Shown one piece after another: positions 1-64,000 of a stretch of DNA of 64,000 nucleotides. Under the pieces are notes generated by a model that saw only the letters and a list, made by a program, of their open reading frames with translations, searched no databases and had not been told where the DNA came from. A program made the translations under genes and the position numbers. Each line of letters opens with the position of its first letter. Position 1 is the stretch's first letter. The stretch is from Verrucomicrobiia bacterium (lineage in GTDB: Bacteria; Verrucomicrobiota; Verrucomicrobiia; Opitutales; Cerasicoccaceae), in the NCBI GenBank assembly GCA_030432235.1, contig JAUIHT010000006.1:310001-374000 (forward strand), given 5' to 3'.

Positions 1-148
1 ATACCCGCATTTCAGTGCCGGGTGAAACACAGGAATAAATAGTAGCCACCAAGATCTCGTCAGATTCACAGCGAAGCGGTGCCAAATTGCGCAAATCAAT
101 ACGATTCGGTCCTTCAAAAACAATTGCCTTGGTATGCATGGTATCCAT
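1..148 (-). CDS. Zinc-type (MDR) dehydrogenase, N-terminal part, runs off the window
   Basis: Reading the complement from the ATG at 148 gives an open frame to the window edge. It starts MDTMHTKAIVFEGPNRIDL and continues with a segment containing CVSPGTEM. This matches the N-terminal GroES-like fold of medium-chain, zinc-type alcohol dehydrogenases, where a first strand (KAIVFEGP) is followed by an (S)PGTE segment near the catalytic zinc site. The substrate cannot be told from 49 residues. A second in-frame ATG at 139 is an alternative start; the ATG at 158 is in another frame and stops quickly. The gene is divergent from the sulfatase at 460. Confidence 0.6.
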   Translation of the reverse strand, partial: MDTMHTKAIVFEGPNRIDLRNLAPLRCESDEILVATIYSCVSPGTEMRV

Positions 149-459
149 TATATTCCATATGAGATATAATAACTCAATAAGAGAGCAAGCTTTTCTGTGG
201 ATTTTTTAAACGAGGATATATTGGGCCCTATTCTTACCGCTGAGGCGGCGCTAAGGGTCATTTTGCTTTAGGCTAAATGTGCCTGTCGGGCTAATCGCAT
301 ATGTATAGTAGTACGCATGAAGGCGACTAAGGTATGCTTGTCAATGTGCGTTCCCTGTGCCCGCTTGACCGTGAAAGAAGCAAAAATCCAAAAAAAGAAT
401 TGCACGGTCGAAACAAATGAGATAATTTATCTCTAAATTAAAGCGCAACTGCCCCTAAT
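149..459. promoter_or_regulatory. Divergent intergenic region with a 15-bp inverted repeat at 419-433
   Basis: No gene is visible here. The region separates the leftward dehydrogenase from the rightward sulfatase. At 419-433 there is a perfect inverted repeat, GAGATAATTTATCTC, 27 bp before the sulfatase start, in a suitable place for an operator. It does not resemble the LacI-type palindrome found in the island. Function is inferred from position only. Confidence 0.25.
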
Positions 460-1938
460 ATGAGTCAATCTGCCGATAGGCCATCTCCCAATATCCTGAT
501 TCTCATGTCAGATCAGCATTCCTGTCGTTTCCTTGGCAGTGATGAGCGTGCGGAGATTGCGACACCTCACTTGGACGCTCTGGCGGCGGGTGGCGTGCGC
601 TTTCAGAACTGTTATTGCGGATCGCCTTTATGCGTGCCTTCGCGTATGTCCTGGCTGACCGCTCGCAACTGCCATGAGACGGGTGTCTGGAACAACGACC
701 ATTCACTATCCTCCACAATTCCTACCTTCGCCCATGGCCTGGGGCGGGCCGGCTATCGAACTGTTCTGGCGGGACGCATGCATTTTGTAGGCGGCGATCA
801 ATATCACGGCTTTCAAGAGCGAACCGTCGGCGACGTCAGCTCTCAACACTTGGGCCTGAACCAGGCCCTGGAGCGTGACAAAGGTTACTTCTTTCCGACC
901 GAGGCCGTGCCTACGGCGGGTCCCGGGCGTTCCAATTTTCTCGATTACGACAGGGCCGTCGCTGCAGATGCCTGCCGCATCATCGCGGAGCATGAAGCTG
1001 CCAGAGCCTCTGGCCGGGAAGTACGGCCTCTCGCCCTGGTTGTCTCTTTTATGTGCCCGCACGACCCGTATCGGGTGACTGAAGAGTACTATGGCCGCCA
1101 TGAAGGGCGCATCGGCCATCCCGTCAATGCCTCAGCTCGCGAGCCAGAGCTGCATCCGTGGCTTTCAGCGTGGCGGAAGTTATGGGAGTATGAAACCTTC
1201 ACCGAGGAGATGACGATTCGCGCCAGGACCGCCTATGCCGGAGTCGTTAGCTTTGTTGATGATCTTTGCGGCCAGGTGCTTACCCGCTGGAAAGACAGCA
1301 GCCTGTCCAATGACAATATTATCACTTATTTGTCCGATCACGGTGAGGCTGCCGGAGCACACGGTCTTTGGGCCAAGACAACTTTCTATGAAGACTCCGT
1401 TCGTGTTCCACTCATCTGGAATGCCTCCGGTCGCATCCGGGAGGGTGCTGTCGTCCCCGCTCCCGTAAGCCTTCTGGACTTCGGACCCACTTTGCTGGAT
1501 TTGATCGGAGCGCCCGCCCTGCCCAATACCTACGGGATGAGTTTGAAGAGCGAACTCGTAGACGGTACGCCAAGCGCCTCCGACCGCCCGATTTTCTCAG
1601 AGCTGGCATTGCCCAAAAACAAGCAGAAGTTCGAGAAGTTTCCGGTTAAACGCATGGTACGGCGTGGGCCCTGGAAACTGAATTACTACGAGGGCATGCC
1701 ATCCGCGCTTTACAATCTGGATGACGACCCGGACGAACTGAATGATAGAGCCGCGGATCCGGCCTGCGCTCCCTTGGTCGACGATTTACTCCAGGTCCTT
1801 ATTTCCGACGGCTGGAGCGCCCGAAAGGTCGAGGAAGCCATCGAACAAAGAAAATCCGATATACAGTATCTTTTTAATTGGACTGTGGAAACAGGCCCCA
1901 TTGACCCAATCCAGTGGGGCCCGGCAGCCAAACATTAA
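460..1938 (+). CDS. Type I sulfatase, apparently cytoplasmic
   Basis: A 492-residue arylsulfatase-family enzyme that would remove a sulfate ester from a sugar or a small molecule. The N-terminal strand NILILMSDQH carries the metal-binding Asp. The active-site signature CVPSR begins at Cys58, the residue that is converted to formylglycine in this family. DHGE near residue 294 carries further metal ligands. No signal peptide precedes the first strand, unlike the three island sulfatases, so a cytoplasmic role on imported oligosaccharides or small sulfate esters is likely. It is followed after 32 bp by the PEP-CTERM gene, possibly in the same transcript. The exact substrate is unknown. Confidence 0.9.
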   Translation: MSQSADRPSPNILILMSDQHSCRFLGSDERAEIATPHLDALAAGGVRFQNCYCGSPLCVPSRMSWLTARNCHETGVWNNDHSLSSTIPTFAHGLGRAGYRTVLAGRMHFVGGDQYHGFQERTVGDVSSQHLGLNQALERDKGYFFPTEAVPTAGPGRSNFLDYDRAVAADACRIIAEHEAARASGREVRPLALVVSFMCPHDPYRVTEEYYGRHEGRIGHPVNASAREPELHPWLSAWRKLWEYETFTEEMTIRARTAYAGVVSFVDDLCGQVLTRWKDSSLSNDNIITYLSDHGEAAGAHGLWAKTTFYEDSVRVPLIWNASGRIREGAVVPAPVSLLDFGPTLLDLIGAPALPNTYGMSLKSELVDGTPSASDRPIFSELALPKNKQKFEKFPVKRMVRRGPWKLNYYEGMPSALYNLDDDPDELNDRAADPACAPLVDDLLQVLISDGWSARKVEEAIEQRKSDIQYLFNWTVETGPIDPIQWGPAAKH

Positions 1939-1970
1939 ATCAACGGTAACCCCAAAAATCCAAAGATAAT

Positions 1971-2729
1971 ATGAAAACGATACCTAAGCTCATACTGTCC
2001 CTAACCCTGTGCGGCGCTGTCACCATGCAGGCCGAAACGCTGCTCACCTATAACTTCGATGGCCAAGCGCCGACAGCCAGTAGTGTGGACGCCAACCTGG
2101 GCGCCACCAACATCGGTTTTGCCAGCACGGGTTTCGTCTACGTCAACTCTGATGCGCTAGGAAATCCCAAGCCGAGCATTCTTGCCAACGCCTCGGGCAG
2201 CCAGCTGGGTTCCCGCACGGCCGCCGAAGCCCTGACCAACAATGACTATATTGGATTCACGGTGACGCCAGATACTGATTACCAAATGGATTTAGCCAGC
2301 TTCAAAATCGACGCCCAGGCAATTTACGGAGCCACAGGAGTCGCTGGAGACGTGACAGAGTTTTCCTTTGGCTTTTACTCTAGCGTGGACGGTTTTGACA
2401 ATACGGGGGACCAAATTGGCTCCACTCAAACCATCTCATACGAGAATCCGTCAACTGGCGCCAATCAGGGAGGCTTCTCAACCTATACCTTCAACGTCGC
2501 CTCGTTAAGTGGCTTGAGCACGGCAACGGAATTTCGCTTTTACGTATGGGTGTCGGATTTACAGGGTGATATTACCAACTATAACAATCGCCGCTTGACC
2601 CTCGATAATGTTACCCTGGAGGGAAGCGTAACTCCCATTCCTGAACCTGCTACTGTGTCGCTAATCATTGCAGGGATAGCCGGAATCGTGGTGTTTTTGC
2701 GCCGCAGATATTCGCTTCCTGCCAAGTGA
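1971..2729 (+). CDS. Secreted PEP-CTERM protein
   Basis: A 252-residue protein with a signal peptide ending near MQAET and a C-terminal PEP-CTERM sorting signal: PIPEPATVSL, a hydrophobic helix, then RRR. Such tails are recognised by exosortase systems and lead to processing at the cell surface. The body is rich in Ser, Thr, Asn and Gly and looks like a beta-sandwich with short repeated TNNDYIGF and FRFYVWVSD segments. It is paralogous along its whole length to the next gene, except that the next gene lacks the sorting tail. Function is unknown; a surface or matrix adhesin-like role is only an inference. Confidence 0.85.
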   Translation: MKTIPKLILSLTLCGAVTMQAETLLTYNFDGQAPTASSVDANLGATNIGFASTGFVYVNSDALGNPKPSILANASGSQLGSRTAAEALTNNDYIGFTVTPDTDYQMDLASFKIDAQAIYGATGVAGDVTEFSFGFYSSVDGFDNTGDQIGSTQTISYENPSTGANQGGFSTYTFNVASLSGLSTATEFRFYVWVSDLQGDITNYNNRRLTLDNVTLEGSVTPIPEPATVSLIIAGIAGIVVFLRRRYSLPAK

Positions 2730-2825
2730 GAGGAGCTTTGGGCAGATCAAGGTTTCCGGTGACTAGGCCAGCACCCTCGCGGTCCACCTAGCAGACATGC
2801 GTTAAATCCTTATGCAAATACCACA

Positions 2826-3497
2826 ATGAGTACGATAGATAAGCTTGTACTGTCCTTAATTCTGTGTTCCGTCGTCACGGTGCAGGCCGAAGAGTTGTTG
2901 GTCTATACCTTCGACGACCAATCCCCTGCGGTAAGCAGCGTGTCCGCCTATCTGGAAGCAAGTGATGTAGACTTTGCTGATACGAGCTTTGCCCCCAACC
3001 GGTCCTTCTTGTTGGGTAACCCAGCGCCTGGAGTTCTTGCTAACGCTTCAGGCACCGAACTGAAAGCACGTTTGCCTGCGGAGGCTTTGAGCTTCAATAC
3101 ATATATAGGATTCAAGGTGAGCCCTGATAAGCATTACGAGATAGATCTGGCATGTTTTAAAGTCGATGCACAGGGGCTCAATGGGGCTCTGGGTGAGGCC
3201 GGAAGCACCACGGAATACGCGTTTGGCCTTTACTCCAGCGTCGATGGCTGGAAAAGCACGGCGGATATGATCGGCAAATCGCAAAGTATCACTTTTACTT
3301 CCACGGAGGGCGGACATATACAAGGCGGTTTCACTACCCTGACATTCAATATCGAGTCCTTGCCCAATCTGGACTCGGATATCGAGTTTCGCCTCTACAT
3401 CTGGGTCCCTGAAACTGGCGGAAGCACTCCTAATAACAACCGCCGCCTTTCTCTAGATAACATCATCCTGGATGGTAGCGTCTCACCCAAGCTTTGA
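2826..3497 (+). CDS. Paralogue of the preceding PEP-CTERM protein without the sorting signal
   Basis: A 223-residue secreted protein starting MSTIDKLVLSLILCSVVTVQAEELL. It aligns closely with its upstream neighbour: LLTYNFDGQAPTASSV matches LLVYTFDDQSPAVSSV, and NNNRRLSLDNI matches NNRRLTLDNV. It ends at DGSVSPKL and a stop, exactly where the neighbour continues into PEPATVSL and its membrane helix. The next bases encode no PEP motif in any frame that I could see, so the tail is absent rather than frameshifted. This copy should be released or held by partners rather than sorted by exosortase. Tandem duplication is the simplest origin. Confidence 0.8.
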   Translation: MSTIDKLVLSLILCSVVTVQAEELLVYTFDDQSPAVSSVSAYLEASDVDFADTSFAPNRSFLLGNPAPGVLANASGTELKARLPAEALSFNTYIGFKVSPDKHYEIDLACFKVDAQGLNGALGEAGSTTEYAFGLYSSVDGWKSTADMIGKSQSITFTSTEGGHIQGGFTTLTFNIESLPNLDSDIEFRLYIWVPETGGSTPNNNRRLSLDNIILDGSVSPKL

Positions 3498-3592
3498 ATC
3501 TGTCTTAGCGTCGTTTGCTATTGTTGAAACAGTAGGAGTTTGCGTCGCCTGATGGTTTTAGTACAGCGTTTGAGGCGAGTTTCTCCGCATTT

Positions 3593-6500
3593 ATGTTATC
3601 CCAGACCCCCACCATCATCGTTAATAGGCGTAGTCGCAGGCATGCATGTGGCCATGCCCACGCTTATTTTTGCATAGGCGAGTCCAGAGCAGGAGTCGGT
3701 AAGGGATTTGCGCTGGTGGTGGCCCTGTCTATCATGTCGTTTATTCTACTCCTGATCACGAGCTTATCGCTGCTTGTGAGGATGGATTTGGCCACGCACG
3801 AGCATAATTCAGCTCAGTTACGGGCGGAGCAGGCTGCACTGTTAGCCTTGGATACGGCCTTGGGAAGCTTGCAGGCAATGGCTGGCCCGGACCAGCGGGT
3901 AACAGCAAGAGCCGATATTCTCACTGGTGGCTACAGTGGGCTTATTCCGAATACCGAGAAGTCCAGCTGGACGGGTGTCTGGCGTAGCGATGATGCCAAT
4001 CCACTCGACCCTGACACCAAGAGCTTCGTTGGATGGTTGGCTTCCGTGCGGGACGGCAACGATGTCTTGGACACGGCCACTGGTGCGTTGGGGACCGGTG
4101 CGGCCTCTTTGGTCAGTGAGCGTGAGGATGCTGACGGCAACACCGTTCCGGCAGTGCGGGCAGAGGTTATCAATGATGCTGACTCCGGTATAGGTTACGC
4201 TTGGGTCGTTCTAGACGAAGGCATCAAGGCCAAGATAAACGCCAGCACTTGGGAAGAGAACGACACTGTCTATACCGAGACGGGACAGTTGGCGCAAGGC
4301 CTGCGTTTTGGGCCTGCCGAAGGCGCCAAGGCTGAGGTGCTAACCGGTCTGGATGATTTTCGGAGTCTGATATCTCCCGAGGAGCGGACGCGTTTTGCAG
4401 ACCTTGAAGATGTGGACTCGTTCTATGGCTCCGGCGCAGGCGGTGAGCATTTTCATGATCTGACTACATGGAGCTACGGCGTACTCGCCGATGTGAAAAA
4501 CGGCGGGCTTCGCCGCGACTTGACCCGCGGACTGGGAGACCAGTTCGCCGTCCTTTCGGGTACCAACGTCATGGATTCCTTTCCACTGAAATGGGACAGT
4601 CTGGAGGCTTGGTATAATCTTTACCAGAAGCTGGACAATCCGGATGGTGCACTTCCCGTACTCAATCCCAAGGATACGCTGCCGGACCTTGCTGTTTCGC
4701 GGGAAGAGTTCGACCCGGCCGACATTGAAACCGAGCCTCTTGCCGACGGCGGGATTCAAGGCTGGCAACTGACTTCGCACCCTATCGCACCGGTCGTCCA
4801 GCAATTCGTGTGGCGAATCGGCGGTTTGACCTCAGACTACAACACCACGAGCCATACTTGGGATTGGCGTTCCGACCGCCCCACAGGAGAAACAAATCTG
4901 GAGCAGTGGGCCTACGTCAACAGGGGTCGCCATGTGATTAGTCCGCTGGTCGTGCTATGGAATCCCTATAACGTGGCGCTCGATACCGGTGACTACCGGG
5001 TCACCTATGACCCCGCTGCGCAAATTCAAGTCGTGGCGCGAGACCCTGACAGCGGCAACACGCAGGATATGCTGGTAGCCGGACCACAGGACATCGTCGA
5101 CATGTGGCAAGGCACCGATTCGACGAGCCGCACGGGACACTTTACGGTGGAACTCTTTGCCGAGTACGACCGGAATGGCGTTACACAATCCGAGCAAACC
5201 ATTCTACAACCCGGTGAGATGAAAATATTTGGCCTGCGTTTTGTGCAGGCCACCGGCTCGAACCCGGACAATGTTTATGGAGGTGGCTTCGGCGGCTGGG
5301 GCTCCTCACGTGAACCGCTTCAATTGATCGGGCCGAGCGGTGGCGCACCTCATAACACTTTCCGCGCCCTTGTAAACTCGCGCAACATCGATGTGACTCA
5401 TACGGATTTGGATTGGGTGCAAGATCACCTTTCCCTGGACTTTGGGAGTAATACTGCTTCGACCGACCCCAACGATTTTCGACTCACCCTGACCATCGCG
5501 GACGCCAACGGCGGTGGTGAACCAGAGGCGGGCTTCGTCCTGCGTGATGTCTGGGGCCTGCGTCCTTCCTCCTCAGCCTCAGGGAGCAAATATGCTTTCG
5601 CCGATATCTGGACCCGTCCGGGCTCCACGACCAGCGAAAACCTGACTTTGTACGACTATTGGGACATGATCCGCAACAGCCACATGCAGACCGGAAGCAG
5701 CGGCGCGGATATACTCTACGCCGCGAGTATCGTGGCCCGAATGAAAACGAGCGAGTTCGAGATGGGCGCGGATTCCGTGCCGATTATTGCCCATCTTAAC
5801 CCTCTAGCTTGGCACACACGGGCAGGCCATCCCGATGAGGTAACATCACCGCTGTGGGATGTTTCCGTGTTCGATCGCACGGACTGGAACTTGGACAAGC
5901 CGCAGAACAATACACTCAACGCGGGTATTTCCAAGTGGGGGAATTCCATATCTACATTCGGCCAGGAGCGTGTCGTACTCAAGGAGATCCCGCGCCAGCC
6001 CTTGTTTTCAATTGGGCAATTCATGCATGCAGACATCGGCGTCTTTGATACCGTCCCGCTTTATACTGTCGGCAGTTCGTATGCGCCTCCCTTCGGCCCT
6101 CTCACCCAACGCAGCTACAGCGACGCTATGGATATCGATGGCAACGGCACGCAGCCCGAAGCAATCGATCTTGCGTGGTATTACAACGATGCTCTCTTCG
6201 ATGCCTGGTTCTTTTCCACGGTACCCAATCTCGGCCAGGACATGCAGTACCCTCCCTTTGAGACCTTCGATCTGGAATACATTCGCGCCGGCAAGAAATT
6301 GCCGAATACCCATTACCAATATTTTTCGACAAGCGGTTCCTTCGACGAAGAGTATGAGAGTCGGCTCCGCGACATCGATACGGCGGCCACCTCTCTATTA
6401 GTGGACGGTTCCTTTAACGTAAACTCGACATCAGTGGAGGCTTGGAAAGCCATGCTGGCAAGCCTGCGCCAAAACGAAGATTTTCAGTACTATGATGTCG

Positions 6501-7180
6501 CCGATGGCAGTGACACGGAGGCCACGCTCGTCCCGGAGGATGTCGGAACCCCCATCCCGCGCTTCCTGCATCCCATGGCATCCAATCGCAACGCGGACGA
6601 GGGTGACTCGCCGCAGGCCTGGGCCGGATTCCGCTCACTCTCGGAATCGGAGTTGAACGACTTGGCAACCGAGATCGTGAATCAGGTACGCTTGCGTGGC
6701 CCCTTCCGTTCACTTTCCGATTTCGTCAACCGCCGTCTGGTTGATGGCCCAACGGGCAGCTCTGGGGCATTGCAATCAGCCTTGGACGCTACGATTAACC
6801 AACCGTTGAAGAACAGCTTCGGAGGCGAGCCGACGCAATCATCCGTCTGGGGTGCGACGGTGAACTGGGACGAACATGCCCCCGCCGCAGGTGCGGGAGC
6901 ACCTGGCTGGATTCTGCAGAACGATATCCTCCAAATGCTGGCCCCTGCCCTGTCCGCACGTTCGGATACCTTCCGTATTCGGGCCTGTGGCATTGCGTAC
7001 GACCCGCTCACGAACCAGCCTGCGGCTAAAAGGTGGTGCGAAGCCGTCGTCCAACGCATACCTAGCTGGATGGCCCCGGGGGATGCCCCCGAAGACAGCC
7101 CCACTGTAACGCTGAACCAAAACTTCGGTCGGAGCTTCGTCCTCGTCAGCTTCCGCTGGCTGAATGAATCCGAAATATAA
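3593..7180 (+). CDS. Giant prepilin-type protein, Verru_Chthon cassette protein A-like
   Basis: A 1195-residue protein. Residues around 41-66 form a type IV prepilin-like segment (GFALVVALSIMSFILLL) after a long charged leader. It is followed by a helix and DQRVTARADIL, typical of the Verrucomicrobia-specific 'Verru_Chthon cassette protein A'. Other blocks shared with the island copy are LDEGIKAKIN, LTRGLGDQ, VVLWNPYNVAL, PRQPLFSIGQFMHAD, FNVNSTSVEAWKA, DFVNRRLVDG, SDTFRIRACG and a C-terminus FRWLNESEI. The DFVNRR and SDTFRI segments recall GspK-type minor pseudopilins, so I infer a very large pseudopilin working with a secretin. It overlaps or abuts the next gene in translationally coupled fashion. 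Confidence 0.8.
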   Translation: MLSQTPTIIVNRRSRRHACGHAHAYFCIGESRAGVGKGFALVVALSIMSFILLLITSLSLLVRMDLATHEHNSAQLRAEQAALLALDTALGSLQAMAGPDQRVTARADILTGGYSGLIPNTEKSSWTGVWRSDDANPLDPDTKSFVGWLASVRDGNDVLDTATGALGTGAASLVSEREDADGNTVPAVRAEVINDADSGIGYAWVVLDEGIKAKINASTWEENDTVYTETGQLAQGLRFGPAEGAKAEVLTGLDDFRSLISPEERTRFADLEDVDSFYGSGAGGEHFHDLTTWSYGVLADVKNGGLRRDLTRGLGDQFAVLSGTNVMDSFPLKWDSLEAWYNLYQKLDNPDGALPVLNPKDTLPDLAVSREEFDPADIETEPLADGGIQGWQLTSHPIAPVVQQFVWRIGGLTSDYNTTSHTWDWRSDRPTGETNLEQWAYVNRGRHVISPLVVLWNPYNVALDTGDYRVTYDPAAQIQVVARDPDSGNTQDMLVAGPQDIVDMWQGTDSTSRTGHFTVELFAEYDRNGVTQSEQTILQPGEMKIFGLRFVQATGSNPDNVYGGGFGGWGSSREPLQLIGPSGGAPHNTFRALVNSRNIDVTHTDLDWVQDHLSLDFGSNTASTDPNDFRLTLTIADANGGGEPEAGFVLRDVWGLRPSSSASGSKYAFADIWTRPGSTTSENLTLYDYWDMIRNSHMQTGSSGADILYAASIVARMKTSEFEMGADSVPIIAHLNPLAWHTRAGHPDEVTSPLWDVSVFDRTDWNLDKPQNNTLNAGISKWGNSISTFGQERVVLKEIPRQPLFSIGQFMHADIGVFDTVPLYTVGSSYAPPFGPLTQRSYSDAMDIDGNGTQPEAIDLAWYYNDALFDAWFFSTVPNLGQDMQYPPFETFDLEYIRAGKKLPNTHYQYFSTSGSFDEEYESRLRDIDTAATSLLVDGSFNVNSTSVEAWKAMLASLRQNEDFQYYDVADGSDTEATLVPEDVGTPIPRFLHPMASNRNADEGDSPQAWAGFRSLSESELNDLATEIVNQVRLRGPFRSLSDFVNRRLVDGPTGSSGALQSALDATINQPLKNSFGGEPTQSSVWGATVNWDEHAPAAGAGAPGWILQNDILQMLAPALSARSDTFRIRACGIAYDPLTNQPAAKRWCEAVVQRIPSWMAPGDAPEDSPTVTLNQNFGRSFVLVSFRWLNESEI

Positions 7181-7181
7181 A

Positions 7182-7898
7182 ATGAACCTTCTGTCGAAAA
7201 ATTGCCCATCATTTCTGACTGCTGTTTGTCTGTTAGCAGTGGTTCTGACGAGCCAGGCCAGCGAGGAAATTTTCCGCGCTAATCTCCGTTTCTTCAATCC
7301 CATCACTGACACCCGTGATCTGTTTTTCATGAGCAAGGGAGAAGACCGTGAAATTCGCTGCACTTTCAGTGGTCCCTCTGGGCGCTATCACTACGAAGGC
7401 CCGACTGGTCGTCTGCAGTTATATCGGATGAGTGGGACGGGCGAGTCGGCACAACGTATGCCAGTGGCCTCATTAACCCTGCCAGCGACAGGAGAGGATT
7501 ACCTTGTCTTCATGCTCCCGGACCGGAACTTGGGCACAGAAGGCTTTCTAACGCGTGTCTTCAACGACAACATTCAGCTTCTTTCAAAAGGCAATACGCG
7601 CATCTATAACCTATTGCCGAACACCATTGCGGTGAAGTACGGCGAGCAGGAGATGATCATCGAAAAAGGTTCCTCGAAAACGGTGAACAACCGCGAGGCG
7701 ATGGCTCGGGACAGCAAGGAATCTTCGGACACAGACTATCAGCATTTGGATATGCCTGTCCATGTTGTGGTCAGAAATACAGAGGGTTGGAAAGTCGTAT
7801 ACCGCTCGGTGTGGTATCCCATTATAGAAGCCCGCCATCAGGTATTCGTCATCCCGGAAAACAAAGGCGCTGTGCGCGTCGTCCAGATCACAGACTGA
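7182..7898 (+). CDS. Small secreted partner of the pseudopilin-like protein
   Basis: About 238 residues from the ATG at 7182, one base after the stop of the giant pseudopilin gene; a start at 7164 inside that gene is possible but puts six extra residues before the signal peptide (LLAVVLTSQAS). No named domain is recognised. The protein is homologous to the product at 40152-40853: RIYNLLPNTIAVKYG corresponds to YRFVNLTQERIAVALG, and VVYRSVWYPIIEARHQVFVI to LVFSTNWAVNPNVRYLVLI. In both loci it directly follows the giant protein and overlaps or abuts its conserved FRWLNE(S/D)EI end, so the two probably act together at the envelope. Confidence 0.7.
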   Translation: MNLLSKNCPSFLTAVCLLAVVLTSQASEEIFRANLRFFNPITDTRDLFFMSKGEDREIRCTFSGPSGRYHYEGPTGRLQLYRMSGTGESAQRMPVASLTLPATGEDYLVFMLPDRNLGTEGFLTRVFNDNIQLLSKGNTRIYNLLPNTIAVKYGEQEMIIEKGSSKTVNNREAMARDSKESSDTDYQHLDMPVHVVVRNTEGWKVVYRSVWYPIIEARHQVFVIPENKGAVRVVQITD

Positions 7899-8121
7899 CA
7901 TGATCTCGTAAAACCCGCAGAGTAAGATAATAAGGGCATCAAGCTTTCCGCATTTTCGCTCTACCTCAAAGATTGGGGACATGAGGCAAAACCTTCTTGG
8001 ACCGTGGTCGGCCTATGGGGATGGATTTGCGAATCGATTCTCAGGGGGACGGTATCCCAGCAGGTATCGATGGTGGTAGATTTCAAAGAATAGAAAGCCA
8101 GAACATCGTTATGACGATTTT

Positions 8122-9255
8122 TAGGCTTCCTTGAGGCCATCCTTTCCGTTTTCGCGGTGATAGAAATTCAGGAGCCCGCCGAGGCGTTCAAATTTTACTA
8201 TCGGTGAGGATTCACCGGGCGTGGCGGACGCATACGGGAAGGAATGATATTGTCCAAACCCTGGTGATTTCGCTCATGCAGGTAGTGTTTCGTGAACTGA
8301 GAAATAGCCCGCCGAACTGATTGTACGCCGAGAAAAACGAAGTGATCGAGGCACTCGCGTTTAATGGTTTTAACGAACGCCTCGGCGTAGCCATTTTGCT
8401 CAGGGCAGCCCGGTCGGGTGCGAATGACTTTCACCCCTGCCCTGTCGAGGATCTCGGCAAAGGCATCGGCCAGCACCGGATCGTTGTCGCAGATGAGATA
8501 CTTCATGCCGTCGAGAAAGCCGTCAATGTCGTTGGTCAACTCGCGGGCGACATTGCACAGTATCTCGCCATTGATTTCGCAGCCGATGCACGCGATTCTC
8601 ACCTCGCGCGTGGCCAGATTGATGACAAAAAAGTGTAATAGCGAACCAACCCGAAAGGCGTCCAGACCGCAGTCGTAAAAAAGTCCGCAGCCGAGATGAC
8701 TGATAGATGCGAACGGATAAATCGGCCCCAGGTCTTGCGCTTGGCCCGCTCCGGAGAAGGCAAAATCCCGTAGTCGCGGAGGATGTTGCCGACCGTAGCC
8801 TCGCAGACTTCGTACCCGACATTTGCCAATGCACCTTGAATGCGCCCATAGCCCCAGTTCGGATTTTCTTCAGCCAGCTTCACACACAGCTCACGGATGA
8901 CTACCATGCGCTTTTGGCCTTCGGTATTAACTTTTCGTTTAGCGGTGTATTTGAGCGCCACAAGTCGCCGATGCCAGCCGAGGATGGTGTTCGGTGTAAC
9001 GATGTTGGCGTATTGCTGAAGTTGAGCCCAGCCGAGCTTCTTACCCTTCTTGGCCAAGTTTCGGCGCTGCTTGTCGTTTAAACGCAGCTTCTTACCTGTG
9101 GCATCAAACTGCTCCTTGAGAATCCGGTTCTCCTCAAGCAGATAGTCAATGACTTGCTGTTGCTTTCGGTTCATCCAACCCGCCAGAGTGGCCAAAATAA
9201 TATGTGCTTGCGTCTTCAAGGCCCGCTTTTCTAGACTTCCGCAAATTGCTGTCAA
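8122..9255 (-). pseudogene. rve-type (DDE integrase) transposase with two frameshifts
   Basis: Three pieces in different frames together make one integrase-core transposase of about 370 residues. The first piece (9255 to about 8630) has the N-terminal ATLAGWMNRKQQQV segment and the first catalytic Asp (AADFF). Reading then resumes in another frame after a run of six A at 8627-8632 with INLATREVRIACIG. That piece carries the second Asp (LICDNDP) and the Glu (GYAEAFVKTIK). Near 8240 the frame changes again into ERLGGLLNFYHREN, ending at the stop 8122-8124. Both shifts are as if one base were missing from a short homopolymer. Decay is likely; sequencing error is possible. Confidence 0.75.
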
Positions 9256-9470
9256 TCAGCTTGTTCATCGGACTTATCCTAAGTTTGAACCCTCCACGGA
9301 TATCAAACAAGTTACTTTGGCCACGGCCTGTCTTTACGCGCATATCAAATCGTCTCTGTTTGTCGTAGATAAGTTGAGGTTAATCGAACTGGCCTTAAGA
9401 GCCCCTTTTTTTAGAAATTCCTAAGTTGCTGTCAATCAGCACTGATGCTAAATTTTGACCCTATAGGCCT
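9233..9470. repeat. Imperfect direct repeat, 180 bp apart, at the insertion-sequence edge
   Basis: TTGCTGTCAATCAGC occurs at 9246-9260 and again at 9426-9440, exactly 180 bp apart. Similar flanks extend on both sides: a (g)cccctttt-like stretch before it and a GGGTTCAAA/GGGTCAAA-like stretch (read on the complement) beyond it. On the minus strand both copies encode a related opening (TAICGSLEKRALK versus TAT-stop-EFLKKGALK). The outer copy therefore looks like a decayed second 5' end of the same insertion sequence. The stretch 9256-9518 otherwise shows no gene. Confidence 0.45.
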
Positions 9471-9518
9471 ACATCCTTGACTGGCGATGTAGTGTCTGTT
9501 TTTATAATCTAAAAAGCT

Positions 9519-11447
9519 ATGAATGCTTTCAACCAATTCAAATTCTGCCATTTTTCACTCAAAAAAGTATTCCTCATCGTTGCAGGCTATTGTTTTGGCC
9601 TTAGCGGGCCACTTCCAGCTCAACAGGAAACATTGAGCATCAAGGGCTATGATGGCTCTGCCTCAACCACTGGCACAGGTGAGTCGCTTGATGTCCGTAT
9701 GGATGTGGCAAATTACAACAGCAGCACAGGTGCGGGAGAGCCACAGGTCGAGTTTAACATAGCCAGCACGGGATTCGATTCAGCGCATTGGCTTTGGTTG
9801 AGCGGCGGGTACTTGCAAATGCTGCTGGCCAACGACAGCTCGCTTGCCCTGATGCCGGTCGGCACGGATGGGTTTGCCCTCTCAAGCATCGGAGTTGACG
9901 ATCCATTCAACCCCCTCGACCAGCAACGAGGTATCTTTTTTGAAACCGCTTATTATAATGGTAGCGATTTTCAGAGCCGGATTCGAGTCGATGGCAACTA
10001 TCTTTCCTTTGACCAGTCGGGGACTCTGCTGGCCAACGGCAATAGCTTTTTGACTACTTCTCAGACCACATTGGATCAACTTACAAACCTAACGGTTAAG
10101 AATTCCAGCAATGACGATTTGTTTGTCGTAGACGGCCTAGCCGAAACCGTCGATGTAACAGGGAAGCTGCGAGTGGGCGGCTATGATGTGCTCACTTTTA
10201 TGGAGTATGTCGGTCAGGATAAGAACCTCGTCTACAACGGCTATGGTGAAGAAGGTGATTTATCAAACATCTCGGGCATGGATGCCTACATTGAGCGAAA
10301 TTCGGATAAACCTCTGTTTGAAGACCTATCTGAAGCCATCATTGTTAACAACAGTGGAACCGTTATCGATCCTTCGCGCATGTACTTTGACGCTACTGCT
10401 GTCATAGGCGCATTCAAAATTGAGCAGGTTTCCAATGACTATTTTGGGACTAAGCAGATCATTCCGATAAATCCATCTAAACGCTACCGAATGTCATTTT
10501 TTTACCGAATGGAAAACTACGATCCGAGCGGTACAAGCGCAAACGACTACGTATATTTTTCGCCTTACGACAGAGATGGTAATAGCATAACGGCAACTCA
10601 AACCATATATATGCAAAAGTCGGATAACAGTCCCGTAATGGCCACACTAACGGAGGATTTTGATTCACACAATGCGGTTAACGGATACTACGACCTTAAG
10701 CTCTCGATTCCTTCCGACGATGTGGTCTCTTGGCAGAATTCCGCACCAAACTCTAGCCGTGGGATTGTAGCTTGGAATTATCTGGATTATGGTTTTTCCA
10801 ACGATCCTGCAAAGCCTAATTACTCACGCCATTCAAATTACCAAGTTCTGGATGGCGCTACGCTTATCCATGACGGTGGCGATGATTATACGCTCAGGCT
10901 CGATCACGATAGAGCGATATCAGGAGGTACTGTCATTGGTAAATTCCGCAGTGATATTGGAGATATTATCCAAGGAGAAACCATAGGTATCTGTCAAAGC
11001 GGCGGCCACTATTACTACTTAAACAGTAGTCCCGGTTACAGCAATGACCAGTGGTATTATGTAGTTACAGAATTTTTCGGCGGAGGCTATGCGATTGAGG
11101 CAGACAAGGCTCCTGCACAAACAGCTCAATTCCGCTATGGCACCGCACGGATTAGCCCAAGGATACGAATGAATACTAACTCAAATCAAGGGATTGGCGG
11201 GACTGGGGTGACCATATATTTAGCTGGAATACGCGTGGAAATGCTGGAAGAAGCAAATTCTACTGTTGAGAATATGCTGGATGTTGGCGGCGACACTATC
11301 ATCAGCGGAACGCTTACCGTAGAGGGTGAAACTTACCATAACGAAAAAGTTCATTTTTACGAAGAAGCTGTCTTCAATGGCGGCGTGCAACCCTTTCAAC
11401 TGACTCAGGCTGCAGGCGACATTTCCATGGGTGCTTACGGTAACTAG
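9519..11447 (+). CDS. Large secreted protein of unknown function
   Basis: A 642-residue protein with a signal peptide ending near GPLPAQQ. No enzyme motif is recognised. Two segments have a phage tail-fibre-like or 'decorated beta' style: LTNLTVKNSSNDDLFVVDG followed by TGKLRVGG, and near the C-terminus MLDVGGDTIISGTLTVEGE followed by FNGGVQPF and GDISMGAYGN. The latter resembles short C-terminal motifs that recur in verrucomicrobial surface proteins. The middle part (about residues 240-570) has the texture of carbohydrate-binding beta-sandwiches (YRMSFFYRMENYDPSG, SPRIRMNTNSN). It lies between two decayed transposases just outside the island. Confidence 0.6.
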   Translation: MNAFNQFKFCHFSLKKVFLIVAGYCFGLSGPLPAQQETLSIKGYDGSASTTGTGESLDVRMDVANYNSSTGAGEPQVEFNIASTGFDSAHWLWLSGGYLQMLLANDSSLALMPVGTDGFALSSIGVDDPFNPLDQQRGIFFETAYYNGSDFQSRIRVDGNYLSFDQSGTLLANGNSFLTTSQTTLDQLTNLTVKNSSNDDLFVVDGLAETVDVTGKLRVGGYDVLTFMEYVGQDKNLVYNGYGEEGDLSNISGMDAYIERNSDKPLFEDLSEAIIVNNSGTVIDPSRMYFDATAVIGAFKIEQVSNDYFGTKQIIPINPSKRYRMSFFYRMENYDPSGTSANDYVYFSPYDRDGNSITATQTIYMQKSDNSPVMATLTEDFDSHNAVNGYYDLKLSIPSDDVVSWQNSAPNSSRGIVAWNYLDYGFSNDPAKPNYSRHSNYQVLDGATLIHDGGDDYTLRLDHDRAISGGTVIGKFRSDIGDIIQGETIGICQSGGHYYYLNSSPGYSNDQWYYVVTEFFGGGYAIEADKAPAQTAQFRYGTARISPRIRMNTNSNQGIGGTGVTIYLAGIRVEMLEEANSTVENMLDVGGDTIISGTLTVEGETYHNEKVHFYEEAVFNGGVQPFQLTQAAGDISMGAYGN

Positions 11448-11481
11448 GAAGGTTCAGGTTTAAGATGATATCATGAAGGGT

Positions 11482-12193
11482 TCAGGGTCTGTGCTGAGCG
11501 ATTTTAAGGCAGTTGTAGCCGAGGGTGACGAGGTTCCATTCGATGGCTGAGCCTTGGAGCCCGCGTAGTCTGAAGCGGTCAAAGCCGATGACGTTTTTGA
11601 TGAGTCCGAAGGCACCTTCGGCAATGCTGTTACGTTTGCGGTAGAGGGCTTTTCCGCGAGCGGTTTTGAGCCTATCGATGAGGAGTTGTTTGTAGCGTTT
11701 TTCGCGTTCGCGGGGATGGTCGGGTGAGTAGCGTTTGGCTTCTTTGGCGCTCTGATGGGTGGGCGGACAGAGCAGGCGCTGTTCTTTTTCCCAGCGGAGC
11801 ATATCCGGCCGCTTGTAATAGCCGCTGTCGGCGCAGACGACAGCTTGGGCGTTGTAGCCTTGCAGGTAGCGTCCCTGGCGGGTGGGCATGCTGTGGGTAT
11901 CCGGGTCGGCCATGTTGATGCGCTGATGGGCCCGGTCTGCTTCGCGGCGCATGGCTCCGGTTTGCGGGTTGGCCGGTCGGCCACCGCGGGACTTGTCGTC
12001 GTCGCGGCGACTGCGCTGCGCGCTGGCTTTGCGCTGTGCTTCTAGGCGCTCAAGCCGGACCTCCAGTTTGCTTTTGGCTTCGACCAGTTTGGCCGCTCGC
12101 GCTTTGCGCTCGGTCAACTCATCCAGCAGAAAGAGCCCGTCCTGGCGGCTGTCCTCATGGTCCGCCGCTGCGGCCTGTTTGAGGCGCTCGCCG
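11482..12193 (-). pseudogene. IS1182-like transposase, C-terminal remnant
   Basis: The complement encodes the C-terminal part of an IS1182-like (DDE) transposase: GRYLQGYNAQAVV, then KALYRKRNSIAEGAFGLIKN and a final FRLRGLQGSAIEWNLVTLGYN. The N-terminal half is missing. Between QAVV and CADSGYY roughly 45 residues usual in the family seem absent, so there is also an internal in-frame deletion (inferred from family memory). An open frame continues to 12339, but residues beyond 12193 are just translation through the tRNA fragment and the arm repeat. The coding remnant ends exactly where the tRNA-derived repeat begins. Confidence 0.75.
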
Positions 12194-12241
12194 TGGTCGG
12201 GCTGCAGGGATTCGAACCCTGGACCTCGTCGTCCCGAACGA
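12194..12241 (-). repeat. Attachment site, left: 48-nt fragment of tRNA-Pro
   Basis: Bases 12194-12241 are identical to 55886-55933, the 3' 48 nt of the tRNA-Pro gene. The match starts at the encoded CCA (TGG on this strand) and ends inside the 5' strand of the anticodon stem; the sequences differ immediately on both sides. This is the usual arrangement for an integrase that crosses over in a tRNA anticodon region and rebuilds the tRNA at the other end. Confidence 0.9.
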
Positions 12242-12309
12242 ATTTTTGAGTGATTTATATTTTTCTTTTTATCAGTGATTTGTAGAATCACGCTCTTGAA
12301 ATGACTCGC

Positions 12310-12341
12310 CAGTTGCCAATTCAGTTGCCAAAAATGCACCT
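12310..12341 (+). repeat. Putative integrase arm-type site, left copy
   Basis: A 32-bp sequence identical to 55750-55781. It contains CAGTTGCCA twice, separated by three bases (ATT), a typical look for two tandem binding sites. It lies 69 bp inside the left attachment repeat and just before the integrase start codon, so integrase binding here could also repress its own gene. Role inferred from position and symmetry. Confidence 0.6.
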
Positions 12342-12344
12342 GTT

Positions 12345-13760
12345 ATGGGTCGAAAAAAGAAGGAAAAGCCGCGTTTCATCGTTACTGAATTTACCAATCC
12401 CACGACAAAAACCAAGTCCTATCGGGTGAGTGGAACGACCCGGTCAGGGGAACGGATCCGGGAGAATATGTCCGACCGTCGTGAAGCCGAGGAACGCCGT
12501 TTTGAACTACAGAATGAATATGACCATGAGCCGGACCCACGCTCCAACAGGCGAACAATCCTCTCCTATGACCAGATAGCAGATGCAGAAACAGCCATTA
12601 AGGAGTTGCCCGCCTCTCAGACGCTGACCTCTGTGGTCACTAAGTATCTAGACTGTGAAAATCGACTCCGGGCAAAAGACATCGACCTGGATAAGGCCAT
12701 CCACTTCGCCCTCAACCACTACAAGGAGGACATCAAACCCGTCACGGTCCACAACGCGATAAACGAGTTTCTCGGCGACAAAGATGGGCTATCCAAGCAG
12801 ACCCAAAACAACTACGCGAAGGCGACCCGGCCCCTCCTTAAGGACCCCAACAAGCCGCTACACGAGGTTTCCGCCGATGACATCCGTGCGATCCTGAAGC
12901 CCTACACGAAGCCCCGAAGCCATCGCACCTACAAGAACAACCTCAGTGTGTTCTTTCGATGGGCCGTGCGGCGTCGCTATATCTTGGAGAATCCCTGCGA
13001 CATGATCGAGGGCCTCAGGTTGAGAAAGTCCCAGGTCGGCATCCTCTCACTCGCAGAGATCAAAAAGCTCCTACAGGCATCCGTCGAATACAAAAATTCA
13101 GTCATGGCACCCAGCATAGCGATTGCGCTTTTTGCTGGCCTGAGGCCCTCTGAGTTGGAAGGGCTAACTCCAAAGGATATTACCAAAGATGAAATTCTGG
13201 TCTCCGAGGGCAAGATGCGTGACAAGCTGAATCGCATCGTGCCCCTACCCCCCGTATTGAGGGAGTGGCTGGAAGCATACCCCTATACAGGTCGGCCCGA
13301 AGGATGGCGCACAAAATACCGTGCCCTGATGGATGCTGCCCAGCCCAAGCATGATGTTCCAGACATCCTGCGTCATACCAGCATCAGCTTCCAGTATGGC
13401 CGGGACAGGGATCTTAAAATAGTCGCCTACAATTGTGGCAACAGCCCGGATATCATCACCAGTAGCTACCTGGACATCCTGCGAAACCAGCAAGACATAC
13501 CCGCATTTTGGGAGCTAAGCCCCCTGAAACTCCGGGAATCAGCCGTTAAAGTCACGCTACCAAGTGTCCATGAAATCGACTGGCCCTCCAATAGCGTTCT
13601 CGCAAAACTGGTCTTCGAGAAACCCCTCACGGCCATTGGCAAAATGCTAGGGGTCTCCGACAACGCCGTCCGCAAGCACTGCCTCACCCGGGGAATCGAC
13701 CTGCCCAAGAACGGCTATTGGCAAAAGAAGTACCAAAGCCAGAAATACTCACTGAAATGA
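12345..13760 (+). CDS. int: Tyrosine recombinase (integrase) of the island
   Basis: A 471-residue phage-type integrase. Residues about 130-215 form the SAM-like core-binding domain (SKQTQNNYAKATRPLL, FRWAVRRRYILENPC). The catalytic domain shows Arg267 (AGLRPSELEGL), Lys290 in the beta-hairpin, Arg343-His344 (ILRHTS) and the nucleophile Tyr375 (ITSSYLDIL). The position three before Arg343 is Asp where His is usual, a tolerated variation in some families. The C-terminus (about 430-470) adds a helix-turn-helix-like segment, AIGKMLGVSDNAVRKHC. It is placed between the tRNA fragment and the cargo, reading into the island, and should catalyse integration at tRNA-Pro. Confidence 0.93.
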   Translation: MGRKKKEKPRFIVTEFTNPTTKTKSYRVSGTTRSGERIRENMSDRREAEERRFELQNEYDHEPDPRSNRRTILSYDQIADAETAIKELPASQTLTSVVTKYLDCENRLRAKDIDLDKAIHFALNHYKEDIKPVTVHNAINEFLGDKDGLSKQTQNNYAKATRPLLKDPNKPLHEVSADDIRAILKPYTKPRSHRTYKNNLSVFFRWAVRRRYILENPCDMIEGLRLRKSQVGILSLAEIKKLLQASVEYKNSVMAPSIAIALFAGLRPSELEGLTPKDITKDEILVSEGKMRDKLNRIVPLPPVLREWLEAYPYTGRPEGWRTKYRALMDAAQPKHDVPDILRHTSISFQYGRDRDLKIVAYNCGNSPDIITSSYLDILRNQQDIPAFWELSPLKLRESAVKVTLPSVHEIDWPSNSVLAKLVFEKPLTAIGKMLGVSDNAVRKHCLTRGIDLPKNGYWQKKYQSQKYSLK

Positions 13761-13845
13761 GGTAAATTGCTACCTGCCACAGAATACCCTAGAAAGCACG
13801 ATCTTCGTCGGCAGTCGCTACCCATGGCCAGTACCATCGACAGAG

Positions 13846-14115
13846 CCCAAGTTCGCCGGTCGCGTCCTGGATGCCTGGGCCTACGGCCACGGCATCATGC
13901 TCGATTTCATCCGCCCGGGAAAGCCCACCGAAAACGGCTACATCGAGTCCTTTAATGACAGACTACGTCAGGAATGCCTTATCCGGAAACAGCTCTGGAG
14001 CCTCACCGAGGCACGCGTCGTTATTGAAGACTAGCGATGGAAGTATAACAACATCCGCCCCCACTGAAGCCTTGGCTACATCACGCCACTGCGATACGCC
14101 AAAAAAAGAAACACC
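13846..14115 (+). pseudogene. IS3-family transposase relic
   Basis: Reading this strand gives FAGRVLDAWAYGHGIMLDF, then GKPTENGYIESFNDRLRQEC, the catalytic-Glu region of IS3-type OrfB transposases. In-frame stops follow in places where the family has Trp and Ser: IED-stop-RWKYNNIRPH-stop-SLGYITP. The first two catalytic Asp are absent because the piece starts after them. It is a dead C-terminal fragment directly behind the integrase, marking the junction between the recombination module and the cargo. Confidence 0.8.
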
Positions 14116-14425
14116 ACCCAACGAACCCTCAACCACCTATACCAACACATCAACCAACCCGCCAGACTAACGAACTACACGGCTCACAGCGCGTAACTTG
14201 ACCATACCAATCAACAGTTTCAAAAAATGTTTATCATGGAGCACACATAGAGGTACAGATTCCAGATAAAACATACCCAAGACTGAAACAAGTAGCATGG
14301 GCATGGTCGAATCTCTCTAATGACATAAAAAACTAGAATTCGATCTCTGATTCAGTGACCGGAGGTCAGCAGTTCCCTGCGTTAATTATTCAGTCCTGAG
14401 TTCCATCCAATTTGGCAGGCCAGAA
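14116..14425. other. Intergenic stretch without recognisable features
   Basis: About 310 bp between the IS3 relic and the stop codon of the convergent sulfatase. I see no convincing reading frame, palindrome or terminator. Confidence 0.4.
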
Positions 14426-15799
14426 TTAGCGCTCGTGCGGAGCCTTCCAGAAGGATGATTCCGTGCGCGCCGACTTTAGGTAATCTTCGATTTTCGCAAC
14501 GATTTCTGGGTGCTCTGCAGCAACATTATTTGCCTCACCGGGATCCACGGATAAATCGTATAGCTCCGGGGGGCTATTCGGTTCCAAGCGTATCACCTTC
14601 CAATTGCGCCAACGCACGGCCTGCTCGTATCCGCGCTCATAGAATTCCCAATAGAAAAAGCGATCCGAGGTATCCTGGGGTTTGCCCAAGATGACAGGCA
14701 GCACATTGATTCCGTCAAGCCCTTCGGGCGCATCCACCCCAGCGACTGCGGCCAAGGTCGGAAGAACATCCGGAAAATACCACGGAGCATTGCTGACCGC
14801 ACCCGCAGGGACATGTCCCGGCCACCAGGCAATCATCGGCACGCGGATTCCACCCTCGTACATATCACGCTTCTTCCCGTGGAGCAGCCCGGAGCTGTCA
14901 AAGAGGCCGTCCCAACGTTGCGCCGCACCATTATCTGAGCAAAAGAAGACCAAGGTTTTGTCAGCAATGCCCTCCTTCTCCAGTAGCTCAAGGATTCTTC
15001 CTACATCTTTGTCCAGAAGCGTGACCATGGCGGCAAAAACCTTTTCATTCTCCGTCCAGGGCTTATCCTCAAATTCGCCCAAGTCAGGAATCTGGTATTT
15101 GCCGTGCGGGAGCGTATAGGGCAGGTAGAGGAAAAAAGGCTCGTCCTTGTGATTCTCGATAAATTCCAAGGCGAAATCGGTGAACAGATCATGAGAGTAG
15201 GAAGATCCCTGATCACCGTAATTACCCTCTATCCTTTCTAGCTCCTCATTTTTCCAGAGATATTCGGGATAGTAATGATGAGCGCGCGCTTGATTGAGAT
15301 AGCCATACCATTCGTCGAAGCCCTGACGATTGGGCTCGCCCGTACTGCTCGGCTCACCGAGCCCCCATTTTCCGGTCATCCCGGTCACGTAGCCTGCGTC
15401 TTGCAGAACCTCAGCCACAGTAACATCCTCCGCATTGAGAGGCACACGGCCAGCCTGCGCCAATTCGGATACAGGCTCAACCCCCTTGCTGAAATTTCCA
15501 CGAACAGTTGTATGGCCTGTGTGTTGACCTGTCATCAACGTGCTCCGAGCAGGAGCACAAACCGGTGACCCGGAATAGACCTGCGTGAAGAGCGTGCCCT
15601 CGCTCGCCATCTTGTCGATGTTAGGCGTCGCGATTATCTTCTGACCATAGCAACCCAAATCGGCATAGCCCAGGTCATCCGCCATAATGAAAATGATATT
15701 CGGCTTATCAGCCCCCGACTGGCCAAACGACTGCAGGATAAAGGTGCAGAACAGGGAAAAGAAAAACGCTGATATTTTCAATATAGGGTTAGGGGGCAT
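14426..15799 (-). CDS. Secreted type I sulfatase
   Basis: A 457-residue arylsulfatase-family enzyme with a signal peptide ending near LQSFGQSG. The first strand NIIFIMADDLGYADLGCYG carries the metal-binding Asp pair, and CAPAR begins at Cys81, the formylglycine precursor (CxPAR type). SDNGA near residue 307 gives further metal ligands. The domain is full length and ends with the usual small C-terminal subdomain (PPELYDLSVDPGE). It is divergent from the hydrolase gene, and the LacI-type palindrome at 15860-15873 lies about 60 bp before its start. It probably removes sulfate from a polysaccharide outside the cytoplasm. The specific linkage is unknown. Confidence 0.93.
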   Translation of the reverse strand: MPPNPILKISAFFFSLFCTFILQSFGQSGADKPNIIFIMADDLGYADLGCYGQKIIATPNIDKMASEGTLFTQVYSGSPVCAPARSTLMTGQHTGHTTVRGNFSKGVEPVSELAQAGRVPLNAEDVTVAEVLQDAGYVTGMTGKWGLGEPSSTGEPNRQGFDEWYGYLNQARAHHYYPEYLWKNEELERIEGNYGDQGSSYSHDLFTDFALEFIENHKDEPFFLYLPYTLPHGKYQIPDLGEFEDKPWTENEKVFAAMVTLLDKDVGRILELLEKEGIADKTLVFFCSDNGAAQRWDGLFDSSGLLHGKKRDMYEGGIRVPMIAWWPGHVPAGAVSNAPWYFPDVLPTLAAVAGVDAPEGLDGINVLPVILGKPQDTSDRFFYWEFYERGYEQAVRWRNWKVIRLEPNSPPELYDLSVDPGEANNVAAEHPEIVAKIEDYLKSARTESSFWKAPHER

Positions 15800-15859
15800 A
15801 ATCTCGGAGTGTTGGATTTCTTAGAAAGCTTGATGTATTTTAGAATGTCAAAATAAAAT

Positions 15860-15873
15860 TGGACACGTGTTCA
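15860..15873. promoter_or_regulatory. LacI-type operator (site A)
   Basis: TGGACACGTGTTCA fits the palindrome TGnACnCGnGTnCA with a central CG, as bound by LacI-family repressors. It lies between the divergent sulfatase and hydrolase genes and could control both. The flank ATTTTT also follows sites B and E. Confidence 0.65.
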
Positions 15874-15941
15874 TTTTTAAGCTTTTGATTATCACTTTCA
15901 AAAATCACTCCCCCACGAGCACATCATCACAATCCCTCCCC

Positions 15942-16952
15942 ATGCCTCACAAGATACTCCTATTTCGAAACTTTATATGTCTCTTTGCGATTCCCTTGTT
16001 TGGGATTGCCGGTCACATAAATGCCCGTGAAGAACCGGGAACAAAAACCAAGGAGCCCGCCTGGGATGACACCTCCTCAGACAAGTGGAAAGGGTTTCAA
16101 GAAGTCGAAATCCCCTCAACAGCCGATGGGCAATTACAGTCGGCCTATTTTCTACCGGCTGAATCTAAAGCCCCTTTACTAATAAGCCTACACACTTGGT
16201 CTGGAGACTACAGTCAGAGGGATCCCATCGCGCCCATAGCCCAGGATGCAGGCTGGAATTATATCCACCCTAATTTTCGAGGGATGAATAACACACCCGA
16301 TTCGACCCTCAGCTCCAAAGCCTTGGCTGACATCGAAGATGCCATCCAGTATGCAATCGACCATGGGAATGTCGACATGGACAACATCTTTATCGTTGGC
16401 ACTTCGGGCGGCGGATACGCGACGCTGGGCGCCTATATGCATACCAAGCACCCGGTAAAGGCCTACATGGCCTGGGTGCCGATCAGCGATATCGAAGCCT
16501 GGTATTACCAGTCGTTAGTCCGGAATAAGAAATACGCACGCCACATTCTCAAAAGCACCTCTAAGGGAGGTGAGCTGAACGTCGAAGAAGCCCGCTCGCG
16601 CTCCCCTCTCTACTTCGCTATGCCGAAGGTCTCCAAGGGAAAGCTGGAAATCCATGCCGGCATTAATGATGGCTACACCGGCAGCGTACCCACCTCACAA
16701 TCCATTCTCTTTTTCAACCGCCTGGCCCGTGAATACGGCCATGAAGATGCCGTTGTCAGCGAGGCGGATATCATCAAGATTCTGAGCAGGGGCCTGAAGC
16801 CCGACCCCGCGCTTGGCACACTGGGCGACCGTACGATCCTCTTTCAGCGTGAAACTCCGGAGGTCAGCCTGACCATTTTTGACGGAGGCCATGAGATGTT
16901 GCCCGAATACTGTTTTGAGCGAATAACGGTCTTGGCAAAGCAAGTGGATTAA
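15942..16952 (+). CDS. Secreted alpha/beta hydrolase (esterase or S9-like peptidase fold)
   Basis: I chose the ATG at 15942 because it gives a clean signal peptide (LLFRNFICLFAIPLFGIAG, cleavage near HINA); an upstream GTG at 15867 would lie inside the operator. The protein is 336 residues. It shows the nucleophile motif GTSGGG, a later Asp (GINDGYTGSVP) and the catalytic His (DGGHEM), the complete triad of the prolyl-oligopeptidase/acetyl-xylan-esterase type of alpha/beta hydrolases. In a sulfatase and TRAP context, removal of acyl groups from a polysaccharide is the likeliest role, but a peptidase is not excluded. It heads a run of genes through the TRAP transporter to the sulfatase at 19843. 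Confidence 0.8.
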   Translation: MPHKILLFRNFICLFAIPLFGIAGHINAREEPGTKTKEPAWDDTSSDKWKGFQEVEIPSTADGQLQSAYFLPAESKAPLLISLHTWSGDYSQRDPIAPIAQDAGWNYIHPNFRGMNNTPDSTLSSKALADIEDAIQYAIDHGNVDMDNIFIVGTSGGGYATLGAYMHTKHPVKAYMAWVPISDIEAWYYQSLVRNKKYARHILKSTSKGGELNVEEARSRSPLYFAMPKVSKGKLEIHAGINDGYTGSVPTSQSILFFNRLAREYGHEDAVVSEADIIKILSRGLKPDPALGTLGDRTILFQRETPEVSLTIFDGGHEMLPEYCFERITVLAKQVD

Positions 16953-17010
16953 CTGGGCGGCGCTAAAACTTATGATTCTAAGTAACGCTGGTTTCGGCTG
17001 AACTTCACAT

Positions 17011-18039
17011 ATGAAGCGTGAACTCTCTATCCTCGTTCTAGGCGCCCTCTTGGGCGTGTTGATTGCCACTGCGGGTTTTGCCGTTTTTTCAGGGCAATCC
17101 CGGGGCCAGTCTCAAGTGAAGACCATCCGGCTTGCTCACAGTCTGCCAGAGGCATCACCGGGCCATCGTGCCTTGGTCTGGATGGCGGAAGACTTGAAAA
17201 AACGGTCGGGCGGAACCCTGGAGCTCATTATCTTTCCCAGCGGCCAACTCGGCTCAGAAACCGACACGCTGGAGCAAATGCAACGCGGCGCGTTAGAAAT
17301 GACGCGCAACAATGCCGCCAGCATTGAAGGCTTCATCCCCGATTTTGCCGTCTACGGCACTCCGTACCTTTTCGACGATGACGCCCATTATTGGGCGGTG
17401 CTTCAGGGAGGTGTCGGCGAAGCACTGCTCGAACTCGGAGCCGATTACAACCTGCGCGGGCTGGGCTATTACGACTCCGGAGCGCGCAGCTTTTACACGA
17501 AAAACAAGCCAGTTAAAGTGCCACAAGATCTGAAAGGCATGAAAATCCGTACCCAGCGTAGCAAGACCGCCATGGATTTGGTCGATACACTCGGTGCCTC
17601 CGCCACTCCGATGCCTTTTGGTGAGCTGTATACAGGACTTCAGCAAGGTATTGTGGACGGAGCAGAGAACAACCCTCCCAGCTACTTCGACACACGCCAC
17701 TATGAAGTTGCTCCCTACTACACGCTGGATGAGCACACGCGTGTGCCGGATGTTATCCTGTACAGTGAGCCCCTCTGGCAACAGCTCAGCCCTCAGCAAA
17801 AGCAATGGATAGCCGCCTCCGTCCAAGCCTCGACCGAAGTCCAACGGCAATACTGGAAGGAGTATGAAGAGGCCGTGCTCAAAGAGTTGGAATCCAAAGG
17901 CGTCACCATCATCCGACCGGACAAGATGCCCTTCCAAAAAGCGGTCCAGCCCATGGTCGATAATCTCGACAATCCGCGCATCCAGGAACTGGTGAAGCAA
18001 ATCCGTAAAGCGGCAAACCAGGAAGGCGAACCATCATGA
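17011..18039 (+). CDS. dctP: TRAP transporter solute-binding protein
   Basis: A 342-residue periplasmic DctP-family receptor with an N-terminal signal or anchor (LVLGALLGVLIATAGFAVF). Family hallmarks are IRLAHSLPEASPGHRA, the gating motif GQLGSETDTLEQMQRGALEM, and MKIRTQRS, whose Arg normally holds the ligand carboxylate, followed by GIVDGAENNPPSYF. Binding of a uronate or other acidic sugar would suit the neighbouring glycan enzymes, but ligand identity is an inference. Its stop overlaps the start of the small permease gene (ATGA). Confidence 0.93.
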   Translation: MKRELSILVLGALLGVLIATAGFAVFSGQSRGQSQVKTIRLAHSLPEASPGHRALVWMAEDLKKRSGGTLELIIFPSGQLGSETDTLEQMQRGALEMTRNNAASIEGFIPDFAVYGTPYLFDDDAHYWAVLQGGVGEALLELGADYNLRGLGYYDSGARSFYTKNKPVKVPQDLKGMKIRTQRSKTAMDLVDTLGASATPMPFGELYTGLQQGIVDGAENNPPSYFDTRHYEVAPYYTLDEHTRVPDVILYSEPLWQQLSPQQKQWIAASVQASTEVQRQYWKEYEEAVLKELESKGVTIIRPDKMPFQKAVQPMVDNLDNPRIQELVKQIRKAANQEGEPS

Positions 18040-18542
18040 AATCATTCCGAGCGTTTCTGGAAATCATTAAAAGAATCTTGGAGGTCTTCACCGCCTTGAG
18101 CTTTCTTGTTCTTCTTTTCGACGTGCTCTGGGGTGTATTTTCACGGTACATCATCGGCACCCAAAGCCGTTGGACTGAGGAGCTGGCCATCTACTTGCTC
18201 GTCTGGGTGACATTCCTCGCTACGCCCCTGGCTTATCACGAGAAGGCACACTTGGGAGTCGATTTTCTCGTCCGCAAAATGCATCCGTCAGTGGCCCCCT
18301 CCTGCGAGGTCATCACGCATATCTGCAGCGGGCTGTTCTCTGTTATCGTGCTGTGTTTTGGAGGCTGGCTGCTGGTTTCTGAGACCCTTGAGGCCCGGCA
18401 ATTATCTCCTGCCTTGGGGGTGCCGGTGGGCATCTTCTACAGCGTGGTGCCGATCAGCGGCGCCATCCTCTCTCTCTTTTGCCTGTACGGCATCCTAAAC
18501 CCGCAACCCGCTCAGGCTGATGCACTGCCGGAGACTGACTGA
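18036..18542 (+). CDS. dctQ: TRAP transporter small permease subunit
   Basis: A 168-residue membrane protein with four predicted helices and the DctQ-type motif VFSRYIIGTQSRWTEELAIYLLVW, followed by AYHEKAHLGVDFL. It pairs with the large permease to form the sodium-driven TRAP carrier. It overlaps its neighbours by four bases (ATGA) upstream and one base (TGATG) downstream, so it is translationally coupled. Confidence 0.93.
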   Translation: MKSFRAFLEIIKRILEVFTALSFLVLLFDVLWGVFSRYIIGTQSRWTEELAIYLLVWVTFLATPLAYHEKAHLGVDFLVRKMHPSVAPSCEVITHICSGLFSVIVLCFGGWLLVSETLEARQLSPALGVPVGIFYSVVPISGAILSLFCLYGILNPQPAQADALPETD

Positions 18543-19828
18543 TGGACCCGCAATTGCTTATACTCATTGTCGCGTTCATCGTCCTAATGGCGCTGCATGT
18601 GCCGATTGCTGTCACCCTTGGGCTGACAACTTTCCTGGCCGTGGTAGCACTGGGAGACATTCCGGCCGCCTATGTAGTGAGCCAGCGAATGACTAACGGC
18701 ATTGCCAGCTTTCCGCTTCTGGCGATCCCATTCTTTATCCTGGCTGGCCACTTGATGGGCAAAGGCGGCCTGGCACGACGACTGATGGACCTGGCAGCGG
18801 CGCTGGTAGGGCGATTCCGTGGCGGTATGGCCTACGTCAACACACTTACCTGTATCCTTTTCGGCGCCATTTCAGGCTCAGCCACGGCGGCGGTTTCTTC
18901 CATCGGCAGTGCCATGATCCCCGAGATGGAACGTCAGGGTTACAGCCGTCCCCAAGCCATTGCCCTCACCGTCACCGGGGCCACGACCGGGCTGCTCATC
19001 CCGCCCAGCAACATCATGATCGTCTATGCAGTCGTAGCTGGCAGTGTTTCGGTTTCATCGCTCTTTCTTGCTGGCGTTTTCCCGGGTTTGGTTATGGGAG
19101 GCCTGCTGCTGGCCTGTTCATTCTTTGTTTTTCGCAACATCGCCACGACTGAAGCCGCCCCCTGTGAAGTACCACGACTTCTCCCCTCTTTACTAGGCGC
19201 CCTACCCTCACTGCTTCTTGTTATCATTGTACTGGCTGGCATTCTGGGAGGCATTTTTTCCGCAACAGAAGCCTCTGCGGTGGCGGTCGTCTATGCCCTG
19301 CTACTCAGTGTATTGATATACAGGGAAATCAAGCTGAGTGCACTGCCTGGCATTTTCCTCGCATCGGCTCGCACGACTGCCGTGGTGATGTTTCTCATCG
19401 GAGCCAGTCAAGCCATGAGTTGGCTCCTGACCTACGAGCAGATCCCACAGACCATTAGCCAGGGGCTCATCGCCTTGACGGAAAACAAACTGGTGCTGCT
19501 CCTGCTCATCAACTTGCTTCTGCTCCTCGTCGGCGCCGTCATGGATATGACGCCAGCGGTATTGATTTTCACACCCATTTTCCTGCCCGTGGCTTTAAAG
19601 CTCGGCATCGACCCGGTACACTTCGGCATCATTCTCATCGCCAATCTCTGCCTCGGCCTATGCACCCCGCCTGTCGGAACCTGTCTGTTTGTCGGCTGTG
19701 GAATTGGCAAAGCCTCCATCGCTGAAGTCGTGCCCCGCATGATTCCCTTTTTCCTGATGATGGTGGCGGGATTACTGATCATCACCTACTGGCCGGCACT
19801 CTCCCTCTGGCTGCCAAGTCTCTTTTAA
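18542..19828 (+). CDS. dctM: TRAP transporter large permease subunit
   Basis: A 428-residue, highly hydrophobic DctM-family permease (about 12 helices). Family segments include FPLLAIPFFILAGHLMGKGGLARRL, FGAISGSATAAVSSIGSAMIPEM, TGATTGLLIPPSNIMIVYA and the second-half repeat NLCLGLCTPPVGTCLFVGC. It moves the substrate delivered by DctP across the inner membrane using a sodium gradient. It completes a standard three-gene dctPQM set, and the sulfatase gene begins 14 bp after its stop. Confidence 0.95.
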   Translation: MDPQLLILIVAFIVLMALHVPIAVTLGLTTFLAVVALGDIPAAYVVSQRMTNGIASFPLLAIPFFILAGHLMGKGGLARRLMDLAAALVGRFRGGMAYVNTLTCILFGAISGSATAAVSSIGSAMIPEMERQGYSRPQAIALTVTGATTGLLIPPSNIMIVYAVVAGSVSVSSLFLAGVFPGLVMGGLLLACSFFVFRNIATTEAAPCEVPRLLPSLLGALPSLLLVIIVLAGILGGIFSATEASAVAVVYALLLSVLIYREIKLSALPGIFLASARTTAVVMFLIGASQAMSWLLTYEQIPQTISQGLIALTENKLVLLLLINLLLLLVGAVMDMTPAVLIFTPIFLPVALKLGIDPVHFGIILIANLCLGLCTPPVGTCLFVGCGIGKASIAEVVPRMIPFFLMMVAGLLIITYWPALSLWLPSLF

Positions 19829-19842
19829 CTCAACCCGATCCC

Positions 19843-21306
19843 ATGTACTCACTTAAAAACCTGCCCCTGCTAACCGGCATTGTGTTTGCTCTGGGCATAA
19901 CCCTCGCCAACGCAAAACCGAATGTCCTCTGGATTATCGCGGACGACTACAGCCCGGATGCAGGCTGCTACGGCGATCCGCTGGTACAGACGCCCCACCT
20001 CGACGCTCTGGCTGTGGAAGGACGGCAGTACCTGAATGCTTTTGCCACGAACCCGGTCTGCTCCCCCAGCCGATCAGCTATTTTCACCGGCATGTACCAA
20101 ACGACGATCGGGGCTCATCAGCACCGCACTTTCAATACGCCTTTATTGCCGCCGGATATCAAGACGGTAACCGAATACTTCGAGGCAGCTGGCTACTATA
20201 CCTGCAATGGCATGGCTGGTCAGACTCCGTATGTAGAGGGTAAGACAGATTTTAACTTCGCCACCGATTACACGATTTTCGACGGCGCCGACTGGTCGGG
20301 ACGCGCCGAAGGCCAGCCTTTCTTTGCCGCCGTTCAAATCTCCGAGCCGCACCGGCCCTTCGTGGCAGACCTGGAAAGCCCAGTCGACCCGGAACTGGTT
20401 CAATTGCCTCCGTATTACCCAAATCATCCGGTCGTTCGTAAGGACTGGGCCAACTACCTCGAATCCGTTCAGGTTATGGACCAGCGTCTAGGCGCTATCC
20501 TGCAGCGCCTGGAAGACGAAGGCCTGACCGAGAACACCATCGTATTCTTTTTCGCCGATCAAGGACGCCCAATGGTCCGAGGAAAACAGTGGCTCTACGA
20601 CAGTGGCCTGCGGGTACCACTCGTCGTGCGCTGGCCTGGTCGCATCGAGCCCGACACCCTCTCCTACGAGCTTATCAGCCTGATTGATATCGCCCCAACG
20701 AGTCTGGATGCTGCAGGGATACAGATACCAGAGACGATGCAGGGCCGTAATTTCCTCGACGCGAACACGCCTCCGCGCGAATTCATCTTCGCTGGGCGCA
20801 ACCGCACCGATGCCGTCGTCGACTACATACGCTGTGTCCGCAACAAACGCTTCAAATACATACGAAACTACATGCCAGAACGCCCATACAACCAGTTCGG
20901 GCATTATAAAACGTTCTTTTACCCCACATTGACAGTCCTGAATATTCTACACGATGAAGGCAAACTGTCACCAGTCGAAGTGCTCTTCATGGCTGATTCC
21001 AAGCCTCTCGAGGAGCTCTATGATACGCGTGTCGATCCCTATGAAGTTCACAATTTAGCCTCTGACCCGCTTTACCGTGCACACCTCGGTGAACTGCGTT
21101 CCGCGCTTGATGCGTGGAGCGTGGAAACGAAGGATGTCGGCGCATTCGACCCGGACAATCCAGACGAGCTGCAGCTTCGCCGTTGGGAAAAATACGGCGC
21201 TCTCTGGCAGGAGCGTGGCATTGAGGACCCGCGCAATATCGACTGGAATTCATATCTCGAATTTTGGAAAAAAGAGCTTGGACTCGACATAGATAAAAAC
21301 CCGTGA
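19843..21306 (+). CDS. Secreted type I sulfatase
   Basis: A 487-residue sulfatase with a signal peptide ending near TLANAK. NVLWIIADDYSPDAGCYGD holds the N-terminal metal ligands, and CSPSR begins at Cys73, the formylglycine precursor. FFFADQGRPMVRGKQWLYDSGLRVP holds the second metal and substrate region, where DQG replaces the common DHG. The pattern resembles heparan N-sulfatase-like family members, but the substrate cannot be assigned. It is probably the last gene of the run that starts with the hydrolase at 15942, so export of the enzyme and import of its products would be expressed together. Confidence 0.93.
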   Translation: MYSLKNLPLLTGIVFALGITLANAKPNVLWIIADDYSPDAGCYGDPLVQTPHLDALAVEGRQYLNAFATNPVCSPSRSAIFTGMYQTTIGAHQHRTFNTPLLPPDIKTVTEYFEAAGYYTCNGMAGQTPYVEGKTDFNFATDYTIFDGADWSGRAEGQPFFAAVQISEPHRPFVADLESPVDPELVQLPPYYPNHPVVRKDWANYLESVQVMDQRLGAILQRLEDEGLTENTIVFFFADQGRPMVRGKQWLYDSGLRVPLVVRWPGRIEPDTLSYELISLIDIAPTSLDAAGIQIPETMQGRNFLDANTPPREFIFAGRNRTDAVVDYIRCVRNKRFKYIRNYMPERPYNQFGHYKTFFYPTLTVLNILHDEGKLSPVEVLFMADSKPLEELYDTRVDPYEVHNLASDPLYRAHLGELRSALDAWSVETKDVGAFDPDNPDELQLRRWEKYGALWQERGIEDPRNIDWNSYLEFWKKELGLDIDKNP

Positions 21307-21339
21307 GCTGCGCTGAATCCTTCACTACGCCTGAATTAA

Positions 21340-21560
21340 AACGCTTATCTCCTAGCAGTTCAGCTTTTACTTCGGCTTCCCGTTCATCCTCCGGCACGGC
21401 ACGGTTTAGATTTACGGAAATGACCCAATCCCCGCAAAGCGATAGTTCCATTCACGCACGTCGTAATCACCTGCCTCCCGCTGCTCCAAAAAGGTATGCC
21501 ATGTGCCCACGCGAACATCGCAAACAAATAAAATCCCCCGAGGGCCAGGTTGTGACAGAA
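21340..21560 (-). pseudogene. Unidentified decayed reading frame
   Basis: The complement carries two protein-like stretches in adjacent frames: LFVCDVRVGTWHTFLEQREAGDYDVREWNYRFAGIG, broken here into its halves LFVCDVRVGTWHTFL and YDVREWNYRFAGIG, and then VNLNRAVPEDEREAEVKAEL after a frame change near 21425. Composition looks like real protein rather than shadow, but I cannot name the family. It lies in the 380-bp space between the sulfatase and the ferredoxin-P450 chimera, a stretch that seems to be decaying. Confidence 0.3.
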
Positions 21561-21686
21561 AGGGAAACGAATCCTTGGCAGGTCAAAAAAGTATTAGTTT
21601 GTGCCGGTAGCAACGTGGAAAAGCGCCGCCTTATACCAGTATCATTAATAGTGATCATAAAACCCTAATATTGCACCCAGACTTTC

Positions 21687-22151
21687 ATGCCCAAAATTAC
21701 CTTTATTACTCGTGAGGGAAAAGAAACTGTTGTAACGGATGGCTGCGGAACTCTCATGGACTTCGGACGGGAGTATGAGATTGAAGGCATTGCCGGTGAT
21801 TGCGGCGGTGTGCGTTCCTGCTCGACCGAGGTGCATGGGCATTCCGTCCCCGCGAGCGGCCGAGTTTCCCTGGCTTGGTCCTCGGCCAGACGAGATCCGG
21901 AAGTGTTTCAGAATCCGAATACGGCCAAACTGGACCGTAAACCAAACACGCACGTTGCCTTCGGCTTTGGAGTTCACAATTGCCTGGGAGCCCATCATGC
22001 CCCGGCCGCTATGCGCAAAATCATTGAGAAGCTAAGCGAACGTGTGGATAGCATCGAAATAGTGGAGCGCGAGGAACACATCGAGCAATCTTCAGTCTAT
22101 GCCCGAAAAATCGGTTACGAAAAATTGGTGACACAATGGCGTTCTGCCTAG
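21687..22151 (+). pseudogene. Chimeric relic: ferredoxin N-terminus fused to cytochrome P450 C-terminus
   Basis: An open frame of 154 codons made from two unrelated genes. Residues 1-47 are the start of a 2Fe-2S ferredoxin (MPKITFITREGKETVV, DCGGVRSC) with Cys39 and Cys45; the third cluster ligand is replaced by Glu48 at the junction. From about residue 48 it is the C-terminal end of a P450: RVSLAWSSARRDPEVF, then the haem loop FGFGVHNCLG at 92-101 with Cys99. Neither part can fold or function as in its family. P450 and ferredoxin pairs are known from marine loci that demethylate 6-O-methyl-galactose, so an internal deletion has probably removed such a step here. Confidence 0.8.
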
Positions 22152-22396
22152 CTAGCTCACAGGGAAGCGCCCGGCCACACAAAAAAACCAATGGGGCCTC
22201 TTCCATACTCCGTGCGAATAACACGCCGCCTTTGCATACAGTCTGCCCGATAGGGGCATCAACCCTAGCGGCACAGGCGGCGTCAAGTCTTCTGAAACAT
22301 TAAACGCCAATCAGCGTAATCAGACAACCAATCTTCCACTATAAATACTAAAAAAATCGTGAATTCTTTCAGACTTTAAAGGAGTTCGAGGCTATT

Positions 22397-23941
22397 ATGA
22401 TTAACAGCAAGCAATATCTCATCATTATTTTTTTTACTCTGTTTTCAACTCTGCTGCAAGCGAAGGTGAAACGGCCTAATATCCTCTTTATTTTTACAGA
22501 TGATCAGTCATACCGAACGGTTTCCTGTTACGAAGGCTCATATCCGTGGGTTCACACACCCAATATTGATCGTCTGGCTGATGAGGGGGTTCGATTTCGA
22601 CATGCTTATATGGGTTCCTGGTGCATGCCATCCAGAGCAACCATGTTGACAGGTCTCCAGCAATATGGCGTGCCAACCATGCGAATGGAAGGACCATACC
22701 CCGGAAGCACCTACGACCCGGAAATTTGTCGGTTCTGGCCTGCAGAATTCCGTAAGAACGGTTACCAGACTGCTCAAATAGGCAAGTGGCATACCGGCAT
22801 CGATACAGGCTATGGCAGAGACTGGGATTATCAGGCCGTTTGGAATCGCCCCAAATACACTGACAATGCCGGTAGTTACTATTACGACCAACTGATCAGC
22901 TTTAACGGCCAGGAACCAGTCATGGTCGAGGGCTACTCAACCGATAACTATACTGATTGGGCCATAAACTACATCCACGGTGAAAATCGCGATCCGGAGA
23001 AACCCTGGTTCCTCTGGCTTTGCTATGGCGGGGTTCATGCACCGTTCACTCCAGCGGACCGCCACCTCGATGTATACCCTGAAGCCAAGGTAGAAACACC
23101 ATCTGATATTTATCCTCCCCGTCCAGGCAAGCCCGATTACATGCAGAGAGTTGAATGGTGGATCCCTGGTCCAACAGGCGAACCTATACTGAAAAAGGAT
23201 CAGGTAGCGCTATACGACGACCCCGAGGGTATCAAAAACGAAAGAACGCTACCTGAATGGGTCCGCCAGTATAACCAAGGTGTCAATTCCATCGACGAGG
23301 GTGTTGGAAAACTCATGGCGGCCCTGGAAGAAAGTGGTCAACTCGAAAACACCCTGGTAATATTTACATCAGACCAAGGTTTCGCCTGGGGGCAGCATGG
23401 CTTTCGCGCCAAAAGGGCTCCATATGACGACACCATTGCCGCACCTTTAATTTTCAGTATGCCCGGAACTATCCCTGAGAATGTCGTCAGCCCTGTGCCG
23501 ATATCGGGAGCAGATATGGCTCCGACCATTTTCGGCTTCGCGGACATTCCAACGCCTTGGTTCATGCACGGCTACGATCTCAAGCCCCTGTTACAAGACC
23601 CTACCATCGACTGGGACCATCCCGCCCTGCTCGCATACACCGAAAATTTCTTTGGTGAAGATACAGCTGAAGTGCCTGAGGTTTTTTCAGGCCGAGATCA
23701 AGTACCATGGTTCATCATGCTCCGGCAGGGCAAATATAAGTACGTCCGCTACCTGGTAGAAGGTGAAATGGAAGAATTGTACAATCTCGAAAACGATCCA
23801 GAGGAACTCCATAATCTTGCCCTGGAAGAAGGCTATCAGAACCAGCTGAAAACCATGCGTGCAGCAACCTTGGATGAACTTAATCGTACACAGGCTCCGT
23901 TCTTGGAAAACGTACCCTCTGTTAGCCAAAAGGTGAAATAG
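22397..23941 (+). CDS. Secreted type I sulfatase
   Basis: A 514-residue sulfatase with a signal peptide ending near LLQAK, preceded by a clear Shine-Dalgarno AAAGGAG at about 22378. Metal ligands lie in NILFIFTDDQSYRTVSCYEG; CMPSR begins at Cys76, the formylglycine precursor; FTSDQGFAWGQHGF follows with further active-site residues. The Trp-rich middle (WFLWLCYGGVHAPFTPADRH) carries the usual His of the catalytic site. It stands alone between the P450 relic and the PEP-CTERM gene. No LacI-type palindrome was found directly upstream. The substrate is unknown. Confidence 0.93.
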   Translation: MINSKQYLIIIFFTLFSTLLQAKVKRPNILFIFTDDQSYRTVSCYEGSYPWVHTPNIDRLADEGVRFRHAYMGSWCMPSRATMLTGLQQYGVPTMRMEGPYPGSTYDPEICRFWPAEFRKNGYQTAQIGKWHTGIDTGYGRDWDYQAVWNRPKYTDNAGSYYYDQLISFNGQEPVMVEGYSTDNYTDWAINYIHGENRDPEKPWFLWLCYGGVHAPFTPADRHLDVYPEAKVETPSDIYPPRPGKPDYMQRVEWWIPGPTGEPILKKDQVALYDDPEGIKNERTLPEWVRQYNQGVNSIDEGVGKLMAALEESGQLENTLVIFTSDQGFAWGQHGFRAKRAPYDDTIAAPLIFSMPGTIPENVVSPVPISGADMAPTIFGFADIPTPWFMHGYDLKPLLQDPTIDWDHPALLAYTENFFGEDTAEVPEVFSGRDQVPWFIMLRQGKYKYVRYLVEGEMEELYNLENDPEELHNLALEEGYQNQLKTMRAATLDELNRTQAPFLENVPSVSQKVK

Positions 23942-24153
23942 GCATGAAATTCACGCAATATCGTCACGCTGCCAAATTCTATAATTACCTGTAAGAAAAG
24001 CGGTGCCGACGATGCCATTTCCGTCCTGCGGTGTTATGTAAAATTAAGTAGTGAGAAAATCTTTTTTCTTAGACCTATCGGTCCACTAAACTCTACATAT
24101 AGCACTAGTCTATAAGGACTTAAGCATGAAAACCAGCGATAACACGCCCATTT

Positions 24154-24167
24154 TGTACTCGTGTTCA
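24154..24167. promoter_or_regulatory. LacI-type operator (site B)
   Basis: TGTACTCGTGTTCA is a full match to the TGwACwCGwGTwCA palindrome, 101 bp before the autotransporter-like PEP-CTERM gene. It is identical to site D and is followed by the ATTTTT-like flank. Confidence 0.7.
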
Positions 24168-24267
24168 TTTTTCACTTTACAGCATAGCCTCAATTCGCTA
24201 CAAATGTCTTATCATTCCACAAAATATGGAAATATGCTTTGTAATCAAAACCCACACCCCAAAGATC

Positions 24268-25761
24268 ATGACAAAACGTTACTCATTCATCCTCGCCCCG
24301 CTACTAATCTTGCCTCTCGCCCTATCCGCCCAGACATGGGATGGCGACACCAACAACAACTGGACGACAGATACAAACTGGGTGGGAGACTTAGCCCCCG
24401 CTAACGATGGTACGGCTATACTTATATTCGATGACGGATTCACCACTAATTTCACCCCAAACATTGATACGCCCTACGACATCAACACGGCCCGCTTTTC
24501 GGGTTCGACAGAGTTTGTACTCTCAGGCGGCCCATTAACCTTTTCGGGAATCGATGCAGAGCTCGAATACACCCCTGATGCAAATGCCGGTACGATGTCG
24601 GTCAACGTTCCGTTGGTCCTCAATGGCACGACTCTCTTTACGCGCATCAAGAATGCTTCCGGGGTTCGACTTTCCCTTGCCGGAGATATCTCCGGCACCG
24701 GAGGCATCCAAAAGCATTTTAACAATTCTACCTTGCGATTGGCCGGAGACAACACCTTCAGCGGAGGTGTGCAGTTCAGCCGTGGTCGGCTGGAGCTTAG
24801 CAGTGATACTGCCTTGGGAACAGGCACTTTGGATATGTCAAGTGGCGCCGCGAACTCCAATCTTATCAATACGAAGGGAGGTACGTTGACACTGGCCAAT
24901 GATATCACTTACGGCACCTCTGCTGATATTGATGTAGCCAGTGCCTTTGATGGCAACATCACACTCGGAGGTACCTTTCAACTGACGGTGTCTTCCGCCT
25001 CCGACATGGACCGCGGGCTTAGAGTCAGTAGCGGCGGAACGCTTACATTGAACGGTAATATTACTGAAGATAGCAACAAGGCGCACGACTTTAGGCTCGC
25101 CGCACATACCAGTAACGATGGCACCATTGTGGTTAATGGTGACGGCTTCTATACCGGACAAACTTTAATTGGCCTGGATGGCGATACCGTAGTCGGACAA
25201 GTATTCATCAACGGCGACCACAGCGCCTCCTCCGACACACAAGTGTATGATGGCACGACGCTGTCCGGACTCGGTACGGTCAGCCAGGCTACCATCAATA
25301 CAAATGCAACCGTCGACCCCGGAGACGAAAATGGTAACAATGGTCAACTGACTGTTGCGGGCAATATGACTTTGGCAGATAGTTCCACCGTTATTATGGA
25401 CTTGGATGCATCAGGGACCTCCGACTCCATATTACTTACCAATGACGGTCAGCTCAGCATTGGGGCTTCTACCATCCTCTCTCTTACCAGCTCGGAAGCG
25501 CTTACAGGCGAATACGGTATCTTCTCATTTTCAGAAAACCTGGGCGACTATGGCACATTTGCCACGATTCTGCTCAATGGCAGCGCGCAAGACTGGCTGG
25601 ATTCCGGTTATGCCATTGACTATGGTACCACAGGAATTTCGCTCACGGCCGTTCCCGAACCACATCACTATGCCCTGATGTTCGGCGGGATGGTCGCACT
25701 GCTTTGTGTATGGCGACGCAGCCGTCTGAGCCCCTCGTTTGGGATAGAAAAGCATAATTAA
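24268..25761 (+). CDS. Autotransporter-like beta-helix protein with PEP-CTERM tail
   Basis: About 497 residues from the ATG at 24268, which gives a good signal peptide (FILAPLLILPLALSAQ); a start at 24226 would put 14 residues before it. The body has the Gly/Thr/Asn-rich pattern of autotransporter-associated beta-strand repeats: TWDGDTNNNWTTDTNW, LAGDNTFSGGVQFSRGRLEL, GGTLTLANDITYG. The C-terminus carries VPEPHHYALMFGG, a hydrophobic helix and WRRSR, a PEP-CTERM signal. It is likely displayed at the surface as a glycan-facing scaffold. LacI-type operator B lies upstream and a strong terminator follows. Confidence 0.85.
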   Translation: MTKRYSFILAPLLILPLALSAQTWDGDTNNNWTTDTNWVGDLAPANDGTAILIFDDGFTTNFTPNIDTPYDINTARFSGSTEFVLSGGPLTFSGIDAELEYTPDANAGTMSVNVPLVLNGTTLFTRIKNASGVRLSLAGDISGTGGIQKHFNNSTLRLAGDNTFSGGVQFSRGRLELSSDTALGTGTLDMSSGAANSNLINTKGGTLTLANDITYGTSADIDVASAFDGNITLGGTFQLTVSSASDMDRGLRVSSGGTLTLNGNITEDSNKAHDFRLAAHTSNDGTIVVNGDGFYTGQTLIGLDGDTVVGQVFINGDHSASSDTQVYDGTTLSGLGTVSQATINTNATVDPGDENGNNGQLTVAGNMTLADSSTVIMDLDASGTSDSILLTNDGQLSIGASTILSLTSSEALTGEYGIFSFSENLGDYGTFATILLNGSAQDWLDSGYAIDYGTTGISLTAVPEPHHYALMFGGMVALLCVWRRSRLSPSFGIEKHN

Positions 25762-25776
25762 AAGGAACTTCTCCAC

Positions 25777-25807
25777 GGGGCCTCTTCTTAGAAATAGGCC
25801 CCTTTTT
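25777..25807 (+). terminator. Rho-independent terminator
   Basis: The stem GGGGCCT (25777-25783) pairs with AGGCCCC (25796-25802), directly followed by TTTTT. It lies 15 bp after the stop of the PEP-CTERM gene. Confidence 0.85.
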
Positions 25808-25891
25808 ATACCTATATTAATCATAATTCGTGTCTGTATAATTTTCAAATCCACCCCTAAGCATACCTTCAACCCACTCCGGTATCCATTA

Positions 25892-27139
25892 ATGAACCTA
25901 GTCCGGACGCTTGTCCTCTTATCATCACTGAGCCCTGTTGCTTTTGCAGCCGAGGCCATGGATCTCCCATGGCAATGTCATATCATTGATGATTCCACAA
26001 GGGGTGCGGACGGGGTAAAGGTAGCGGACATGAATGGTGATGGTCGGCTCGACATTGCGACTGGCTGGGAGGAAGGCGGTGTGACCAAGATATATCTCAA
26101 TCCCGGATATGAGAACTCAAAGTCGAAATGGCCTTCTGTTGTCGTTGGTGAAACGCGCCAGGCTGAGGACGCGGTCTTTGTCGATTTGGACGGCGATGGT
26201 TTCCTGGATGTGGTCAGCTGTACCGAGGGCAATACCATGAAGATTTACGTGCACTGGGCCCCAAAAGATATATCGGATATTCTGGACGCCGATAAATGGG
26301 AACAGGCTGTCCTGCCAGACTCGGAGAAGTATCCCCAAAAATGGATGTTTGCTTGGCCCATGGACGTAGATGGAAAAAATGGAGTCGATCTCGTTGCCGG
26401 CTCAAAACAAGGAAAGGCACAGCTCGGCTGGTTCGAGGCCCCGGAGGATGCCCGCCACCTAAGCGGTTATGTATGGCACCCTATTTCGCCGGCAGGTTGG
26501 ATAATGTCTATCTGGCAGAGCGATATGGATGGTGACGGCGATCTTGATATCGTTACAACTGATCGGGAGGGCTCGTTACGAGGTTGCCGATGGTTGGAAA
26601 ACCCGGGGCGCAACGAAGCCCAGAAAGCACCGTGGAAAAACCATCCCATGGGGGCCAGGGATAAGGAAGTCATGAGCATGGCACTCGCCGACATCGACGG
26701 TGATGGCCTGGAGGAGGCTGTTATCGCTACAAAAGAAAGAGCCATTGTTATTCTTAAACGCCTCGACACTACAGGCCAGAATTGGGACTCCAAGGAGATC
26801 TCGACTTATAACTTTAACTGTGGATATCCACGTGCCATTGCTGTGGCAGATATCAACAGAGACGGCAAACAGGATATCGCCCTGACCACGTGGAGAGCCC
26901 AGAATAAGCACGGTGTCATCTGGCTAGATCATCAGATAGAGAAAGATAATTGGGCTCCGCATCAAATCAGCGGAACAGAGAAGGGGATCAAATTTGATCG
27001 CATTGAGCTGCTTGATATGGATGGTGATGGCGATCTGGACCTGCTCACTTGCGAAGAGCGGGAGGGTAAAGACGGCATGGGTGTATTCTGGTACGAAAAC
27101 CCATTCGAGGTGAACAAGAACAACAATACGCCACTGTAA
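25892..27139 (+). CDS. Secreted FG-GAP/VCBS beta-propeller protein
   Basis: A 415-residue protein with a signal peptide (LVLLSSLSPVAFAAE). At least five calcium-binding FG-GAP/VCBS repeats are visible: VADMNGDGRLDIATG, FVDLDGDGFLDVVS, WQSDMDGDGDLDIVT, LADIDGDGLEEAVI, VADINRDGKQDIAL and LLDMDGDGDLDLLT. This forms an integrin-like beta-propeller. Such proteins in polysaccharide loci may be lyases or carbohydrate-binding proteins, but no catalytic residues can be assigned. It precedes the glycosidase-like gene by 49 bp and is probably co-transcribed with it. Confidence 0.85.
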   Translation: MNLVRTLVLLSSLSPVAFAAEAMDLPWQCHIIDDSTRGADGVKVADMNGDGRLDIATGWEEGGVTKIYLNPGYENSKSKWPSVVVGETRQAEDAVFVDLDGDGFLDVVSCTEGNTMKIYVHWAPKDISDILDADKWEQAVLPDSEKYPQKWMFAWPMDVDGKNGVDLVAGSKQGKAQLGWFEAPEDARHLSGYVWHPISPAGWIMSIWQSDMDGDGDLDIVTTDREGSLRGCRWLENPGRNEAQKAPWKNHPMGARDKEVMSMALADIDGDGLEEAVIATKERAIVILKRLDTTGQNWDSKEISTYNFNCGYPRAIAVADINRDGKQDIALTTWRAQNKHGVIWLDHQIEKDNWAPHQISGTEKGIKFDRIELLDMDGDGDLDLLTCEEREGKDGMGVFWYENPFEVNKNNNTPL

Positions 27140-27188
27140 AGTGCCTCGCAGGGCTATGGTCTTGAGAACTCTTTAAAAAAGAAAAAAA

Positions 27189-28190
27189 ATGATCCGCAAT
27201 ATTACTAAAATTATCTTGTTCACCTCGCTTTCATTATCGGTACCTAGCCTTTGCAATGCGGATGAGTCTCCCGCGACGGAAGACCCATGGAGCCAATGGT
27301 ATCGACCGGTTGATAACCCCGTGTTTGTCACGACCATGGGCAATAATCATGACTCCATTCTCTTCGTGGAGCCAGAATTGGAATATCCGTACCACCTTAT
27401 TATTAGCCACAATTCTAACGGTGCCCACCTATGGAGAGCCAAAATCTTTTCGTGGAGCAGTGCCGACTGGGAATTGGTTTCAGATTCTTATCAGATTGCA
27501 CCCCACTCTGAATTCGATGATGGCGTCAAAGTAGACGGGACTTACTATATATACGAGGATGGTAAGGTCTATACCTATACCGGCTCATTGGAAGATGCTA
27601 ATCGTAAATGGAAGAAATCCGGTACCTTTCCGAAAGAGCAAAGTGATGACGTAGGCGTTTATTACGAAGATGGTGTCTTTCACATGTTTGGCGAGTATGG
27701 TGATTACCCGAACGGTAACGACGGCACAAGCCTATCCCATTTTACTTCCGAGACCGGGCTGGGAGATTGGAAGCTAATTGATACCAAGGCGGTTGATCCC
27801 AATCCCGATGGAGGGAATACTTACGGCGTTGGAGACGCCACCATTGCCAAAATTGACGGCGTTTACTACCTTTTCTGTGACCTGGAATCCAAAGGAGTCC
27901 CCTACAAAGTGGTTGCTTGGAGATCGCGCGATATTAACAAGCCATTTGAGTACGTCGGCGAGGCAATCATCCCGCGTTCCGATGAAGTTGACGATTGGGA
28001 TAACTACCGGATTCAAGATGCTGATATCGGCTATATCCCAGAGCTCAAACGATATGTAATGACCTGCAACATGCGGGATTTGGACGGGAACCCAGGCGGT
28101 CAATTCGGCAATCTCAAGGGAACCCGTGTTATTGGGGTTTTCTATTCGAACGAGCAAGTAGAACAGGATACCGGAGGCAGGACGAAGTAA
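27189..28190 (+). CDS. Secreted five-bladed beta-propeller glycosidase-like protein
   Basis: A 333-residue protein with a signal peptide (LFTSLSLSVPSLCNA). The pattern of blades, each ending in an acidic or aromatic motif (EFDDGVKVDGTYYIYEDGKVY, SDDVGVYYEDGVFHMFGEY, VGDATIAKIDGVYYLFCDLES, IQDADIGYIPELKRYVM), is that of the GH43/GH117-type five-bladed propellers, with candidate catalytic acids in DDG, DD/E and DAD. Assignment to a particular glycoside hydrolase family needs a profile search. In this locus it would release a terminal sugar from a sulfated oligosaccharide. Confidence 0.65.
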   Translation: MIRNITKIILFTSLSLSVPSLCNADESPATEDPWSQWYRPVDNPVFVTTMGNNHDSILFVEPELEYPYHLIISHNSNGAHLWRAKIFSWSSADWELVSDSYQIAPHSEFDDGVKVDGTYYIYEDGKVYTYTGSLEDANRKWKKSGTFPKEQSDDVGVYYEDGVFHMFGEYGDYPNGNDGTSLSHFTSETGLGDWKLIDTKAVDPNPDGGNTYGVGDATIAKIDGVYYLFCDLESKGVPYKVVAWRSRDINKPFEYVGEAIIPRSDEVDDWDNYRIQDADIGYIPELKRYVMTCNMRDLDGNPGGQFGNLKGTRVIGVFYSNEQVEQDTGGRTK

Positions 28191-28275
28191 GTCGAACCAA
28201 GGCATACGCCAGCCGCATGTCGAAAGGAGCCTTCGCAGCTTGTTATGCTTAGATTTCATAAAATATTGCGCATTA

Positions 28276-28289
28276 TGTACACGAGCACA
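28276..28289. promoter_or_regulatory. LacI-type operator (site C)
   Basis: TGTACACGAGCACA matches the palindrome except for one base in the right arm (C for T). It lies about 135 bp before the 1214-residue gene. Confidence 0.5.
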
Positions 28290-28423
28290 AATCGGTTCTA
28301 GAAGACTATTCCGGCCATTTTGGAGGGGCTGGTTCTGAGTCATCTATAAGCGGCCATGAACCAGAAACCGCTCTCTGCCGTTTGCTATCACAATTTTAAT
28401 AAGCCCTCATTAATCATTCAAAA

Positions 28424-31400
28424 ATGTACCGTTGCCCGCATTACCTCTTTAAATTCCGTACACTCATTTGTTGCCTTACTGGCTTATGTATCGCCCCATT
28501 GGCTAATGCCGAGCTCATTGAGCCACCTTCGGAATATAACCCTTTCATGTCTCCGTTGTTAAAGGCCACCCCGGACACCGAGCTCCTAGTAGCCTTCGAA
28601 GCCAACGGACAGCCTGTATCGTCGATAGGCCCCGAAGCCGAATTGCTTGGCAGCTATACCGCTCTACCAGCAGACCGAGAGCTCCCAGGCGCAAGCGGTG
28701 TGGTGCGTCTTCCTGGCACAAAGTCAGACAAGCCGGAAGTAAAAGGAAAGGGTTGGATAGAAATTCCCAATGGAGCAACCTTCCTCAATCAAGGCGCCTT
28801 TACCATCGATATCGTCGTTCGTTTTTCAAAGAATATCGATACCATCCTTACCGCGGGAGGCAAAGATGCGCAGCTTTCAATCAATATCTTGGATCGCGAT
28901 GCCGGAACCGCCCGTATTGCCTATCCGATCAACTCGAAAGAGCAGGAAACTGTCGAAATATTCGGCATCTATGAAAACACAGGCCCACTGCGTCAGGATT
29001 TGTTTCAAATATTTACTTTCACCTACGACGCTAAAGGCATACTCCGCGGCTATATCGACGGGTTGATAGCCTTCGAGCAAAAGCTCAAAGACGTAAAAGG
29101 GCCTTTGGCGATTACCGATGGCCCCCTGCTCATCGGATCTCATAAATTCTGGAAAACGGTACTCCAGGGGGATTTCGCACAAGTGCGCATACAGTCCGGA
29201 GCCCATGAACCGAAACGACGTGAGCTTCGCCCGATAAACCCCGCAGTGGAAGGCTGGCGATTCGACTTCGGTGACGGCAACTCACCCACGGAGCCCGGCT
29301 GGATAGGGATCGCCCCAGCCACGACGACAGCAGGAGTATCCTGGTCAGAAGCACCTAAGGAAGGCTATGACGGCTGGTTCTTCGGGAACCGCTATGATAC
29401 GCGCCCCGAAGCAGCCACGAAGTCGCGTTCCCGTCGCGCTGCTAGCTGGGTACGACGTGACGGTGTAATGGTGCCTCCCGGCAGTTTACTAAACTTGGAC
29501 ATTCCCGACGGCACGTATGCAGTAACGGTACTCGTAGGCAATAACCGTGAAGACGTGATAACGGAGACGGTCACCGCCAACGGTAAAGTCATCGGCGAAA
29601 ATTTCATTACCAGCCTGGGCAGAACTTCCTATCTGTTCGAAAGAACCGCTCGAGGCATCATTACGCTTTCCCAAGGCCAGGGGCTCGACATCGCATTGAA
29701 TGCGGTCACTCCAAAAGGTGACGAGGTGCCGGGCTACCTTCAGGGAGTGATGGTGGAACCGATCGCCCCACTCCCAGTCACACGCGAAGGAGACCGTATC
29801 GTCTGGATTGGCTCCGCACAGGCGCCGAAAGGCTTTGTAGAGGCCGCCGCGCTCTATGAAAAACGCGACATACCGGGAGCTTTTGAGGCTGCCGGAACGA
29901 TTCAAGACCCCGTGGCACGCAATGCGACCCGTGCCTGGATCATGGGGTATCCTCGGCTGATGAAAAGTGCCGATGTCGATCGCCTGACCCTCATGCAGGA
30001 AGACCTCGCCCTTGCAGTGAATGAAGACCCGAACAACATCGCTCTGCACTATCTGCTTTCCAGCACGGACATCATGCGTAATGCCACCATTGGTTACGTG
30101 CACCAATGGAATAATGGCATCATCTATGGAGCCCTAAAAACGCGTCCCTGGCGTCTGGCGTCGGACTTGGCGCTGAGTATCGCACCGGAAGAGCCCTGGT
30201 ACGGCAACGCGCGCCTGCTGGGCGCCTCGGCTATTTGGCAAAGCGGTCAACAAGGTGGCGGCTATTCCCCTGATGGGAAATGGGTCAAACCAGACAGTCG
30301 TATCCCTTTTGATCCTCCCATACCTATCTTCGAAGAAGTTGTGGAGTTATATCCCAATTCCAGCATGGCTCGTGTGTTCCTGGGGGAAATGGTCCCTGTG
30401 GAAAAAGAAATCCCTGTTCCCGAAAATGCCCCGGAATGGGCCATCCTGCAACACCGCGCGATGGTACGGCTTCTTGATGTATTGCATTACTGGTACGATG
30501 AGCGCATGGAGAAAGACGGCACCATGGGCGGCGGCCTGGGAGATGATGTCGAAATGATGCGGTGGTGGAACGTCGCCATCCTGGCAGCAGATGACGACAA
30601 GGCCCGCGAAGGATGGAGTCGCCTGGCCGATACCGCCTGGGTTAAGCATGGCAAGCAACCCATGGGCGACACCATGGACGACGCCGAGCATGTTGCCGAA
30701 GACTTCAGTGACTCACATTCCCTGCGGCCCTTGCTCGAATACAAGGGCGACCGTTTCGATGAAATGCTCGAACGCAACCGCAGTCTGCTCCCCATCGTGC
30801 GGGATGTTCTCATGGCACGCACGGATGACGGCTATCTGATGTTCAAAAGCCATGTCTATTCGCGCAATGCAGTCGATCCGCGGACCGGCGATGCGCCCTA
30901 TAACATCCGTACGATGCTACCCCTTATCTGGTACGCTTACTTCAACCAAGATGATCAGGAGGTGACCGAAATAATAACTGAATACGCCCGCAGCTGGAAA
31001 GATGCCACCCTATCGGCCACCGATGGCAAGCCTGCCGGTATCACGCCGATGATGATCCTTGCCGAAGACCGTTCCACTCTGCACTTGGAGAGCGGCACGA
31101 ACCGGAGAGCTCCGCGTATTCCCGAAGACGGCTCAACGGACTGGGTTTATCCTGGCTACTGGACCTACGCCTATCCTAGAGGGTACACCAACAACATCTA
31201 CGACCTTTGTCTCGCCGCGTACGACCTTACGGGCGATCCGCAATATCTAGACCCCCTCAAGGCAGCAGGTGAGCATCTGAGTCATCATACTGCATTGGCT
31301 CCGACTAAAGAAGAAATCATGCCCCAGGGTGGTTTGTTAGGCTCTACCTTCAGACAAGAAGACCCGGAAGACAAAGCACGCGGCTCACTTGAATACGCCA

Positions 31401-32068
31401 TCGCACTGAACTGGTCCGGCCTAGCGAAAGCTGCGGCTCAGTACCGCCTCGCAACGGGCGACACACAATTCGACGAGATGCTGGAGGCATATGGCCCAGC
31501 GGAAATTCGTACACAACTCGCAGCCTCAAAGGCAGATTCCGAAGTGGAGTTTGAAGCCGCCGTGGAACCCACGAAGGAAGCCTTGCGCGCCGCCCTCGGT
31601 AATCTTGACTACAACGAAGTGCTCCGGACGGAACTGGGCCAGAGCACCGACCGCATCTGGGTACCAGGCTCGCAAGTACTGCTGTCCGCCTACACAGGCT
31701 CCATATCCGGAACGCCTCCCCTCACCCGCCGCGGGGCGGAACAGCAATGGCCCACGTATGCAGTCACTTGGGAGGAAACCGGCCCAGATATCAGCGCCTT
31801 GTTTATCCAGAACCAGAAAACGGGACTGGAAACGATGCTCTACAACTTCGCCGAGACAAAGAAGGACATCGCCATGCGCGTATGGCGCCTGAAGCCCGGC
31901 AAGTATCAATTCACCATAGAGCCTGCCTGGCCCACTGGACAAACACCGCTGATTGATCAGGTCATTGATATTCGTGAGAAAGGGCAGAAAGTCGAATTCT
32001 CGGTGCCCTCACAGCAGGAGCTACGGCTGTCCTTGGAAGCTGTTAGTTTGAGCGCAAAAGACAGTTGA
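28424..32068 (+). CDS. Very large secreted LamG plus alpha-toroid protein, putative polysaccharide-active enzyme
   Basis: A 1214-residue protein with a signal peptide ending near IAPLANAE. Residues about 90-260 form a concanavalin A/LamG-like domain (GWIEIPNGATFLNQGAFTID, FTYDAKGILRGYIDGLIAF). About 275-440 is a second beta-sandwich with malectin-like features (FDFGDGNSPTEPGW, VTVLVGNNREDVITETV). Residues about 470-1080 are helical with WGN, WYDERM and YDLCLAAYDLTGDPQYLDP segments that suggest an (alpha/alpha) toroid as in polysaccharide lyases and related enzymes. No established family is recognised. Regulation by the island LacI protein is inferred from site C. Confidence 0.6.
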   Translation: MYRCPHYLFKFRTLICCLTGLCIAPLANAELIEPPSEYNPFMSPLLKATPDTELLVAFEANGQPVSSIGPEAELLGSYTALPADRELPGASGVVRLPGTKSDKPEVKGKGWIEIPNGATFLNQGAFTIDIVVRFSKNIDTILTAGGKDAQLSINILDRDAGTARIAYPINSKEQETVEIFGIYENTGPLRQDLFQIFTFTYDAKGILRGYIDGLIAFEQKLKDVKGPLAITDGPLLIGSHKFWKTVLQGDFAQVRIQSGAHEPKRRELRPINPAVEGWRFDFGDGNSPTEPGWIGIAPATTTAGVSWSEAPKEGYDGWFFGNRYDTRPEAATKSRSRRAASWVRRDGVMVPPGSLLNLDIPDGTYAVTVLVGNNREDVITETVTANGKVIGENFITSLGRTSYLFERTARGIITLSQGQGLDIALNAVTPKGDEVPGYLQGVMVEPIAPLPVTREGDRIVWIGSAQAPKGFVEAAALYEKRDIPGAFEAAGTIQDPVARNATRAWIMGYPRLMKSADVDRLTLMQEDLALAVNEDPNNIALHYLLSSTDIMRNATIGYVHQWNNGIIYGALKTRPWRLASDLALSIAPEEPWYGNARLLGASAIWQSGQQGGGYSPDGKWVKPDSRIPFDPPIPIFEEVVELYPNSSMARVFLGEMVPVEKEIPVPENAPEWAILQHRAMVRLLDVLHYWYDERMEKDGTMGGGLGDDVEMMRWWNVAILAADDDKAREGWSRLADTAWVKHGKQPMGDTMDDAEHVAEDFSDSHSLRPLLEYKGDRFDEMLERNRSLLPIVRDVLMARTDDGYLMFKSHVYSRNAVDPRTGDAPYNIRTMLPLIWYAYFNQDDQEVTEIITEYARSWKDATLSATDGKPAGITPMMILAEDRSTLHLESGTNRRAPRIPEDGSTDWVYPGYWTYAYPRGYTNNIYDLCLAAYDLTGDPQYLDPLKAAGEHLSHHTALAPTKEEIMPQGGLLGSTFRQEDPEDKARGSLEYAIALNWSGLAKAAAQYRLATGDTQFDEMLEAYGPAEIRTQLAASKADSEVEFEAAVEPTKEALRAALGNLDYNEVLRTELGQSTDRIWVPGSQVLLSAYTGSISGTPPLTRRGAEQQWPTYAVTWEETGPDISALFIQNQKTGLETMLYNFAETKKDIAMRVWRLKPGKYQFTIEPAWPTGQTPLIDQVIDIREKGQKVEFSVPSQQELRLSLEAVSLSAKDS

Positions 32069-32160
32069 GGCATTTTATGCTAAAGAGCGGTAAGCGTCGG
32101 GACAAATACCTTCAATCGCTCATTTAATTCCATTTACGTTTTCTCATCCTTCAACGACTT

Positions 32161-33270
32161 ATGAATCCCCGAAAAATTGTATCATTCCTAAATTGCGTCA
32201 TACTCCTCACGTCTTGCCAGGTCGACGCGGACACCATTTACGTAAATCAGCGTATCGGTAATAATGCCTGGACCGGAAAAAGTGAAGAAGCTTTTGCGGA
32301 GCAAGGACCCGTCAAAAGCATCCAGAGAAGCATAGAGCTAGCCAAACCTGGTGACACCATAGTAATCGTTTCCGGTAGCGGCCCCTATCATGAAGCCATC
32401 CGCATCAAGGGCCATCCGGGAGAGCCGGAGAAGCCGATAACCATCGAAGGTAACGATGTTGTAGTCGACCTGGGTATGGATATCGCCAATAGTCAATGGT
32501 CCCATGAAAACGGCTTGTGGGTACTGGACCAGCCGAGAATCCCACCCAAAACCTGGGGGATGGGCCAACGGGTCACCGCCTTTTACAAAGGACGTGGAAT
32601 ACGCTTCTATACCGGGAAAGAGGACTTCCGTGAAGACTTCACCGCCAGCCTGGACGAAGAGGGGCGCCTCCATTTTCAATTTCCTCATGGGATGAAACCA
32701 CCTTTCACCGGCCTCGTGTTGCCTCAAAGGCCCACAGACAATGCACTCGGTTTTTCCGATGCGAGCTACTGGATACTGAAAAACATCCACATCCGCTACG
32801 CTGGAAATGATGGCTTCAACTTTCATGGCCATGGAAAGGGCATGCAGGTGATCAACTGCTCAGCCATATTCTGCGGGGACGAGGGCATTAGCTCACATGA
32901 GACCATGGAGGTCGTGACTCGCGATTCCCTTTTCGCACTAAATGGGTCAGGCTCGGGCGGTGTCGTCGATGTGCATGAAAGTGAAACGACCTATATCAAC
33001 TGCATCTCCGCATATAATCGTGGAGCCGGCTACGTGATGCGTGGCGGAAAGCATGTCCTTGAAAATTGCTTGTCCGCAGCGAATGAGCGCCTTGAAACCG
33101 ACAGTGTGCTTTCAGAAAAGAATACGCGGATCAAGAACCTGGAAACCATTCCTGCAGGGCCGGACGCTATTGAGGCGATAAAGGCATGGAACGCCGATCA
33201 CCCTCAATTGCCGCGCCTGCTTGAGACCATCGAGGAACTGAAAGCGCAAGACACAGAGTTGGTTTTTTAG
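32161..33270 (+). CDS. Secreted right-handed beta-helix protein (pectate-lyase-like fold)
   Basis: A 369-residue protein. The N-terminus VILLTSCQVDADTIYVN gives a possible lipobox (LTSC) or a signal peptide. The start of the helix is typical: GPVKSIQRSIELAKPGDTIVI, then ITIEGNDVVVDL. Later coils repeat inward-facing Asn/Cys/Gly: WILKNIHIRYAGNDGFNFHG, MQVINCSAIFCGDEGISSH, TYINCISAYNRGAGY. Right-handed parallel beta-helices of this type are polysaccharide lyases, epimerases or hydrolases. No clear catalytic Lys/Arg set could be chosen. It is convergent with the lectin-like gene. Confidence 0.7.
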   Translation: MNPRKIVSFLNCVILLTSCQVDADTIYVNQRIGNNAWTGKSEEAFAEQGPVKSIQRSIELAKPGDTIVIVSGSGPYHEAIRIKGHPGEPEKPITIEGNDVVVDLGMDIANSQWSHENGLWVLDQPRIPPKTWGMGQRVTAFYKGRGIRFYTGKEDFREDFTASLDEEGRLHFQFPHGMKPPFTGLVLPQRPTDNALGFSDASYWILKNIHIRYAGNDGFNFHGHGKGMQVINCSAIFCGDEGISSHETMEVVTRDSLFALNGSGSGGVVDVHESETTYINCISAYNRGAGYVMRGGKHVLENCLSAANERLETDSVLSEKNTRIKNLETIPAGPDAIEAIKAWNADHPQLPRLLETIEELKAQDTELVF

Positions 33271-33299
33271 AGAATACGTACGACCTGTTCTTTGTATAG

Positions 33300-33320
33300 A
33301 AAACGCGGGGCAACCGCCCC
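33300..33320 (-). terminator. Terminator for the leftward lectin/CBM operon
   Basis: On the complement, GGGGC (33320-33316) pairs with GCCCC (33311-33307) around a four-base loop and is followed by GCGTTTTCT. It lies 24 bp beyond the stop of the gene at 33344. Confidence 0.55.
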
Positions 33321-33343
33321 AGGCTTGGAACTTTCGGCAGCCC

Positions 33344-34111
33344 TTACCTCTTATAGAATGCAATACCGGCCGTGGGCTCAGTGACATATTCCCATTCGCC
33401 ACTGAGCTTACCAATCGTCGGCTCCTGCAAGGTATAGCTGATTTCGGGTATGACGCCTTCACCCTGAATACCGTCGGATGAATCGAAGCGATCGAGCAGT
33501 AACGTGGCTAGATTCGGCTCTGGCCGGGTGTTTTTGAGCGCTTCCTTATCTTTGGCGACCATCGAAAGCTTAATGGCATTTAGAATAATGCGGGAATCGC
33601 CATCGCTGCCATCCTTTCTATAGCCAAAGATTAGATCCACTTTTTCCAAAGATCCCCAGAAGCCTTTTCCGTAAGTCTTGGAGCCACGCAGCTCGCCGTC
33701 TACATAGAGCCATAGCGTTTTGCCTTTCCAAACATAAGCGATGTGGTGCATCTCGCCTTTCTTCCAGTCTGGTGCAGGCTCACTACCCATGATACCACCG
33801 CCCCCGAACTCCGAATCCCTGGAGTGCGACGATATTTTCAGCCCAATCTGTCGCTTATGGCGATACCAAACAGACTGGATGGTCCATTCCCCGGGTATGC
33901 TTAAACGAAAGACATCAAAGACATTATAATATTTCCCGTCATCGGGTGGGTACAACTCGTCAGCCATGGGAGTAAGCCACACCTCCAAGGTCCCCTCATT
34001 GAGTTCCATATTGCCGGCTGCCGGGTAAGAAAGCTTGCCGCCGTAGGTAAAAGCAGAGGTCAACAGACCAAAAACGATGAAGAATACTTTCCGATTCTGC
34101 TTATTAAACAT
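33344..34111 (-). CDS. Secreted concanavalin A-like lectin domain protein
   Basis: About 255 residues from the ATG at 34111, chosen because it starts right before the signal peptide (VFFIVFGLLTSAFTYGG); ATGs at 34117 and 34138 are alternatives. One LamG/concanavalin A-like domain fills the protein: NMELNEGTLEVWLTP, GEMHHIAYVWKGKTLWLYVDGEL, then VDLIFGYRKDG. Such domains bind glycans, or act as small accessory enzymes. It is the second gene behind operator D, about 67 bp after the large CBM9-type protein. Confidence 0.7.
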   Translation of the reverse strand: MFNKQNRKVFFIVFGLLTSAFTYGGKLSYPAAGNMELNEGTLEVWLTPMADELYPPDDGKYYNVFDVFRLSIPGEWTIQSVWYRHKRQIGLKISSHSRDSEFGGGGIMGSEPAPDWKKGEMHHIAYVWKGKTLWLYVDGELRGSKTYGKGFWGSLEKVDLIFGYRKDGSDGDSRIILNAIKLSMVAKDKEALKNTRPEPNLATLLLDRFDSSDGIQGEGVIPEISYTLQEPTIGKLSGEWEYVTEPTAGIAFYKR

Positions 34112-34178
34112 GGGCATGAGGGATGCGTTGAGATTCAAAACTGGACTATAAATATAGGAAAAAGGCTGCGCAAGCTAG

Positions 34179-37100
34179 TTACCCTTCCACACTCTCGCTC
34201 AAGGGCTTCTTTGAGGATACACGCAGGAGGCGATAACGTTCCGGCAGAATGTCGAGATTAACGACACCGTCCGTCATCTCAATCGTCTCCAGGGTGACAC
34301 CGTCGATGACTTCGATATCCTCACCGAGCGCCTTGCCGACTACTGAATTACGCAGGTCCACAGTAACGCCTTCGATGGGTTTCTTATCCAGATTAGTCAC
34401 CACAACGACAGCCCGTTCTTTATCATCACTGATAAATGCGCTACTTAGCAGAGCCTCATCGGATACAGGCACCGCCTGGTAGTGGCCGGCTTCGTTTTCG
34501 TAGTAATAGTGGGATGTCTGGCTCCCATCCATCGGAACCCAGTCAAAGGTATCCCAATATGCATAGAGCGGGCGCTTGGCCCAATCATAGCTCCGGTAAC
34601 GCCCCACGGGCAGGAGGGTATACTCCTTCGCATAGGTGCCATGCAAAAGCGTAACCGCTGAATGCGTGCTGACGCGCATCGGCAAATCCTCCCAGTCATT
34701 AATTTCACCTGAGTAGAGATTGCCAAAGGGCTCGGCGGAATACTCAGAACGAAACTCCTCAAAGGGCATCCAGGATTCGCGGAGGGACTGCGCATACATT
34801 GGGCGACCTTCACCACGGTTCTGAATGTCTGCGTAGATGTTGATAGGCCACATGCTACCGGTGTGGTTGTAGATTATGCCGTCTTCGACAACTTCACCAT
34901 GGTATATTGAGTAAACGCGGCGATATAACTCCCGGGTGGCGAGAACACCGTATTTCGGACGCGTACGCCCCTCCGAATCAACCCATGCATTGCCAATACG
35001 TGCGTTCTGGTCCTGCTGGAGATTAGCCGTGGAGTCCCAGAGCACGCCGTCGGCCCCATACTCCTTTGCAATATCGGCATGCCCCCAAGCCATAAAGTCG
35101 ACGTAGGCACCATTTTCACCGGCCGACTGTGCGTAGGCGCCCCACCCTTTATTCTCGATGGGATACTTGCCTAGCTCGTAAGAAAAATCCTGCCAGTTCT
35201 TGCTGCTGGCATTTACTCCCCACCCGGTATAGAGTATGGCTTTCATACCATACTTATGAGCGAGCTCGATGCCCTTTTTGAGCTTTTCACGTTGCTCCGG
35301 TTCAACGGGGCGCTCCGGCGTGCCACCCAACTCGGTGGTGGAATTGCCGCGCCAACTGTAATAGAAGACAAAGACCTTGCCACCAAGTTCAGCAACACGT
35401 TTGAACACTTCCTCGTCTGTTACAACGCCAAGTTTCTGATAAATATTTAAGATGCCGCGATCCTTGGGTGTCTCACGAATGGGCGTCGCCTGCAACCCGA
35501 ACTGTAGCCGCATAGGCTTGTCCAGACTTATCGGCTTCTGAATGATATGGGCGAGTAACTCACCACCTTTGCCATTCTGCGGGGGCAGGGTTTCAAGGAC
35601 AGCGTTGGGTTTGTCGATTGACCAGTCTATAGGAGCTTCGGCGATGAAGCCCATGCCTGCAGTCTCGTTGCCGATCCACAAATAAGGCGTAAAGGGTATC
35701 TTGGCATGCTCCAGGAAGCCGGGGGCTCCATTGAGTTCAGGCTCCGGTACTTTGGATTGAATCAATGGATCTACCAAAAATTTGTGGCGGCCCATTAATT
35801 CACACAGCTCGGGATTCACCTGGATGCCCAGCGACATGGATTCGATATCAACCGGAGCGTCTGTCGGCGCCAGTTCCAGATCATACCAGAGCAGGCCATC
35901 AAACTCAGCCCGCAGGGTGCCGCTCAGCTCAAGACCTTTCGCGCTAAGGGTAACATCATAAGTAACGCCACCATCGGAGGATTCGATTGCCTCCATTTTG
36001 GTCACTTTCCAATCGACGGAGCCACTGCCGGTCTGTGCCTGGAGCGTGACTGGAGCCGAAAGCACTTCGACACCATTGCTAACGACCGATGCCGGGAAGA
36101 CGGTGCTCAAGTCATAATCACGTCCCCAGACTTGGAAATCGCCTGGAGTCTCCGCGACTACCGGGGTCCATGGTCCGGGAACTTCAATCTGGTTCCCCTT
36201 TTCATTCTTGAACCAGGGCGGTGTAGCCGGACGTTCTACCGGAGTGATATTTGTGGCCAGCAATTCACCATTGGGAAGGAAGTATTCAGCTTTCACTCGG
36301 TAAAAGCCAGCTTCGAGGTCTTTAACAGGCAATTCCAGTTTGACTTCATCATCGCCAGCATCAACGGACTGTGAGACTTCCGAAATGACGGGTTGCTGGG
36401 ATTCGGCCGGGATTAGGCTCACTTTGAGAACACCGCCTTCAGACGCATCCAGAGCTTTCGTGTCCGCAAACACATCAATAACCTGCGAGTAGAGCCAATA
36501 GGGCTCCAGACTCAGTGAGAGAGGTGGGACAATCTCAAATACAGACGCCCCTGACGCCAATACTTGATCGTTACCAGTGGTTACCCGATACTGTACCAAA
36601 TATTCACCCAGCGGTAAATCAGATCCGAAGCCAAATGTTTTACGTACCCCCTTTGAGACCTCAATGGTTTCAGTTGCTTCAGCGCCGCCTTCTACTGGTT
36701 GATACTGCTCTTCAGCGAATTCTATCATGGCGATCAGACTCGCGTTCTTTGCAAACTCAACTTGCGAATCATGGCTGACGCCACTTTCGATATTATCGTA
36801 ATAACTTTTTATGGTGGAATCGCTGGTATCACGGCCGGAAACACTTATTTGCGTCTTAATGCCGAAAAGATCACTGGTGCCATTAGCCACTGAAAAGCCG
36901 ATGCCGTGCTGGCCGTTGGGCAACTTACCTACGGTGTTGAGCTGAACCGCCGGGACTTTGGCAAAGCGAATGCGCCCGAAGTTCCAGAACTGATGCCAGA
37001 TGTTTCCCCGGTAGGACCAGTATGCGACCTGCGTAAAAGGGGTGCGCCGATTATCGACGAAATCGAATCCCCACCATTCCATTGGGCTGGGAGGGCCATC

Positions 37101-37679
37101 TAATCCGAAGGCTTTGAACGGGATGGCTATTTCCCCCTCCCAGCCAGTGTCGGTCAAGCGGACTGCTTTCTCCCAATCCGCATCCCAGTCATTATCTTTA
37201 TTTGGATCACAGTGGGCATCGCCAAAAGCTCCGTTTCCGAAGATGATGAAATCATACGTATCGTAAAAGTCCAACTCTGGGGCGAGCAGGATTTCAACCG
37301 CATCGATATTACCAAAACTCGGGCTTTGGAGGCGCCCTTCTTCGTTGGGAGTAGCCGGATGCGGTGTTTCCTTCGGACGGTTGATGCTGAAAGCCAAGTA
37401 AATATTCCTATCATCATAACCCAGACGGATTGTATGGTCATACTCGCTTATCAATCCCTGTTTACCAGACAACAGCGGACCGACTTTAGCGGCTGCCAGC
37501 CACTCATTGAGCGAAACAGTGCCATCAATAGAAGGGGCTGTTGACAGATATGGGATAGTCCATTCGGGGGTACGCTTCCATTGCAGCTCACCCGCATCTT
37601 TCGCAGGGTCGTTAGCCTTAAGTGTCGCACTGCATAGGCAAACGAGAGCCAAGGCACTAAGAAATTTGCCATTCATCAT
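34179..37679 (-). CDS. Large secreted CBM9-like plus TIM-barrel (DUF6067-like) protein
   Basis: A 1166-residue protein with a signal peptide (LSALALVCLCSATLKAN). The N-terminal ~220 residues resemble carbohydrate-binding module family 9 (APSIDGTVSLNEWLAAA, IRLGYDDRNIYLAFSI, WEGEIAIPFKAFGL). After beta-rich linkers, residues about 730-1070 form a glycoside-hydrolase-like barrel: KVFVFYYSWRGN, YGMKAILYTGWGV, and KEYGADGVLWDST, followed by a domain of the DUF6067 type. The WDST acid could be catalytic, but no activity is established. Operator D is 29 bp before the start, so LacI-type repression would block transcription directly. Confidence 0.7.
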   Translation of the reverse strand: MMNGKFLSALALVCLCSATLKANDPAKDAGELQWKRTPEWTIPYLSTAPSIDGTVSLNEWLAAAKVGPLLSGKQGLISEYDHTIRLGYDDRNIYLAFSINRPKETPHPATPNEEGRLQSPSFGNIDAVEILLAPELDFYDTYDFIIFGNGAFGDAHCDPNKDNDWDADWEKAVRLTDTGWEGEIAIPFKAFGLDGPPSPMEWWGFDFVDNRRTPFTQVAYWSYRGNIWHQFWNFGRIRFAKVPAVQLNTVGKLPNGQHGIGFSVANGTSDLFGIKTQISVSGRDTSDSTIKSYYDNIESGVSHDSQVEFAKNASLIAMIEFAEEQYQPVEGGAEATETIEVSKGVRKTFGFGSDLPLGEYLVQYRVTTGNDQVLASGASVFEIVPPLSLSLEPYWLYSQVIDVFADTKALDASEGGVLKVSLIPAESQQPVISEVSQSVDAGDDEVKLELPVKDLEAGFYRVKAEYFLPNGELLATNITPVERPATPPWFKNEKGNQIEVPGPWTPVVAETPGDFQVWGRDYDLSTVFPASVVSNGVEVLSAPVTLQAQTGSGSVDWKVTKMEAIESSDGGVTYDVTLSAKGLELSGTLRAEFDGLLWYDLELAPTDAPVDIESMSLGIQVNPELCELMGRHKFLVDPLIQSKVPEPELNGAPGFLEHAKIPFTPYLWIGNETAGMGFIAEAPIDWSIDKPNAVLETLPPQNGKGGELLAHIIQKPISLDKPMRLQFGLQATPIRETPKDRGILNIYQKLGVVTDEEVFKRVAELGGKVFVFYYSWRGNSTTELGGTPERPVEPEQREKLKKGIELAHKYGMKAILYTGWGVNASSKNWQDFSYELGKYPIENKGWGAYAQSAGENGAYVDFMAWGHADIAKEYGADGVLWDSTANLQQDQNARIGNAWVDSEGRTRPKYGVLATRELYRRVYSIYHGEVVEDGIIYNHTGSMWPINIYADIQNRGEGRPMYAQSLRESWMPFEEFRSEYSAEPFGNLYSGEINDWEDLPMRVSTHSAVTLLHGTYAKEYTLLPVGRYRSYDWAKRPLYAYWDTFDWVPMDGSQTSHYYYENEAGHYQAVPVSDEALLSSAFISDDKERAVVVVTNLDKKPIEGVTVDLRNSVVGKALGEDIEVIDGVTLETIEMTDGVVNLDILPERYRLLRVSSKKPLSESVEG

Positions 37680-37707
37680 CTTGTTATAGAAGGGTTGAGG
37701 GTAAAAT

Positions 37708-37721
37708 TGTACTCGTGTTCA
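37708..37721. promoter_or_regulatory. LacI-type operator (site D)
   Basis: TGTACTCGTGTTCA, identical to site B, lies 29 bp before the 1166-residue gene in the 78-bp space after the five-gene operon. It marks a separate transcription unit here. Confidence 0.7.
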
Positions 37722-37757
37722 AAAAATGAAAAAAAGCTATTAGGTTTCAAGAAAAAA

Positions 37758-38981
37758 TCACAATAAACCGGATAGCCGAAGCTCGTGCATCCGCTCACAG
37801 GCTTCATTCTCTTTTTCCAGGCGGGTTGGATCGAGACCAAGCTCGAGCTCTGGTTGCATGAATATCGCCAAAGCTGACCAGCCCCAGAAAGGCCGTTTAC
37901 CACAGCCGACGCCCGATTCCGCAGTGTAATATTCACTAAAGGTGGAGCGATTGAATAGTTGGAAAGTTTTATCCGCCAAGGTTTGCGCGGCCTCTGTCAT
38001 ACCGTAACGACGCAACCCCTGATACGTAATATAGTTGGTAGGCACCCAGGTATTGCCACGCCATGAACAGCACGCGGTGCTTTCATCAGGTAGAAAGCCT
38101 TCCACATAAGTCGGCTCACTGGCTGACAACGCCGGCAAGGGCCAAGGACGCCAGAATTCAGCAGGGTTCAAGAGATGCTCGTCGACGAGTCGCTTGGCTT
38201 GCTCAGGCGACGGTACCCCCGCCCAGAGTGAAGAGAACGCACTGACGCATTTTATTGGAATGGGACGCTTTTCTTTGATATGCCAATCGTAGAACATACC
38301 GTCCTCTTCATTCCAAAGGTGACGTCGCATGGCCACAGCCAGGCCTTCACTGTCTTGACGCAGCATGGTGGCGTCTTCATCCTGGCCGAGAATTTCCGCC
38401 AGAAGTGACAGGGCAAAGCTCTCTCGAACCAAGTAGCTATTGAGATCCGTACCCGCACAGAATAGATTGGGCCCCTCAAAAGCCCCTGCTCGCTCGTAGA
38501 GATTGTCCATACCCGTCTGGCCCGTACTGTACCAGATGCTAAGGTTGGTTTCCTCGTCACGATAACGACCGCGCCAACAAGCGTAATACTTCACCAGCCT
38601 TTCCCATAGTCCCTCCTCGAGCAGCCACTCGGAATGACCGGTTATGTGCTGGCAGATCAACAGTATTTGCCCGAGGAATGGCTTTATCATCGTGCGGTGC
38701 TTAGGGTGAATGCCTCCAGGATAGCCTAGGTTAAATGCGCGCCCAATGAAGCCGTCCTCCTCCTGACGACTCAAAAAAATGCGTACGCCGTTCTTCAGGT
38801 ACTCGGGAGGCCAGCCGGTATACCCCAGGAGGATGCCTTCAAAATACTGATCCCAGTCATACAGAGAGTTATCCGCATAGCCGGTAAAATACGGACGCGT
38901 AGGTAGAAAGCTGCGTACGCCCTGTGGAAGGATGCCGTAGAAATAAGTAATCAGCGCTTGTCGGTATGAGTCCGGCTTCAT
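37758..38981 (-). CDS. Cytoplasmic (alpha/alpha)6-barrel glycosidase, trehalase/GH63-like
   Basis: A 407-residue protein without a signal peptide. Its motifs resemble the clan G-type (alpha/alpha)6-barrel glycosidases: ADNSLYDWDQYFEGILL, IWYSTGQTGMDNLYER with the candidate acid Asp, and near the end CCSWRGNTWVPTNYITYQGL followed by EYYTAESGVGCGKRPFWGW. These correspond to the W-D-x-x-F, G(M/W)D and GWSALA features of trehalase, GH63 and mannosylglycerate-hydrolase-like enzymes. It starts one base after the stop of the propeller gene and is the last gene of the GH4 operon, so it should act on imported oligosaccharides. Confidence 0.75.
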   Translation of the reverse strand: MKPDSYRQALITYFYGILPQGVRSFLPTRPYFTGYADNSLYDWDQYFEGILLGYTGWPPEYLKNGVRIFLSRQEEDGFIGRAFNLGYPGGIHPKHRTMIKPFLGQILLICQHITGHSEWLLEEGLWERLVKYYACWRGRYRDEETNLSIWYSTGQTGMDNLYERAGAFEGPNLFCAGTDLNSYLVRESFALSLLAEILGQDEDATMLRQDSEGLAVAMRRHLWNEEDGMFYDWHIKEKRPIPIKCVSAFSSLWAGVPSPEQAKRLVDEHLLNPAEFWRPWPLPALSASEPTYVEGFLPDESTACCSWRGNTWVPTNYITYQGLRRYGMTEAAQTLADKTFQLFNRSTFSEYYTAESGVGCGKRPFWGWSALAIFMQPELELGLDPTRLEKENEACERMHELRLSGLL

Positions 38982-38982
38982 A

Positions 38983-40137
38983 TCAGGTAATAAAGTCCTC
39001 CAGTAGATACATTTGCAGGCGTGTCCCGCGGTTGTTTACATTGATTAACAGACTTTTGCTATCCGGAGACCAAACCGGGTGTAGATTGGCACGCGTGATA
39101 GTGTGTGGCTGATAAGTCTCGCCAAGGCGTGTATAGTGGTCAAAGCGGGCGATTTCCATACAGCGCCCCGTTGCGAGTTCAATGACATAAAACGGGCAAA
39201 CCTGCCCGTTCGCCGTGTATGCATCAAGAGCTAGATATTTGCCATTGGGAGAGACAACAGGATGCGCCGGCCCCTCAATAGGAAAATCTATCAATCTCTC
39301 TACGTCAGCGGTGACCGCGTCCTGAAGGACAAGCCAGCGATTGTCCGAACCATCCAGCGGCTGCATGATATTAATGATCTGTCGCCCGCTTGGCATCCAC
39401 TGAGGATGTCCAGATATTCTATGACCGTGAGCAATGAAGTTCCTCTCTCTCAGATCTAATGTGAAAAAGCCTCCCCATATAGCCACTTGGCTGTCTCTCT
39501 TACGCCCTGTTCTGGGACGGACTAGCTTGAAGAAGGCCATCGATTCGTCCGCATTGGCGACTAAGTGATGGACTTCCCATGGACACTCCAGATCTACCAT
39601 CTCCGGTATCAGATGCTCAGACGCTTCACCGGGTGTAAACAGTTCCTCGATCTCTCCCTTAACAAAATCGATGCGCATCGCTACACATTCACTGTTTTCT
39701 TTTGCGGATGACTTCGCATTGTCGGCAAAGTCGCCATAGCCGTGACGCCCATTTGTCGAAACGCAGCGAACATGAAGCCCTTCGTAAAAATGAGCGCTCC
39801 CCCCGCCCTTGGCAACATCTGTGACTACTGCGCCCTTACAACCGTTTCGGATGTCATCATAGACGATCTTGGTTCCATCCATACACCACTGCTGATAAGC
39901 CGCTGTGTGATAGTCGTACTTTTGTGATGTGCCGATTATTCGGTTATTACCTGTGGCCAAGTCTCGCACCACAATCTCAGCTTGCTGACCCACTTCCTCA
40001 AAACCGGCGTAGAGCAGGCTGGTACCATTCGGATTCCATGGCGAAAGCCCCTGATAGGCATGCAGCGAGTGCTTATAAGGCGTCTCCAAGAGTGTGACAC
40101 GGGCCTTATTAAATGGGTTTGGATGGCGGCAACTCAT
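38983..40137 (-). CDS. Cytoplasmic beta-propeller protein, PL22 (oligogalacturonate lyase)-like
   Basis: A 384-residue protein without a signal peptide. Repeated TolB/WD-like blades are visible (GLSPWNPNGTSLLYAGF, YQQWCMDGTKIVYDD, HPQWMPSGRQIINI, HPVVSPNGKYLALDAYT, HPVWSPDSKSLLINVN). Several blades carry His in positions that in the PL22 family bind Mn2+ (candidate His in CPWEVHHLVAN and ISGHPQWMP). An intracellular lyase that breaks unsaturated or uronate-containing oligosaccharides would fit with TRAP uptake, but family membership is tentative. It lies 14 bp after the pseudopilin partner and one base before the barrel enzyme, in the GH4 operon. Confidence 0.65.
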   Translation of the reverse strand: MSCRHPNPFNKARVTLLETPYKHSLHAYQGLSPWNPNGTSLLYAGFEEVGQQAEIVVRDLATGNNRIIGTSQKYDYHTAAYQQWCMDGTKIVYDDIRNGCKGAVVTDVAKGGGSAHFYEGLHVRCVSTNGRHGYGDFADNAKSSAKENSECVAMRIDFVKGEIEELFTPGEASEHLIPEMVDLECPWEVHHLVANADESMAFFKLVRPRTGRKRDSQVAIWGGFFTLDLRERNFIAHGHRISGHPQWMPSGRQIINIMQPLDGSDNRWLVLQDAVTADVERLIDFPIEGPAHPVVSPNGKYLALDAYTANGQVCPFYVIELATGRCMEIARFDHYTRLGETYQPHTITRANLHPVWSPDSKSLLINVNNRGTRLQMYLLEDFIT

Positions 40138-40151
40138 GTTATGAAAAGTAA

Positions 40152-40853
40152 TCAGGTATCTTTAAACACTTCGCGAATGCGCTTCACCTTATAACCTTTA
40201 TCCTTGTCCTGATAAATGAGAACTAAGTAGCGGACATTCGGGTTAACAGCCCAATTAGTCGAAAAAACCAATTTCCATTCATCACGATTATCCTCTGCCG
40301 CCAGCTTGACGGAAATCGAGGTGGATCGAGTTTCTTCCGTCATAGGGATTACCGTGGTACGGCCACTAAGTACGAGATTTCGCTCCTGGCCAAGTGCTAC
40401 CGCAATGCGCTCCTGGGTAAGGTTTACAAATCGATAAGCACCCCAACTGAAATCATTTTCATCGTCGGCATATACTCGTACATGATACTTACCTTTTTCC
40501 CCGGGACTGGGTAAAAACAACATCGATACTTCGGAAGCTCCCTGGGGGATGTGGGCCTTCGCGATAGCGACCGGTCGCATAATGCCCTCGGCATCCGGTA
40601 TGTCCCTGAGAAAAGTCATCGGGGTACGGCCTCGATATGTATACTCCCGGGAGAATACACTGGTAGTCAATTTTACTGGGCAACGAATATCACCAACATT
40701 GTAGTAAATATCGTCAACCTGCTCAGGCATGCTCAGGCCCTTAAACTTGATTGAGACAAGAGTTTCGTCATCGGCCATAACATAGCTGCCAAGGCAAAGG
40801 CCACCGAGGAAGAACAGGCTCCAACTGCACAAAAGCTTATATCTCATCTTCAT
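40152..40853 (-). CDS. Small secreted partner of the island pseudopilin
   Basis: About 233 residues from the ATG at 40853, which overlaps the last 17 bases of the giant pseudopilin gene; the ATG at 40847 is an alternative, while longer readings lack a signal peptide. The signal peptide is LLCSWSLFFLGGLCLGSYVMA. The protein is homologous to the product at 7182-7898 (shared segments FVNLTQERIAVALG, WKLVFSTNWAVNPNVRYLVLI). The same overlap with FRWLNEDEI as in the backbone pair makes a coupled two-gene unit. Function is unknown; partnership with the pseudopilin is an inference from conserved synteny. Confidence 0.7.
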   Translation of the reverse strand: MKMRYKLLCSWSLFFLGGLCLGSYVMADDETLVSIKFKGLSMPEQVDDIYYNVGDIRCPVKLTTSVFSREYTYRGRTPMTFLRDIPDAEGIMRPVAIAKAHIPQGASEVSMLFLPSPGEKGKYHVRVYADDENDFSWGAYRFVNLTQERIAVALGQERNLVLSGRTTVIPMTEETRSTSISVKLAAEDNRDEWKLVFSTNWAVNPNVRYLVLIYQDKDKGYKVKRIREVFKDT

Positions 40854-43800
40854 TGAGCCACCTGAAAGAAACCACCTCGAATCGGCGGCCAAAAAGTTTA
40901 TTATCCTCAGCCAACTCGTTATTGGATATCCACGCACTGTGGGCCTGAGCCTGGCTGCTAACCGATGTATCCGCCCAATCACCATCTTCATCTTCATTTT
41001 TTATGAACTCAGGCATGCGCTGAACGACCACCTCGCACCAGGCTTTGGCGCGGGCCTTATTCGTGAAAGGATCGGTGGCCTCCCCATAGGCGCGAATGAG
41101 AAAAGTATCAGATCGCACCGTCATCAAGGGCCCATAAATCCGCAGGATATCGTTCTGTGAAATCCACCCGGGAATTCCCGCCGCCTGTGCTGCTGTCGTG
41201 TTGTTAATAAAAGCCCCATTAGCTCCATACAAGGACGTCGGCTCACCACTCTCTGTCACCGTCTTGGAAAACAGACCATCATTATTCGTCGTTGAGTTAT
41301 CGATTGCCGCTTGCAGGGCGCCACGCAATCCTAGTTCACCATCCACAAGCCTCCGATTAACAAAGTCTGCCATCGAAGGAAAAGGACCACGTTTCTTGAC
41401 TTCTTCGACAATACTTTCCGCCAACTCTGTCAGTTCCGCGTCATTCAGGCTACGAAAGCCGCGCCATTGCCAACCACTACCGCTGTTCGACGCACGCGGA
41501 GCACCAAAACGCGAAATCGGCGCATCCAAATCGTCATTGCTAATCGTTTGCGTGCCGCTAGTAACTGAATCGATGACTAATGTCTGCCCATCGGCAAAAG
41601 CAGTACCTCCAAGAAACGCTTTCCAAGCTGCCACTGAAGTAGAATTAACATTAAATGCCCCATCTACCATGAGGCGAGAGGCTGACGTGGTGAGTGCCTC
41701 AGAGCCTTGAAGTCTATCTAGTGTATCCTCCGTCGTCTCACTGCCATAAGAGAAATACTTTATGGCACTATTAGGCAATGGTTTTCCTGCCTCAAGGAAG
41801 TCTACATCGACTGCCTCAAAGGGAGGTAGTTTTTCTCTTAAATTCTGATAAGCGCTATTCTGCGCCTGGCGGTAGTCCGGCGGAACCGTTGAAAAGAAAT
41901 AGCGATCGAACAGTTCCATGTTTAGCAGATACGAATAGTCGGCGAAGACATAATCGTTATCACTCGAGCTATCCAGACGATCAATGGATTTGAAGTCGCT
42001 TACGGTATCAAGAGGGATGTAAGGCGATGCGTAAGAGTTGCCAATCGCATACGCTGGCATGGTATCGTAGAAGGAGAGATTGGCATGCATCAGTGAGCCG
42101 ACCGATTGCAGAGGCTGACGAGGTACATCGAAAAGAATGACTTGGGTTTCGGAGTTAAACGTCGAATCCTTCCCCCAATAGGCGTAGGACCCGTTCGTGG
42201 ATGGATTAAGGATGTCATCGGTGCCGCCGACTGGATACTCCTCACCTCCCTCGTAGAGATGATGTTCGTAAAATTGACCAAACAGGGTCTCAGGAAAGGG
42301 GGATTCCAAGCGGGAATAAAGCCGGTTAGCTACCATACGACGTGGTGAAAACTGGCTAATAACCGGAACACCATCTACTTCAAAGTTGGTCCCTTTAAGG
42401 CGCCAATCCATAATCATCAGCTTCTGTGCCGCAGTAACCCGAGGGGGCGAAGCAGTAGTAGCTGTGATTGCAGAACCTCCAATGGGGAACGCAAATAAAC
42501 CACCCCGCTTATCGATAAAGTCACTTGTCTCATCAAAGAATTTGGCATTGTTCAATCCACCGCCGACATCCACCTCTGTGCTCTTGCTCTTGGACGACAA
42601 TGCGCTTTCATCGAGCATGCTCAGATTAAAGTCAATCTGGCTGCCCCCCCACTGCTGCAAAGAGTCTTTTGCAGAAACATAAAATTTAAAATAGTAGGTT
42701 TTGTCCGGCGAGGCTAAGTAAGTACCGGGGTCGACTGAATCTGGTTCAAAAGTAACCTCGATAGGCGGTATTTCGATGCGAGCACTGCCATTCTGGAACC
42801 GATTCTGTTCATTGGTCTGATACAGTTCAACAAAGACTCCCGAATCTAATGATGCGCCTTCAGTTAGAATAATGTCCCCGCTGGACAAAGCATCATCATC
42901 CCCCCCCCCTGAAAGACCGAATATCTTAATATCGCCGGGCCCGAATTCCGCCTGTGAAATCAAAAAATTCATATCTAGGCCTTTTTCCACGCCCCCAAAG
43001 AAGGATGTGCTGGTCTGAGCCCTCGGATCGAAAGATTCTGTGGAGGCCTTCGTGGCAGTCCCCCAGGCATTTTCATTTATCAAGGCATCGAGCGGATAAC
43101 CGCGGAGGCGAGCATTACTGTAAAAATTCGTACTTTTACCGGGTACACTCGCAGCACCATTGAGAATGGAATTAGCCGAGCCGACGGGATCTATGCTATT
43201 AGACTCACCATAGACCGGGGTATCCCAAATTTGTACCTGCATGTGAGGTTCAATGGTAAGCCGGTAATCCTTAACTGTAAGCTTAACGTTATAAGGATTC
43301 CAAAGCACAACAGCCGGATAAAAATGCAGGCGCACACCGTAATAGCGTGTTTCCTTACCATCAATGATCTGACGCGGTGCCCTTTCAAAAGTACTGATAC
43401 CAAAACCCAGTTGAGCCCTTACCATGACAGGCGTTAGGGCATTCCACAGGGGTTCGCGGCGAAAGCTATCCGTATGCTGCAGACCGCGATCCAAATCTAT
43501 CGTTTTCGGCAAGCCAAACCAGTTGCCACGAAATACACGATGGTTACTGAATTCAGGCGTCGGAATGAAAAAGCCACTGTCATTTAATTGAGGTCTATCA
43601 TTGATTCCGCCAGCCGGGCCGGCCCCACGCGGCTCAATTTCCGGGGATAGATCCGTCACATCGGAAATATTATCGTGATTATCTGTCGACTCAGCATACC
43701 CCAGAAAACGATAATTTAACTCGTTGTTGCCAACACCAACAATCATTTCAGGATAGAGTGCAAAGTTGGGTTTATAAAGATTGTAGTATTGATATAAGAT

Positions 43801-44943
43801 ATCCCAATAAGGCCCCCAAATGCCGTTAGTGTCGGCAGACAGTTTATACTGATTGCTGGTAATGCTGAAACCATCTGGCCAGTCGGTTTTGAAAATGGAC
43901 TGTGGTTCAGGCCAGCCCGTTTCAGAATCGCCAGAAGTCCAATTAGCCGAATCGGGCTCGAGTTTTTGGAGGAACTGTTGCCACTGGTCATCAAGACCTC
44001 GAGTTAAGTCCAACTTCAAACCACCATGCAGCGTATCGCTGAGTACCCCTGCACTGTGATACGTTAAATTGAGAATATGCTTTTTGGAAAAGGCCTCGGC
44101 TTCATCGACAGGCAATTGGTCAGAGACCAGGCTTTGGAAACTACCCTCAGTTTGTATCCGCTCGATCATTGAGCTGTTGATGGGCAATAGGGTCGTGAGA
44201 ACATCCTCTTCATCTTTATCGATCACTGCAGGATTCGTCTTCCGTGCCGACATAAGGGGAAGGGCTTGCTTCAGCCGCTCTTGAGCACTGTTGGATGTGG
44301 CTATCTCCTGACTACGGTCCCGCGTGTTGACTTTGGCCTTAACACCTTCATCGGAAACCCACCAAGCATACTTGCCGGAGATGGCTCCATCTATCGTAGC
44401 ATTCACTAAGCCAGCCTCGATATCCTGGTAATCGTCGTTTTCCCAATAGCGAAAAACTGGTTGAGTATTAGTCAGCTCTTGAGTGGGGTCGATATCTGTC
44501 CCTTCTTCGTGGGAAATCAACCAAGTTAGATTCGTACTACCCGCATCTTCCGTTGTGCTGCTGATATTTCCAGTCACGGGATCGCGGTCAAGCTCACTGT
44601 CACTATAATCGAGAAGATTATCCTCTTCGACTTCCCAAACCCCCGTCCAGAAACGATTTTCGGGAAGCACATTGATCCGCGTATCCAAGATTTCCGCTCG
44701 AGCAGTAACCCGCTGATCATGACCGGCAGCCCGCTGAAGCTCTCCCAAGGCCTTAAATACGCCAAGTCTGGCATTTTCCCGGGCCTGCTGCCGATAAATA
44801 TTCTGCGCAGATGTTCCCAATTCTACACTGCTGTAAAGAGATAAACTTAAGAGTACCAGCAGCACGAAGCCCATCAGCAACATCGCAACAATCAGAGCGA
44901 AGCCAGGGTGCTCACGGGGCATCGATTTAAGGGGTACGCGCAT
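40837..44943 (-). CDS. Giant prepilin-type protein, Verru_Chthon cassette protein A-like (island copy)
   Basis: About 1368 residues from the ATG at 44943, which gives a short leader MRVPLKSMPREHPG before the prepilin helix FALIVAMLLMGFVLLVLLSL; an ATG at 44991 is also open, and 44922 is a third choice. Blocks shared with the backbone copy: DQRVTARAEIL, SDEGVKAKVN, LTRGLDDQ, VVLWNPYNVKL, PGDIKIFGL, PRQPLQSVGSLMHAN, FNVNSTSVAAWKA, DFVNRRLVDG, SDTFLIRAYG and FRWLNEDEI. Unusually it sits between the GH4 gene and intracellular glycan enzymes, under the same operator (E), so a pseudopilin-like structure is co-expressed with catabolism. Confidence 0.8.
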   Translation of the reverse strand: MRVPLKSMPREHPGFALIVAMLLMGFVLLVLLSLSLYSSVELGTSAQNIYRQQARENARLGVFKALGELQRAAGHDQRVTARAEILDTRINVLPENRFWTGVWEVEEDNLLDYSDSELDRDPVTGNISSTTEDAGSTNLTWLISHEEGTDIDPTQELTNTQPVFRYWENDDYQDIEAGLVNATIDGAISGKYAWWVSDEGVKAKVNTRDRSQEIATSNSAQERLKQALPLMSARKTNPAVIDKDEEDVLTTLLPINSSMIERIQTEGSFQSLVSDQLPVDEAEAFSKKHILNLTYHSAGVLSDTLHGGLKLDLTRGLDDQWQQFLQKLEPDSANWTSGDSETGWPEPQSIFKTDWPDGFSITSNQYKLSADTNGIWGPYWDILYQYYNLYKPNFALYPEMIVGVGNNELNYRFLGYAESTDNHDNISDVTDLSPEIEPRGAGPAGGINDRPQLNDSGFFIPTPEFSNHRVFRGNWFGLPKTIDLDRGLQHTDSFRREPLWNALTPVMVRAQLGFGISTFERAPRQIIDGKETRYYGVRLHFYPAVVLWNPYNVKLTVKDYRLTIEPHMQVQIWDTPVYGESNSIDPVGSANSILNGAASVPGKSTNFYSNARLRGYPLDALINENAWGTATKASTESFDPRAQTSTSFFGGVEKGLDMNFLISQAEFGPGDIKIFGLSGGGDDDALSSGDIILTEGASLDSGVFVELYQTNEQNRFQNGSARIEIPPIEVTFEPDSVDPGTYLASPDKTYYFKFYVSAKDSLQQWGGSQIDFNLSMLDESALSSKSKSTEVDVGGGLNNAKFFDETSDFIDKRGGLFAFPIGGSAITATTASPPRVTAAQKLMIMDWRLKGTNFEVDGVPVISQFSPRRMVANRLYSRLESPFPETLFGQFYEHHLYEGGEEYPVGGTDDILNPSTNGSYAYWGKDSTFNSETQVILFDVPRQPLQSVGSLMHANLSFYDTMPAYAIGNSYASPYIPLDTVSDFKSIDRLDSSSDNDYVFADYSYLLNMELFDRYFFSTVPPDYRQAQNSAYQNLREKLPPFEAVDVDFLEAGKPLPNSAIKYFSYGSETTEDTLDRLQGSEALTTSASRLMVDGAFNVNSTSVAAWKAFLGGTAFADGQTLVIDSVTSGTQTISNDDLDAPISRFGAPRASNSGSGWQWRGFRSLNDAELTELAESIVEEVKKRGPFPSMADFVNRRLVDGELGLRGALQAAIDNSTTNNDGLFSKTVTESGEPTSLYGANGAFINNTTAAQAAGIPGWISQNDILRIYGPLMTVRSDTFLIRAYGEATDPFTNKARAKAWCEVVVQRMPEFIKNEDEDGDWADTSVSSQAQAHSAWISNNELAEDNKLFGRRFEVVSFRWLNEDEI

Positions 44944-45052
44944 AGGGGTTGTACACGCTTCAAATTTTGCAACGACCACCACATCTGTCAAATCTGCTAC
45001 TCATGGCGGGGTACTGTTATACTAAAAGAGGTGAAGAACCAGTAGACATTAT

Positions 45053-46453
45053 TTATATAACATTTGACGTCAACTTTGCTTGGGGCATAGAAATTTTCGA
45101 AGGAAAAAACTGCGGCAGTAGCCCGCGATTGGCTTGCAATAACTCATTGAGCATAGCTTCGATTTCACGAGGATCGTTATTATTATTTAGGGGATCACTT
45201 AGCATGGCTTGTAGAACCTTACAGCGATCACCTTCAATGGCTCCGGCCACAGTCAATTCCTGATTCAAAACATGCTTATGCGTTAGGGTGAGCAGCGAAT
45301 CGGGCAGCGAGCCACAGGAATGGGCGGTAATGCTATCCCGATCAATAGTAGCCATTGTTTCAACCGTGGCACCGCTCGGCAAATTCTCGATCTGCCCAAC
45401 ATTCGGCAAAACAACAGGCTGGATTGTCGACGGACCACCTAGCAGAGCGGAGAGGATGGGCGCAAGTTGCTCCGATGAGGGCTCAGGGGGCACAGAGTCT
45501 GCGCTCTCCGAGCACCATATATCTATCTTCTCCTTAAAGCGTTTGAGCCAAGGGCCGCGACGATCCTCAATCGTCGTCAAACGAATATCGAAATCGCGAC
45601 CGTAACCGGTTTTTTCACTGATGAAATAAGGGAAAAATTCAGAGATATGTCTGTCGCCTGGATAAGGCATGTAGCCATAACGGTCAAATAGCCAAATCTT
45701 GGCACGATCACCCGATAAAGCATCCGAGCCGTTCCCCAGGCCGTTTTTACCCGGATCCAGAGAGCTCATTTTCCTCAATTCAGGCAAGCGCTGGCGAAGC
45801 ATCTCCAGTCCATCCTCACCCCTAATCCGCAAGCGAGTAATCCAGGCAAAGTGGTTTACTCCTGCTATAGTCGCGCACACCTCGCTTCTCCAGTCTTCAA
45901 GATTGAAGAGCTTCTGTAGTTTAGCCATGAAGCCCATATATTCATGGCAAAGGCCCACGACTTTAATGTTTGTCGATAAATCAATCGCCCGGACTATCTG
46001 GCACATTGGATTGCTCAAGTTGAGCAACCAAGCATCAGGACAAAGCTCCTCCATCCAGCGGGCGATAGCTACAACGACAGGAACGTTTCGCAAGGTGCGG
46101 CTAATACCACCAGGTCCAGTGGAATCGCCCACAGGTTGCTTGATCCCGTATTTTTCAGGAATGGCTATATCGTGAGCCATCGCCTCCAGACCGCCGGTCG
46201 ATATACATAAAATCACTGCGGCAGCACCATGCAGTGCACTATCTAGCTTATCTTCCGTTTCGACTACGATATCAGCCCCTACTTTCTCGTTGATAATTCG
46301 ACATACCTCGGCGAGTTCGTGATTCCTCTCTGGTACAATGTCGTGAAGGACAAACGTCGAAGACTGCAAGTGTGGATTGACCGCAATATCTCTAAAGAGT
46401 GTGGGCACCCACTGATAACTTCCACCGCCGATGAATACTATTTTCTGGCTCAT
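45053..46453 (-). CDS. NAD-dependent GH4 glycosidase
   Basis: A 466-residue cytoplasmic enzyme of glycoside hydrolase family 4, which cleaves by transient oxidation at C3 using NAD+ and a Mn2+ ion. The Rossmann motif is VFIGGGSYQWVPTLFRD; metal and substrate motifs are LLNLSNPM, GLCHEYMGFM and GVNHFAWI. The CHE variant differs from the CHS of typical alpha-galactosidases; alpha-glucuronidase or alpha-galactosidase activity are both possible, so the substrate is left open. It is the first gene of a five-gene operon (GH4, pseudopilin, partner, PL22-like, barrel enzyme) with LacI-type operator E about 103 bp before its start. Confidence 0.9.
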   Translation of the reverse strand: MSQKIVFIGGGSYQWVPTLFRDIAVNPHLQSSTFVLHDIVPERNHELAEVCRIINEKVGADIVVETEDKLDSALHGAAAVILCISTGGLEAMAHDIAIPEKYGIKQPVGDSTGPGGISRTLRNVPVVVAIARWMEELCPDAWLLNLSNPMCQIVRAIDLSTNIKVVGLCHEYMGFMAKLQKLFNLEDWRSEVCATIAGVNHFAWITRLRIRGEDGLEMLRQRLPELRKMSSLDPGKNGLGNGSDALSGDRAKIWLFDRYGYMPYPGDRHISEFFPYFISEKTGYGRDFDIRLTTIEDRRGPWLKRFKEKIDIWCSESADSVPPEPSSEQLAPILSALLGGPSTIQPVVLPNVGQIENLPSGATVETMATIDRDSITAHSCGSLPDSLLTLTHKHVLNQELTVAGAIEGDRCKVLQAMLSDPLNNNNDPREIEAMLNELLQANRGLLPQFFPSKISMPQAKLTSNVI

Positions 46454-46837
46454 ATAAAAAGTTAGGATTTGGCACTGCTGCTGATACTGCCCGTAGGGTT
46501 TTGCGGGAAATTGATCCCTACATTGGCCAAATAGACGGGAAGATCAATCCCAAAATGTACACGTGTTCATTTTTGCGGCGATTTCACCCTACTGGGTAGC
46601 CATACATCAAAAACAATCGAGCCTGATGCGGTCTGCACTCCAAAACCAAAGCCGTATGCATCTCCCCTTCCTAGTGATGTTACAGAGCAAGGACTTAACA
46701 CATCGAATGAAAAGCAGGTCTCATCGGGCTGACATTCCCACCAAAACGCCGACAGCAATCTATTTGCGCGGCGAACAGCAGGACGCAGAAAAAAGATGCG
46801 CCTAATGCATGAGAAATTAAACTGTAGTCGGTTTCAG
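46454..46837. promoter_or_regulatory. Control region of the GH4 operon, with LacI-type operator E at 46556-46569
   Basis: TGTACACGTGTTCA at 46556-46569 is a perfect match to the palindrome and is followed by the ATTTTT flank seen also at sites A and B. It lies between the GH4 gene and the lacI-family gene, which reads in the same direction. The rest of this 384-bp stretch holds no convincing gene. Confidence 0.7.
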
Positions 46838-47935
46838 CTAAGATTTCTTCTTTTTCTTTTTAACCTGTTGGGCTCCACAGGAAACCCGCTGTATAAGTCG
46901 GAACGGAATCGTTTCTCGTATAAATTTAGAACTAGTATTTTTACCCTCGATTCTGTCGATAAGCACCTCCACAGCCCTTTGGCCCATCAGGAAATTTGGC
47001 TGTTCCACCGTAGTCAGTGGGGGTTTGGTATAGCGAGTTATCATAGCGTTATCGTACCCGATTAAGGCCATGTCATCAGGCACCTTCAAACCAGCCATAT
47101 CCAAAGCACTCATAGCGCCTATAGCAGTATCGTCGGAAGCGCATACCAATGCGGTAGGCGGGGGATTGCGGCGTAATATCTCACGCGTTGCCCAGAATCC
47201 AGGGGCATAGTCCATGTCCGTAGTTTCCAAACTTTCCACATAATCAACCTTATCCTTTCCCATGATGCTGGGCGTAGCATAAACAAGGTAATTAGGTTCA
47301 AAAGGAATTCCCGCTACTTCTAACGCCTTCATATACCCCTGCTCTCGCATCTGGATAAAACGGGATGAGCGCGGCATAAATAAAATTAGGCCTATTCGCG
47401 TATGGCCACGCTCAATAAAATATCGAGTCATGTGCTCAAAAGCCGAAGCGGTATCAAGCAAGACGCAATCACACTCGAAATTGTGGATTGGATAGATGGA
47501 AACAATCTGGTTACCTGTTTTTTGATAGGCCTTAAAGTGCTCGGCAGGCTGACAAAAACCAAGCCCCATGACAATAATACCATCTACCCCATGAGACTGC
47601 AGATGGAATATGCCTTTTTCATCGCTTTCACGGGAACCGTCACTGTAAGAAATAATAACCGAATACCCAAGATTCTCCGCGGTTTTATAAATACCATCCA
47701 GTTTGATGCTGTTTGACTGGCGTATACGGGCAGGCCCTAGTATCCCTATAGTCCGACTACGACCAAACTTCAAACTTTGAGCAGCGCGATTCGGAATGTA
47801 GCTGATTGATTTCAACTCCTTTTCCACGCGTTCTCTCGTCTTTTTACTCACCAGAGGTGAATTATTTAACACGCGATGTACGGTCCCACGGCTAACGCCC
47901 AGCCTATCCGCTATCTCTTGTTGTTTCAGTCTCAC
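46838..47935 (-). CDS. LacI-family transcription regulator of the island cargo
   Basis: A 365-residue LacI/GalR protein. The N-terminal helix-turn-helix is QEIADRLGVSRGTVHRVLNN, followed by a hinge helix (NRAAQSLKFGRS) and a periplasmic-binding-protein-like effector domain (DGIIVMGLGF, ALVCASDDTAIGAMSAL, ALIGYDNAMITRYTKPPLTTVEQP). The C-terminus is an odd run of lysines (VKKKKKKS). LacI proteins bind palindromes with a central CG, and such a palindrome recurs upstream of cargo genes (sites A-E) and in weaker form upstream of this gene, so I infer local control and autoregulation. The inducer is probably a breakdown product of the target glycan. Confidence 0.93.
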   Translation of the reverse strand: MRLKQQEIADRLGVSRGTVHRVLNNSPLVSKKTRERVEKELKSISYIPNRAAQSLKFGRSRTIGILGPARIRQSNSIKLDGIYKTAENLGYSVIISYSDGSRESDEKGIFHLQSHGVDGIIVMGLGFCQPAEHFKAYQKTGNQIVSIYPIHNFECDCVLLDTASAFEHMTRYFIERGHTRIGLILFMPRSSRFIQMREQGYMKALEVAGIPFEPNYLVYATPSIMGKDKVDYVESLETTDMDYAPGFWATREILRRNPPPTALVCASDDTAIGAMSALDMAGLKVPDDMALIGYDNAMITRYTKPPLTTVEQPNFLMGQRAVEVLIDRIEGKNTSSKFIRETIPFRLIQRVSCGAQQVKKKKKKS

Positions 47936-48624
47936 GTTGCTCTATAATGTTAAAAAAACAGCACTATCCCTTGTGACAATCCCAAATTCGTGCAATGCAC
48001 AATATGTACTCAAACTCATGCTCCAGAAATGAGAAAAAGGTCACATACAATGAAAAAGTAGAAATATGTACAGGTGCTCAATAATTGCAATTAAAGAGTA
48101 GTAGGGAGGTAGATTCTTCACCAGATATTTTCAGGGCTAAGAGCGAGTAGACTCACTATATTGCAAACCAATAATCCCCATGATGTAGAAGCACGAGGTT
48201 TGGCTCTGCAAGGATGATGATAGATGCGTTAGGATAATGTCGAAATGAAATCATTGTAGGTTTTTAACGTCCAGCAAAACCTGCCGTATTTCTCCTAGAT
48301 ACAGGGGTACTCACTCATCCATTCATTGATTGCGCCCAAACAGTGTGTAGGCGCCAGTAAGATTGGTGAGCCGCATCATTGGGCTTAATACTTGGCGTAA
48401 TAGAGACAAGGGCCTGCAATGGGGGAATCGAGCCCTCTTCGACCGACCCGCAGCCCTTTTATGGACTTCGACTCCCAAAAGCCGATTCCTCACACATAGA
48501 CTCACTCGAAAATGGCGCACTCTACCCCTCGACTGGCACGGCTTGTGACCTGCTCCCAATCTTTATGCCAGCGGTAGTACTAAGTTTTGCCGCTTCGATT
48601 GGGTGGTTGTTGGCTCAATACCTC
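47936..48624. promoter_or_regulatory. Long intergenic region with two weak LacI-type sites (F, G)
   Basis: Upstream of the lacI-family gene are TGTACTCAAACTCA (48005-48018) and TGTACAGGTGCTCA (48067-48080), each deviating from the operator consensus at a few positions; 62 bp separates their starts. They suggest weak autoregulation. From about 48100 to 48624 I see no convincing gene. Open frames at 48323-48559 (minus) and 48379-48732 (plus) are low-complexity shadows without family features. This is also the boundary between the catabolic cargo and the plasmid-like module. Confidence 0.4.
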
Positions 48625-48897
48625 TTACTTCCGGTGCACCCGGCTACTGGGGGCTTTTCTGGAAAGTTTGGACTTCTCCGGAAACTTGGGGGCCAAGAGC
48701 TCCCAAGCCTCCAAGGAGTAAGCATTTGCTAGTCTCTCGATGGTAGAGAGCCAAATCTGCTTCTTCTTGGCGGACTCAATCACTTGGTAGAATTTGTACC
48801 CGATCCCGGCTATTTGGGCGAACTCCTCTTGGGTGAGCCCGTGTTTGGCCCTCAGTTCCCGAAGTCTGTTACCTAGTTCTAACAGTGAATCACTCAC
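48625..48897 (-). CDS. XRE-family helix-turn-helix regulator
   Basis: A 90-residue protein starting with GTG at 48897. Residues 12-65 form a Cro/CI-type helix-turn-helix (LRELRAKHGLTQEEFAQIAGIGYKFYQVIESAKKKQIWLSTIERLANAY). Only the first part is quoted as a motif: LTQEEFAQIAGIGYKFYQVI. A basic tail (KSKLSRKAPSSRVHRK) follows. It is divergent from the lipoprotein gene and has an inverted repeat just before its start, so it may control both. It is probably the maintenance regulator of the mobile module. Confidence 0.9.
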   Translation of the reverse strand: MSDSLLELGNRLRELRAKHGLTQEEFAQIAGIGYKFYQVIESAKKKQIWLSTIERLANAYSLEAWELLAPKFPEKSKLSRKAPSSRVHRK

Positions 48898-48903
48898 CGC
48901 AAT

Positions 48904-48921
48904 ACCTTACGAACATAAGGT
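48904..48921. promoter_or_regulatory. Putative operator for the XRE regulator
   Basis: ACCTTA and TAAGGT form a perfect inverted repeat with a six-base spacer, 6 bp before the regulator start codon. TTGACA at 48922-48927 follows on the plus strand and could be a -35 element for the lipoprotein gene, although no good -10 box is visible. Confidence 0.45.
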
Positions 48922-48979
48922 TTGACAGAACACCCTATGAGCTTGTGGTATTTGTGGCCATTGATACCGTTAATCTGCC

Positions 48980-49462
48980 ATGAAGAGTCACCTGTATTCC
49001 CTATCTACCCCATTACCGCCGCTTTTTGGAATGCTACTAATCCTCAGTGGCTGTGGTAAGCCCTCTTCTGTCGAGGCCATTGAGACGGCGCTCAATCGTT
49101 GCGCTAAGCTTTCGGCGCAGGCCAACTCAGCGAACCTTTCCGCCGACGAGGCCGCCTACTATATCGCCACCGAGGGGCAGAAGGTTGATATTAGGGACTG
49201 CCCGGCGGACTTCCGTCAGGCATACCAGCGGCATTTCAATGCCTGGGATCGGGCCGCGTATCTCCTTCCAAGCAACACCCCACTGAATGCCTTTCTGGAG
49301 GGCATCGTCGGCGGGGCCAGTGGAAACCTCGCGATGATTGGAAAAACGAGTCGTGAGACTGCCGAAGCTCTCAATGAGGTCAGCGAAACCTACTACCAGT
49401 TGGTGGAGATCGCCGCCGCCTATGGCGCGCGAGTCCCCCGCTCGGGAGTCTACTTGGACTGA
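48980..49462 (+). CDS. Small lipoprotein
   Basis: A 160-residue protein with a lipoprotein signal (LFGMLLILSGCGKP; the lipobox is LSGC). The mature part is helical and Ala-rich (SAQANSANLSADEAAYYIATEG) with a pair of Cys (ALNRCAKL, DIRDCPADF). No family is recognised. It begins a three-gene rightward run, 2 bp before the first GYF-domain membrane protein, so all three probably act at the envelope. Confidence 0.65.
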   Translation: MKSHLYSLSTPLPPLFGMLLILSGCGKPSSVEAIETALNRCAKLSAQANSANLSADEAAYYIATEGQKVDIRDCPADFRQAYQRHFNAWDRAAYLLPSNTPLNAFLEGIVGGASGNLAMIGKTSRETAEALNEVSETYYQLVEIAAAYGARVPRSGVYLD

Positions 49463-49464
49463 CC

Positions 49465-50088
49465 ATGCAAAACAAACCCTGCTACTACTACACGGAGGCT
49501 GGGCAGGTGATTGGTCCGGTATCGCTGGACGTCTTGCGCAGGATGCAGGAGGAGGGTCTGATCGAGGAAAATTCCCAAGCCTGCGCCGAAGGAACGGAGG
49601 ACTGGCTTCCTGTTACGAGTTTAGTTGACCCAAAATCCAAGCAAGCATCTACGAGTTTATTGCACAGGACGATTTCTTCGTCTCCAGCCCTCTTCATGCT
49701 TCTAGTGCTAACTCTTTTCATGGGCTTCCTGACCCTGCTTGGCGCCATGCCCATGTACGGAGTCGCGAAGGCACTCAATGGTTCTATCGTTTATTTCACG
49801 GGTAGTGCCGAGGATCGGTCTCTCTACTCGCTTGAGCAGCAGGCTCTGCGTTTTCAGACATTGCTGGCTGACTATGGTCTGAACCCATACCTGTCAGCCG
49901 GGCAGGTGCGTGAACTTCTCGAAAAGCACGACATGCACTCCCTGCAGGACCTCTCAGAGCACTACGAGAAAGAGGGTCTTGATACCCCCGCCCTCAGGCG
50001 ACAAAGCCCCATCGGACAAGAGTCCTACGGTCGCGAGCCTGAAGAACCGGGTATCTTCGAATCCATAGATCCAGCCAAGCTGGCTTAA
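49465..50088 (+). CDS. GYF_2-domain membrane protein
   Basis: A 207-residue protein. Residues 5-52 match the bacterial GYF_2 (DUF4339) domain: YYYTEAGQVIGPVSLDVLRR, then GTEDWLPV. One or two membrane helices follow at about 75-98 (LFMLLVLTLFMGFLTLLGAM). The C-terminal part is soluble and charged. GYF_2 domains are thought to bind short peptides or partner proteins. The next gene is a second GYF_2 protein. Confidence 0.8.
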   Translation: MQNKPCYYYTEAGQVIGPVSLDVLRRMQEEGLIEENSQACAEGTEDWLPVTSLVDPKSKQASTSLLHRTISSSPALFMLLVLTLFMGFLTLLGAMPMYGVAKALNGSIVYFTGSAEDRSLYSLEQQALRFQTLLADYGLNPYLSAGQVRELLEKHDMHSLQDLSEHYEKEGLDTPALRRQSPIGQESYGREPEEPGIFESIDPAKLA

Positions 50089-50091
50089 GAC

Positions 50092-50583
50092 ATGAGTACG
50101 GAAACAGATATCACACTAGCTTATTACTACGCCGATGACGAACAGAGGGTCGGGCCGTTCTCGTTGGACAAGCTGGCAAACATGGCCCACGTGGGAATCA
50201 TCGTCCAGGATGTCCATGTCGCGGTCGTCGACAGCGACGACTGGAGGCCGCTGAACACCTTGGTGGAAATTAAAGGTTCACTTGAACCGACTTCTCCATC
50301 ACCGCCAATAAGGACGGAACAGGCAACGCCCCCAATGCTGCCCTCCCGGCCAAGCGCTCGCACAAATACGCCTTTACTGGATGAGGGGGGCAATAAAGAT
50401 GATCAATGGACTGCTGAGCACACGATTCTTATTCTCAGACTCTTGGGAGCAATAGCTGTCGCGGTAGCAGCGATCTTACTTATCCCATCCCTGGTGGGTA
50501 ATGCCCCGGGCTGGCTGAGACCGGTCCTGATTGTGGTTACGATAGGAATCGTTCGCATGCTCTGGCCATTCAAGAAGCAGTAA
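50092..50583 (+). CDS. GYF_2-domain membrane protein
   Basis: A 163-residue protein with an N-terminal GYF_2 domain (LAYYYADDEQRVGPFSLDKL, DSDDWRPL), a Pro/Ser/Thr-rich linker (PTSPSPPIRTEQATPP), and two membrane helices near the C-terminus (LRLLGAIAVAVAAILLIP and a second one). It starts 3 bp after the preceding GYF_2 gene. The two are probably old duplicates with different tails. Function is unknown. Confidence 0.8.
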   Translation: MSTETDITLAYYYADDEQRVGPFSLDKLANMAHVGIIVQDVHVAVVDSDDWRPLNTLVEIKGSLEPTSPSPPIRTEQATPPMLPSRPSARTNTPLLDEGGNKDDQWTAEHTILILRLLGAIAVAVAAILLIPSLVGNAPGWLRPVLIVVTIGIVRMLWPFKKQ

Positions 50584-51001
50584 TGGCGTTTGAACCGATG
50601 CTCGCCCTGCCAGTTTCCAGTCAAGACCATCGCATGGTGTAGGAATCGACCGACTACAATAGCGATAGGCGGCAAATTTTTGGTCACTCACCGAAACAAA
50701 ACTTTTCTCGTCGCCTACCATGCGAATCAAGAGTCCCGGTTTGAGCGGGTAAAGCGTACCCGCTCAACGGTCCATGTGGGTAAAATCCTGAGGAGCGCCG
50801 CCCTACATCCCTTTATTAGATTCATTTAGGTGAAATTCACTTTTCCCTGGTTTTGTTCTGAAGCGGGTTAAAGCGGCATCATTTAACCCGCTCAAAGCCA
50901 CACTCGTGAGTTCTGGAAGGCAAAAATTTCCTCAGAAAGCTAAAGAAAAGCCGTTTCAGCGGCTTTTCTCTGTCACTCAGTCGACATTGCCGACCGTGTG
51001 A
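50584..51001. repeat. Non-coding region with two related perfect hairpins
   Basis: Between convergent genes. TTGAGCGGGTA (50741-50751) pairs with TACCCGCTCAA (50757-50767) around a five-base loop. AGCGGGTTAAA (50862-50872) pairs with TTTAACCCGCT (50882-50892) around a nine-base loop. Both share the core AGCGGGT(T)AAAGCG and lack a following T-run, so they are not simple terminators. In an element that encodes a Rep-like protein, a replication origin or a protein-binding site is possible. No gene is supported here. Confidence 0.5.
50944..50969 (-). terminator. Terminator of the DUF932-type gene
   Basis: AGAAAAGCCG (50944-50953) and CGGCTTTTCT (50960-50969) form a 10-bp stem with a six-base loop. 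On the minus strand it is followed by a T-rich stretch, 33 bp after the stop of the gene at 51002. It may work in both directions. Confidence 0.75.
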
Positions 51002-51772
51002 TCAGTTCAAGGTGCACAGATCGTCCATGAGTTCGTGCAGCTTGCGGCTACGCTCCGGGAGCAGATCAATGCGACCTTTCCAGAGCTCCGTGTAGGAATT
51101 CTGTAGCGACCACAATGTCCGCGGCTTGAACTCAGCGTGTCGTGGCTCCCGATACTCTTTGAGCACCTTGGGCAGCATCCGTGTGGCGATGATACCGTTA
51201 TCGACGGAGCGGACCACTAGGTGATGCGCAACCGGATCGGATATCCGCGTACGGCGATACTCCTCAATACGGCGCTGCTGCTGTTCCCAGTACTTGTTCA
51301 GGCTGACAACGGCATCGTAGGCCAGTTGAGGCAGGTCTTCCAGTATCCGAGGCGTGTGCTTCCGGGCAATCTGGATTTCACCAGAGAAGCACAAGTTTGA
51401 GCAGACCAGGACCTGGTTCCCGGCCACGATGCCCGCGCTGATGGACTGATCGTGGGAGTTACGCAGACCAACAACCTTGCTGGTCTCATGGCCGGGATGG
51501 TTGTTCTGGACCTGGAGCAGTCCAAAAAAGCGCTGCCCCTCATGGCTTAACCCGTGAGCTTGCTCTATGACGACAAAGCCACGTTCTAGTAGGGCCTTCT
51601 CCACAACTTGCAAAAGGCGTAGGTGCGGAATTGGCTGCCAGCTCTTGGTGGGCCTCGGGGTCGGTGTTTGGGCCAGCTCCGACCGCGTGACCGCATGGTC
51701 GCCGTGGTGAAGCAGGAGGTTCGAGTGCCGCACGAGAGGCGGACTGGTGGGTTCTATAATATCAGTTATCAT
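51002..51772 (-). CDS. DUF932/phage-plasmid-like protein
   Basis: A 256-residue protein matching the DUF932 (phage/plasmid-like, TIGR03299-type) family in its middle: GLRNSHDQSISAGIVAGNQV, LVCSNLCFSGEIQIARKHT. Such genes are common on plasmids and prophages; their biochemical role is not established. A Shine-Dalgarno-like AAGGAA lies about 8 bases before the start. It is the last gene of a leftward run that begins at 53634 and is followed by a strong terminator. Confidence 0.75.
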   Translation of the reverse strand: MITDIIEPTSPPLVRHSNLLLHHGDHAVTRSELAQTPTPRPTKSWQPIPHLRLLQVVEKALLERGFVVIEQAHGLSHEGQRFFGLLQVQNNHPGHETSKVVGLRNSHDQSISAGIVAGNQVLVCSNLCFSGEIQIARKHTPRILEDLPQLAYDAVVSLNKYWEQQQRRIEEYRRTRISDPVAHHLVVRSVDNGIIATRMLPKVLKEYREPRHAEFKPRTLWSLQNSYTELWKGRIDLLPERSRKLHELMDDLCTLN

Positions 51773-51857
51773 GATGATTCCTTGGTTTGATGTTTAGTTG
51801 GAAATGCAAAAGCCCCGCCTCCAAACGGACCGGAGACGGGGCTTGAGTTGATGTGAT

Positions 51858-52088
51858 TTACTGTTGGTAGTACCGTTCTCGTTCCGGGAACTCAGGCCGA
51901 AACGGCGATCTACGAATACATCCTATGACGTACCCGATACTCGCGATCAGGATAGCCAGACTAATGAGGAGGAAGGGCGAGAAGCTCTGCTTGGCTTCAT
52001 CGACCGCCCCGACCGCGATCGGCCCGGCGATAGTCCCGGCAGCGTAGCAGCTGAGTCCTACGATAATGAGCTTTATCACGATGTTCAT
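51858..52088 (-). CDS. Small inner-membrane protein
   Basis: A 76-residue protein from the ATG at 52088, preceded by AAAGGAACACC, a clear Shine-Dalgarno. Two membrane helices are visible (VIKLIIVGLSCYAAGTIAGP and LLISLAILIASIGYVIGC) with a basic, Arg-rich tail. A longer reading from 52169 has no better start. Its beginning overlaps the end of the small lipoprotein gene in another frame. Confidence 0.55.
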   Translation of the reverse strand: MNIVIKLIIVGLSCYAAGTIAGPIAVGAVDEAKQSFSPFLLISLAILIASIGYVIGCIRRSPFRPEFPERERYYQQ

Positions 52089-52299
52089 GGTGTTCCTTTC
52101 GTTGTTGTGATTGAATGATGAGACTGGTCCCACAAATAAGGGAGCATATGACTGAGCACACACCGACATAGCGTAGTCCGCTGGCTAGCGGTTCGTAATC
52201 GACTAGGGGTGTGCTAGGTGGCGCTGGTGGCCCTTGGCAGGCAGCTGCCGCCAGTAGGGTAATAAGGATCAGGGCACAATTAACCCAGTTCATCATCAT
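51997..52299 (-). CDS. Small Pro-rich lipoprotein, overlapping its neighbours
   Basis: About 100 residues from the ATG at 52299, preceded by AAAGGGG. The signal ends in a lipobox (LLAAAACQG) and the mature start is Pro-rich (CQGPPAPPSTP). It overlaps the end of the nuclease gene by 20 bp and the start of the membrane protein by about 90 bp in a different frame. An open membrane segment follows (VGVCSVICSLICGTSLII). The part inside the overlap may be fortuitous. Unknown function. Confidence 0.4.
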   Translation of the reverse strand: MMMNWVNCALILITLLAAAACQGPPAPPSTPLVDYEPLASGLRYVGVCSVICSLICGTSLIIQSQQRKEHHEHRDKAHYRRTQLLRCRDYRRADRGRGGR

Positions 52300-53149
52300 G
52301 CCCCTTTCCACTCCAGTTGAGGCACTGCTGACGGTACGAACACCACGAGCAGTGCATCCCGGGTTGCGGATACCAGTTCTCCTCGTAGATGCCCTTGACT
52401 GCACGCTCGGCAATTGTCCAGAAGCGCGCAATCGCGGCCTTATCTGCCGGAGGCATCCGGTTCACGATGATCCTGGGCTCCTTGGTTTTGACCAAGTACA
52501 CGATTTCTCGGGACGTAACCTTCTGCCCCGTAGCTGACTCAATGAGGAGCTGGTAAGCGGTCAGCTGTAGTTCATGCTGAAAAGCTTCCAACTCCACATT
52601 TGGCGTCGATGCCACCGTCTTGTAATCCACGGGCATGAGCCCGGGGAGCACCAGGTCGATGTAACCGAGGATGGGACTCGGCAAAGATGCAAAGTCCTCT
52701 TCGAGTCTCACCTCAACTCCTGCAGGGATGACCTCCTGCTTGGCATGGTCTGAATCCAGATACGCCAAGACGAGCGCCTTGCCCTTGGTCAGTAGCTTTT
52801 CACGATCGACCTCCTTAATCTCCAGCGAGTCAACCGTCTGAAACCGCTCAAACGCCTCCTGGAAAGCGTGAGTGATCGTTTCAGGAGCAGTGTCCCCGTC
52901 ACGCCACCGGGCGAGCCAGAAGGCCTGTAGCGCCTCGTGAACGGCCTTCCCGAAGACGAGGGCCGTTGACGTAGGTTCAGGCAGTCCCAAGACGCGCCTG
53001 AAGTAGAACCGGAGCGAGCACCCCAAGTAATCCTTCAGTGCTGAGGGCGAGATGTGATCCAGCTGGCCGTCCGAGGACTTCCGCGGGAACGCAATGATCT
53101 GCCCGGGCTTGGAAACAATTGTTTCCGAATTAGTGGGGGTCGCATTCAT
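52280..53149 (-). CDS. PD-(D/E)XK nuclease, RecB/Cas4-like
   Basis: A 289-residue nuclease. The N-terminal ISPSALKDYLGCSLRFYFRR with the first Cys is typical of RecB-type nucleases that carry an iron-sulfur cluster. The catalytic core is GKAVHEAL, then GYIDLV and PVDYKT (Asp...Asp-x-Lys), then a helix with QLTAYQLL. The C-terminal Cys triplet CSWCSYRQQC completes the cluster. It overlaps the preceding gene by four bases (ATGA), so the two are coupled. A role in recombination, replication or defence of the mobile module is likely. No CRISPR array or cas1/cas2 is nearby, so it is not called cas4. Confidence 0.88.
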   Translation of the reverse strand: MNATPTNSETIVSKPGQIIAFPRKSSDGQLDHISPSALKDYLGCSLRFYFRRVLGLPEPTSTALVFGKAVHEALQAFWLARWRDGDTAPETITHAFQEAFERFQTVDSLEIKEVDREKLLTKGKALVLAYLDSDHAKQEVIPAGVEVRLEEDFASLPSPILGYIDLVLPGLMPVDYKTVASTPNVELEAFQHELQLTAYQLLIESATGQKVTSREIVYLVKTKEPRIIVNRMPPADKAAIARFWTIAERAVKGIYEENWYPQPGMHCSWCSYRQQCLNWSGKGHDDELG

Positions 53150-53634
53150 CGCCGTGATCCATTGGTTGCGAAACTGCCGTTGCGGCGATAAGAGCTACCG
53201 CAACCATTTCCATTCTGTGAGCCACCATGCTTTTCCAGTAGTTCGTCAATCAGACCTGACGCTTCCATCCGGTTAAGTTGACGCACACCCTTGCCGAAAC
53301 GATCCCTGGACAAGTCATCGATTTCGCTCTTATCGAGCTGATGTTCATCGACAACCTTGAGGATCAAGTCGCGCTGCTTGGGCGAGCACGACCACTCATC
53401 CCGCACGTGGATACCTCCGGGGCTCTTGCCCTCCGATGCGGCTACGGGGAGCCAACCAGTGTTGCAGATTTCACGGTCCACGGACTCCTGCAGCAACTGG
53501 TAGATGCGCCGCGACTCCTCCGGGACCTGGTTGATATCTGAGAGTTCTGCCCGAACCGTGACACCATACGAGTGCGACGAGTAGCCGGGCAAACCGAGTT
53601 TCTTCGAGTAATGAGCCTCAAGCACGACTGCCAT
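53146..53634 (-). CDS. Conserved mobile-element protein, unknown function
   Basis: A 162-residue protein preceded by a very strong Shine-Dalgarno (AAAGGAGGTCC). The N-terminal half is beta-rich (GYSSHSYGVTVRAELSDINQV), followed by a helix (RRIYQLLQESVDREICNT). The second half has an SAP-like or RuvA/HHH-like helical segment (SPKQRDLILKVVDEHQLDK, ASGLIDELLEKHGG) and a basic Asn/Gly/Arg tail. It is coupled to the RecB-like nuclease, so a DNA- or ssDNA-binding partner is a reasonable guess, not shown. Confidence 0.6.
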   Translation of the reverse strand: MAVVLEAHYSKKLGLPGYSSHSYGVTVRAELSDINQVPEESRRIYQLLQESVDREICNTGWLPVAASEGKSPGGIHVRDEWSCSPKQRDLILKVVDEHQLDKSEIDDLSRDRFGKGVRQLNRMEASGLIDELLEKHGGSQNGNGCGSSYRRNGSFATNGSRR

Positions 53635-54023
53635 GAGGACCTCCTTTCATTGATGACCGCTAGAGATACTATAACACCCGGCCTGCGATCATGCAGCCGG
53701 GTGACTGATAGCAGACCTCCCGCTATCATAAATATATAACACGCGATTGGAAAAAATTGCAGCATGGGGCACTCCGGCTACGAGGACGTCAGGGACTGTT
53801 GGAATACGGCCACCAAAGGGAGCCACCTCCACTACTTCAGCGAGCTCTCCCATGGACGTAAGGCCGCCGTCGTCATATTCCCGGACGCTTACGCTGTAAC
53901 CTCGGCCATCCTGTTTTTGGCCACACCACTCCGTGGCGCGCCCACAAAGTGCGTCCGGCAGCTCGGTTATCCGTGAAAAGACGACTTAGGCGGTTTAAGA
54001 GCCGCAAGCGGCTCTATTCTTAT
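53635..54023. other. Intergenic region with a hairpin upstream of the nuclease operon
   Basis: CACCCGGC-(c)-TGC and GCA-GCCGGGTG (53675-53703) form a long imperfect hairpin about 40 bp before the start at 53634, perhaps in the leader of that operon. The rest holds only a short plus-strand frame (53764-53976) without recognisable features. A perfect stem, AGAGCCGC/GCGGCTCT (53998-54015), follows the Rep-like gene. Confidence 0.4.
53998..54015 (-). terminator. Hairpin after the Rep-like gene, probable terminator
   Basis: AGAGCCGC and GCGGCTCT form a perfect 8-bp stem with a two-base loop, 8 bp beyond the stop at 54024. The T-run after it is poor on both strands, so termination would be imperfect. 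Confidence 0.5.
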
Positions 54024-55109
54024 TCAAAATGATGAGGGTTTGCTCCAAGTGTGCATCCACTCGCCCCAGCGGTCCACCACTTCAGGCCTCTCGCTGGCTG
54101 CCTTGCGAAGCCTCCTTACCAAGGTCTCATACTTTGAGCCCTTCCAGTTAGAGATCTCTTTCTGTCCCATATCTTCAACCTCAATCCGCTTATACTTCCC
54201 GGGCCATAAATCTACATACTCCGGTACCCTATCCTCTGGGACAATATTCGGGATATCCAACTCATAGTAGGCGATCTTGGAAATCGCCTTCTTGATTTTT
54301 GCGCGAATGCGTTTGTGGGAGGGCTTTGCCTTCATGCTCAAATAAAGGTCCAAGAACTCGGGCTTCTCCTTTGAGACGACTGCTAGGAACTCGTAAATTC
54401 CTGATACCTTCTTCGTTTCCATCGGATCAGGAAAGCACTCGAGCAGGACCTTTCTAACAGCTTGGTTTAGCATCATGGGAGTTGGGCCTGTCATATGCAG
54501 ATCCCGTCCAAAGTATTGCGCTACTGTCTTACTGTCCTTGAAGCGCACCTCAATCCGGGTCACGGGATACTTCTCGTATGAACCCGGCAGCGGGATATGC
54601 TTACCTCGCATCTGCTTGTATTTGTCGTAGAACTCGATCTGCAGTTGGCCCCGCTCTAAGCGGATAGTTTCATCTCCATATACGCGGGCGGACTTCTGTG
54701 CCCTGGGCAGCTTGTAGTTGCGTAAAACCTGGATAAACTCCAAAATGGGTCGAGACACTTGAAAAGATACATCAAGCCGACTGTAAGCACTGATTCTTGA
54801 GTCAGCAGTAGATATCTCACCAAGAACCGTATCAAGCACTTGATAGGCAAGCCGTACCTCCTTGATTCCATGAAGCACTGCGCCATTGTGTCCATACACG
54901 AGGGCTGGCAGGCTGGGGACTGTAACTGTGGTGAATGTATCAAGGTGACCTCGCAGGGTCAGCCCTTCGATCTTCGTATGGCGGGCAGTTAGACCGTGCG
55001 CACGCCGTGGATCACCTTCTACTTTACTGCGAATAATGTCCCAGTTGGATCTATCCGCGCCCTCCTTCAGGGTACGTCTTTGCGAGAACTTAATACTATC
55101 CGGGCACAT
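54024..55109 (-). CDS. Replication initiator-like protein (phage gene II/plasmid Rep type)
   Basis: A 361-residue protein resembling the filamentous-phage gene II/X and plasmid replication protein group: LRGHLDTFTTVTVPSL, then SRLDVSFQVSR, then ARVYGDETIRLERGQLQIEF followed by YDKYKQM, and a basic helical region (KAKPSHKRIRAKIKKAISKI). The residue arrangement with LQIEFYDKY is typical of the conserved core, but I could not place the nicking Tyr and the metal His motif with certainty. If correct, the excised circle could replicate. It lies next to the possible excisionase and, on the circle, close to the integrase. Confidence 0.6.
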   Translation of the reverse strand: MCPDSIKFSQRRTLKEGADRSNWDIIRSKVEGDPRRAHGLTARHTKIEGLTLRGHLDTFTTVTVPSLPALVYGHNGAVLHGIKEVRLAYQVLDTVLGEISTADSRISAYSRLDVSFQVSRPILEFIQVLRNYKLPRAQKSARVYGDETIRLERGQLQIEFYDKYKQMRGKHIPLPGSYEKYPVTRIEVRFKDSKTVAQYFGRDLHMTGPTPMMLNQAVRKVLLECFPDPMETKKVSGIYEFLAVVSKEKPEFLDLYLSMKAKPSHKRIRAKIKKAISKIAYYELDIPNIVPEDRVPEYVDLWPGKYKRIEVEDMGQKEISNWKGSKYETLVRRLRKAASERPEVVDRWGEWMHTWSKPSSF

Positions 55110-55154
55110 ACTAGGGGTGCAAAATTGCTCCTTTATCGGGGGTTGTTAAAGAAT

Positions 55155-55697
55155 CTATAGAATGTCCTCTGCTACTACGCCCCGAATATAACCAGATTTC
55201 TGGAGGTCGTAGGCGTCCAACGCAGCGCCACAAAACGATAATCGCTCCAGGGGTTCCATGATCGGTACTCTTCCGTCCCCAGGTACGTCACTTTCCACGC
55301 TTTCGTCGCCGCCATCGAGAACTCGGGCATGGATTTCGACATACTTAGCAAGCTTAGCCATCTCTTTCTCACTGAGCACAGTCAGAAGGTGGTCTGCTGG
55401 GCAAAGCAGCAGCTCCTCAACTAAGACGGTGAGCGCCGTGAAAAGAAGGGCACGCTCGCGATCAATATTGTCCTTCTTCTGCCTGGCCTGAAACTCTTCG
55501 ATGTCCACCTCGGGAAGGCCAAAGCGCAACAAGGTCGCGTTGAGCCGATAAAAGCTTTTAACTCCCGCGCTGACCACCTTGCCCTCCTTTACCCAATCGA
55601 AAAAGGTCGTTCGACCGGGCTTGGGATGAAAAAAATCCAGAATAACCTCGCGGTGGACACAGAGGTCGGAGGTCGGCATCAAGTTCTTTTTCGGCAT
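55155..55697 (-). CDS. Possible excisionase or small DNA-binding protein
   Basis: About 180 residues from the ATG at 55697; a start at 55733 adds 12 residues. The N-terminal third has a winged-helix-like or excisionase-like arrangement: HREVILDFFHPKPGRTTFFD, WVKEGKVVSAGVKSFYRL, similar to how element-borne Xis proteins read. The C-terminal part is helical (ALLFTALTVLVEELLLCPAD). It is the last gene before the right arm repeat and tRNA, a usual place for a recombination directionality factor. Identity is an inference from position and the short basic motif. Confidence 0.45.
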   Translation of the reverse strand: MPKKNLMPTSDLCVHREVILDFFHPKPGRTTFFDWVKEGKVVSAGVKSFYRLNATLLRFGLPEVDIEEFQARQKKDNIDRERALLFTALTVLVEELLLCPADHLLTVLSEKEMAKLAKYVEIHARVLDGGDESVESDVPGDGRVPIMEPLERLSFCGAALDAYDLQKSGYIRGVVAEDIL

Positions 55698-55749
55698 TGG
55701 AAAAGAGTGTATCGAACCTCGATGTCCTTCCAAGCCATTTTCATAAGGT

Positions 55750-55781
55750 CAGTTGCCAATTCAGTTGCCAAAAATGCACCT
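55750..55781 (+). repeat. Putative integrase arm-type site, right copy
   Basis: Identical over 32 bp to 12310-12341, in the same orientation, with CAGTTGCCA repeated twice. It lies 105 bp inside the right attachment repeat; the flanks on both sides differ from the left copy. This fits the two arms of one attachment system. Confidence 0.6.
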
Positions 55782-55885
55782 TTTTCCCGAATTTCGGCGT
55801 ATTTGACCGGACGCCACCGGACTTGATATATTTTTACATTCGCCCTGAAAGCGGCTTAAATACAGGGAAAATCAGTGTTTTTCAT

Positions 55886-55933
55886 TGGTCGGGCTGCAGG
55901 GATTCGAACCCTGGACCTCGTCGTCCCGAACGA
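55886..55933 (-). repeat. Attachment site, right: 3' 48 nt of tRNA-Pro
   Basis: Identical to 12194-12241. It covers the anticodon loop through CCA. The island lies on the low-coordinate side, that is 3' of the tRNA. Confidence 0.9.
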
Positions 55934-55963
55934 CGCGCGCTAGCCAGACTGCGCTACAGCCCG
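55886..55963 (-). tRNA. tRNA-Pro (anticodon CGG)
   Basis: The complement folds as a complete tRNA. The acceptor stem is CGGGCTG paired with CAGCCCG, discriminator A, with CCA encoded (55888-55886). The D arm has GCGC...GCGC, the anticodon stem is CGTCG/CGACG with loop TTCGGGA (anticodon CGG), and the T arm is CAGGG-TTCGAAT-CCCTG. The last 48 nt serve as the island attachment site and are kept intact at this end, so the tRNA remains functional. Confidence 0.97.
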
Positions 55964-55971
55964 TAAAAGAA

Positions 55972-55991
55972 GCTAAGCAGAATTGCTTAGC
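55972..55991 (-). terminator. Terminator of the exonuclease gene
   Basis: GCTAAGCA (55972-55979) pairs with TGCTTAGC (55984-55991) around a four-base loop; on the minus strand TTCTTTTA follows. It lies 27 bp after the exonuclease stop and just upstream of the tRNA. Confidence 0.75.
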
Positions 55992-56018
55992 AAAAGCACG
56001 AAAGCAAGCGGATTTTGA

Positions 56019-56894
56019 CTATCCCAGGCCTAGTCCGTAGCGCTCCCATGCCTGAGTCGCGGATTGCTTCATTTCAAGCTCTTCCAACTTTTCCACCAAA
56101 GCCGGTACGTTCACGGATTGGCGCTCCAAACTAGGTGGGGTATGTTGATACTCCAAAGTAACCAGACGAAGATTCAGGCGAAGCCGCTCTGTGCTTTCCA
56201 TCACCTGTTCACGGAAGCGAACCGGATTCAATTGTCCAGCCTGGAGAACACCTTCCAGGCTACCGTATTCGCGAAGCCATTTGGCCGCAGTTTTCGGCCC
56301 CACGCCTTTCAATCCTGCAATGTTATCGGAGCTATCCCCTACCAGGGCCAGATAGTCAGGGACTAACCGGGGAGGGACGCCAAACTTCTCTTCCACTCCT
56401 TTTTCATTGAGGGCTCTCCACCCCAAACGAGGATTTGCAGTCGGTGCTGGTAACAACTGAGTGATAGTACCGCCCACGCATTGGCCCAAATCTTTATCTG
56501 CTGAAACGATGACAACACGGTGTCCTTGCGCCCCCAGGTGCTTAGCCGCAGATGCAATGAGATCATCGGCTTCGATTCCTTCAATCGAACTAACTGGATA
56601 CCCCATCAGTGAAGTCAACTCCCGCAGTACAGGAATCTGCTGCTGAAGCGCCTCCGGCATTTCCGTACGATTGGCTTTATAATCGGGCAATGCTTCCAAG
56701 TGTCGCCTCGAGCCGCCCTCATCGAAGAATACGGCCAATTGATCCGGTTGCTCGGAATCCTCAAGCTTCCATATCGTTTTGATCCACCCGTGTGCAGCTC
56801 CGGTGGGAAACCCATCGGCCCGAGTCAACTCCGGCAAAGCATAATAACTGCGAAAGGCAAGATTGTAGCCATCCAGCAGAAGTACTTTGGTCAC
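56019..56894 (-). CDS. 5'-3' exonuclease, PolA N-terminal domain type
   Basis: About 291 residues from the GTG at 56894, chosen because it puts VTKVLLLDGYNLAFRSYYAL at the N-terminus and avoids overlap with the upstream stop at 56900; an ATG at 56951 would lie inside that gene. Metal-binding acids are in LLLDGYN, AVFFDEG, IEADDLI, VSADKDL and VGDSSDNI, and the helix-3-turn-helix is GLKGVGPKTAAKWL. It is a stand-alone flap endonuclease/exonuclease domain as in Xni or ExoIX, acting on RNA primers or flaps in DNA repair. A terminator follows before the tRNA. Confidence 0.9.
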   Translation of the reverse strand: MTKVLLLDGYNLAFRSYYALPELTRADGFPTGAAHGWIKTIWKLEDSEQPDQLAVFFDEGGSRRHLEALPDYKANRTEMPEALQQQIPVLRELTSLMGYPVSSIEGIEADDLIASAAKHLGAQGHRVVIVSADKDLGQCVGGTITQLLPAPTANPRLGWRALNEKGVEEKFGVPPRLVPDYLALVGDSSDNIAGLKGVGPKTAAKWLREYGSLEGVLQAGQLNPVRFREQVMESTERLRLNLRLVTLEYQHTPPSLERQSVNVPALVEKLEELEMKQSATQAWERYGLGLG

Positions 56895-56899
56895 TGTAT

Positions 56900-59800
56900 C
56901 TAGAGGCTTGGAATGGCGAAGGATTGAGTACCGTCCGCAGAAATGAACCAAGTCAGGTTGGCGGAAGGATCAGGCATGGTGTAGAACCAGCCGCCTCCCA
57001 GCTTGCTGAAGAAGAAAACCCACGGATAGACCTCATCGGATGTCCACATCCAATCCTGTGCTCCAAGCACATAGAACCAGACGCTATCAGGTACTGAGGA
57101 AGTTGTATAAAGGTAGCCCATGGACAGGCTCAGGTACCAAGGAGCGGAATTCTGATTTACCCAAGTGTCCAGCCAAGAGGAATTAATCCAACCGTCAGAT
57201 TGGATATTCCCCTCAAACAACAAGGAATACGGATCGGCAAATCGGCTCGTATAGCGGGGATCGGTAATAATGGCCTCAACCTGATCACTCACCCCGAGCG
57301 AACGCAGTGACTGCAGGTCAGCATTGGTCGGTTGCTCATTCCACAAGGTAAGCATGAGAACCGCAGTGGTCCATAGGCCTCGCATGGACGATGCATCTCC
57401 AATCAAAGGCTGCGGATCGCTGACCGTACCCGTGGTCAAATCGGTAACCACGATATTCTGCTCACTGATGAGAACGCTGGTAAAGGGATCCAGCCCGCCA
57501 AGCAATACCATACGCAGAGAAGCCTGCTGCTGCTGGGCCGTGCTAGGATCGCTACCATACTTGCCGCTCCACAGCTGGCGGAATATTGCCCGACGGTTTA
57601 GGTCGCCTGCGCTGCCATTGGTTGGGCCAGTCAAATCCGGGAGCTGTCCGAATCGAGTCAGGTATTCGTCAGAACTAAAGATCGCATTGACCAAGCCCTC
57701 CAAGTCGAAGTTGCTGGTGCCAGTGGTGACACCGCTACCAACGCCACTGGTACCCTGCACATACAGGGTGTAGATGCCAGTCGAGAGACCCAACCAACCT
57801 TCAACCGTAATGTAATAAGTCCCTGCGGGGAGGAACTCGGTTATTTGGAAGTTGTTTCCAATGCCTGATTGGTCATCCAGCGCGATAATCTGGCCACTAG
57901 AGTCACGCAGGGTGCCAACCGTGTCAGTCGGACCCTCACTGTAAAGTGTGATATTCTGGGCCGTGGTCGTCGTAAAGTAGTACTCATCCTGCTCGTTCGC
58001 TTGAGTAATCGACGCATCAGTCACCGAAGGAACACCAATCTGGATGGCGCCGGTGGTCGTAGTGCTACCAGAGCTACCATCAAAGCCGGCACCCGTGATA
58101 GCAGTCTGATATTCTGTTACAGTCGGGAAACGGTACAGCTGAGTGATAAAGGCACCCATAATACTGACTGCGGACTGGAAGTCACTGCTCGTCGTGACTG
58201 TAGCGACAAAGTTGGCCTTGGATGCCGTGTTATTCTTAACATTAGCACTGTAATCCTGCACCGTATCGCGGTCCGGCACCACTGCGAAGAAATCTGTCAG
58301 TGTTTGCGCCACGAAGTCCGTAGCGGTCACCCGTGGATTGGAGGTCACCTGAACCGGAACCCCCTCTGACGTAAGTGTCACACCATCCGTGAAAGAAACC
58401 CTGGCAGTCAGGATAACATTGCCGGAATTATCGGGTTCATAGATCGCACGGTAAGGCGAGAAGGTAGTGCTGCTGTAATTGTCGTCATCGGCATAGAAAT
58501 CAACCCGACGGACCGTGCGGCCACCTGTAGTTACCTGTGCGGTGACCGTCCGTGAGTCATAGACAGAGAATTGCACTCCTGCCTTCGGCGAGGTGATGAC
58601 AATGCCAGCATTAATATCCAGGACGTCAACCGTGATGGTATTACCCGCACGGACACCATCGGTATCGGTTACAAAAGCCTGTAGGATGACTTCACCTACC
58701 GAAGTTGGTGTATAGTTTTTAAGATAGGGGAAAGAGTCATCAGTGCCTAGAGAAACACCATCGGCAAAGAACTCGACGTAAGCCACATTAGCGTTCTCCG
58801 AATTGGCAGTGACGGTAATCTCGGTGGGAGAATTAAGAATTAGGTCGTCCCCCTCCTGCGGGCTGGTAAAGACCACCGTCGGAGGATTGGTCGCCACCGT
58901 GATGGAAATCGAATCCGTGGCCGTGGCATTGGCGGTGCCCCCGTTAACGGAGGCAGTGGCCGTCGCCTTAAGGGTGACCTGACCGTTGGAAGTCGGCGTG
59001 AAAGTCGTCGTATAGGGAGCAGAGGTCAAAGTGGCAATGTCGACGCCATTCTGCGAAATAGTGACGCTATCGATAGTGCCAGTCGTGTTAGTAACTCCCG
59101 CATCAACGGTAATGGAGATCGCAGAACCGAGGGCAAAAGCGTTGCCTTCGATAGGAGCTGTGAAGTCAGCATAGACCCCGGTCGGCGTAGATACGGTGAC
59201 GCTGACCGCATCGGAAACAGCAGTGCCCACGCCAGCTTCGTTAACACGTGCGACAATGGAAAAGTTTCCAGTCGTGGTAGGAGTCCAGTTGGCAATATAG
59301 GGTGAGGTGCTGTCGGAGCCTACCCTCACGCCGTTCACATAGAACTCCACCGTGATCGCATTGCTGGCGTTGATTGGCGACACTAGGGCCTCAAGAATGA
59401 CCTGTTCATTCACGCTCAAATCATCGCCAACACTTGGAGAGGAGACAGTAACCGTAGGCCGCAGGTCGGTGCCGGTTCCAGAGTCACGGTTAATATCACG
59501 CAGATAGAGGAAAATGTCACGTAAGTCATTTCCGTCCAACGGATCCACATTAGTGGCTCCAAACCGCAAGCTCCCCACATTGTCAGCATCGGTAGAGAAC
59601 GCGATGCTGCCACCATCAGCACTGATGGCAGGAAAGCGAGATGAACCGGATGAGGGGACGTCTAAGAGAGCGGTCGTCGGATAGCCGAATCTACTAACGC
59701 TAATCTTCAAGGTATCTGTATTACCATCCGTATCAAAAGTACCACTGCCATTTACATCGCGGTCACGCAGGAAAACATTGGAGTATCGGTTGTACAAGGG

Positions 59801-62404
59801 TCGAATCCATTCACCGTTGTCCGGATCAATCGCGAGATTCTGTTCGAGAGAACGGAAGGCGATCAGGGCTCCCGAGCGATCAATAGTAGGTTGAAGGCTA
59901 CCGGTTGGCACACCTTGCTCGACTGAGGAAGTTAGCGAATTGTCACCCTGAGTGCCGCCACCAGCCATGCTGTCATAATAAACGTAGATAACATCGGCAG
60001 CCGAAAAGTATGCAATTACTTGGTTCCCCTGCACACCGGGCACATCATTAATCAAGGTCAGTCCCGGGAAGGCGCCATAATTGGTACCAGTCGCACCATC
60101 AGGATACGGATCGAAAGGCGAGTTCGACGATGCTGCTGTAATAAGTAGATTAGGTGTCGCATTAATCGCAGCAACCAAATTGTCTCTGGTAATAGCCGCA
60201 TTAGCGCCGATAGTCACATTGCCGCCAAAGGTAAAGGTCACCGGCGCATTTGTGCCATCATTAAGAGTGATGAAGTCGCCGCCCCCCGGATTGTTAGCTG
60301 GAAGTGTACCGCGTGCCCAGAACGGGAACTGCTGAACGAATTGAATGGAGGTAAATGACTTACGATTATTACTGACACTGACGCGCTTGGTGACAGGAGC
60401 ACCGGATGTCGAAAAATCTCGTACAAAGATGTCGGATACCCCGTTAGTGTCACCAGTTACCAAATTGCTGGCTTCGGAACTGAAAGCGATTTGCAAGCCG
60501 TTAGACTCACTCCGCCCACCGTTGACGACAGGCTCGGAGCTGTTGCCATTGCCTGCGGCCCCGTTTTGCAGACGACGACTGACAATACCGACATTGCCAG
60601 TGGGCTGCCCGTCATCGAGATTACGCAGGTATATCTGGCTAAAACCATTCGCCAAGGGGAAGTTCGTGGCATTCGTTACGAAGGCCAGGGAAGCACCGTC
60701 CAAGCTCAAAACAGGAGTCAGAGCGTTCGTGTCCGCCAAAGCTCCCGCATTGTCAAAGCTAACCAAGTAGATGCCAACATTGCCCTCCTGATCAAAACTG
60801 CCGGAACCATTGACATCGCGGTCCACTACATAAATTTGAATACGACCAGTCCCCGGTCCTGGCTGGACAGGGCTATTCAAATCCAGATTGGAAGCAACCG
60901 ACTCAAAAGCAACAAAACGTCCCGTTTCACTGATGCTTGGAGTGAAAGAAGCTCCGTTAGCCTGAACCCCGTTCGCGTTTACTGTCAATCGAATCGTGCT
61001 GCCAAGCTCAATGTCGCGAACAAAGATGTCGGAAAATCCGTTGGTGTCATTGTTGACGAGATTGCTGGCGGTGGATTCGAATGCCACATAACGACCATTT
61101 GTACTGATGGCCGGGTTAAGGCTGGTTCCGTTTCCAACAACACCTGCACCCGAAACAGACATCAGAGAGATGGTGCCTTCTTCAACTTCACGCACGAAAA
61201 TCTGGCTCAAACCATTGTAGGTATAACTCTGAGTTGGGGTCAAATTAGTCGCCAAGGACTGGAAAGCGATGAGACTTCCGTCTTCGTTGATGCTGGCTTC
61301 GTCGCTCAGGCCGTTGGATTCAGTCACTTGATTGCCACTTGTATCCGTAACTTCACTGACAGGCAGGGTATTAGAGGCCGGCCCGGAAATGATGCGAACA
61401 CGAGGTGTGGCATTAGAAATGAAGATATTATCGTCTTCATCCTGCTCATCCAAATTTTCAACCGCATCTATGGCCAAACCGACAAAGTAAGTTCCAGAAA
61501 AATTGGATGGAATGAGATACTGCTCGGTGACGGTCATGTATTCTTCGACATCAAGGTAGCTGTCATCCGGCTGGATATAGTAATCTCGTCCAAGGGTATC
61601 AATATGGACTACTGCCGCAAGGCTGTAGGTGGTGACCAATCGACGTGTCTGAGAAAATCCCGTGGGGATGAAACTACCTCCATCGCCTGCATAATCGGTA
61701 TCACCAAGACGAAAATCCTCACCCGCATCGTAGCGCGCCTCGGGAGTGAGGAAGATGCGACAACGATACTCATCTGCATCACTCGGACGGAGCGGGCGAA
61801 CTGCAGCATCCGATCCTTCCGCTGCACTGTTATAAACGCTATATGTAACTTCGATGATATCACCACCTTCATATGTGCCTGCAATATAGGTGACGCTAGC
61901 CGGAAAATCGGTCGCCACTAGATTTACAGGCACATCGATAAGTACATTATTACCACCAGGGGTCGCTGAGGCACTCGATCCTACAGGATTTCCGGTAACA
62001 TCATCCACAATAACTATCGATATGGAATAGCCGGTCTCCATATTGTACAGAGAACCATCATCTTCAGGGATTACCCAACTAACCGTGGCTGTATCCGTTT
62101 CGGCAGCGGTGTCTGGACCAGGCCCAGCCAAAGCTGGGGCAGGTGTGGTTGAGACCACCTCGTAACCGGGGCCTCCGGCTGCAGTACCTAAACCATTGTC
62201 GTAAATATCACTGCCACTCACTCGCATCTGAATTGTCCGCCCCGCAAGTATTTCCCCTTCCAGGGAAACATCGACGCTGATGGTGTCTCCCAGCGCATAG
62301 GTGCCCCCGACGCTGGTTACCCCGGTGATGCCGGCCCTTAACGGACTGAGTGATATCATTAGCAAGCCCCCCAGGGCTGCCCAGAAGCGAAAGTGGTGAT
62401 TCAT
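56900..62404 (-). CDS. Giant secreted multidomain protein (PD40 propeller, Ig-like, PPC, Trp-rich C-terminus)
   Basis: A 1834-residue protein with a signal peptide (LGGLLMISLSPLRAG). In order: CARDB-like beta-sandwiches (about 25-340), a WD40/PD40 propeller with repeated NGxSDIFVRD blades (SQIFVREVEEGTISLM, GFSDIFVRDIELGS, GVSDIFVRDFSTSG; about 360-975), four bacterial Ig-like domains (about 985-1355), a DUF4214-like helical segment (LYRFPTVTEYQTAITG), a PPC-type domain with DEYYFTTTTAQNITLYSEG and LPAGTYYITVEGWLG (about 1468-1560), and a Trp-rich end (VLGAQDWMWTSDEVYPWVFF, GGGWFYTMPDP). Its role is unknown; it may be a surface protein carried by the type II/IV secretin encoded next to it. 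Confidence 0.75.
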   Translation of the reverse strand: MNHHFRFWAALGGLLMISLSPLRAGITGVTSVGGTYALGDTISVDVSLEGEILAGRTIQMRVSGSDIYDNGLGTAAGGPGYEVVSTTPAPALAGPGPDTAAETDTATVSWVIPEDDGSLYNMETGYSISIVIVDDVTGNPVGSSASATPGGNNVLIDVPVNLVATDFPASVTYIAGTYEGGDIIEVTYSVYNSAAEGSDAAVRPLRPSDADEYRCRIFLTPEARYDAGEDFRLGDTDYAGDGGSFIPTGFSQTRRLVTTYSLAAVVHIDTLGRDYYIQPDDSYLDVEEYMTVTEQYLIPSNFSGTYFVGLAIDAVENLDEQDEDDNIFISNATPRVRIISGPASNTLPVSEVTDTSGNQVTESNGLSDEASINEDGSLIAFQSLATNLTPTQSYTYNGLSQIFVREVEEGTISLMSVSGAGVVGNGTSLNPAISTNGRYVAFESTASNLVNNDTNGFSDIFVRDIELGSTIRLTVNANGVQANGASFTPSISETGRFVAFESVASNLDLNSPVQPGPGTGRIQIYVVDRDVNGSGSFDQEGNVGIYLVSFDNAGALADTNALTPVLSLDGASLAFVTNATNFPLANGFSQIYLRNLDDGQPTGNVGIVSRRLQNGAAGNGNSSEPVVNGGRSESNGLQIAFSSEASNLVTGDTNGVSDIFVRDFSTSGAPVTKRVSVSNNRKSFTSIQFVQQFPFWARGTLPANNPGGGDFITLNDGTNAPVTFTFGGNVTIGANAAITRDNLVAAINATPNLLITAASSNSPFDPYPDGATGTNYGAFPGLTLINDVPGVQGNQVIAYFSAADVIYVYYDSMAGGGTQGDNSLTSSVEQGVPTGSLQPTIDRSGALIAFRSLEQNLAIDPDNGEWIRPLYNRYSNVFLRDRDVNGSGTFDTDGNTDTLKISVSRFGYPTTALLDVPSSGSSRFPAISADGGSIAFSTDADNVGSLRFGATNVDPLDGNDLRDIFLYLRDINRDSGTGTDLRPTVTVSSPSVGDDLSVNEQVILEALVSPINASNAITVEFYVNGVRVGSDSTSPYIANWTPTTTGNFSIVARVNEAGVGTAVSDAVSVTVSTPTGVYADFTAPIEGNAFALGSAISITVDAGVTNTTGTIDSVTISQNGVDIATLTSAPYTTTFTPTSNGQVTLKATATASVNGGTANATATDSISITVATNPPTVVFTSPQEGDDLILNSPTEITVTANSENANVAYVEFFADGVSLGTDDSFPYLKNYTPTSVGEVILQAFVTDTDGVRAGNTITVDVLDINAGIVITSPKAGVQFSVYDSRTVTAQVTTGGRTVRRVDFYADDDNYSSTTFSPYRAIYEPDNSGNVILTARVSFTDGVTLTSEGVPVQVTSNPRVTATDFVAQTLTDFFAVVPDRDTVQDYSANVKNNTASKANFVATVTTSSDFQSAVSIMGAFITQLYRFPTVTEYQTAITGAGFDGSSGSTTTTGAIQIGVPSVTDASITQANEQDEYYFTTTTAQNITLYSEGPTDTVGTLRDSSGQIIALDDQSGIGNNFQITEFLPAGTYYITVEGWLGLSTGIYTLYVQGTSGVGSGVTTGTSNFDLEGLVNAIFSSDEYLTRFGQLPDLTGPTNGSAGDLNRRAIFRQLWSGKYGSDPSTAQQQQASLRMVLLGGLDPFTSVLISEQNIVVTDLTTGTVSDPQPLIGDASSMRGLWTTAVLMLTLWNEQPTNADLQSLRSLGVSDQVEAIITDPRYTSRFADPYSLLFEGNIQSDGWINSSWLDTWVNQNSAPWYLSLSMGYLYTTSSVPDSVWFYVLGAQDWMWTSDEVYPWVFFFSKLGGGWFYTMPDPSANLTWFISADGTQSFAIPSL

Positions 62405-62475
62405 ACGAGATTCTCCTCTACGATTGGAATATACGAGAATAGTAATATTAATTGAAGTAAGGGTCTATTACCAGC

Positions 62476-64000
62476 TTATTCCGTCAACTCACGGCTGACT
62501 CCACCGCCAGGGGTAACGATGATCGGATTCTGGAAGAGCTGGTTGGGCTCAACATTGCGCAGGCGCTGACGCTGCGGGGAACCCCCGGGGCTGATCAGGT
62601 TGGCCGTAACGAAGATGAGCAAATTACGCTTTTGGGAGGACTCACCTTTGTTCTGGAAAAGACGACCAATAAGCGGGATGTCACCCAATACCGGCACCTT
62701 GTCGTTAACCGTGAGCACTTCTTCGCGCACCAAACCACCAATGACGACCGTGGCACCGTCGTAAACGGTCACCTCAGTACGCACGGCACGAGTCGAGAAG
62801 ATGGGCTGGAAGAAGCCGGAGGGCACGGTGACCGTGGTGTTGTTCGAAATAGCGATGGAGGGACCACCGTACTCGACGAAGCCTTCGAACTCGGTCACGC
62901 GGGGCTCGAGCTTGAGAGAGATATTTTCATTCTCTTCCACAGTCGGGGTGACTTCCATTTCCACACCGACATTACGCACGGTGAAGTCCTGCGGCGTACC
63001 AGTCGTGATGGTGACACCAGCGGAACCGCCGCCATCGGCGTTACCGGTACCGACTTCGGATTCGATGTCACCGTAGTTTTCCGGATAGCGCAGTTCCTGA
63101 GCCACCACGATCTGAGCGGTACGGCCAGAGAGCACAGTCAGGCGCGGAGAACTGAGCAGGTCACTGCCTTCTTCCTGGGAGAGGGCATTGATGACTAGGT
63201 CAACGTTCACGCCATTGATAATACCGAAGGTGGTAAAGATGCTGGAGGCGCCGGTGCCCAAATCGATAGCATTCGGGATGGTCGGGGCCGACAGGTCAGA
63301 ACTGATGATCGTCTGGTTGCCCTGGATGACCTCGAGAGGCAGGGTACCGGAGCGGTTAACCGCAAAAGCCGATGAGAGGGAGCGGTTATCCGTGGCAAAC
63401 ATTGTCTTGGGCACATTGATGGCATTACCATTGGCATCGTAGGTGGTACCGACGCTGCCGCTATTGATGTCCCAGGAGAAGCCGAGCTCATCAAGTGAAC
63501 CCTGCTGAACTTCCATGAACTTGGCCTCGATTTCGACCTGTTTGGGCTGGTCGTAACGGCGCAGAATGTTGCGCATCTTCTCAAGATTGCGAGCCGTCTG
63601 GGTGACGATGAGCTGAGTGCCGTCAAAGGCGAGGCTGCTGCCAGGAGTGCCTTCGAAGTCGATGCCCGCACGCTGGAAGAAGCTCTTAAGCGCCGCTTCG
63701 GTATCGCCCGAGGAGGGGCCGGAAGGAGCAGCTGCTGCCGGAGCAAAGGGGTCGGCTGCGCCGCCGCCGCCACTGCCGCCTTCTTCAAAGCCGGTCAGAC
63801 GGATAACGACACCACGCGAAATCGGGAAGAACTCGGTTTCCATGGTGAGGTCGCCGCTGCCCTTGGTAACGATAACAGCGTCGTTCTTGACATCCCACTG
63901 GTAGCCAACGGTTTCGACTGTAAAGTCGAGGACCTTATCCAGGGTCAGATTGCGCAGGGTAATGCTGACAGGCGGATCCTGGCCAGCAGGGGCCAGTAGC
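62476..64000 (-). CDS. Type II secretion/type IV pilus secretin, partial
   Basis: The frame continues past the ATG at 63843 to the window edge: LLAPAGQDPPVSITLRNLTL followed by DKVLDFTVETVGYQWDVKND, a secretin N-terminal domain, so the true start lies outside. The C-terminal secretin domain carries the family signatures: VEIEAKFMEVQQGSLDELGF, LSQEEGSDLLSSPRLTVLSG, VYDGATVVIGGLVREE and VPVLGDIPLIGRLFQNK. This is the outer-membrane channel of type II secretion or type IV pili, most like the Verrucomicrobia-specific form. It may be the pore used by the giant pseudopilin-like proteins in this window. It lies 71 bp upstream of the giant protein gene, possibly co-transcribed. Confidence 0.93.
   Translation of the reverse strand, partial: LLAPAGQDPPVSITLRNLTLDKVLDFTVETVGYQWDVKNDAVIVTKGSGDLTMETEFFPISRGVVIRLTGFEEGGSGGGGAADPFAPAAAAPSGPSSGDTEAALKSFFQRAGIDFEGTPGSSLAFDGTQLIVTQTARNLEKMRNILRRYDQPKQVEIEAKFMEVQQGSLDELGFSWDINSGSVGTTYDANGNAINVPKTMFATDNRSLSSAFAVNRSGTLPLEVIQGNQTIISSDLSAPTIPNAIDLGTGASSIFTTFGIINGVNVDLVINALSQEEGSDLLSSPRLTVLSGRTAQIVVAQELRYPENYGDIESEVGTGNADGGGSAGVTITTGTPQDFTVRNVGVEMEVTPTVEENENISLKLEPRVTEFEGFVEYGGPSIAISNNTTVTVPSGFFQPIFSTRAVRTEVTVYDGATVVIGGLVREEVLTVNDKVPVLGDIPLIGRLFQNKGESSQKRNLLIFVTANLISPGGSPQRQRLRNVEPNQLFQNPIIVTPGGGVSRELTE

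Follow-up and report, generated by a model that had tools for sequence, protein, structure and literature searches.

A giant prepilin encoded in a sugar-degrading operon of a Verrucomicrobiia bacterium belongs to a family of 35 such genes in the source genome, every one of them with a partner gene at its locus. The operon lies in a 64,000-nucleotide stretch of DNA that was analysed as a whole (the window). Our best reading, based on a structure model, is that the giant protein is probably a GspK-fold minor pseudopilin, in which the N- and C-terminal parts would form a tip subunit with about 850 residues placed between them. That some 35 giants with partners stand mostly near sugar-polymer genes suggests exchangeable filament tips matched to foods, and the function that we tentatively favour, with a confidence slightly short of even, is that of a sugar-regulated, exchangeable tip capturing the glycan of its locus. 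The earlier note on this DNA had supposed one dedicated structure for one operon, and in it a new type of uptake or secretion system. What we find instead of the former is a large family of paralogues; the protein itself is better described as a GspK-like tip subunit than as a whole system. The 35 copies also rule out a one-off freak gene.

The focal operon and its second copy

The features of the operon, from its 5' end, and the second giant pair of the window are as follows.

46838-47935, minus strand: LacI-family regulator, first gene 5' of the operon (PF00356, E 3.2e-13; PF13377, E 1.7e-33)
46552-46573, no strand: LacI-type operator AAAATGTACACGTGTTCATTTT, a near-perfect palindrome 98 nt 5' of the GH4 start
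45053-46453, minus strand: GH4 family glycosidase (PF02056, E 1.5e-48; PF11975, E 4.5e-36)
40837-44943, minus strand: giant GspK-like prepilin, 1361-1368 aa, fold taken from the window paralogue
40152-40853, minus strand: secreted tandem beta-sandwich partner, its start overlapping the pilin stop
38983-40137, minus strand: TolB/PL22-like beta-propeller protein (TIGR02800, E 2.1e-8)
37758-38981, minus strand: MGH1-like (alpha/alpha)6 glycosidase (PF22422, E 8.9e-39)
34179-37679, minus strand: GH123-like protein with a weak CBM9 match (PF19543, E 1.9e-7), downstream of the five genes
33344-34138, minus strand: LamG/concanavalin-like protein (PF13385, E 3.4e-7), final gene of the run
3593-7180, plus strand: second giant prepilin of the window, GspK-like and used for the structure model
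7164-7898, plus strand: partner of the second giant prepilin, adjoining it

The earlier description of five closely packed genes on one strand, behind a LacI-type operator and ending in an (alpha/alpha)6-barrel enzyme, agrees with these features; its PL22-like propeller stands as a propeller of the TolB type, while the PL22 match itself (PF14583) is weak, with 17.8 bits where the cut-off is 30 (E 0.0015). The second giant pair of the window goes unmentioned in that description. The 18-nt core of the operator, with up to two mismatches, occurs at only one further site in the genome, at 15858-15875 of the window. A sigma-70-like match (10/12) at 44991-44964 is a candidate for a promoter of the pilin's own, but the number of such sites (15) does not exceed that in shuffled sequence (17.0). 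The pilin gene stops at 40837 and likely starts at the ATG at 44922 or 44943 (the list of open reading frames has the TTG at 44991), and its leader ends in MPREHPG, followed across the prepilin junction by FALIVAMLLMGF. For the partner, the likely start is the ATG at 40853, which gives a 17 nt overlap with the pilin stop; the 281-aa frame listed from 40997 is too long. By eye, no signal peptide was seen in the GH4, propeller and glycosidase proteins of the operon, which weakly favours uptake over export, and the start of the GH123-like protein resembles a signal peptide.

A second syntenic copy of the operon in the source genome (L016) retains both the giant pilin and the partner, and we therefore regard the pair as belonging to the glycan operon, as had been claimed; the loss of the pair from other copies, named beforehand as a ground for giving up that claim, was not found. 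Identity between the two copies is 76% for LacI, 77% for GH4, 57% for the pilin, 50% for the partner, 61% for the propeller and 72% for the glycosidase. The operator pattern is absent at the second copy within 3 mismatches; about 150 nt 5' of its GH4 gene there is a less strict palindrome, likewise centred on CACGTG.

The giant prepilin family and its sugar loci

Across the source genome, the giant pilins are about 1000-1390 aa long, with an intact open reading frame at 35/35 loci. The partner is present at all 35 and directly downstream at 32, and the whole genome holds 36 partner matches. The G/F prepilin junction is invariant in the 34 aligned paralogues (the 35th, L031, was left out of the alignment as its retrieved stretch cut off its start), and chance is thus not its explanation; a narrower prepilin motif was found in 31/35. 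The signal is of class III; at +5 the 34 intact N-termini carry V, I, L, A or T and never Glu. Distances among the pilins and among their partners are correlated (r 0.65 over 34 pairs, reached in 0/5000 permutations), demonstrating joint inheritance. Family-wide, the insert is the least conserved region, with a mean pairwise identity of 0.14-0.21, compared with 0.40-0.50 at the two ends. When the focal pilin is set against its nearest paralogue, the greatest variability falls not in the insert (51% in residues 501-700) but in residues 101-300 (48%). In the g27 genome G051 (L256), head-to-head copies share their flanking DNA at 83 and 97% identity and differ in the insert.

LacI genes lie within 10 kb of 20/35 giant loci, against 6.35 expected, and 11 of 10,000 shifts attain the observed 20. 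Sulfatases lie within 20 kb of 21/35, against 9.1 by shift (the observed 21 attained in 14/5000 shifts; 76 sulfatase places, two pieces of one gene having been merged and one match under the cut-off removed). Among 137 near neighbours of the giant pairs there were 14 LacI and 7 sulfatase matches; these neighbours were called mechanically by frame length, so that some are spurious or started too early, and they include two partner genes (L029, L034), the other 3 of 140 positions having no gene or one too short. Of 64 control genes, LacI matches no more than 1; the control lists, in the source genome and in genome G063, give the 25 commonest families, so that sugar enzymes occurring singly may have escaped them, and the control stretches were at hand-picked round coordinates (16 in the source genome, 11 in G063) and not random. 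Glycosidases and esterases are also enriched near the giant pairs, and the enzyme sets adjoining the pair are highly varied. Leaving the partner aside, 27/35 pairs have a gene on the same strand within 200 nt; this count omits L029, whose close gene is its partner, and L034, for which the distance had been taken from a different gene.

In other genomes, the pair is patchy among the records of Verrucomicrobiota and Kiritimatiellota, those with it including Cerasicoccus, Luteolibacter, Haloferula, Roseibacillus and Coraliomargarita. The partner occurs in 15 of 115 sampled genomes of the phylum, and a partner match was found at 76/79 related loci of other organisms. The earlier note had pointed to sulfated glycans as the substrate, which is too narrow: in G063, 3 sulfatases stand against 19 partner matches (18 genes). 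G053 and G099 show 168 and 139 sulfatase candidates at first look, and neither belongs to the 15 partner-bearing genomes. Up to 24 partner and up to 18 sulfatase candidates were scored per genome, larger counts being lower bounds. How many pairs a genome has does not follow how many sulfatases it has, and this weakens a tight link to sulfated glycans. The neighbours of the pair in G063, taken at 12 of its partner places, again include sugar genes, and the esterase family SASA is alike in neighbours (2/48) and controls (2/44). Two single-copy genomes (L175, L176) carry the pair amid mostly non-sugar genes, and in a relative (L213) it lies, by eye, beside fatty-acid-type genes.

Relation to GspK and possible functions

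The fold was modelled on the second giant of the window, not on the focal one, with a mean pLDDT of 76; large parts of the insert fall under 60. In VIA-align, this model matches the GspK-type chains 5vtm_X (XcpX; Z 12.0, 220/259 residues), 9a1f_T (Z 11.5, 255/295) and 3ci0_K (GspK; Z 11.1, 237/280), and the next-ranked chain reaches Z 4.7. The model covers about 85% of each GspK chain and has some 850 residues besides; within these, structure comparison recognised no carbohydrate-binding fold (best Z 4.7). A Foldseek search with the giant model gave no match at E 0.001 (GspK came third, E 0.38), and a sequence search of the PDB with the giant gave none. Profile-profile comparison in local mode matched both ends to a GspK profile in the right order (N-terminal E 5e-6; C-terminal E 0.0023, probability 12.6%). 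Into that profile went 18 of the 29 sequences extracted as GspK; the 11 dropped beforehand, among them the GspK of the source genome (L191), include antisense frames and GspK sequences with a differing C-terminal end. By the curated NCBIfam GspK model the focal giant stays under the cut-off (17 against 130 bits); of seven related giants, one gives no match and the other six lie at 13-23 bits. Nor are the giants encoded with GspG-J in a gsp operon: when as many as six genes per side, fewer near stretch ends, were searched for the prepilin motif, there were five matches, of which two were judged PulG-like prepilins, 3-4 genes off (L035, L041). At the focal operon, no other pilin genes were seen, minor pilins I and J included.

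The partner, a secreted tandem beta-sandwich protein, has its best structural match, at Z up to 13.8, in the ectodomain of PepT1/PepT2, peptide transporters of mammals, and it also matches AlgF domains (Z 9.0 and 9.5). We take the PepT match as a common tandem beta-sandwich arrangement instead of kinship. A search of PDB sequences with the partner profile gave nothing usable (two matches, best E 0.25).

Our favoured reading, a glycan-capturing filament tip, is computed as far as fold (on the paralogue), pairing, joint inheritance, sugar-gene position, multiplicity and insert variability go; it predicts induction, tip assembly, pilin-partner binding, glycan recognition and a direction of transport. 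Under LacI-type control, the pair would be made together with the sugar enzymes when the sugar of the locus is present. The partner would bind the giant pilin as a chaperone, adaptor or extension, and the pair would take the tip position in a filament that the standing T2SS/T4P machinery assembles. Two T2SS-type operons, each with a GspK of its own, are present in the source genome, as are further type IV filament genes, and these could assemble the giant pilin. Finally, the variable insert would recognise the polymer of the locus and help to bring it to or through the envelope. A point against this reading is that GspK-type tips are known from secretion, not from uptake.

In the strongest alternative, which we consider unlikely, the giant GspK and its partner would be a cargo-selecting tip of the T2SS, and each copy would prime its own locus's enzymes for export. 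The GspK fold is that of a T2SS tip, the two T2SS-type operons are at hand, and the GH123-like protein downstream has a start like that of an exported protein. However, with no evident signal peptide on GH4, propeller and glycosidase, the local cargo would be confined to the downstream genes, and the enzyme sets beside the pair vary highly from locus to locus.

Two further explanations strike us as improbable, and about equally so. The pilin helix may serve as an inner-membrane anchor only, the pair being a periplasmic scaffold or store for polysaccharide. This would suit an operon in which no other adjoining pilin genes were seen, a partner that is a secreted beta-sandwich protein, and the accumulation of glycan in the periplasm reported for Verrucomicrobiota in the accessible part of one article (PMC13174399), but an anchor has no need of an invariant prepilin junction (34/34) or of a full GspK pilin fold. 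Alternatively, an ordinary housekeeping minor pilin cassette, with no substrate-specific role, may have been multiplied into sugar loci that often recombine and duplicate; the duplication of whole operons, the single-copy genomes with the pair outside clear sugar loci, the fatty-acid-type surroundings in L213 and the uncoupling from sulfatases fit this, whereas open frames with a partner at 35/35 loci, close same-strand neighbours at 27/35, the LacI enrichment and the return of sugar genes in G063 do not.

The giant family is a concrete and testable candidate for how Verrucomicrobiota capture and import large polysaccharides, and it may be a new role for GspK-type subunits. In addition, the pilin-partner pair may mark sugar loci in poorly annotated genomes. 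The capture and import of polysaccharides in aquatic Akkermansiaceae is called largely understudied in the available text of PMC13174399.

Comparison with known systems

The giants share with GspK/XcpX (PDB 3ci0, 5vtm) a prepilin junction without Glu at +5, a fold common over about 85% of the chain, and a sequence profile that matches at both ends, weakly at the C-terminal one. They differ in size (about 1000-1390 aa against some 300 aa) through a large variable insert, and in having a partner gene, about 35 copies and a place mostly in sugar loci, outside the gsp operon.

Verru_Chthon cassette protein A (TIGR02600) is of similar size, its N-terminal 74 columns are homologous to the giants (97% probability; the C-terminal homology is weak, 24%), and it is also multi-copy in both genomes that exceed its cut-off, which are only 2 of 115 in the phylum. 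The focal giant is not this protein, by score (10.2 bits against a cut-off of 332) and by gene set, there being no prepilins B, C and D beside it. Five candidates from the source genome match protein A over its first 60 or so positions alone. Further prepilins accompany protein A in its own cassettes (three each at L156-L158 and two each at L159 and L160 in G084; one at 2/5 loci, L161 and L165, in G096), and the partner has no match in any of the ten stretches. Our literature search, which covered few subscription papers or preprints, found no paper on Verru_Chthon and, among the papers listed, none that describes GspK-like pilins of giant size together with a partner in sugar operons.

In modular pilins (PilB/PilC of Streptococcus sanguinis, CofB), according to the available text of PMC8179133, a bulky module stands at the tip, often for binding, and GspK is named there as a modular example with an inserted domain. 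The giants likewise join a pilin module to a bulky non-pilin module, as judged from the model and the variability profile. In the giants, the insert lies inside a GspK-type pilin, is far larger, and is amplified about 35-fold in catabolic operons together with a partner.

Pseudopilin expansion in Opitutales is already known from Verruconatronum alginivorum, with 67 homologues of one pseudopilin in its genome, one of them within a gene cluster that alginate induces; another pseudopilin is over-expressed on alginate (one replicate per treatment), as given in the accessible part of the 2026 account (PMC13274419). These proteins are described there as pulG-like, and T2SS export of alginate lyases is suggested; the accessible part speaks of no giant size, partner or GspK fold, and our likening of the two is by description only. 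In Akkermansiaceae of the same phylum, type IV-like filament genes have been tied to glycan attachment and uptake in MUL2, a single four-gene locus for a pilin-like protein, PilM and two uncharacterised genes (available text of PMC13174399), whereas the giants are a subunit repeated per sugar operon. A locus in the MUL2-type order of secretin, two small proteins, PilM and pilin-like protein is found at the right end of the window and beyond it (secretin of 922 aa, 316 aa, 330 aa, PilM of 545 aa, 213 aa), where neither of the two proteins searched matches a solved structure at E 0.1; the focal operon does not have this order.

Extending the tip reading to polysaccharide-feeding Verrucomicrobiota at large is more doubtful, and we rate it as somewhat unlikely. 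One shared filament machine would then serve dozens of interchangeable giant tips, each with its partner, induced together with its own sugar operon and recognising and taking in a specific polymer, and some relatives may swap the recognition domain by recombination with a silent inverted copy. Such an arrangement, one tip per glycan, would be a counterpart of the SusCD systems of Bacteroidota.

The focal operon and its control

The earlier note had described a five-gene glycan operon with a giant pseudopilin behind a LacI-type operator, an arrangement that stands; the start of the small partner had to be corrected, and the label "PL22" for the propeller is weaker.

Features of the focal operon and its control region
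46838-47935, minus strand: LacI gene, upstream of the operon
46552-46573: near-perfect palindromic operator, between the LacI gene and GH4
45053-46453, minus strand: GH4
Stop 40837, start ATG 44922 or 44943, minus strand: giant prepilin
40853-40152, minus strand: small secreted partner
40137-38983, minus strand: TolB/PL22-like propeller
38981-37758, minus strand: MGH1-like glycosidase
3' of the glycosidase, minus strand: GH123-like protein, then LamG protein

The partner start overlaps the pilin stop, and 14 nt separate partner from propeller. The operon occurs twice in the genome: the other copy (L016, at C20) has the same order of LacI, GH4, pilin, partner, propeller and glycosidase, and differs by one extra sulfatase between LacI and GH4. 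The operator also has a second copy, with 2 mismatches, at 15856-15877, between a sulfatase (14426-15799, minus strand) and an S9/esterase-like gene (15867-16952, plus strand); judging from this copy, both genes may be under the regulator of the focal operon.

Giant GspK-like subunits and their partner

Standard models barely detect the giant (GspK 17 bits, Verru_Chthon A 10 bits). When profiles were compared with those of 18 GspK from the same class, its N-terminal helix matched at E 5e-6 (probability 86%) and, at the opposite end and in the correct place, the last strand region matched at E 0.0023 with a probability of only 12.6%. Structure was modelled, with 77 sequences, on the window's second giant copy, standing in for the longer focal protein (pLDDT 76, pTM 0.84). 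Three GspK chains align to this model over about 85% each (Z 12.0, 11.5 and 11.1; next 4.7); Foldseek alone gave GspK at E 0.38. In the model, the GspK parts are at both ends of the giant; the middle, about 320-780, is poorly modelled and has the lowest conservation across the family, with identity of 0.14-0.21 vs 0.40-0.50 at the ends. This insert is the lowest-identity part in the close pairs L046/L047 and L021/L023; comparing L016 with the focal pilin gives a lower value for residues 101-300 (48%) than for 501-700 (51%). The partner is modelled as a tandem beta-sandwich (pLDDT 91).

The genome holds many relatives of the giant prepilin. In the window and in other stretches of the genome, each about 16-20 kb long, ORF analysis identified 35 giant ORFs (1014-1384 aa), counting one (L031) that is truncated at the boundary of its stretch. 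Profile search found the partner at 35/35 of these loci, with 36 matches genome-wide. It lies directly downstream in 32, overlapping the giant in 20 of them (starts were assigned by a rule; the most extreme overlap, -65, is questionable); it is directly upstream on the same strand at L029, upstream and divergent at L034, and about 6.7 kb upstream at L019. Pilin and partner distances are correlated (Mantel r 0.65, reached by 0/5000 permutations; 34 pairs), as expected if both are inherited as one unit. Transposase-like gene remnants, alike by eye, lie 3' of the partner at two pilin loci (window 8201-9255; L023 12369-13465), and small secreted proteins with PEP-CTERM-like tails are frequent beside pairs (L018, L020, L024, L030, L035, L040, L041, L043, L044, L046 and others).

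A pilin relative was found in 16 of the 19 genomes searched, our own and all nine others of its family included; the partner was found in 15 (2-30 matches in other family members, 0-1 outside the family), and in 15/115 genomes of a wider phylum sample. At least 568 coding stretches came from a scan of named genomes, and the 79 best loci, in records of Opitutales, Verrucomicrobiales and Kiritimatiellota, were retained. A partner match is present at 76 of these 79: in 75 it immediately follows the pilin, with no gap above 158 nt (frames being taken mechanically), and at L133 it is 4.7 kb away. It is missing at L066, at L135, and at L127, whose contig stops at this point. Two partner matches in tandem follow one giant pilin at L071, L084, L099, L129, L134 and L219. 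Because the pair sits amid mostly housekeeping genes in two single-copy genomes (L175, L176), with two sugar-enzyme-like genes at least 7 kb off in L176 (by eye), it possibly predates its use in sugar loci. Genomes G053 and G099 have 168 and 139 first-look sulfatase candidates, yet no partner match, and may have another solution.

Sugar-type neighbours and a variable insert

Among 137 proteins encoded by the two genes on each side of the pairs, LacI, with 14 matches, and sulfatase, with 7, were the commonest families; many families of glycosidases and carbohydrate esterases occurred once to a few times each. LacI was absent from the 25 families listed for 64 control genes of 16 hand-picked own-genome stretches, and so had at most one match there. 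A LacI gene lies within 10 kb of 20/35 pilins, vs 6.35 under circular shifts (11/10,000 shifts reach 20), and 27/35 pairs have a same-strand non-partner gene, not always a sugar gene, within 200 nt. The focal GH4, propeller and glycosidase had no match in ten pilin stretches from nine same-family genomes, chosen for best or high-ranking pilins; by eye, these hold mostly sugar-type genes instead, including a mannosidase-like gene in G006 and G008 and sulfatases in G002, with fatty-acid-type genes after the pair in G003 (L213). The 48 neighbours of 12 pairs in G063, which has few sulfatases, likewise include sugar genes (LacI 3, GH5 2, GH16 2, rhamnosidase 1 and lyase 1); LacI and glycosidase were absent among the families listed for 44 control genes, which included two SASA esterases, the same number as beside pairs.

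In genus g27, the giant gene can stand head to head with an inverted, N-terminally truncated copy.

Head-to-head full and truncated giant copies
L256 (genome G051): 4806-11984
L257 (genome G042): 4360-11879
L259 (genome G129): 5950-13126

In L256 one arm of 1.96 kb shows 97% identity and one of 0.58 kb shows 83%; in L259 the arms show 96 and 79%, and the plus-strand copy is split into two frames. In both, a non-alignable stretch lies between the arms. Insert residues 601-750 are only 36-40% identical between the L256 copies. Compared with those of two other g27 species, the full L256 copy is 38-41% identical over residues 601-700, 55-78% over 401-600 and 701-800, and 77-98% over the remainder. 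The L257 copies share 99.6% identity over 3.1 kb, so there would be nothing to exchange there. This layout is compatible with recombination swapping the insert, a putative switch, and suggests that the insert is the exposed, selected part. The partner was not detected at E 10 in the four g27 stretches.

A proposed role and its relation to known systems

Seven full and three shorter matches to T2SSE-type ATPases were found in the genome, together with five secretins. Two T2SS-type operons (L166, L167), read from gene order and N-termini, carry ordinary GspK genes whose GspK model matches fall below cut-off; the giants are therefore additional to ordinary GspK and not a replacement. Computation supports the fold (on the second copy), the pairing and the setting, whereas induction, assembly, binding and transport direction are inferred. 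We tentatively propose that the giant is an exchangeable tip made under sugar regulation, which would recognise the glycan of its own locus, be carried by the filament machinery that the cell already has and use the partner as adaptor. The main rival, cargo selection for T2SS export, is a less likely reading; by eye the local enzymes mostly have no signal peptide, a weak argument that favours capture over export.

At the right end of the window, some 15 kb away from the focal operon and adjoined by an 1834-aa Ig/propeller protein (56900-62404), a locus encodes a TPR-secretin, two small proteins, PilM and a 213-aa protein (62476-64000 and beyond; L170 6476-13609). Its gene order appears to follow the one described for the mucin utilization locus MUL2 of Akkermansiaceae. 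Our literature search found no description of sugar operons that encode a giant GspK-like subunit together with a partner; according to the available parts of the respective papers, pseudopilin multiplication in Opitutales and over-expression of a pseudopilin on alginate (PMC13274419), modular pilins (PMC8179133) and, in Akkermansiaceae, a glycan system linked to pili (PMC13174399) were already known.
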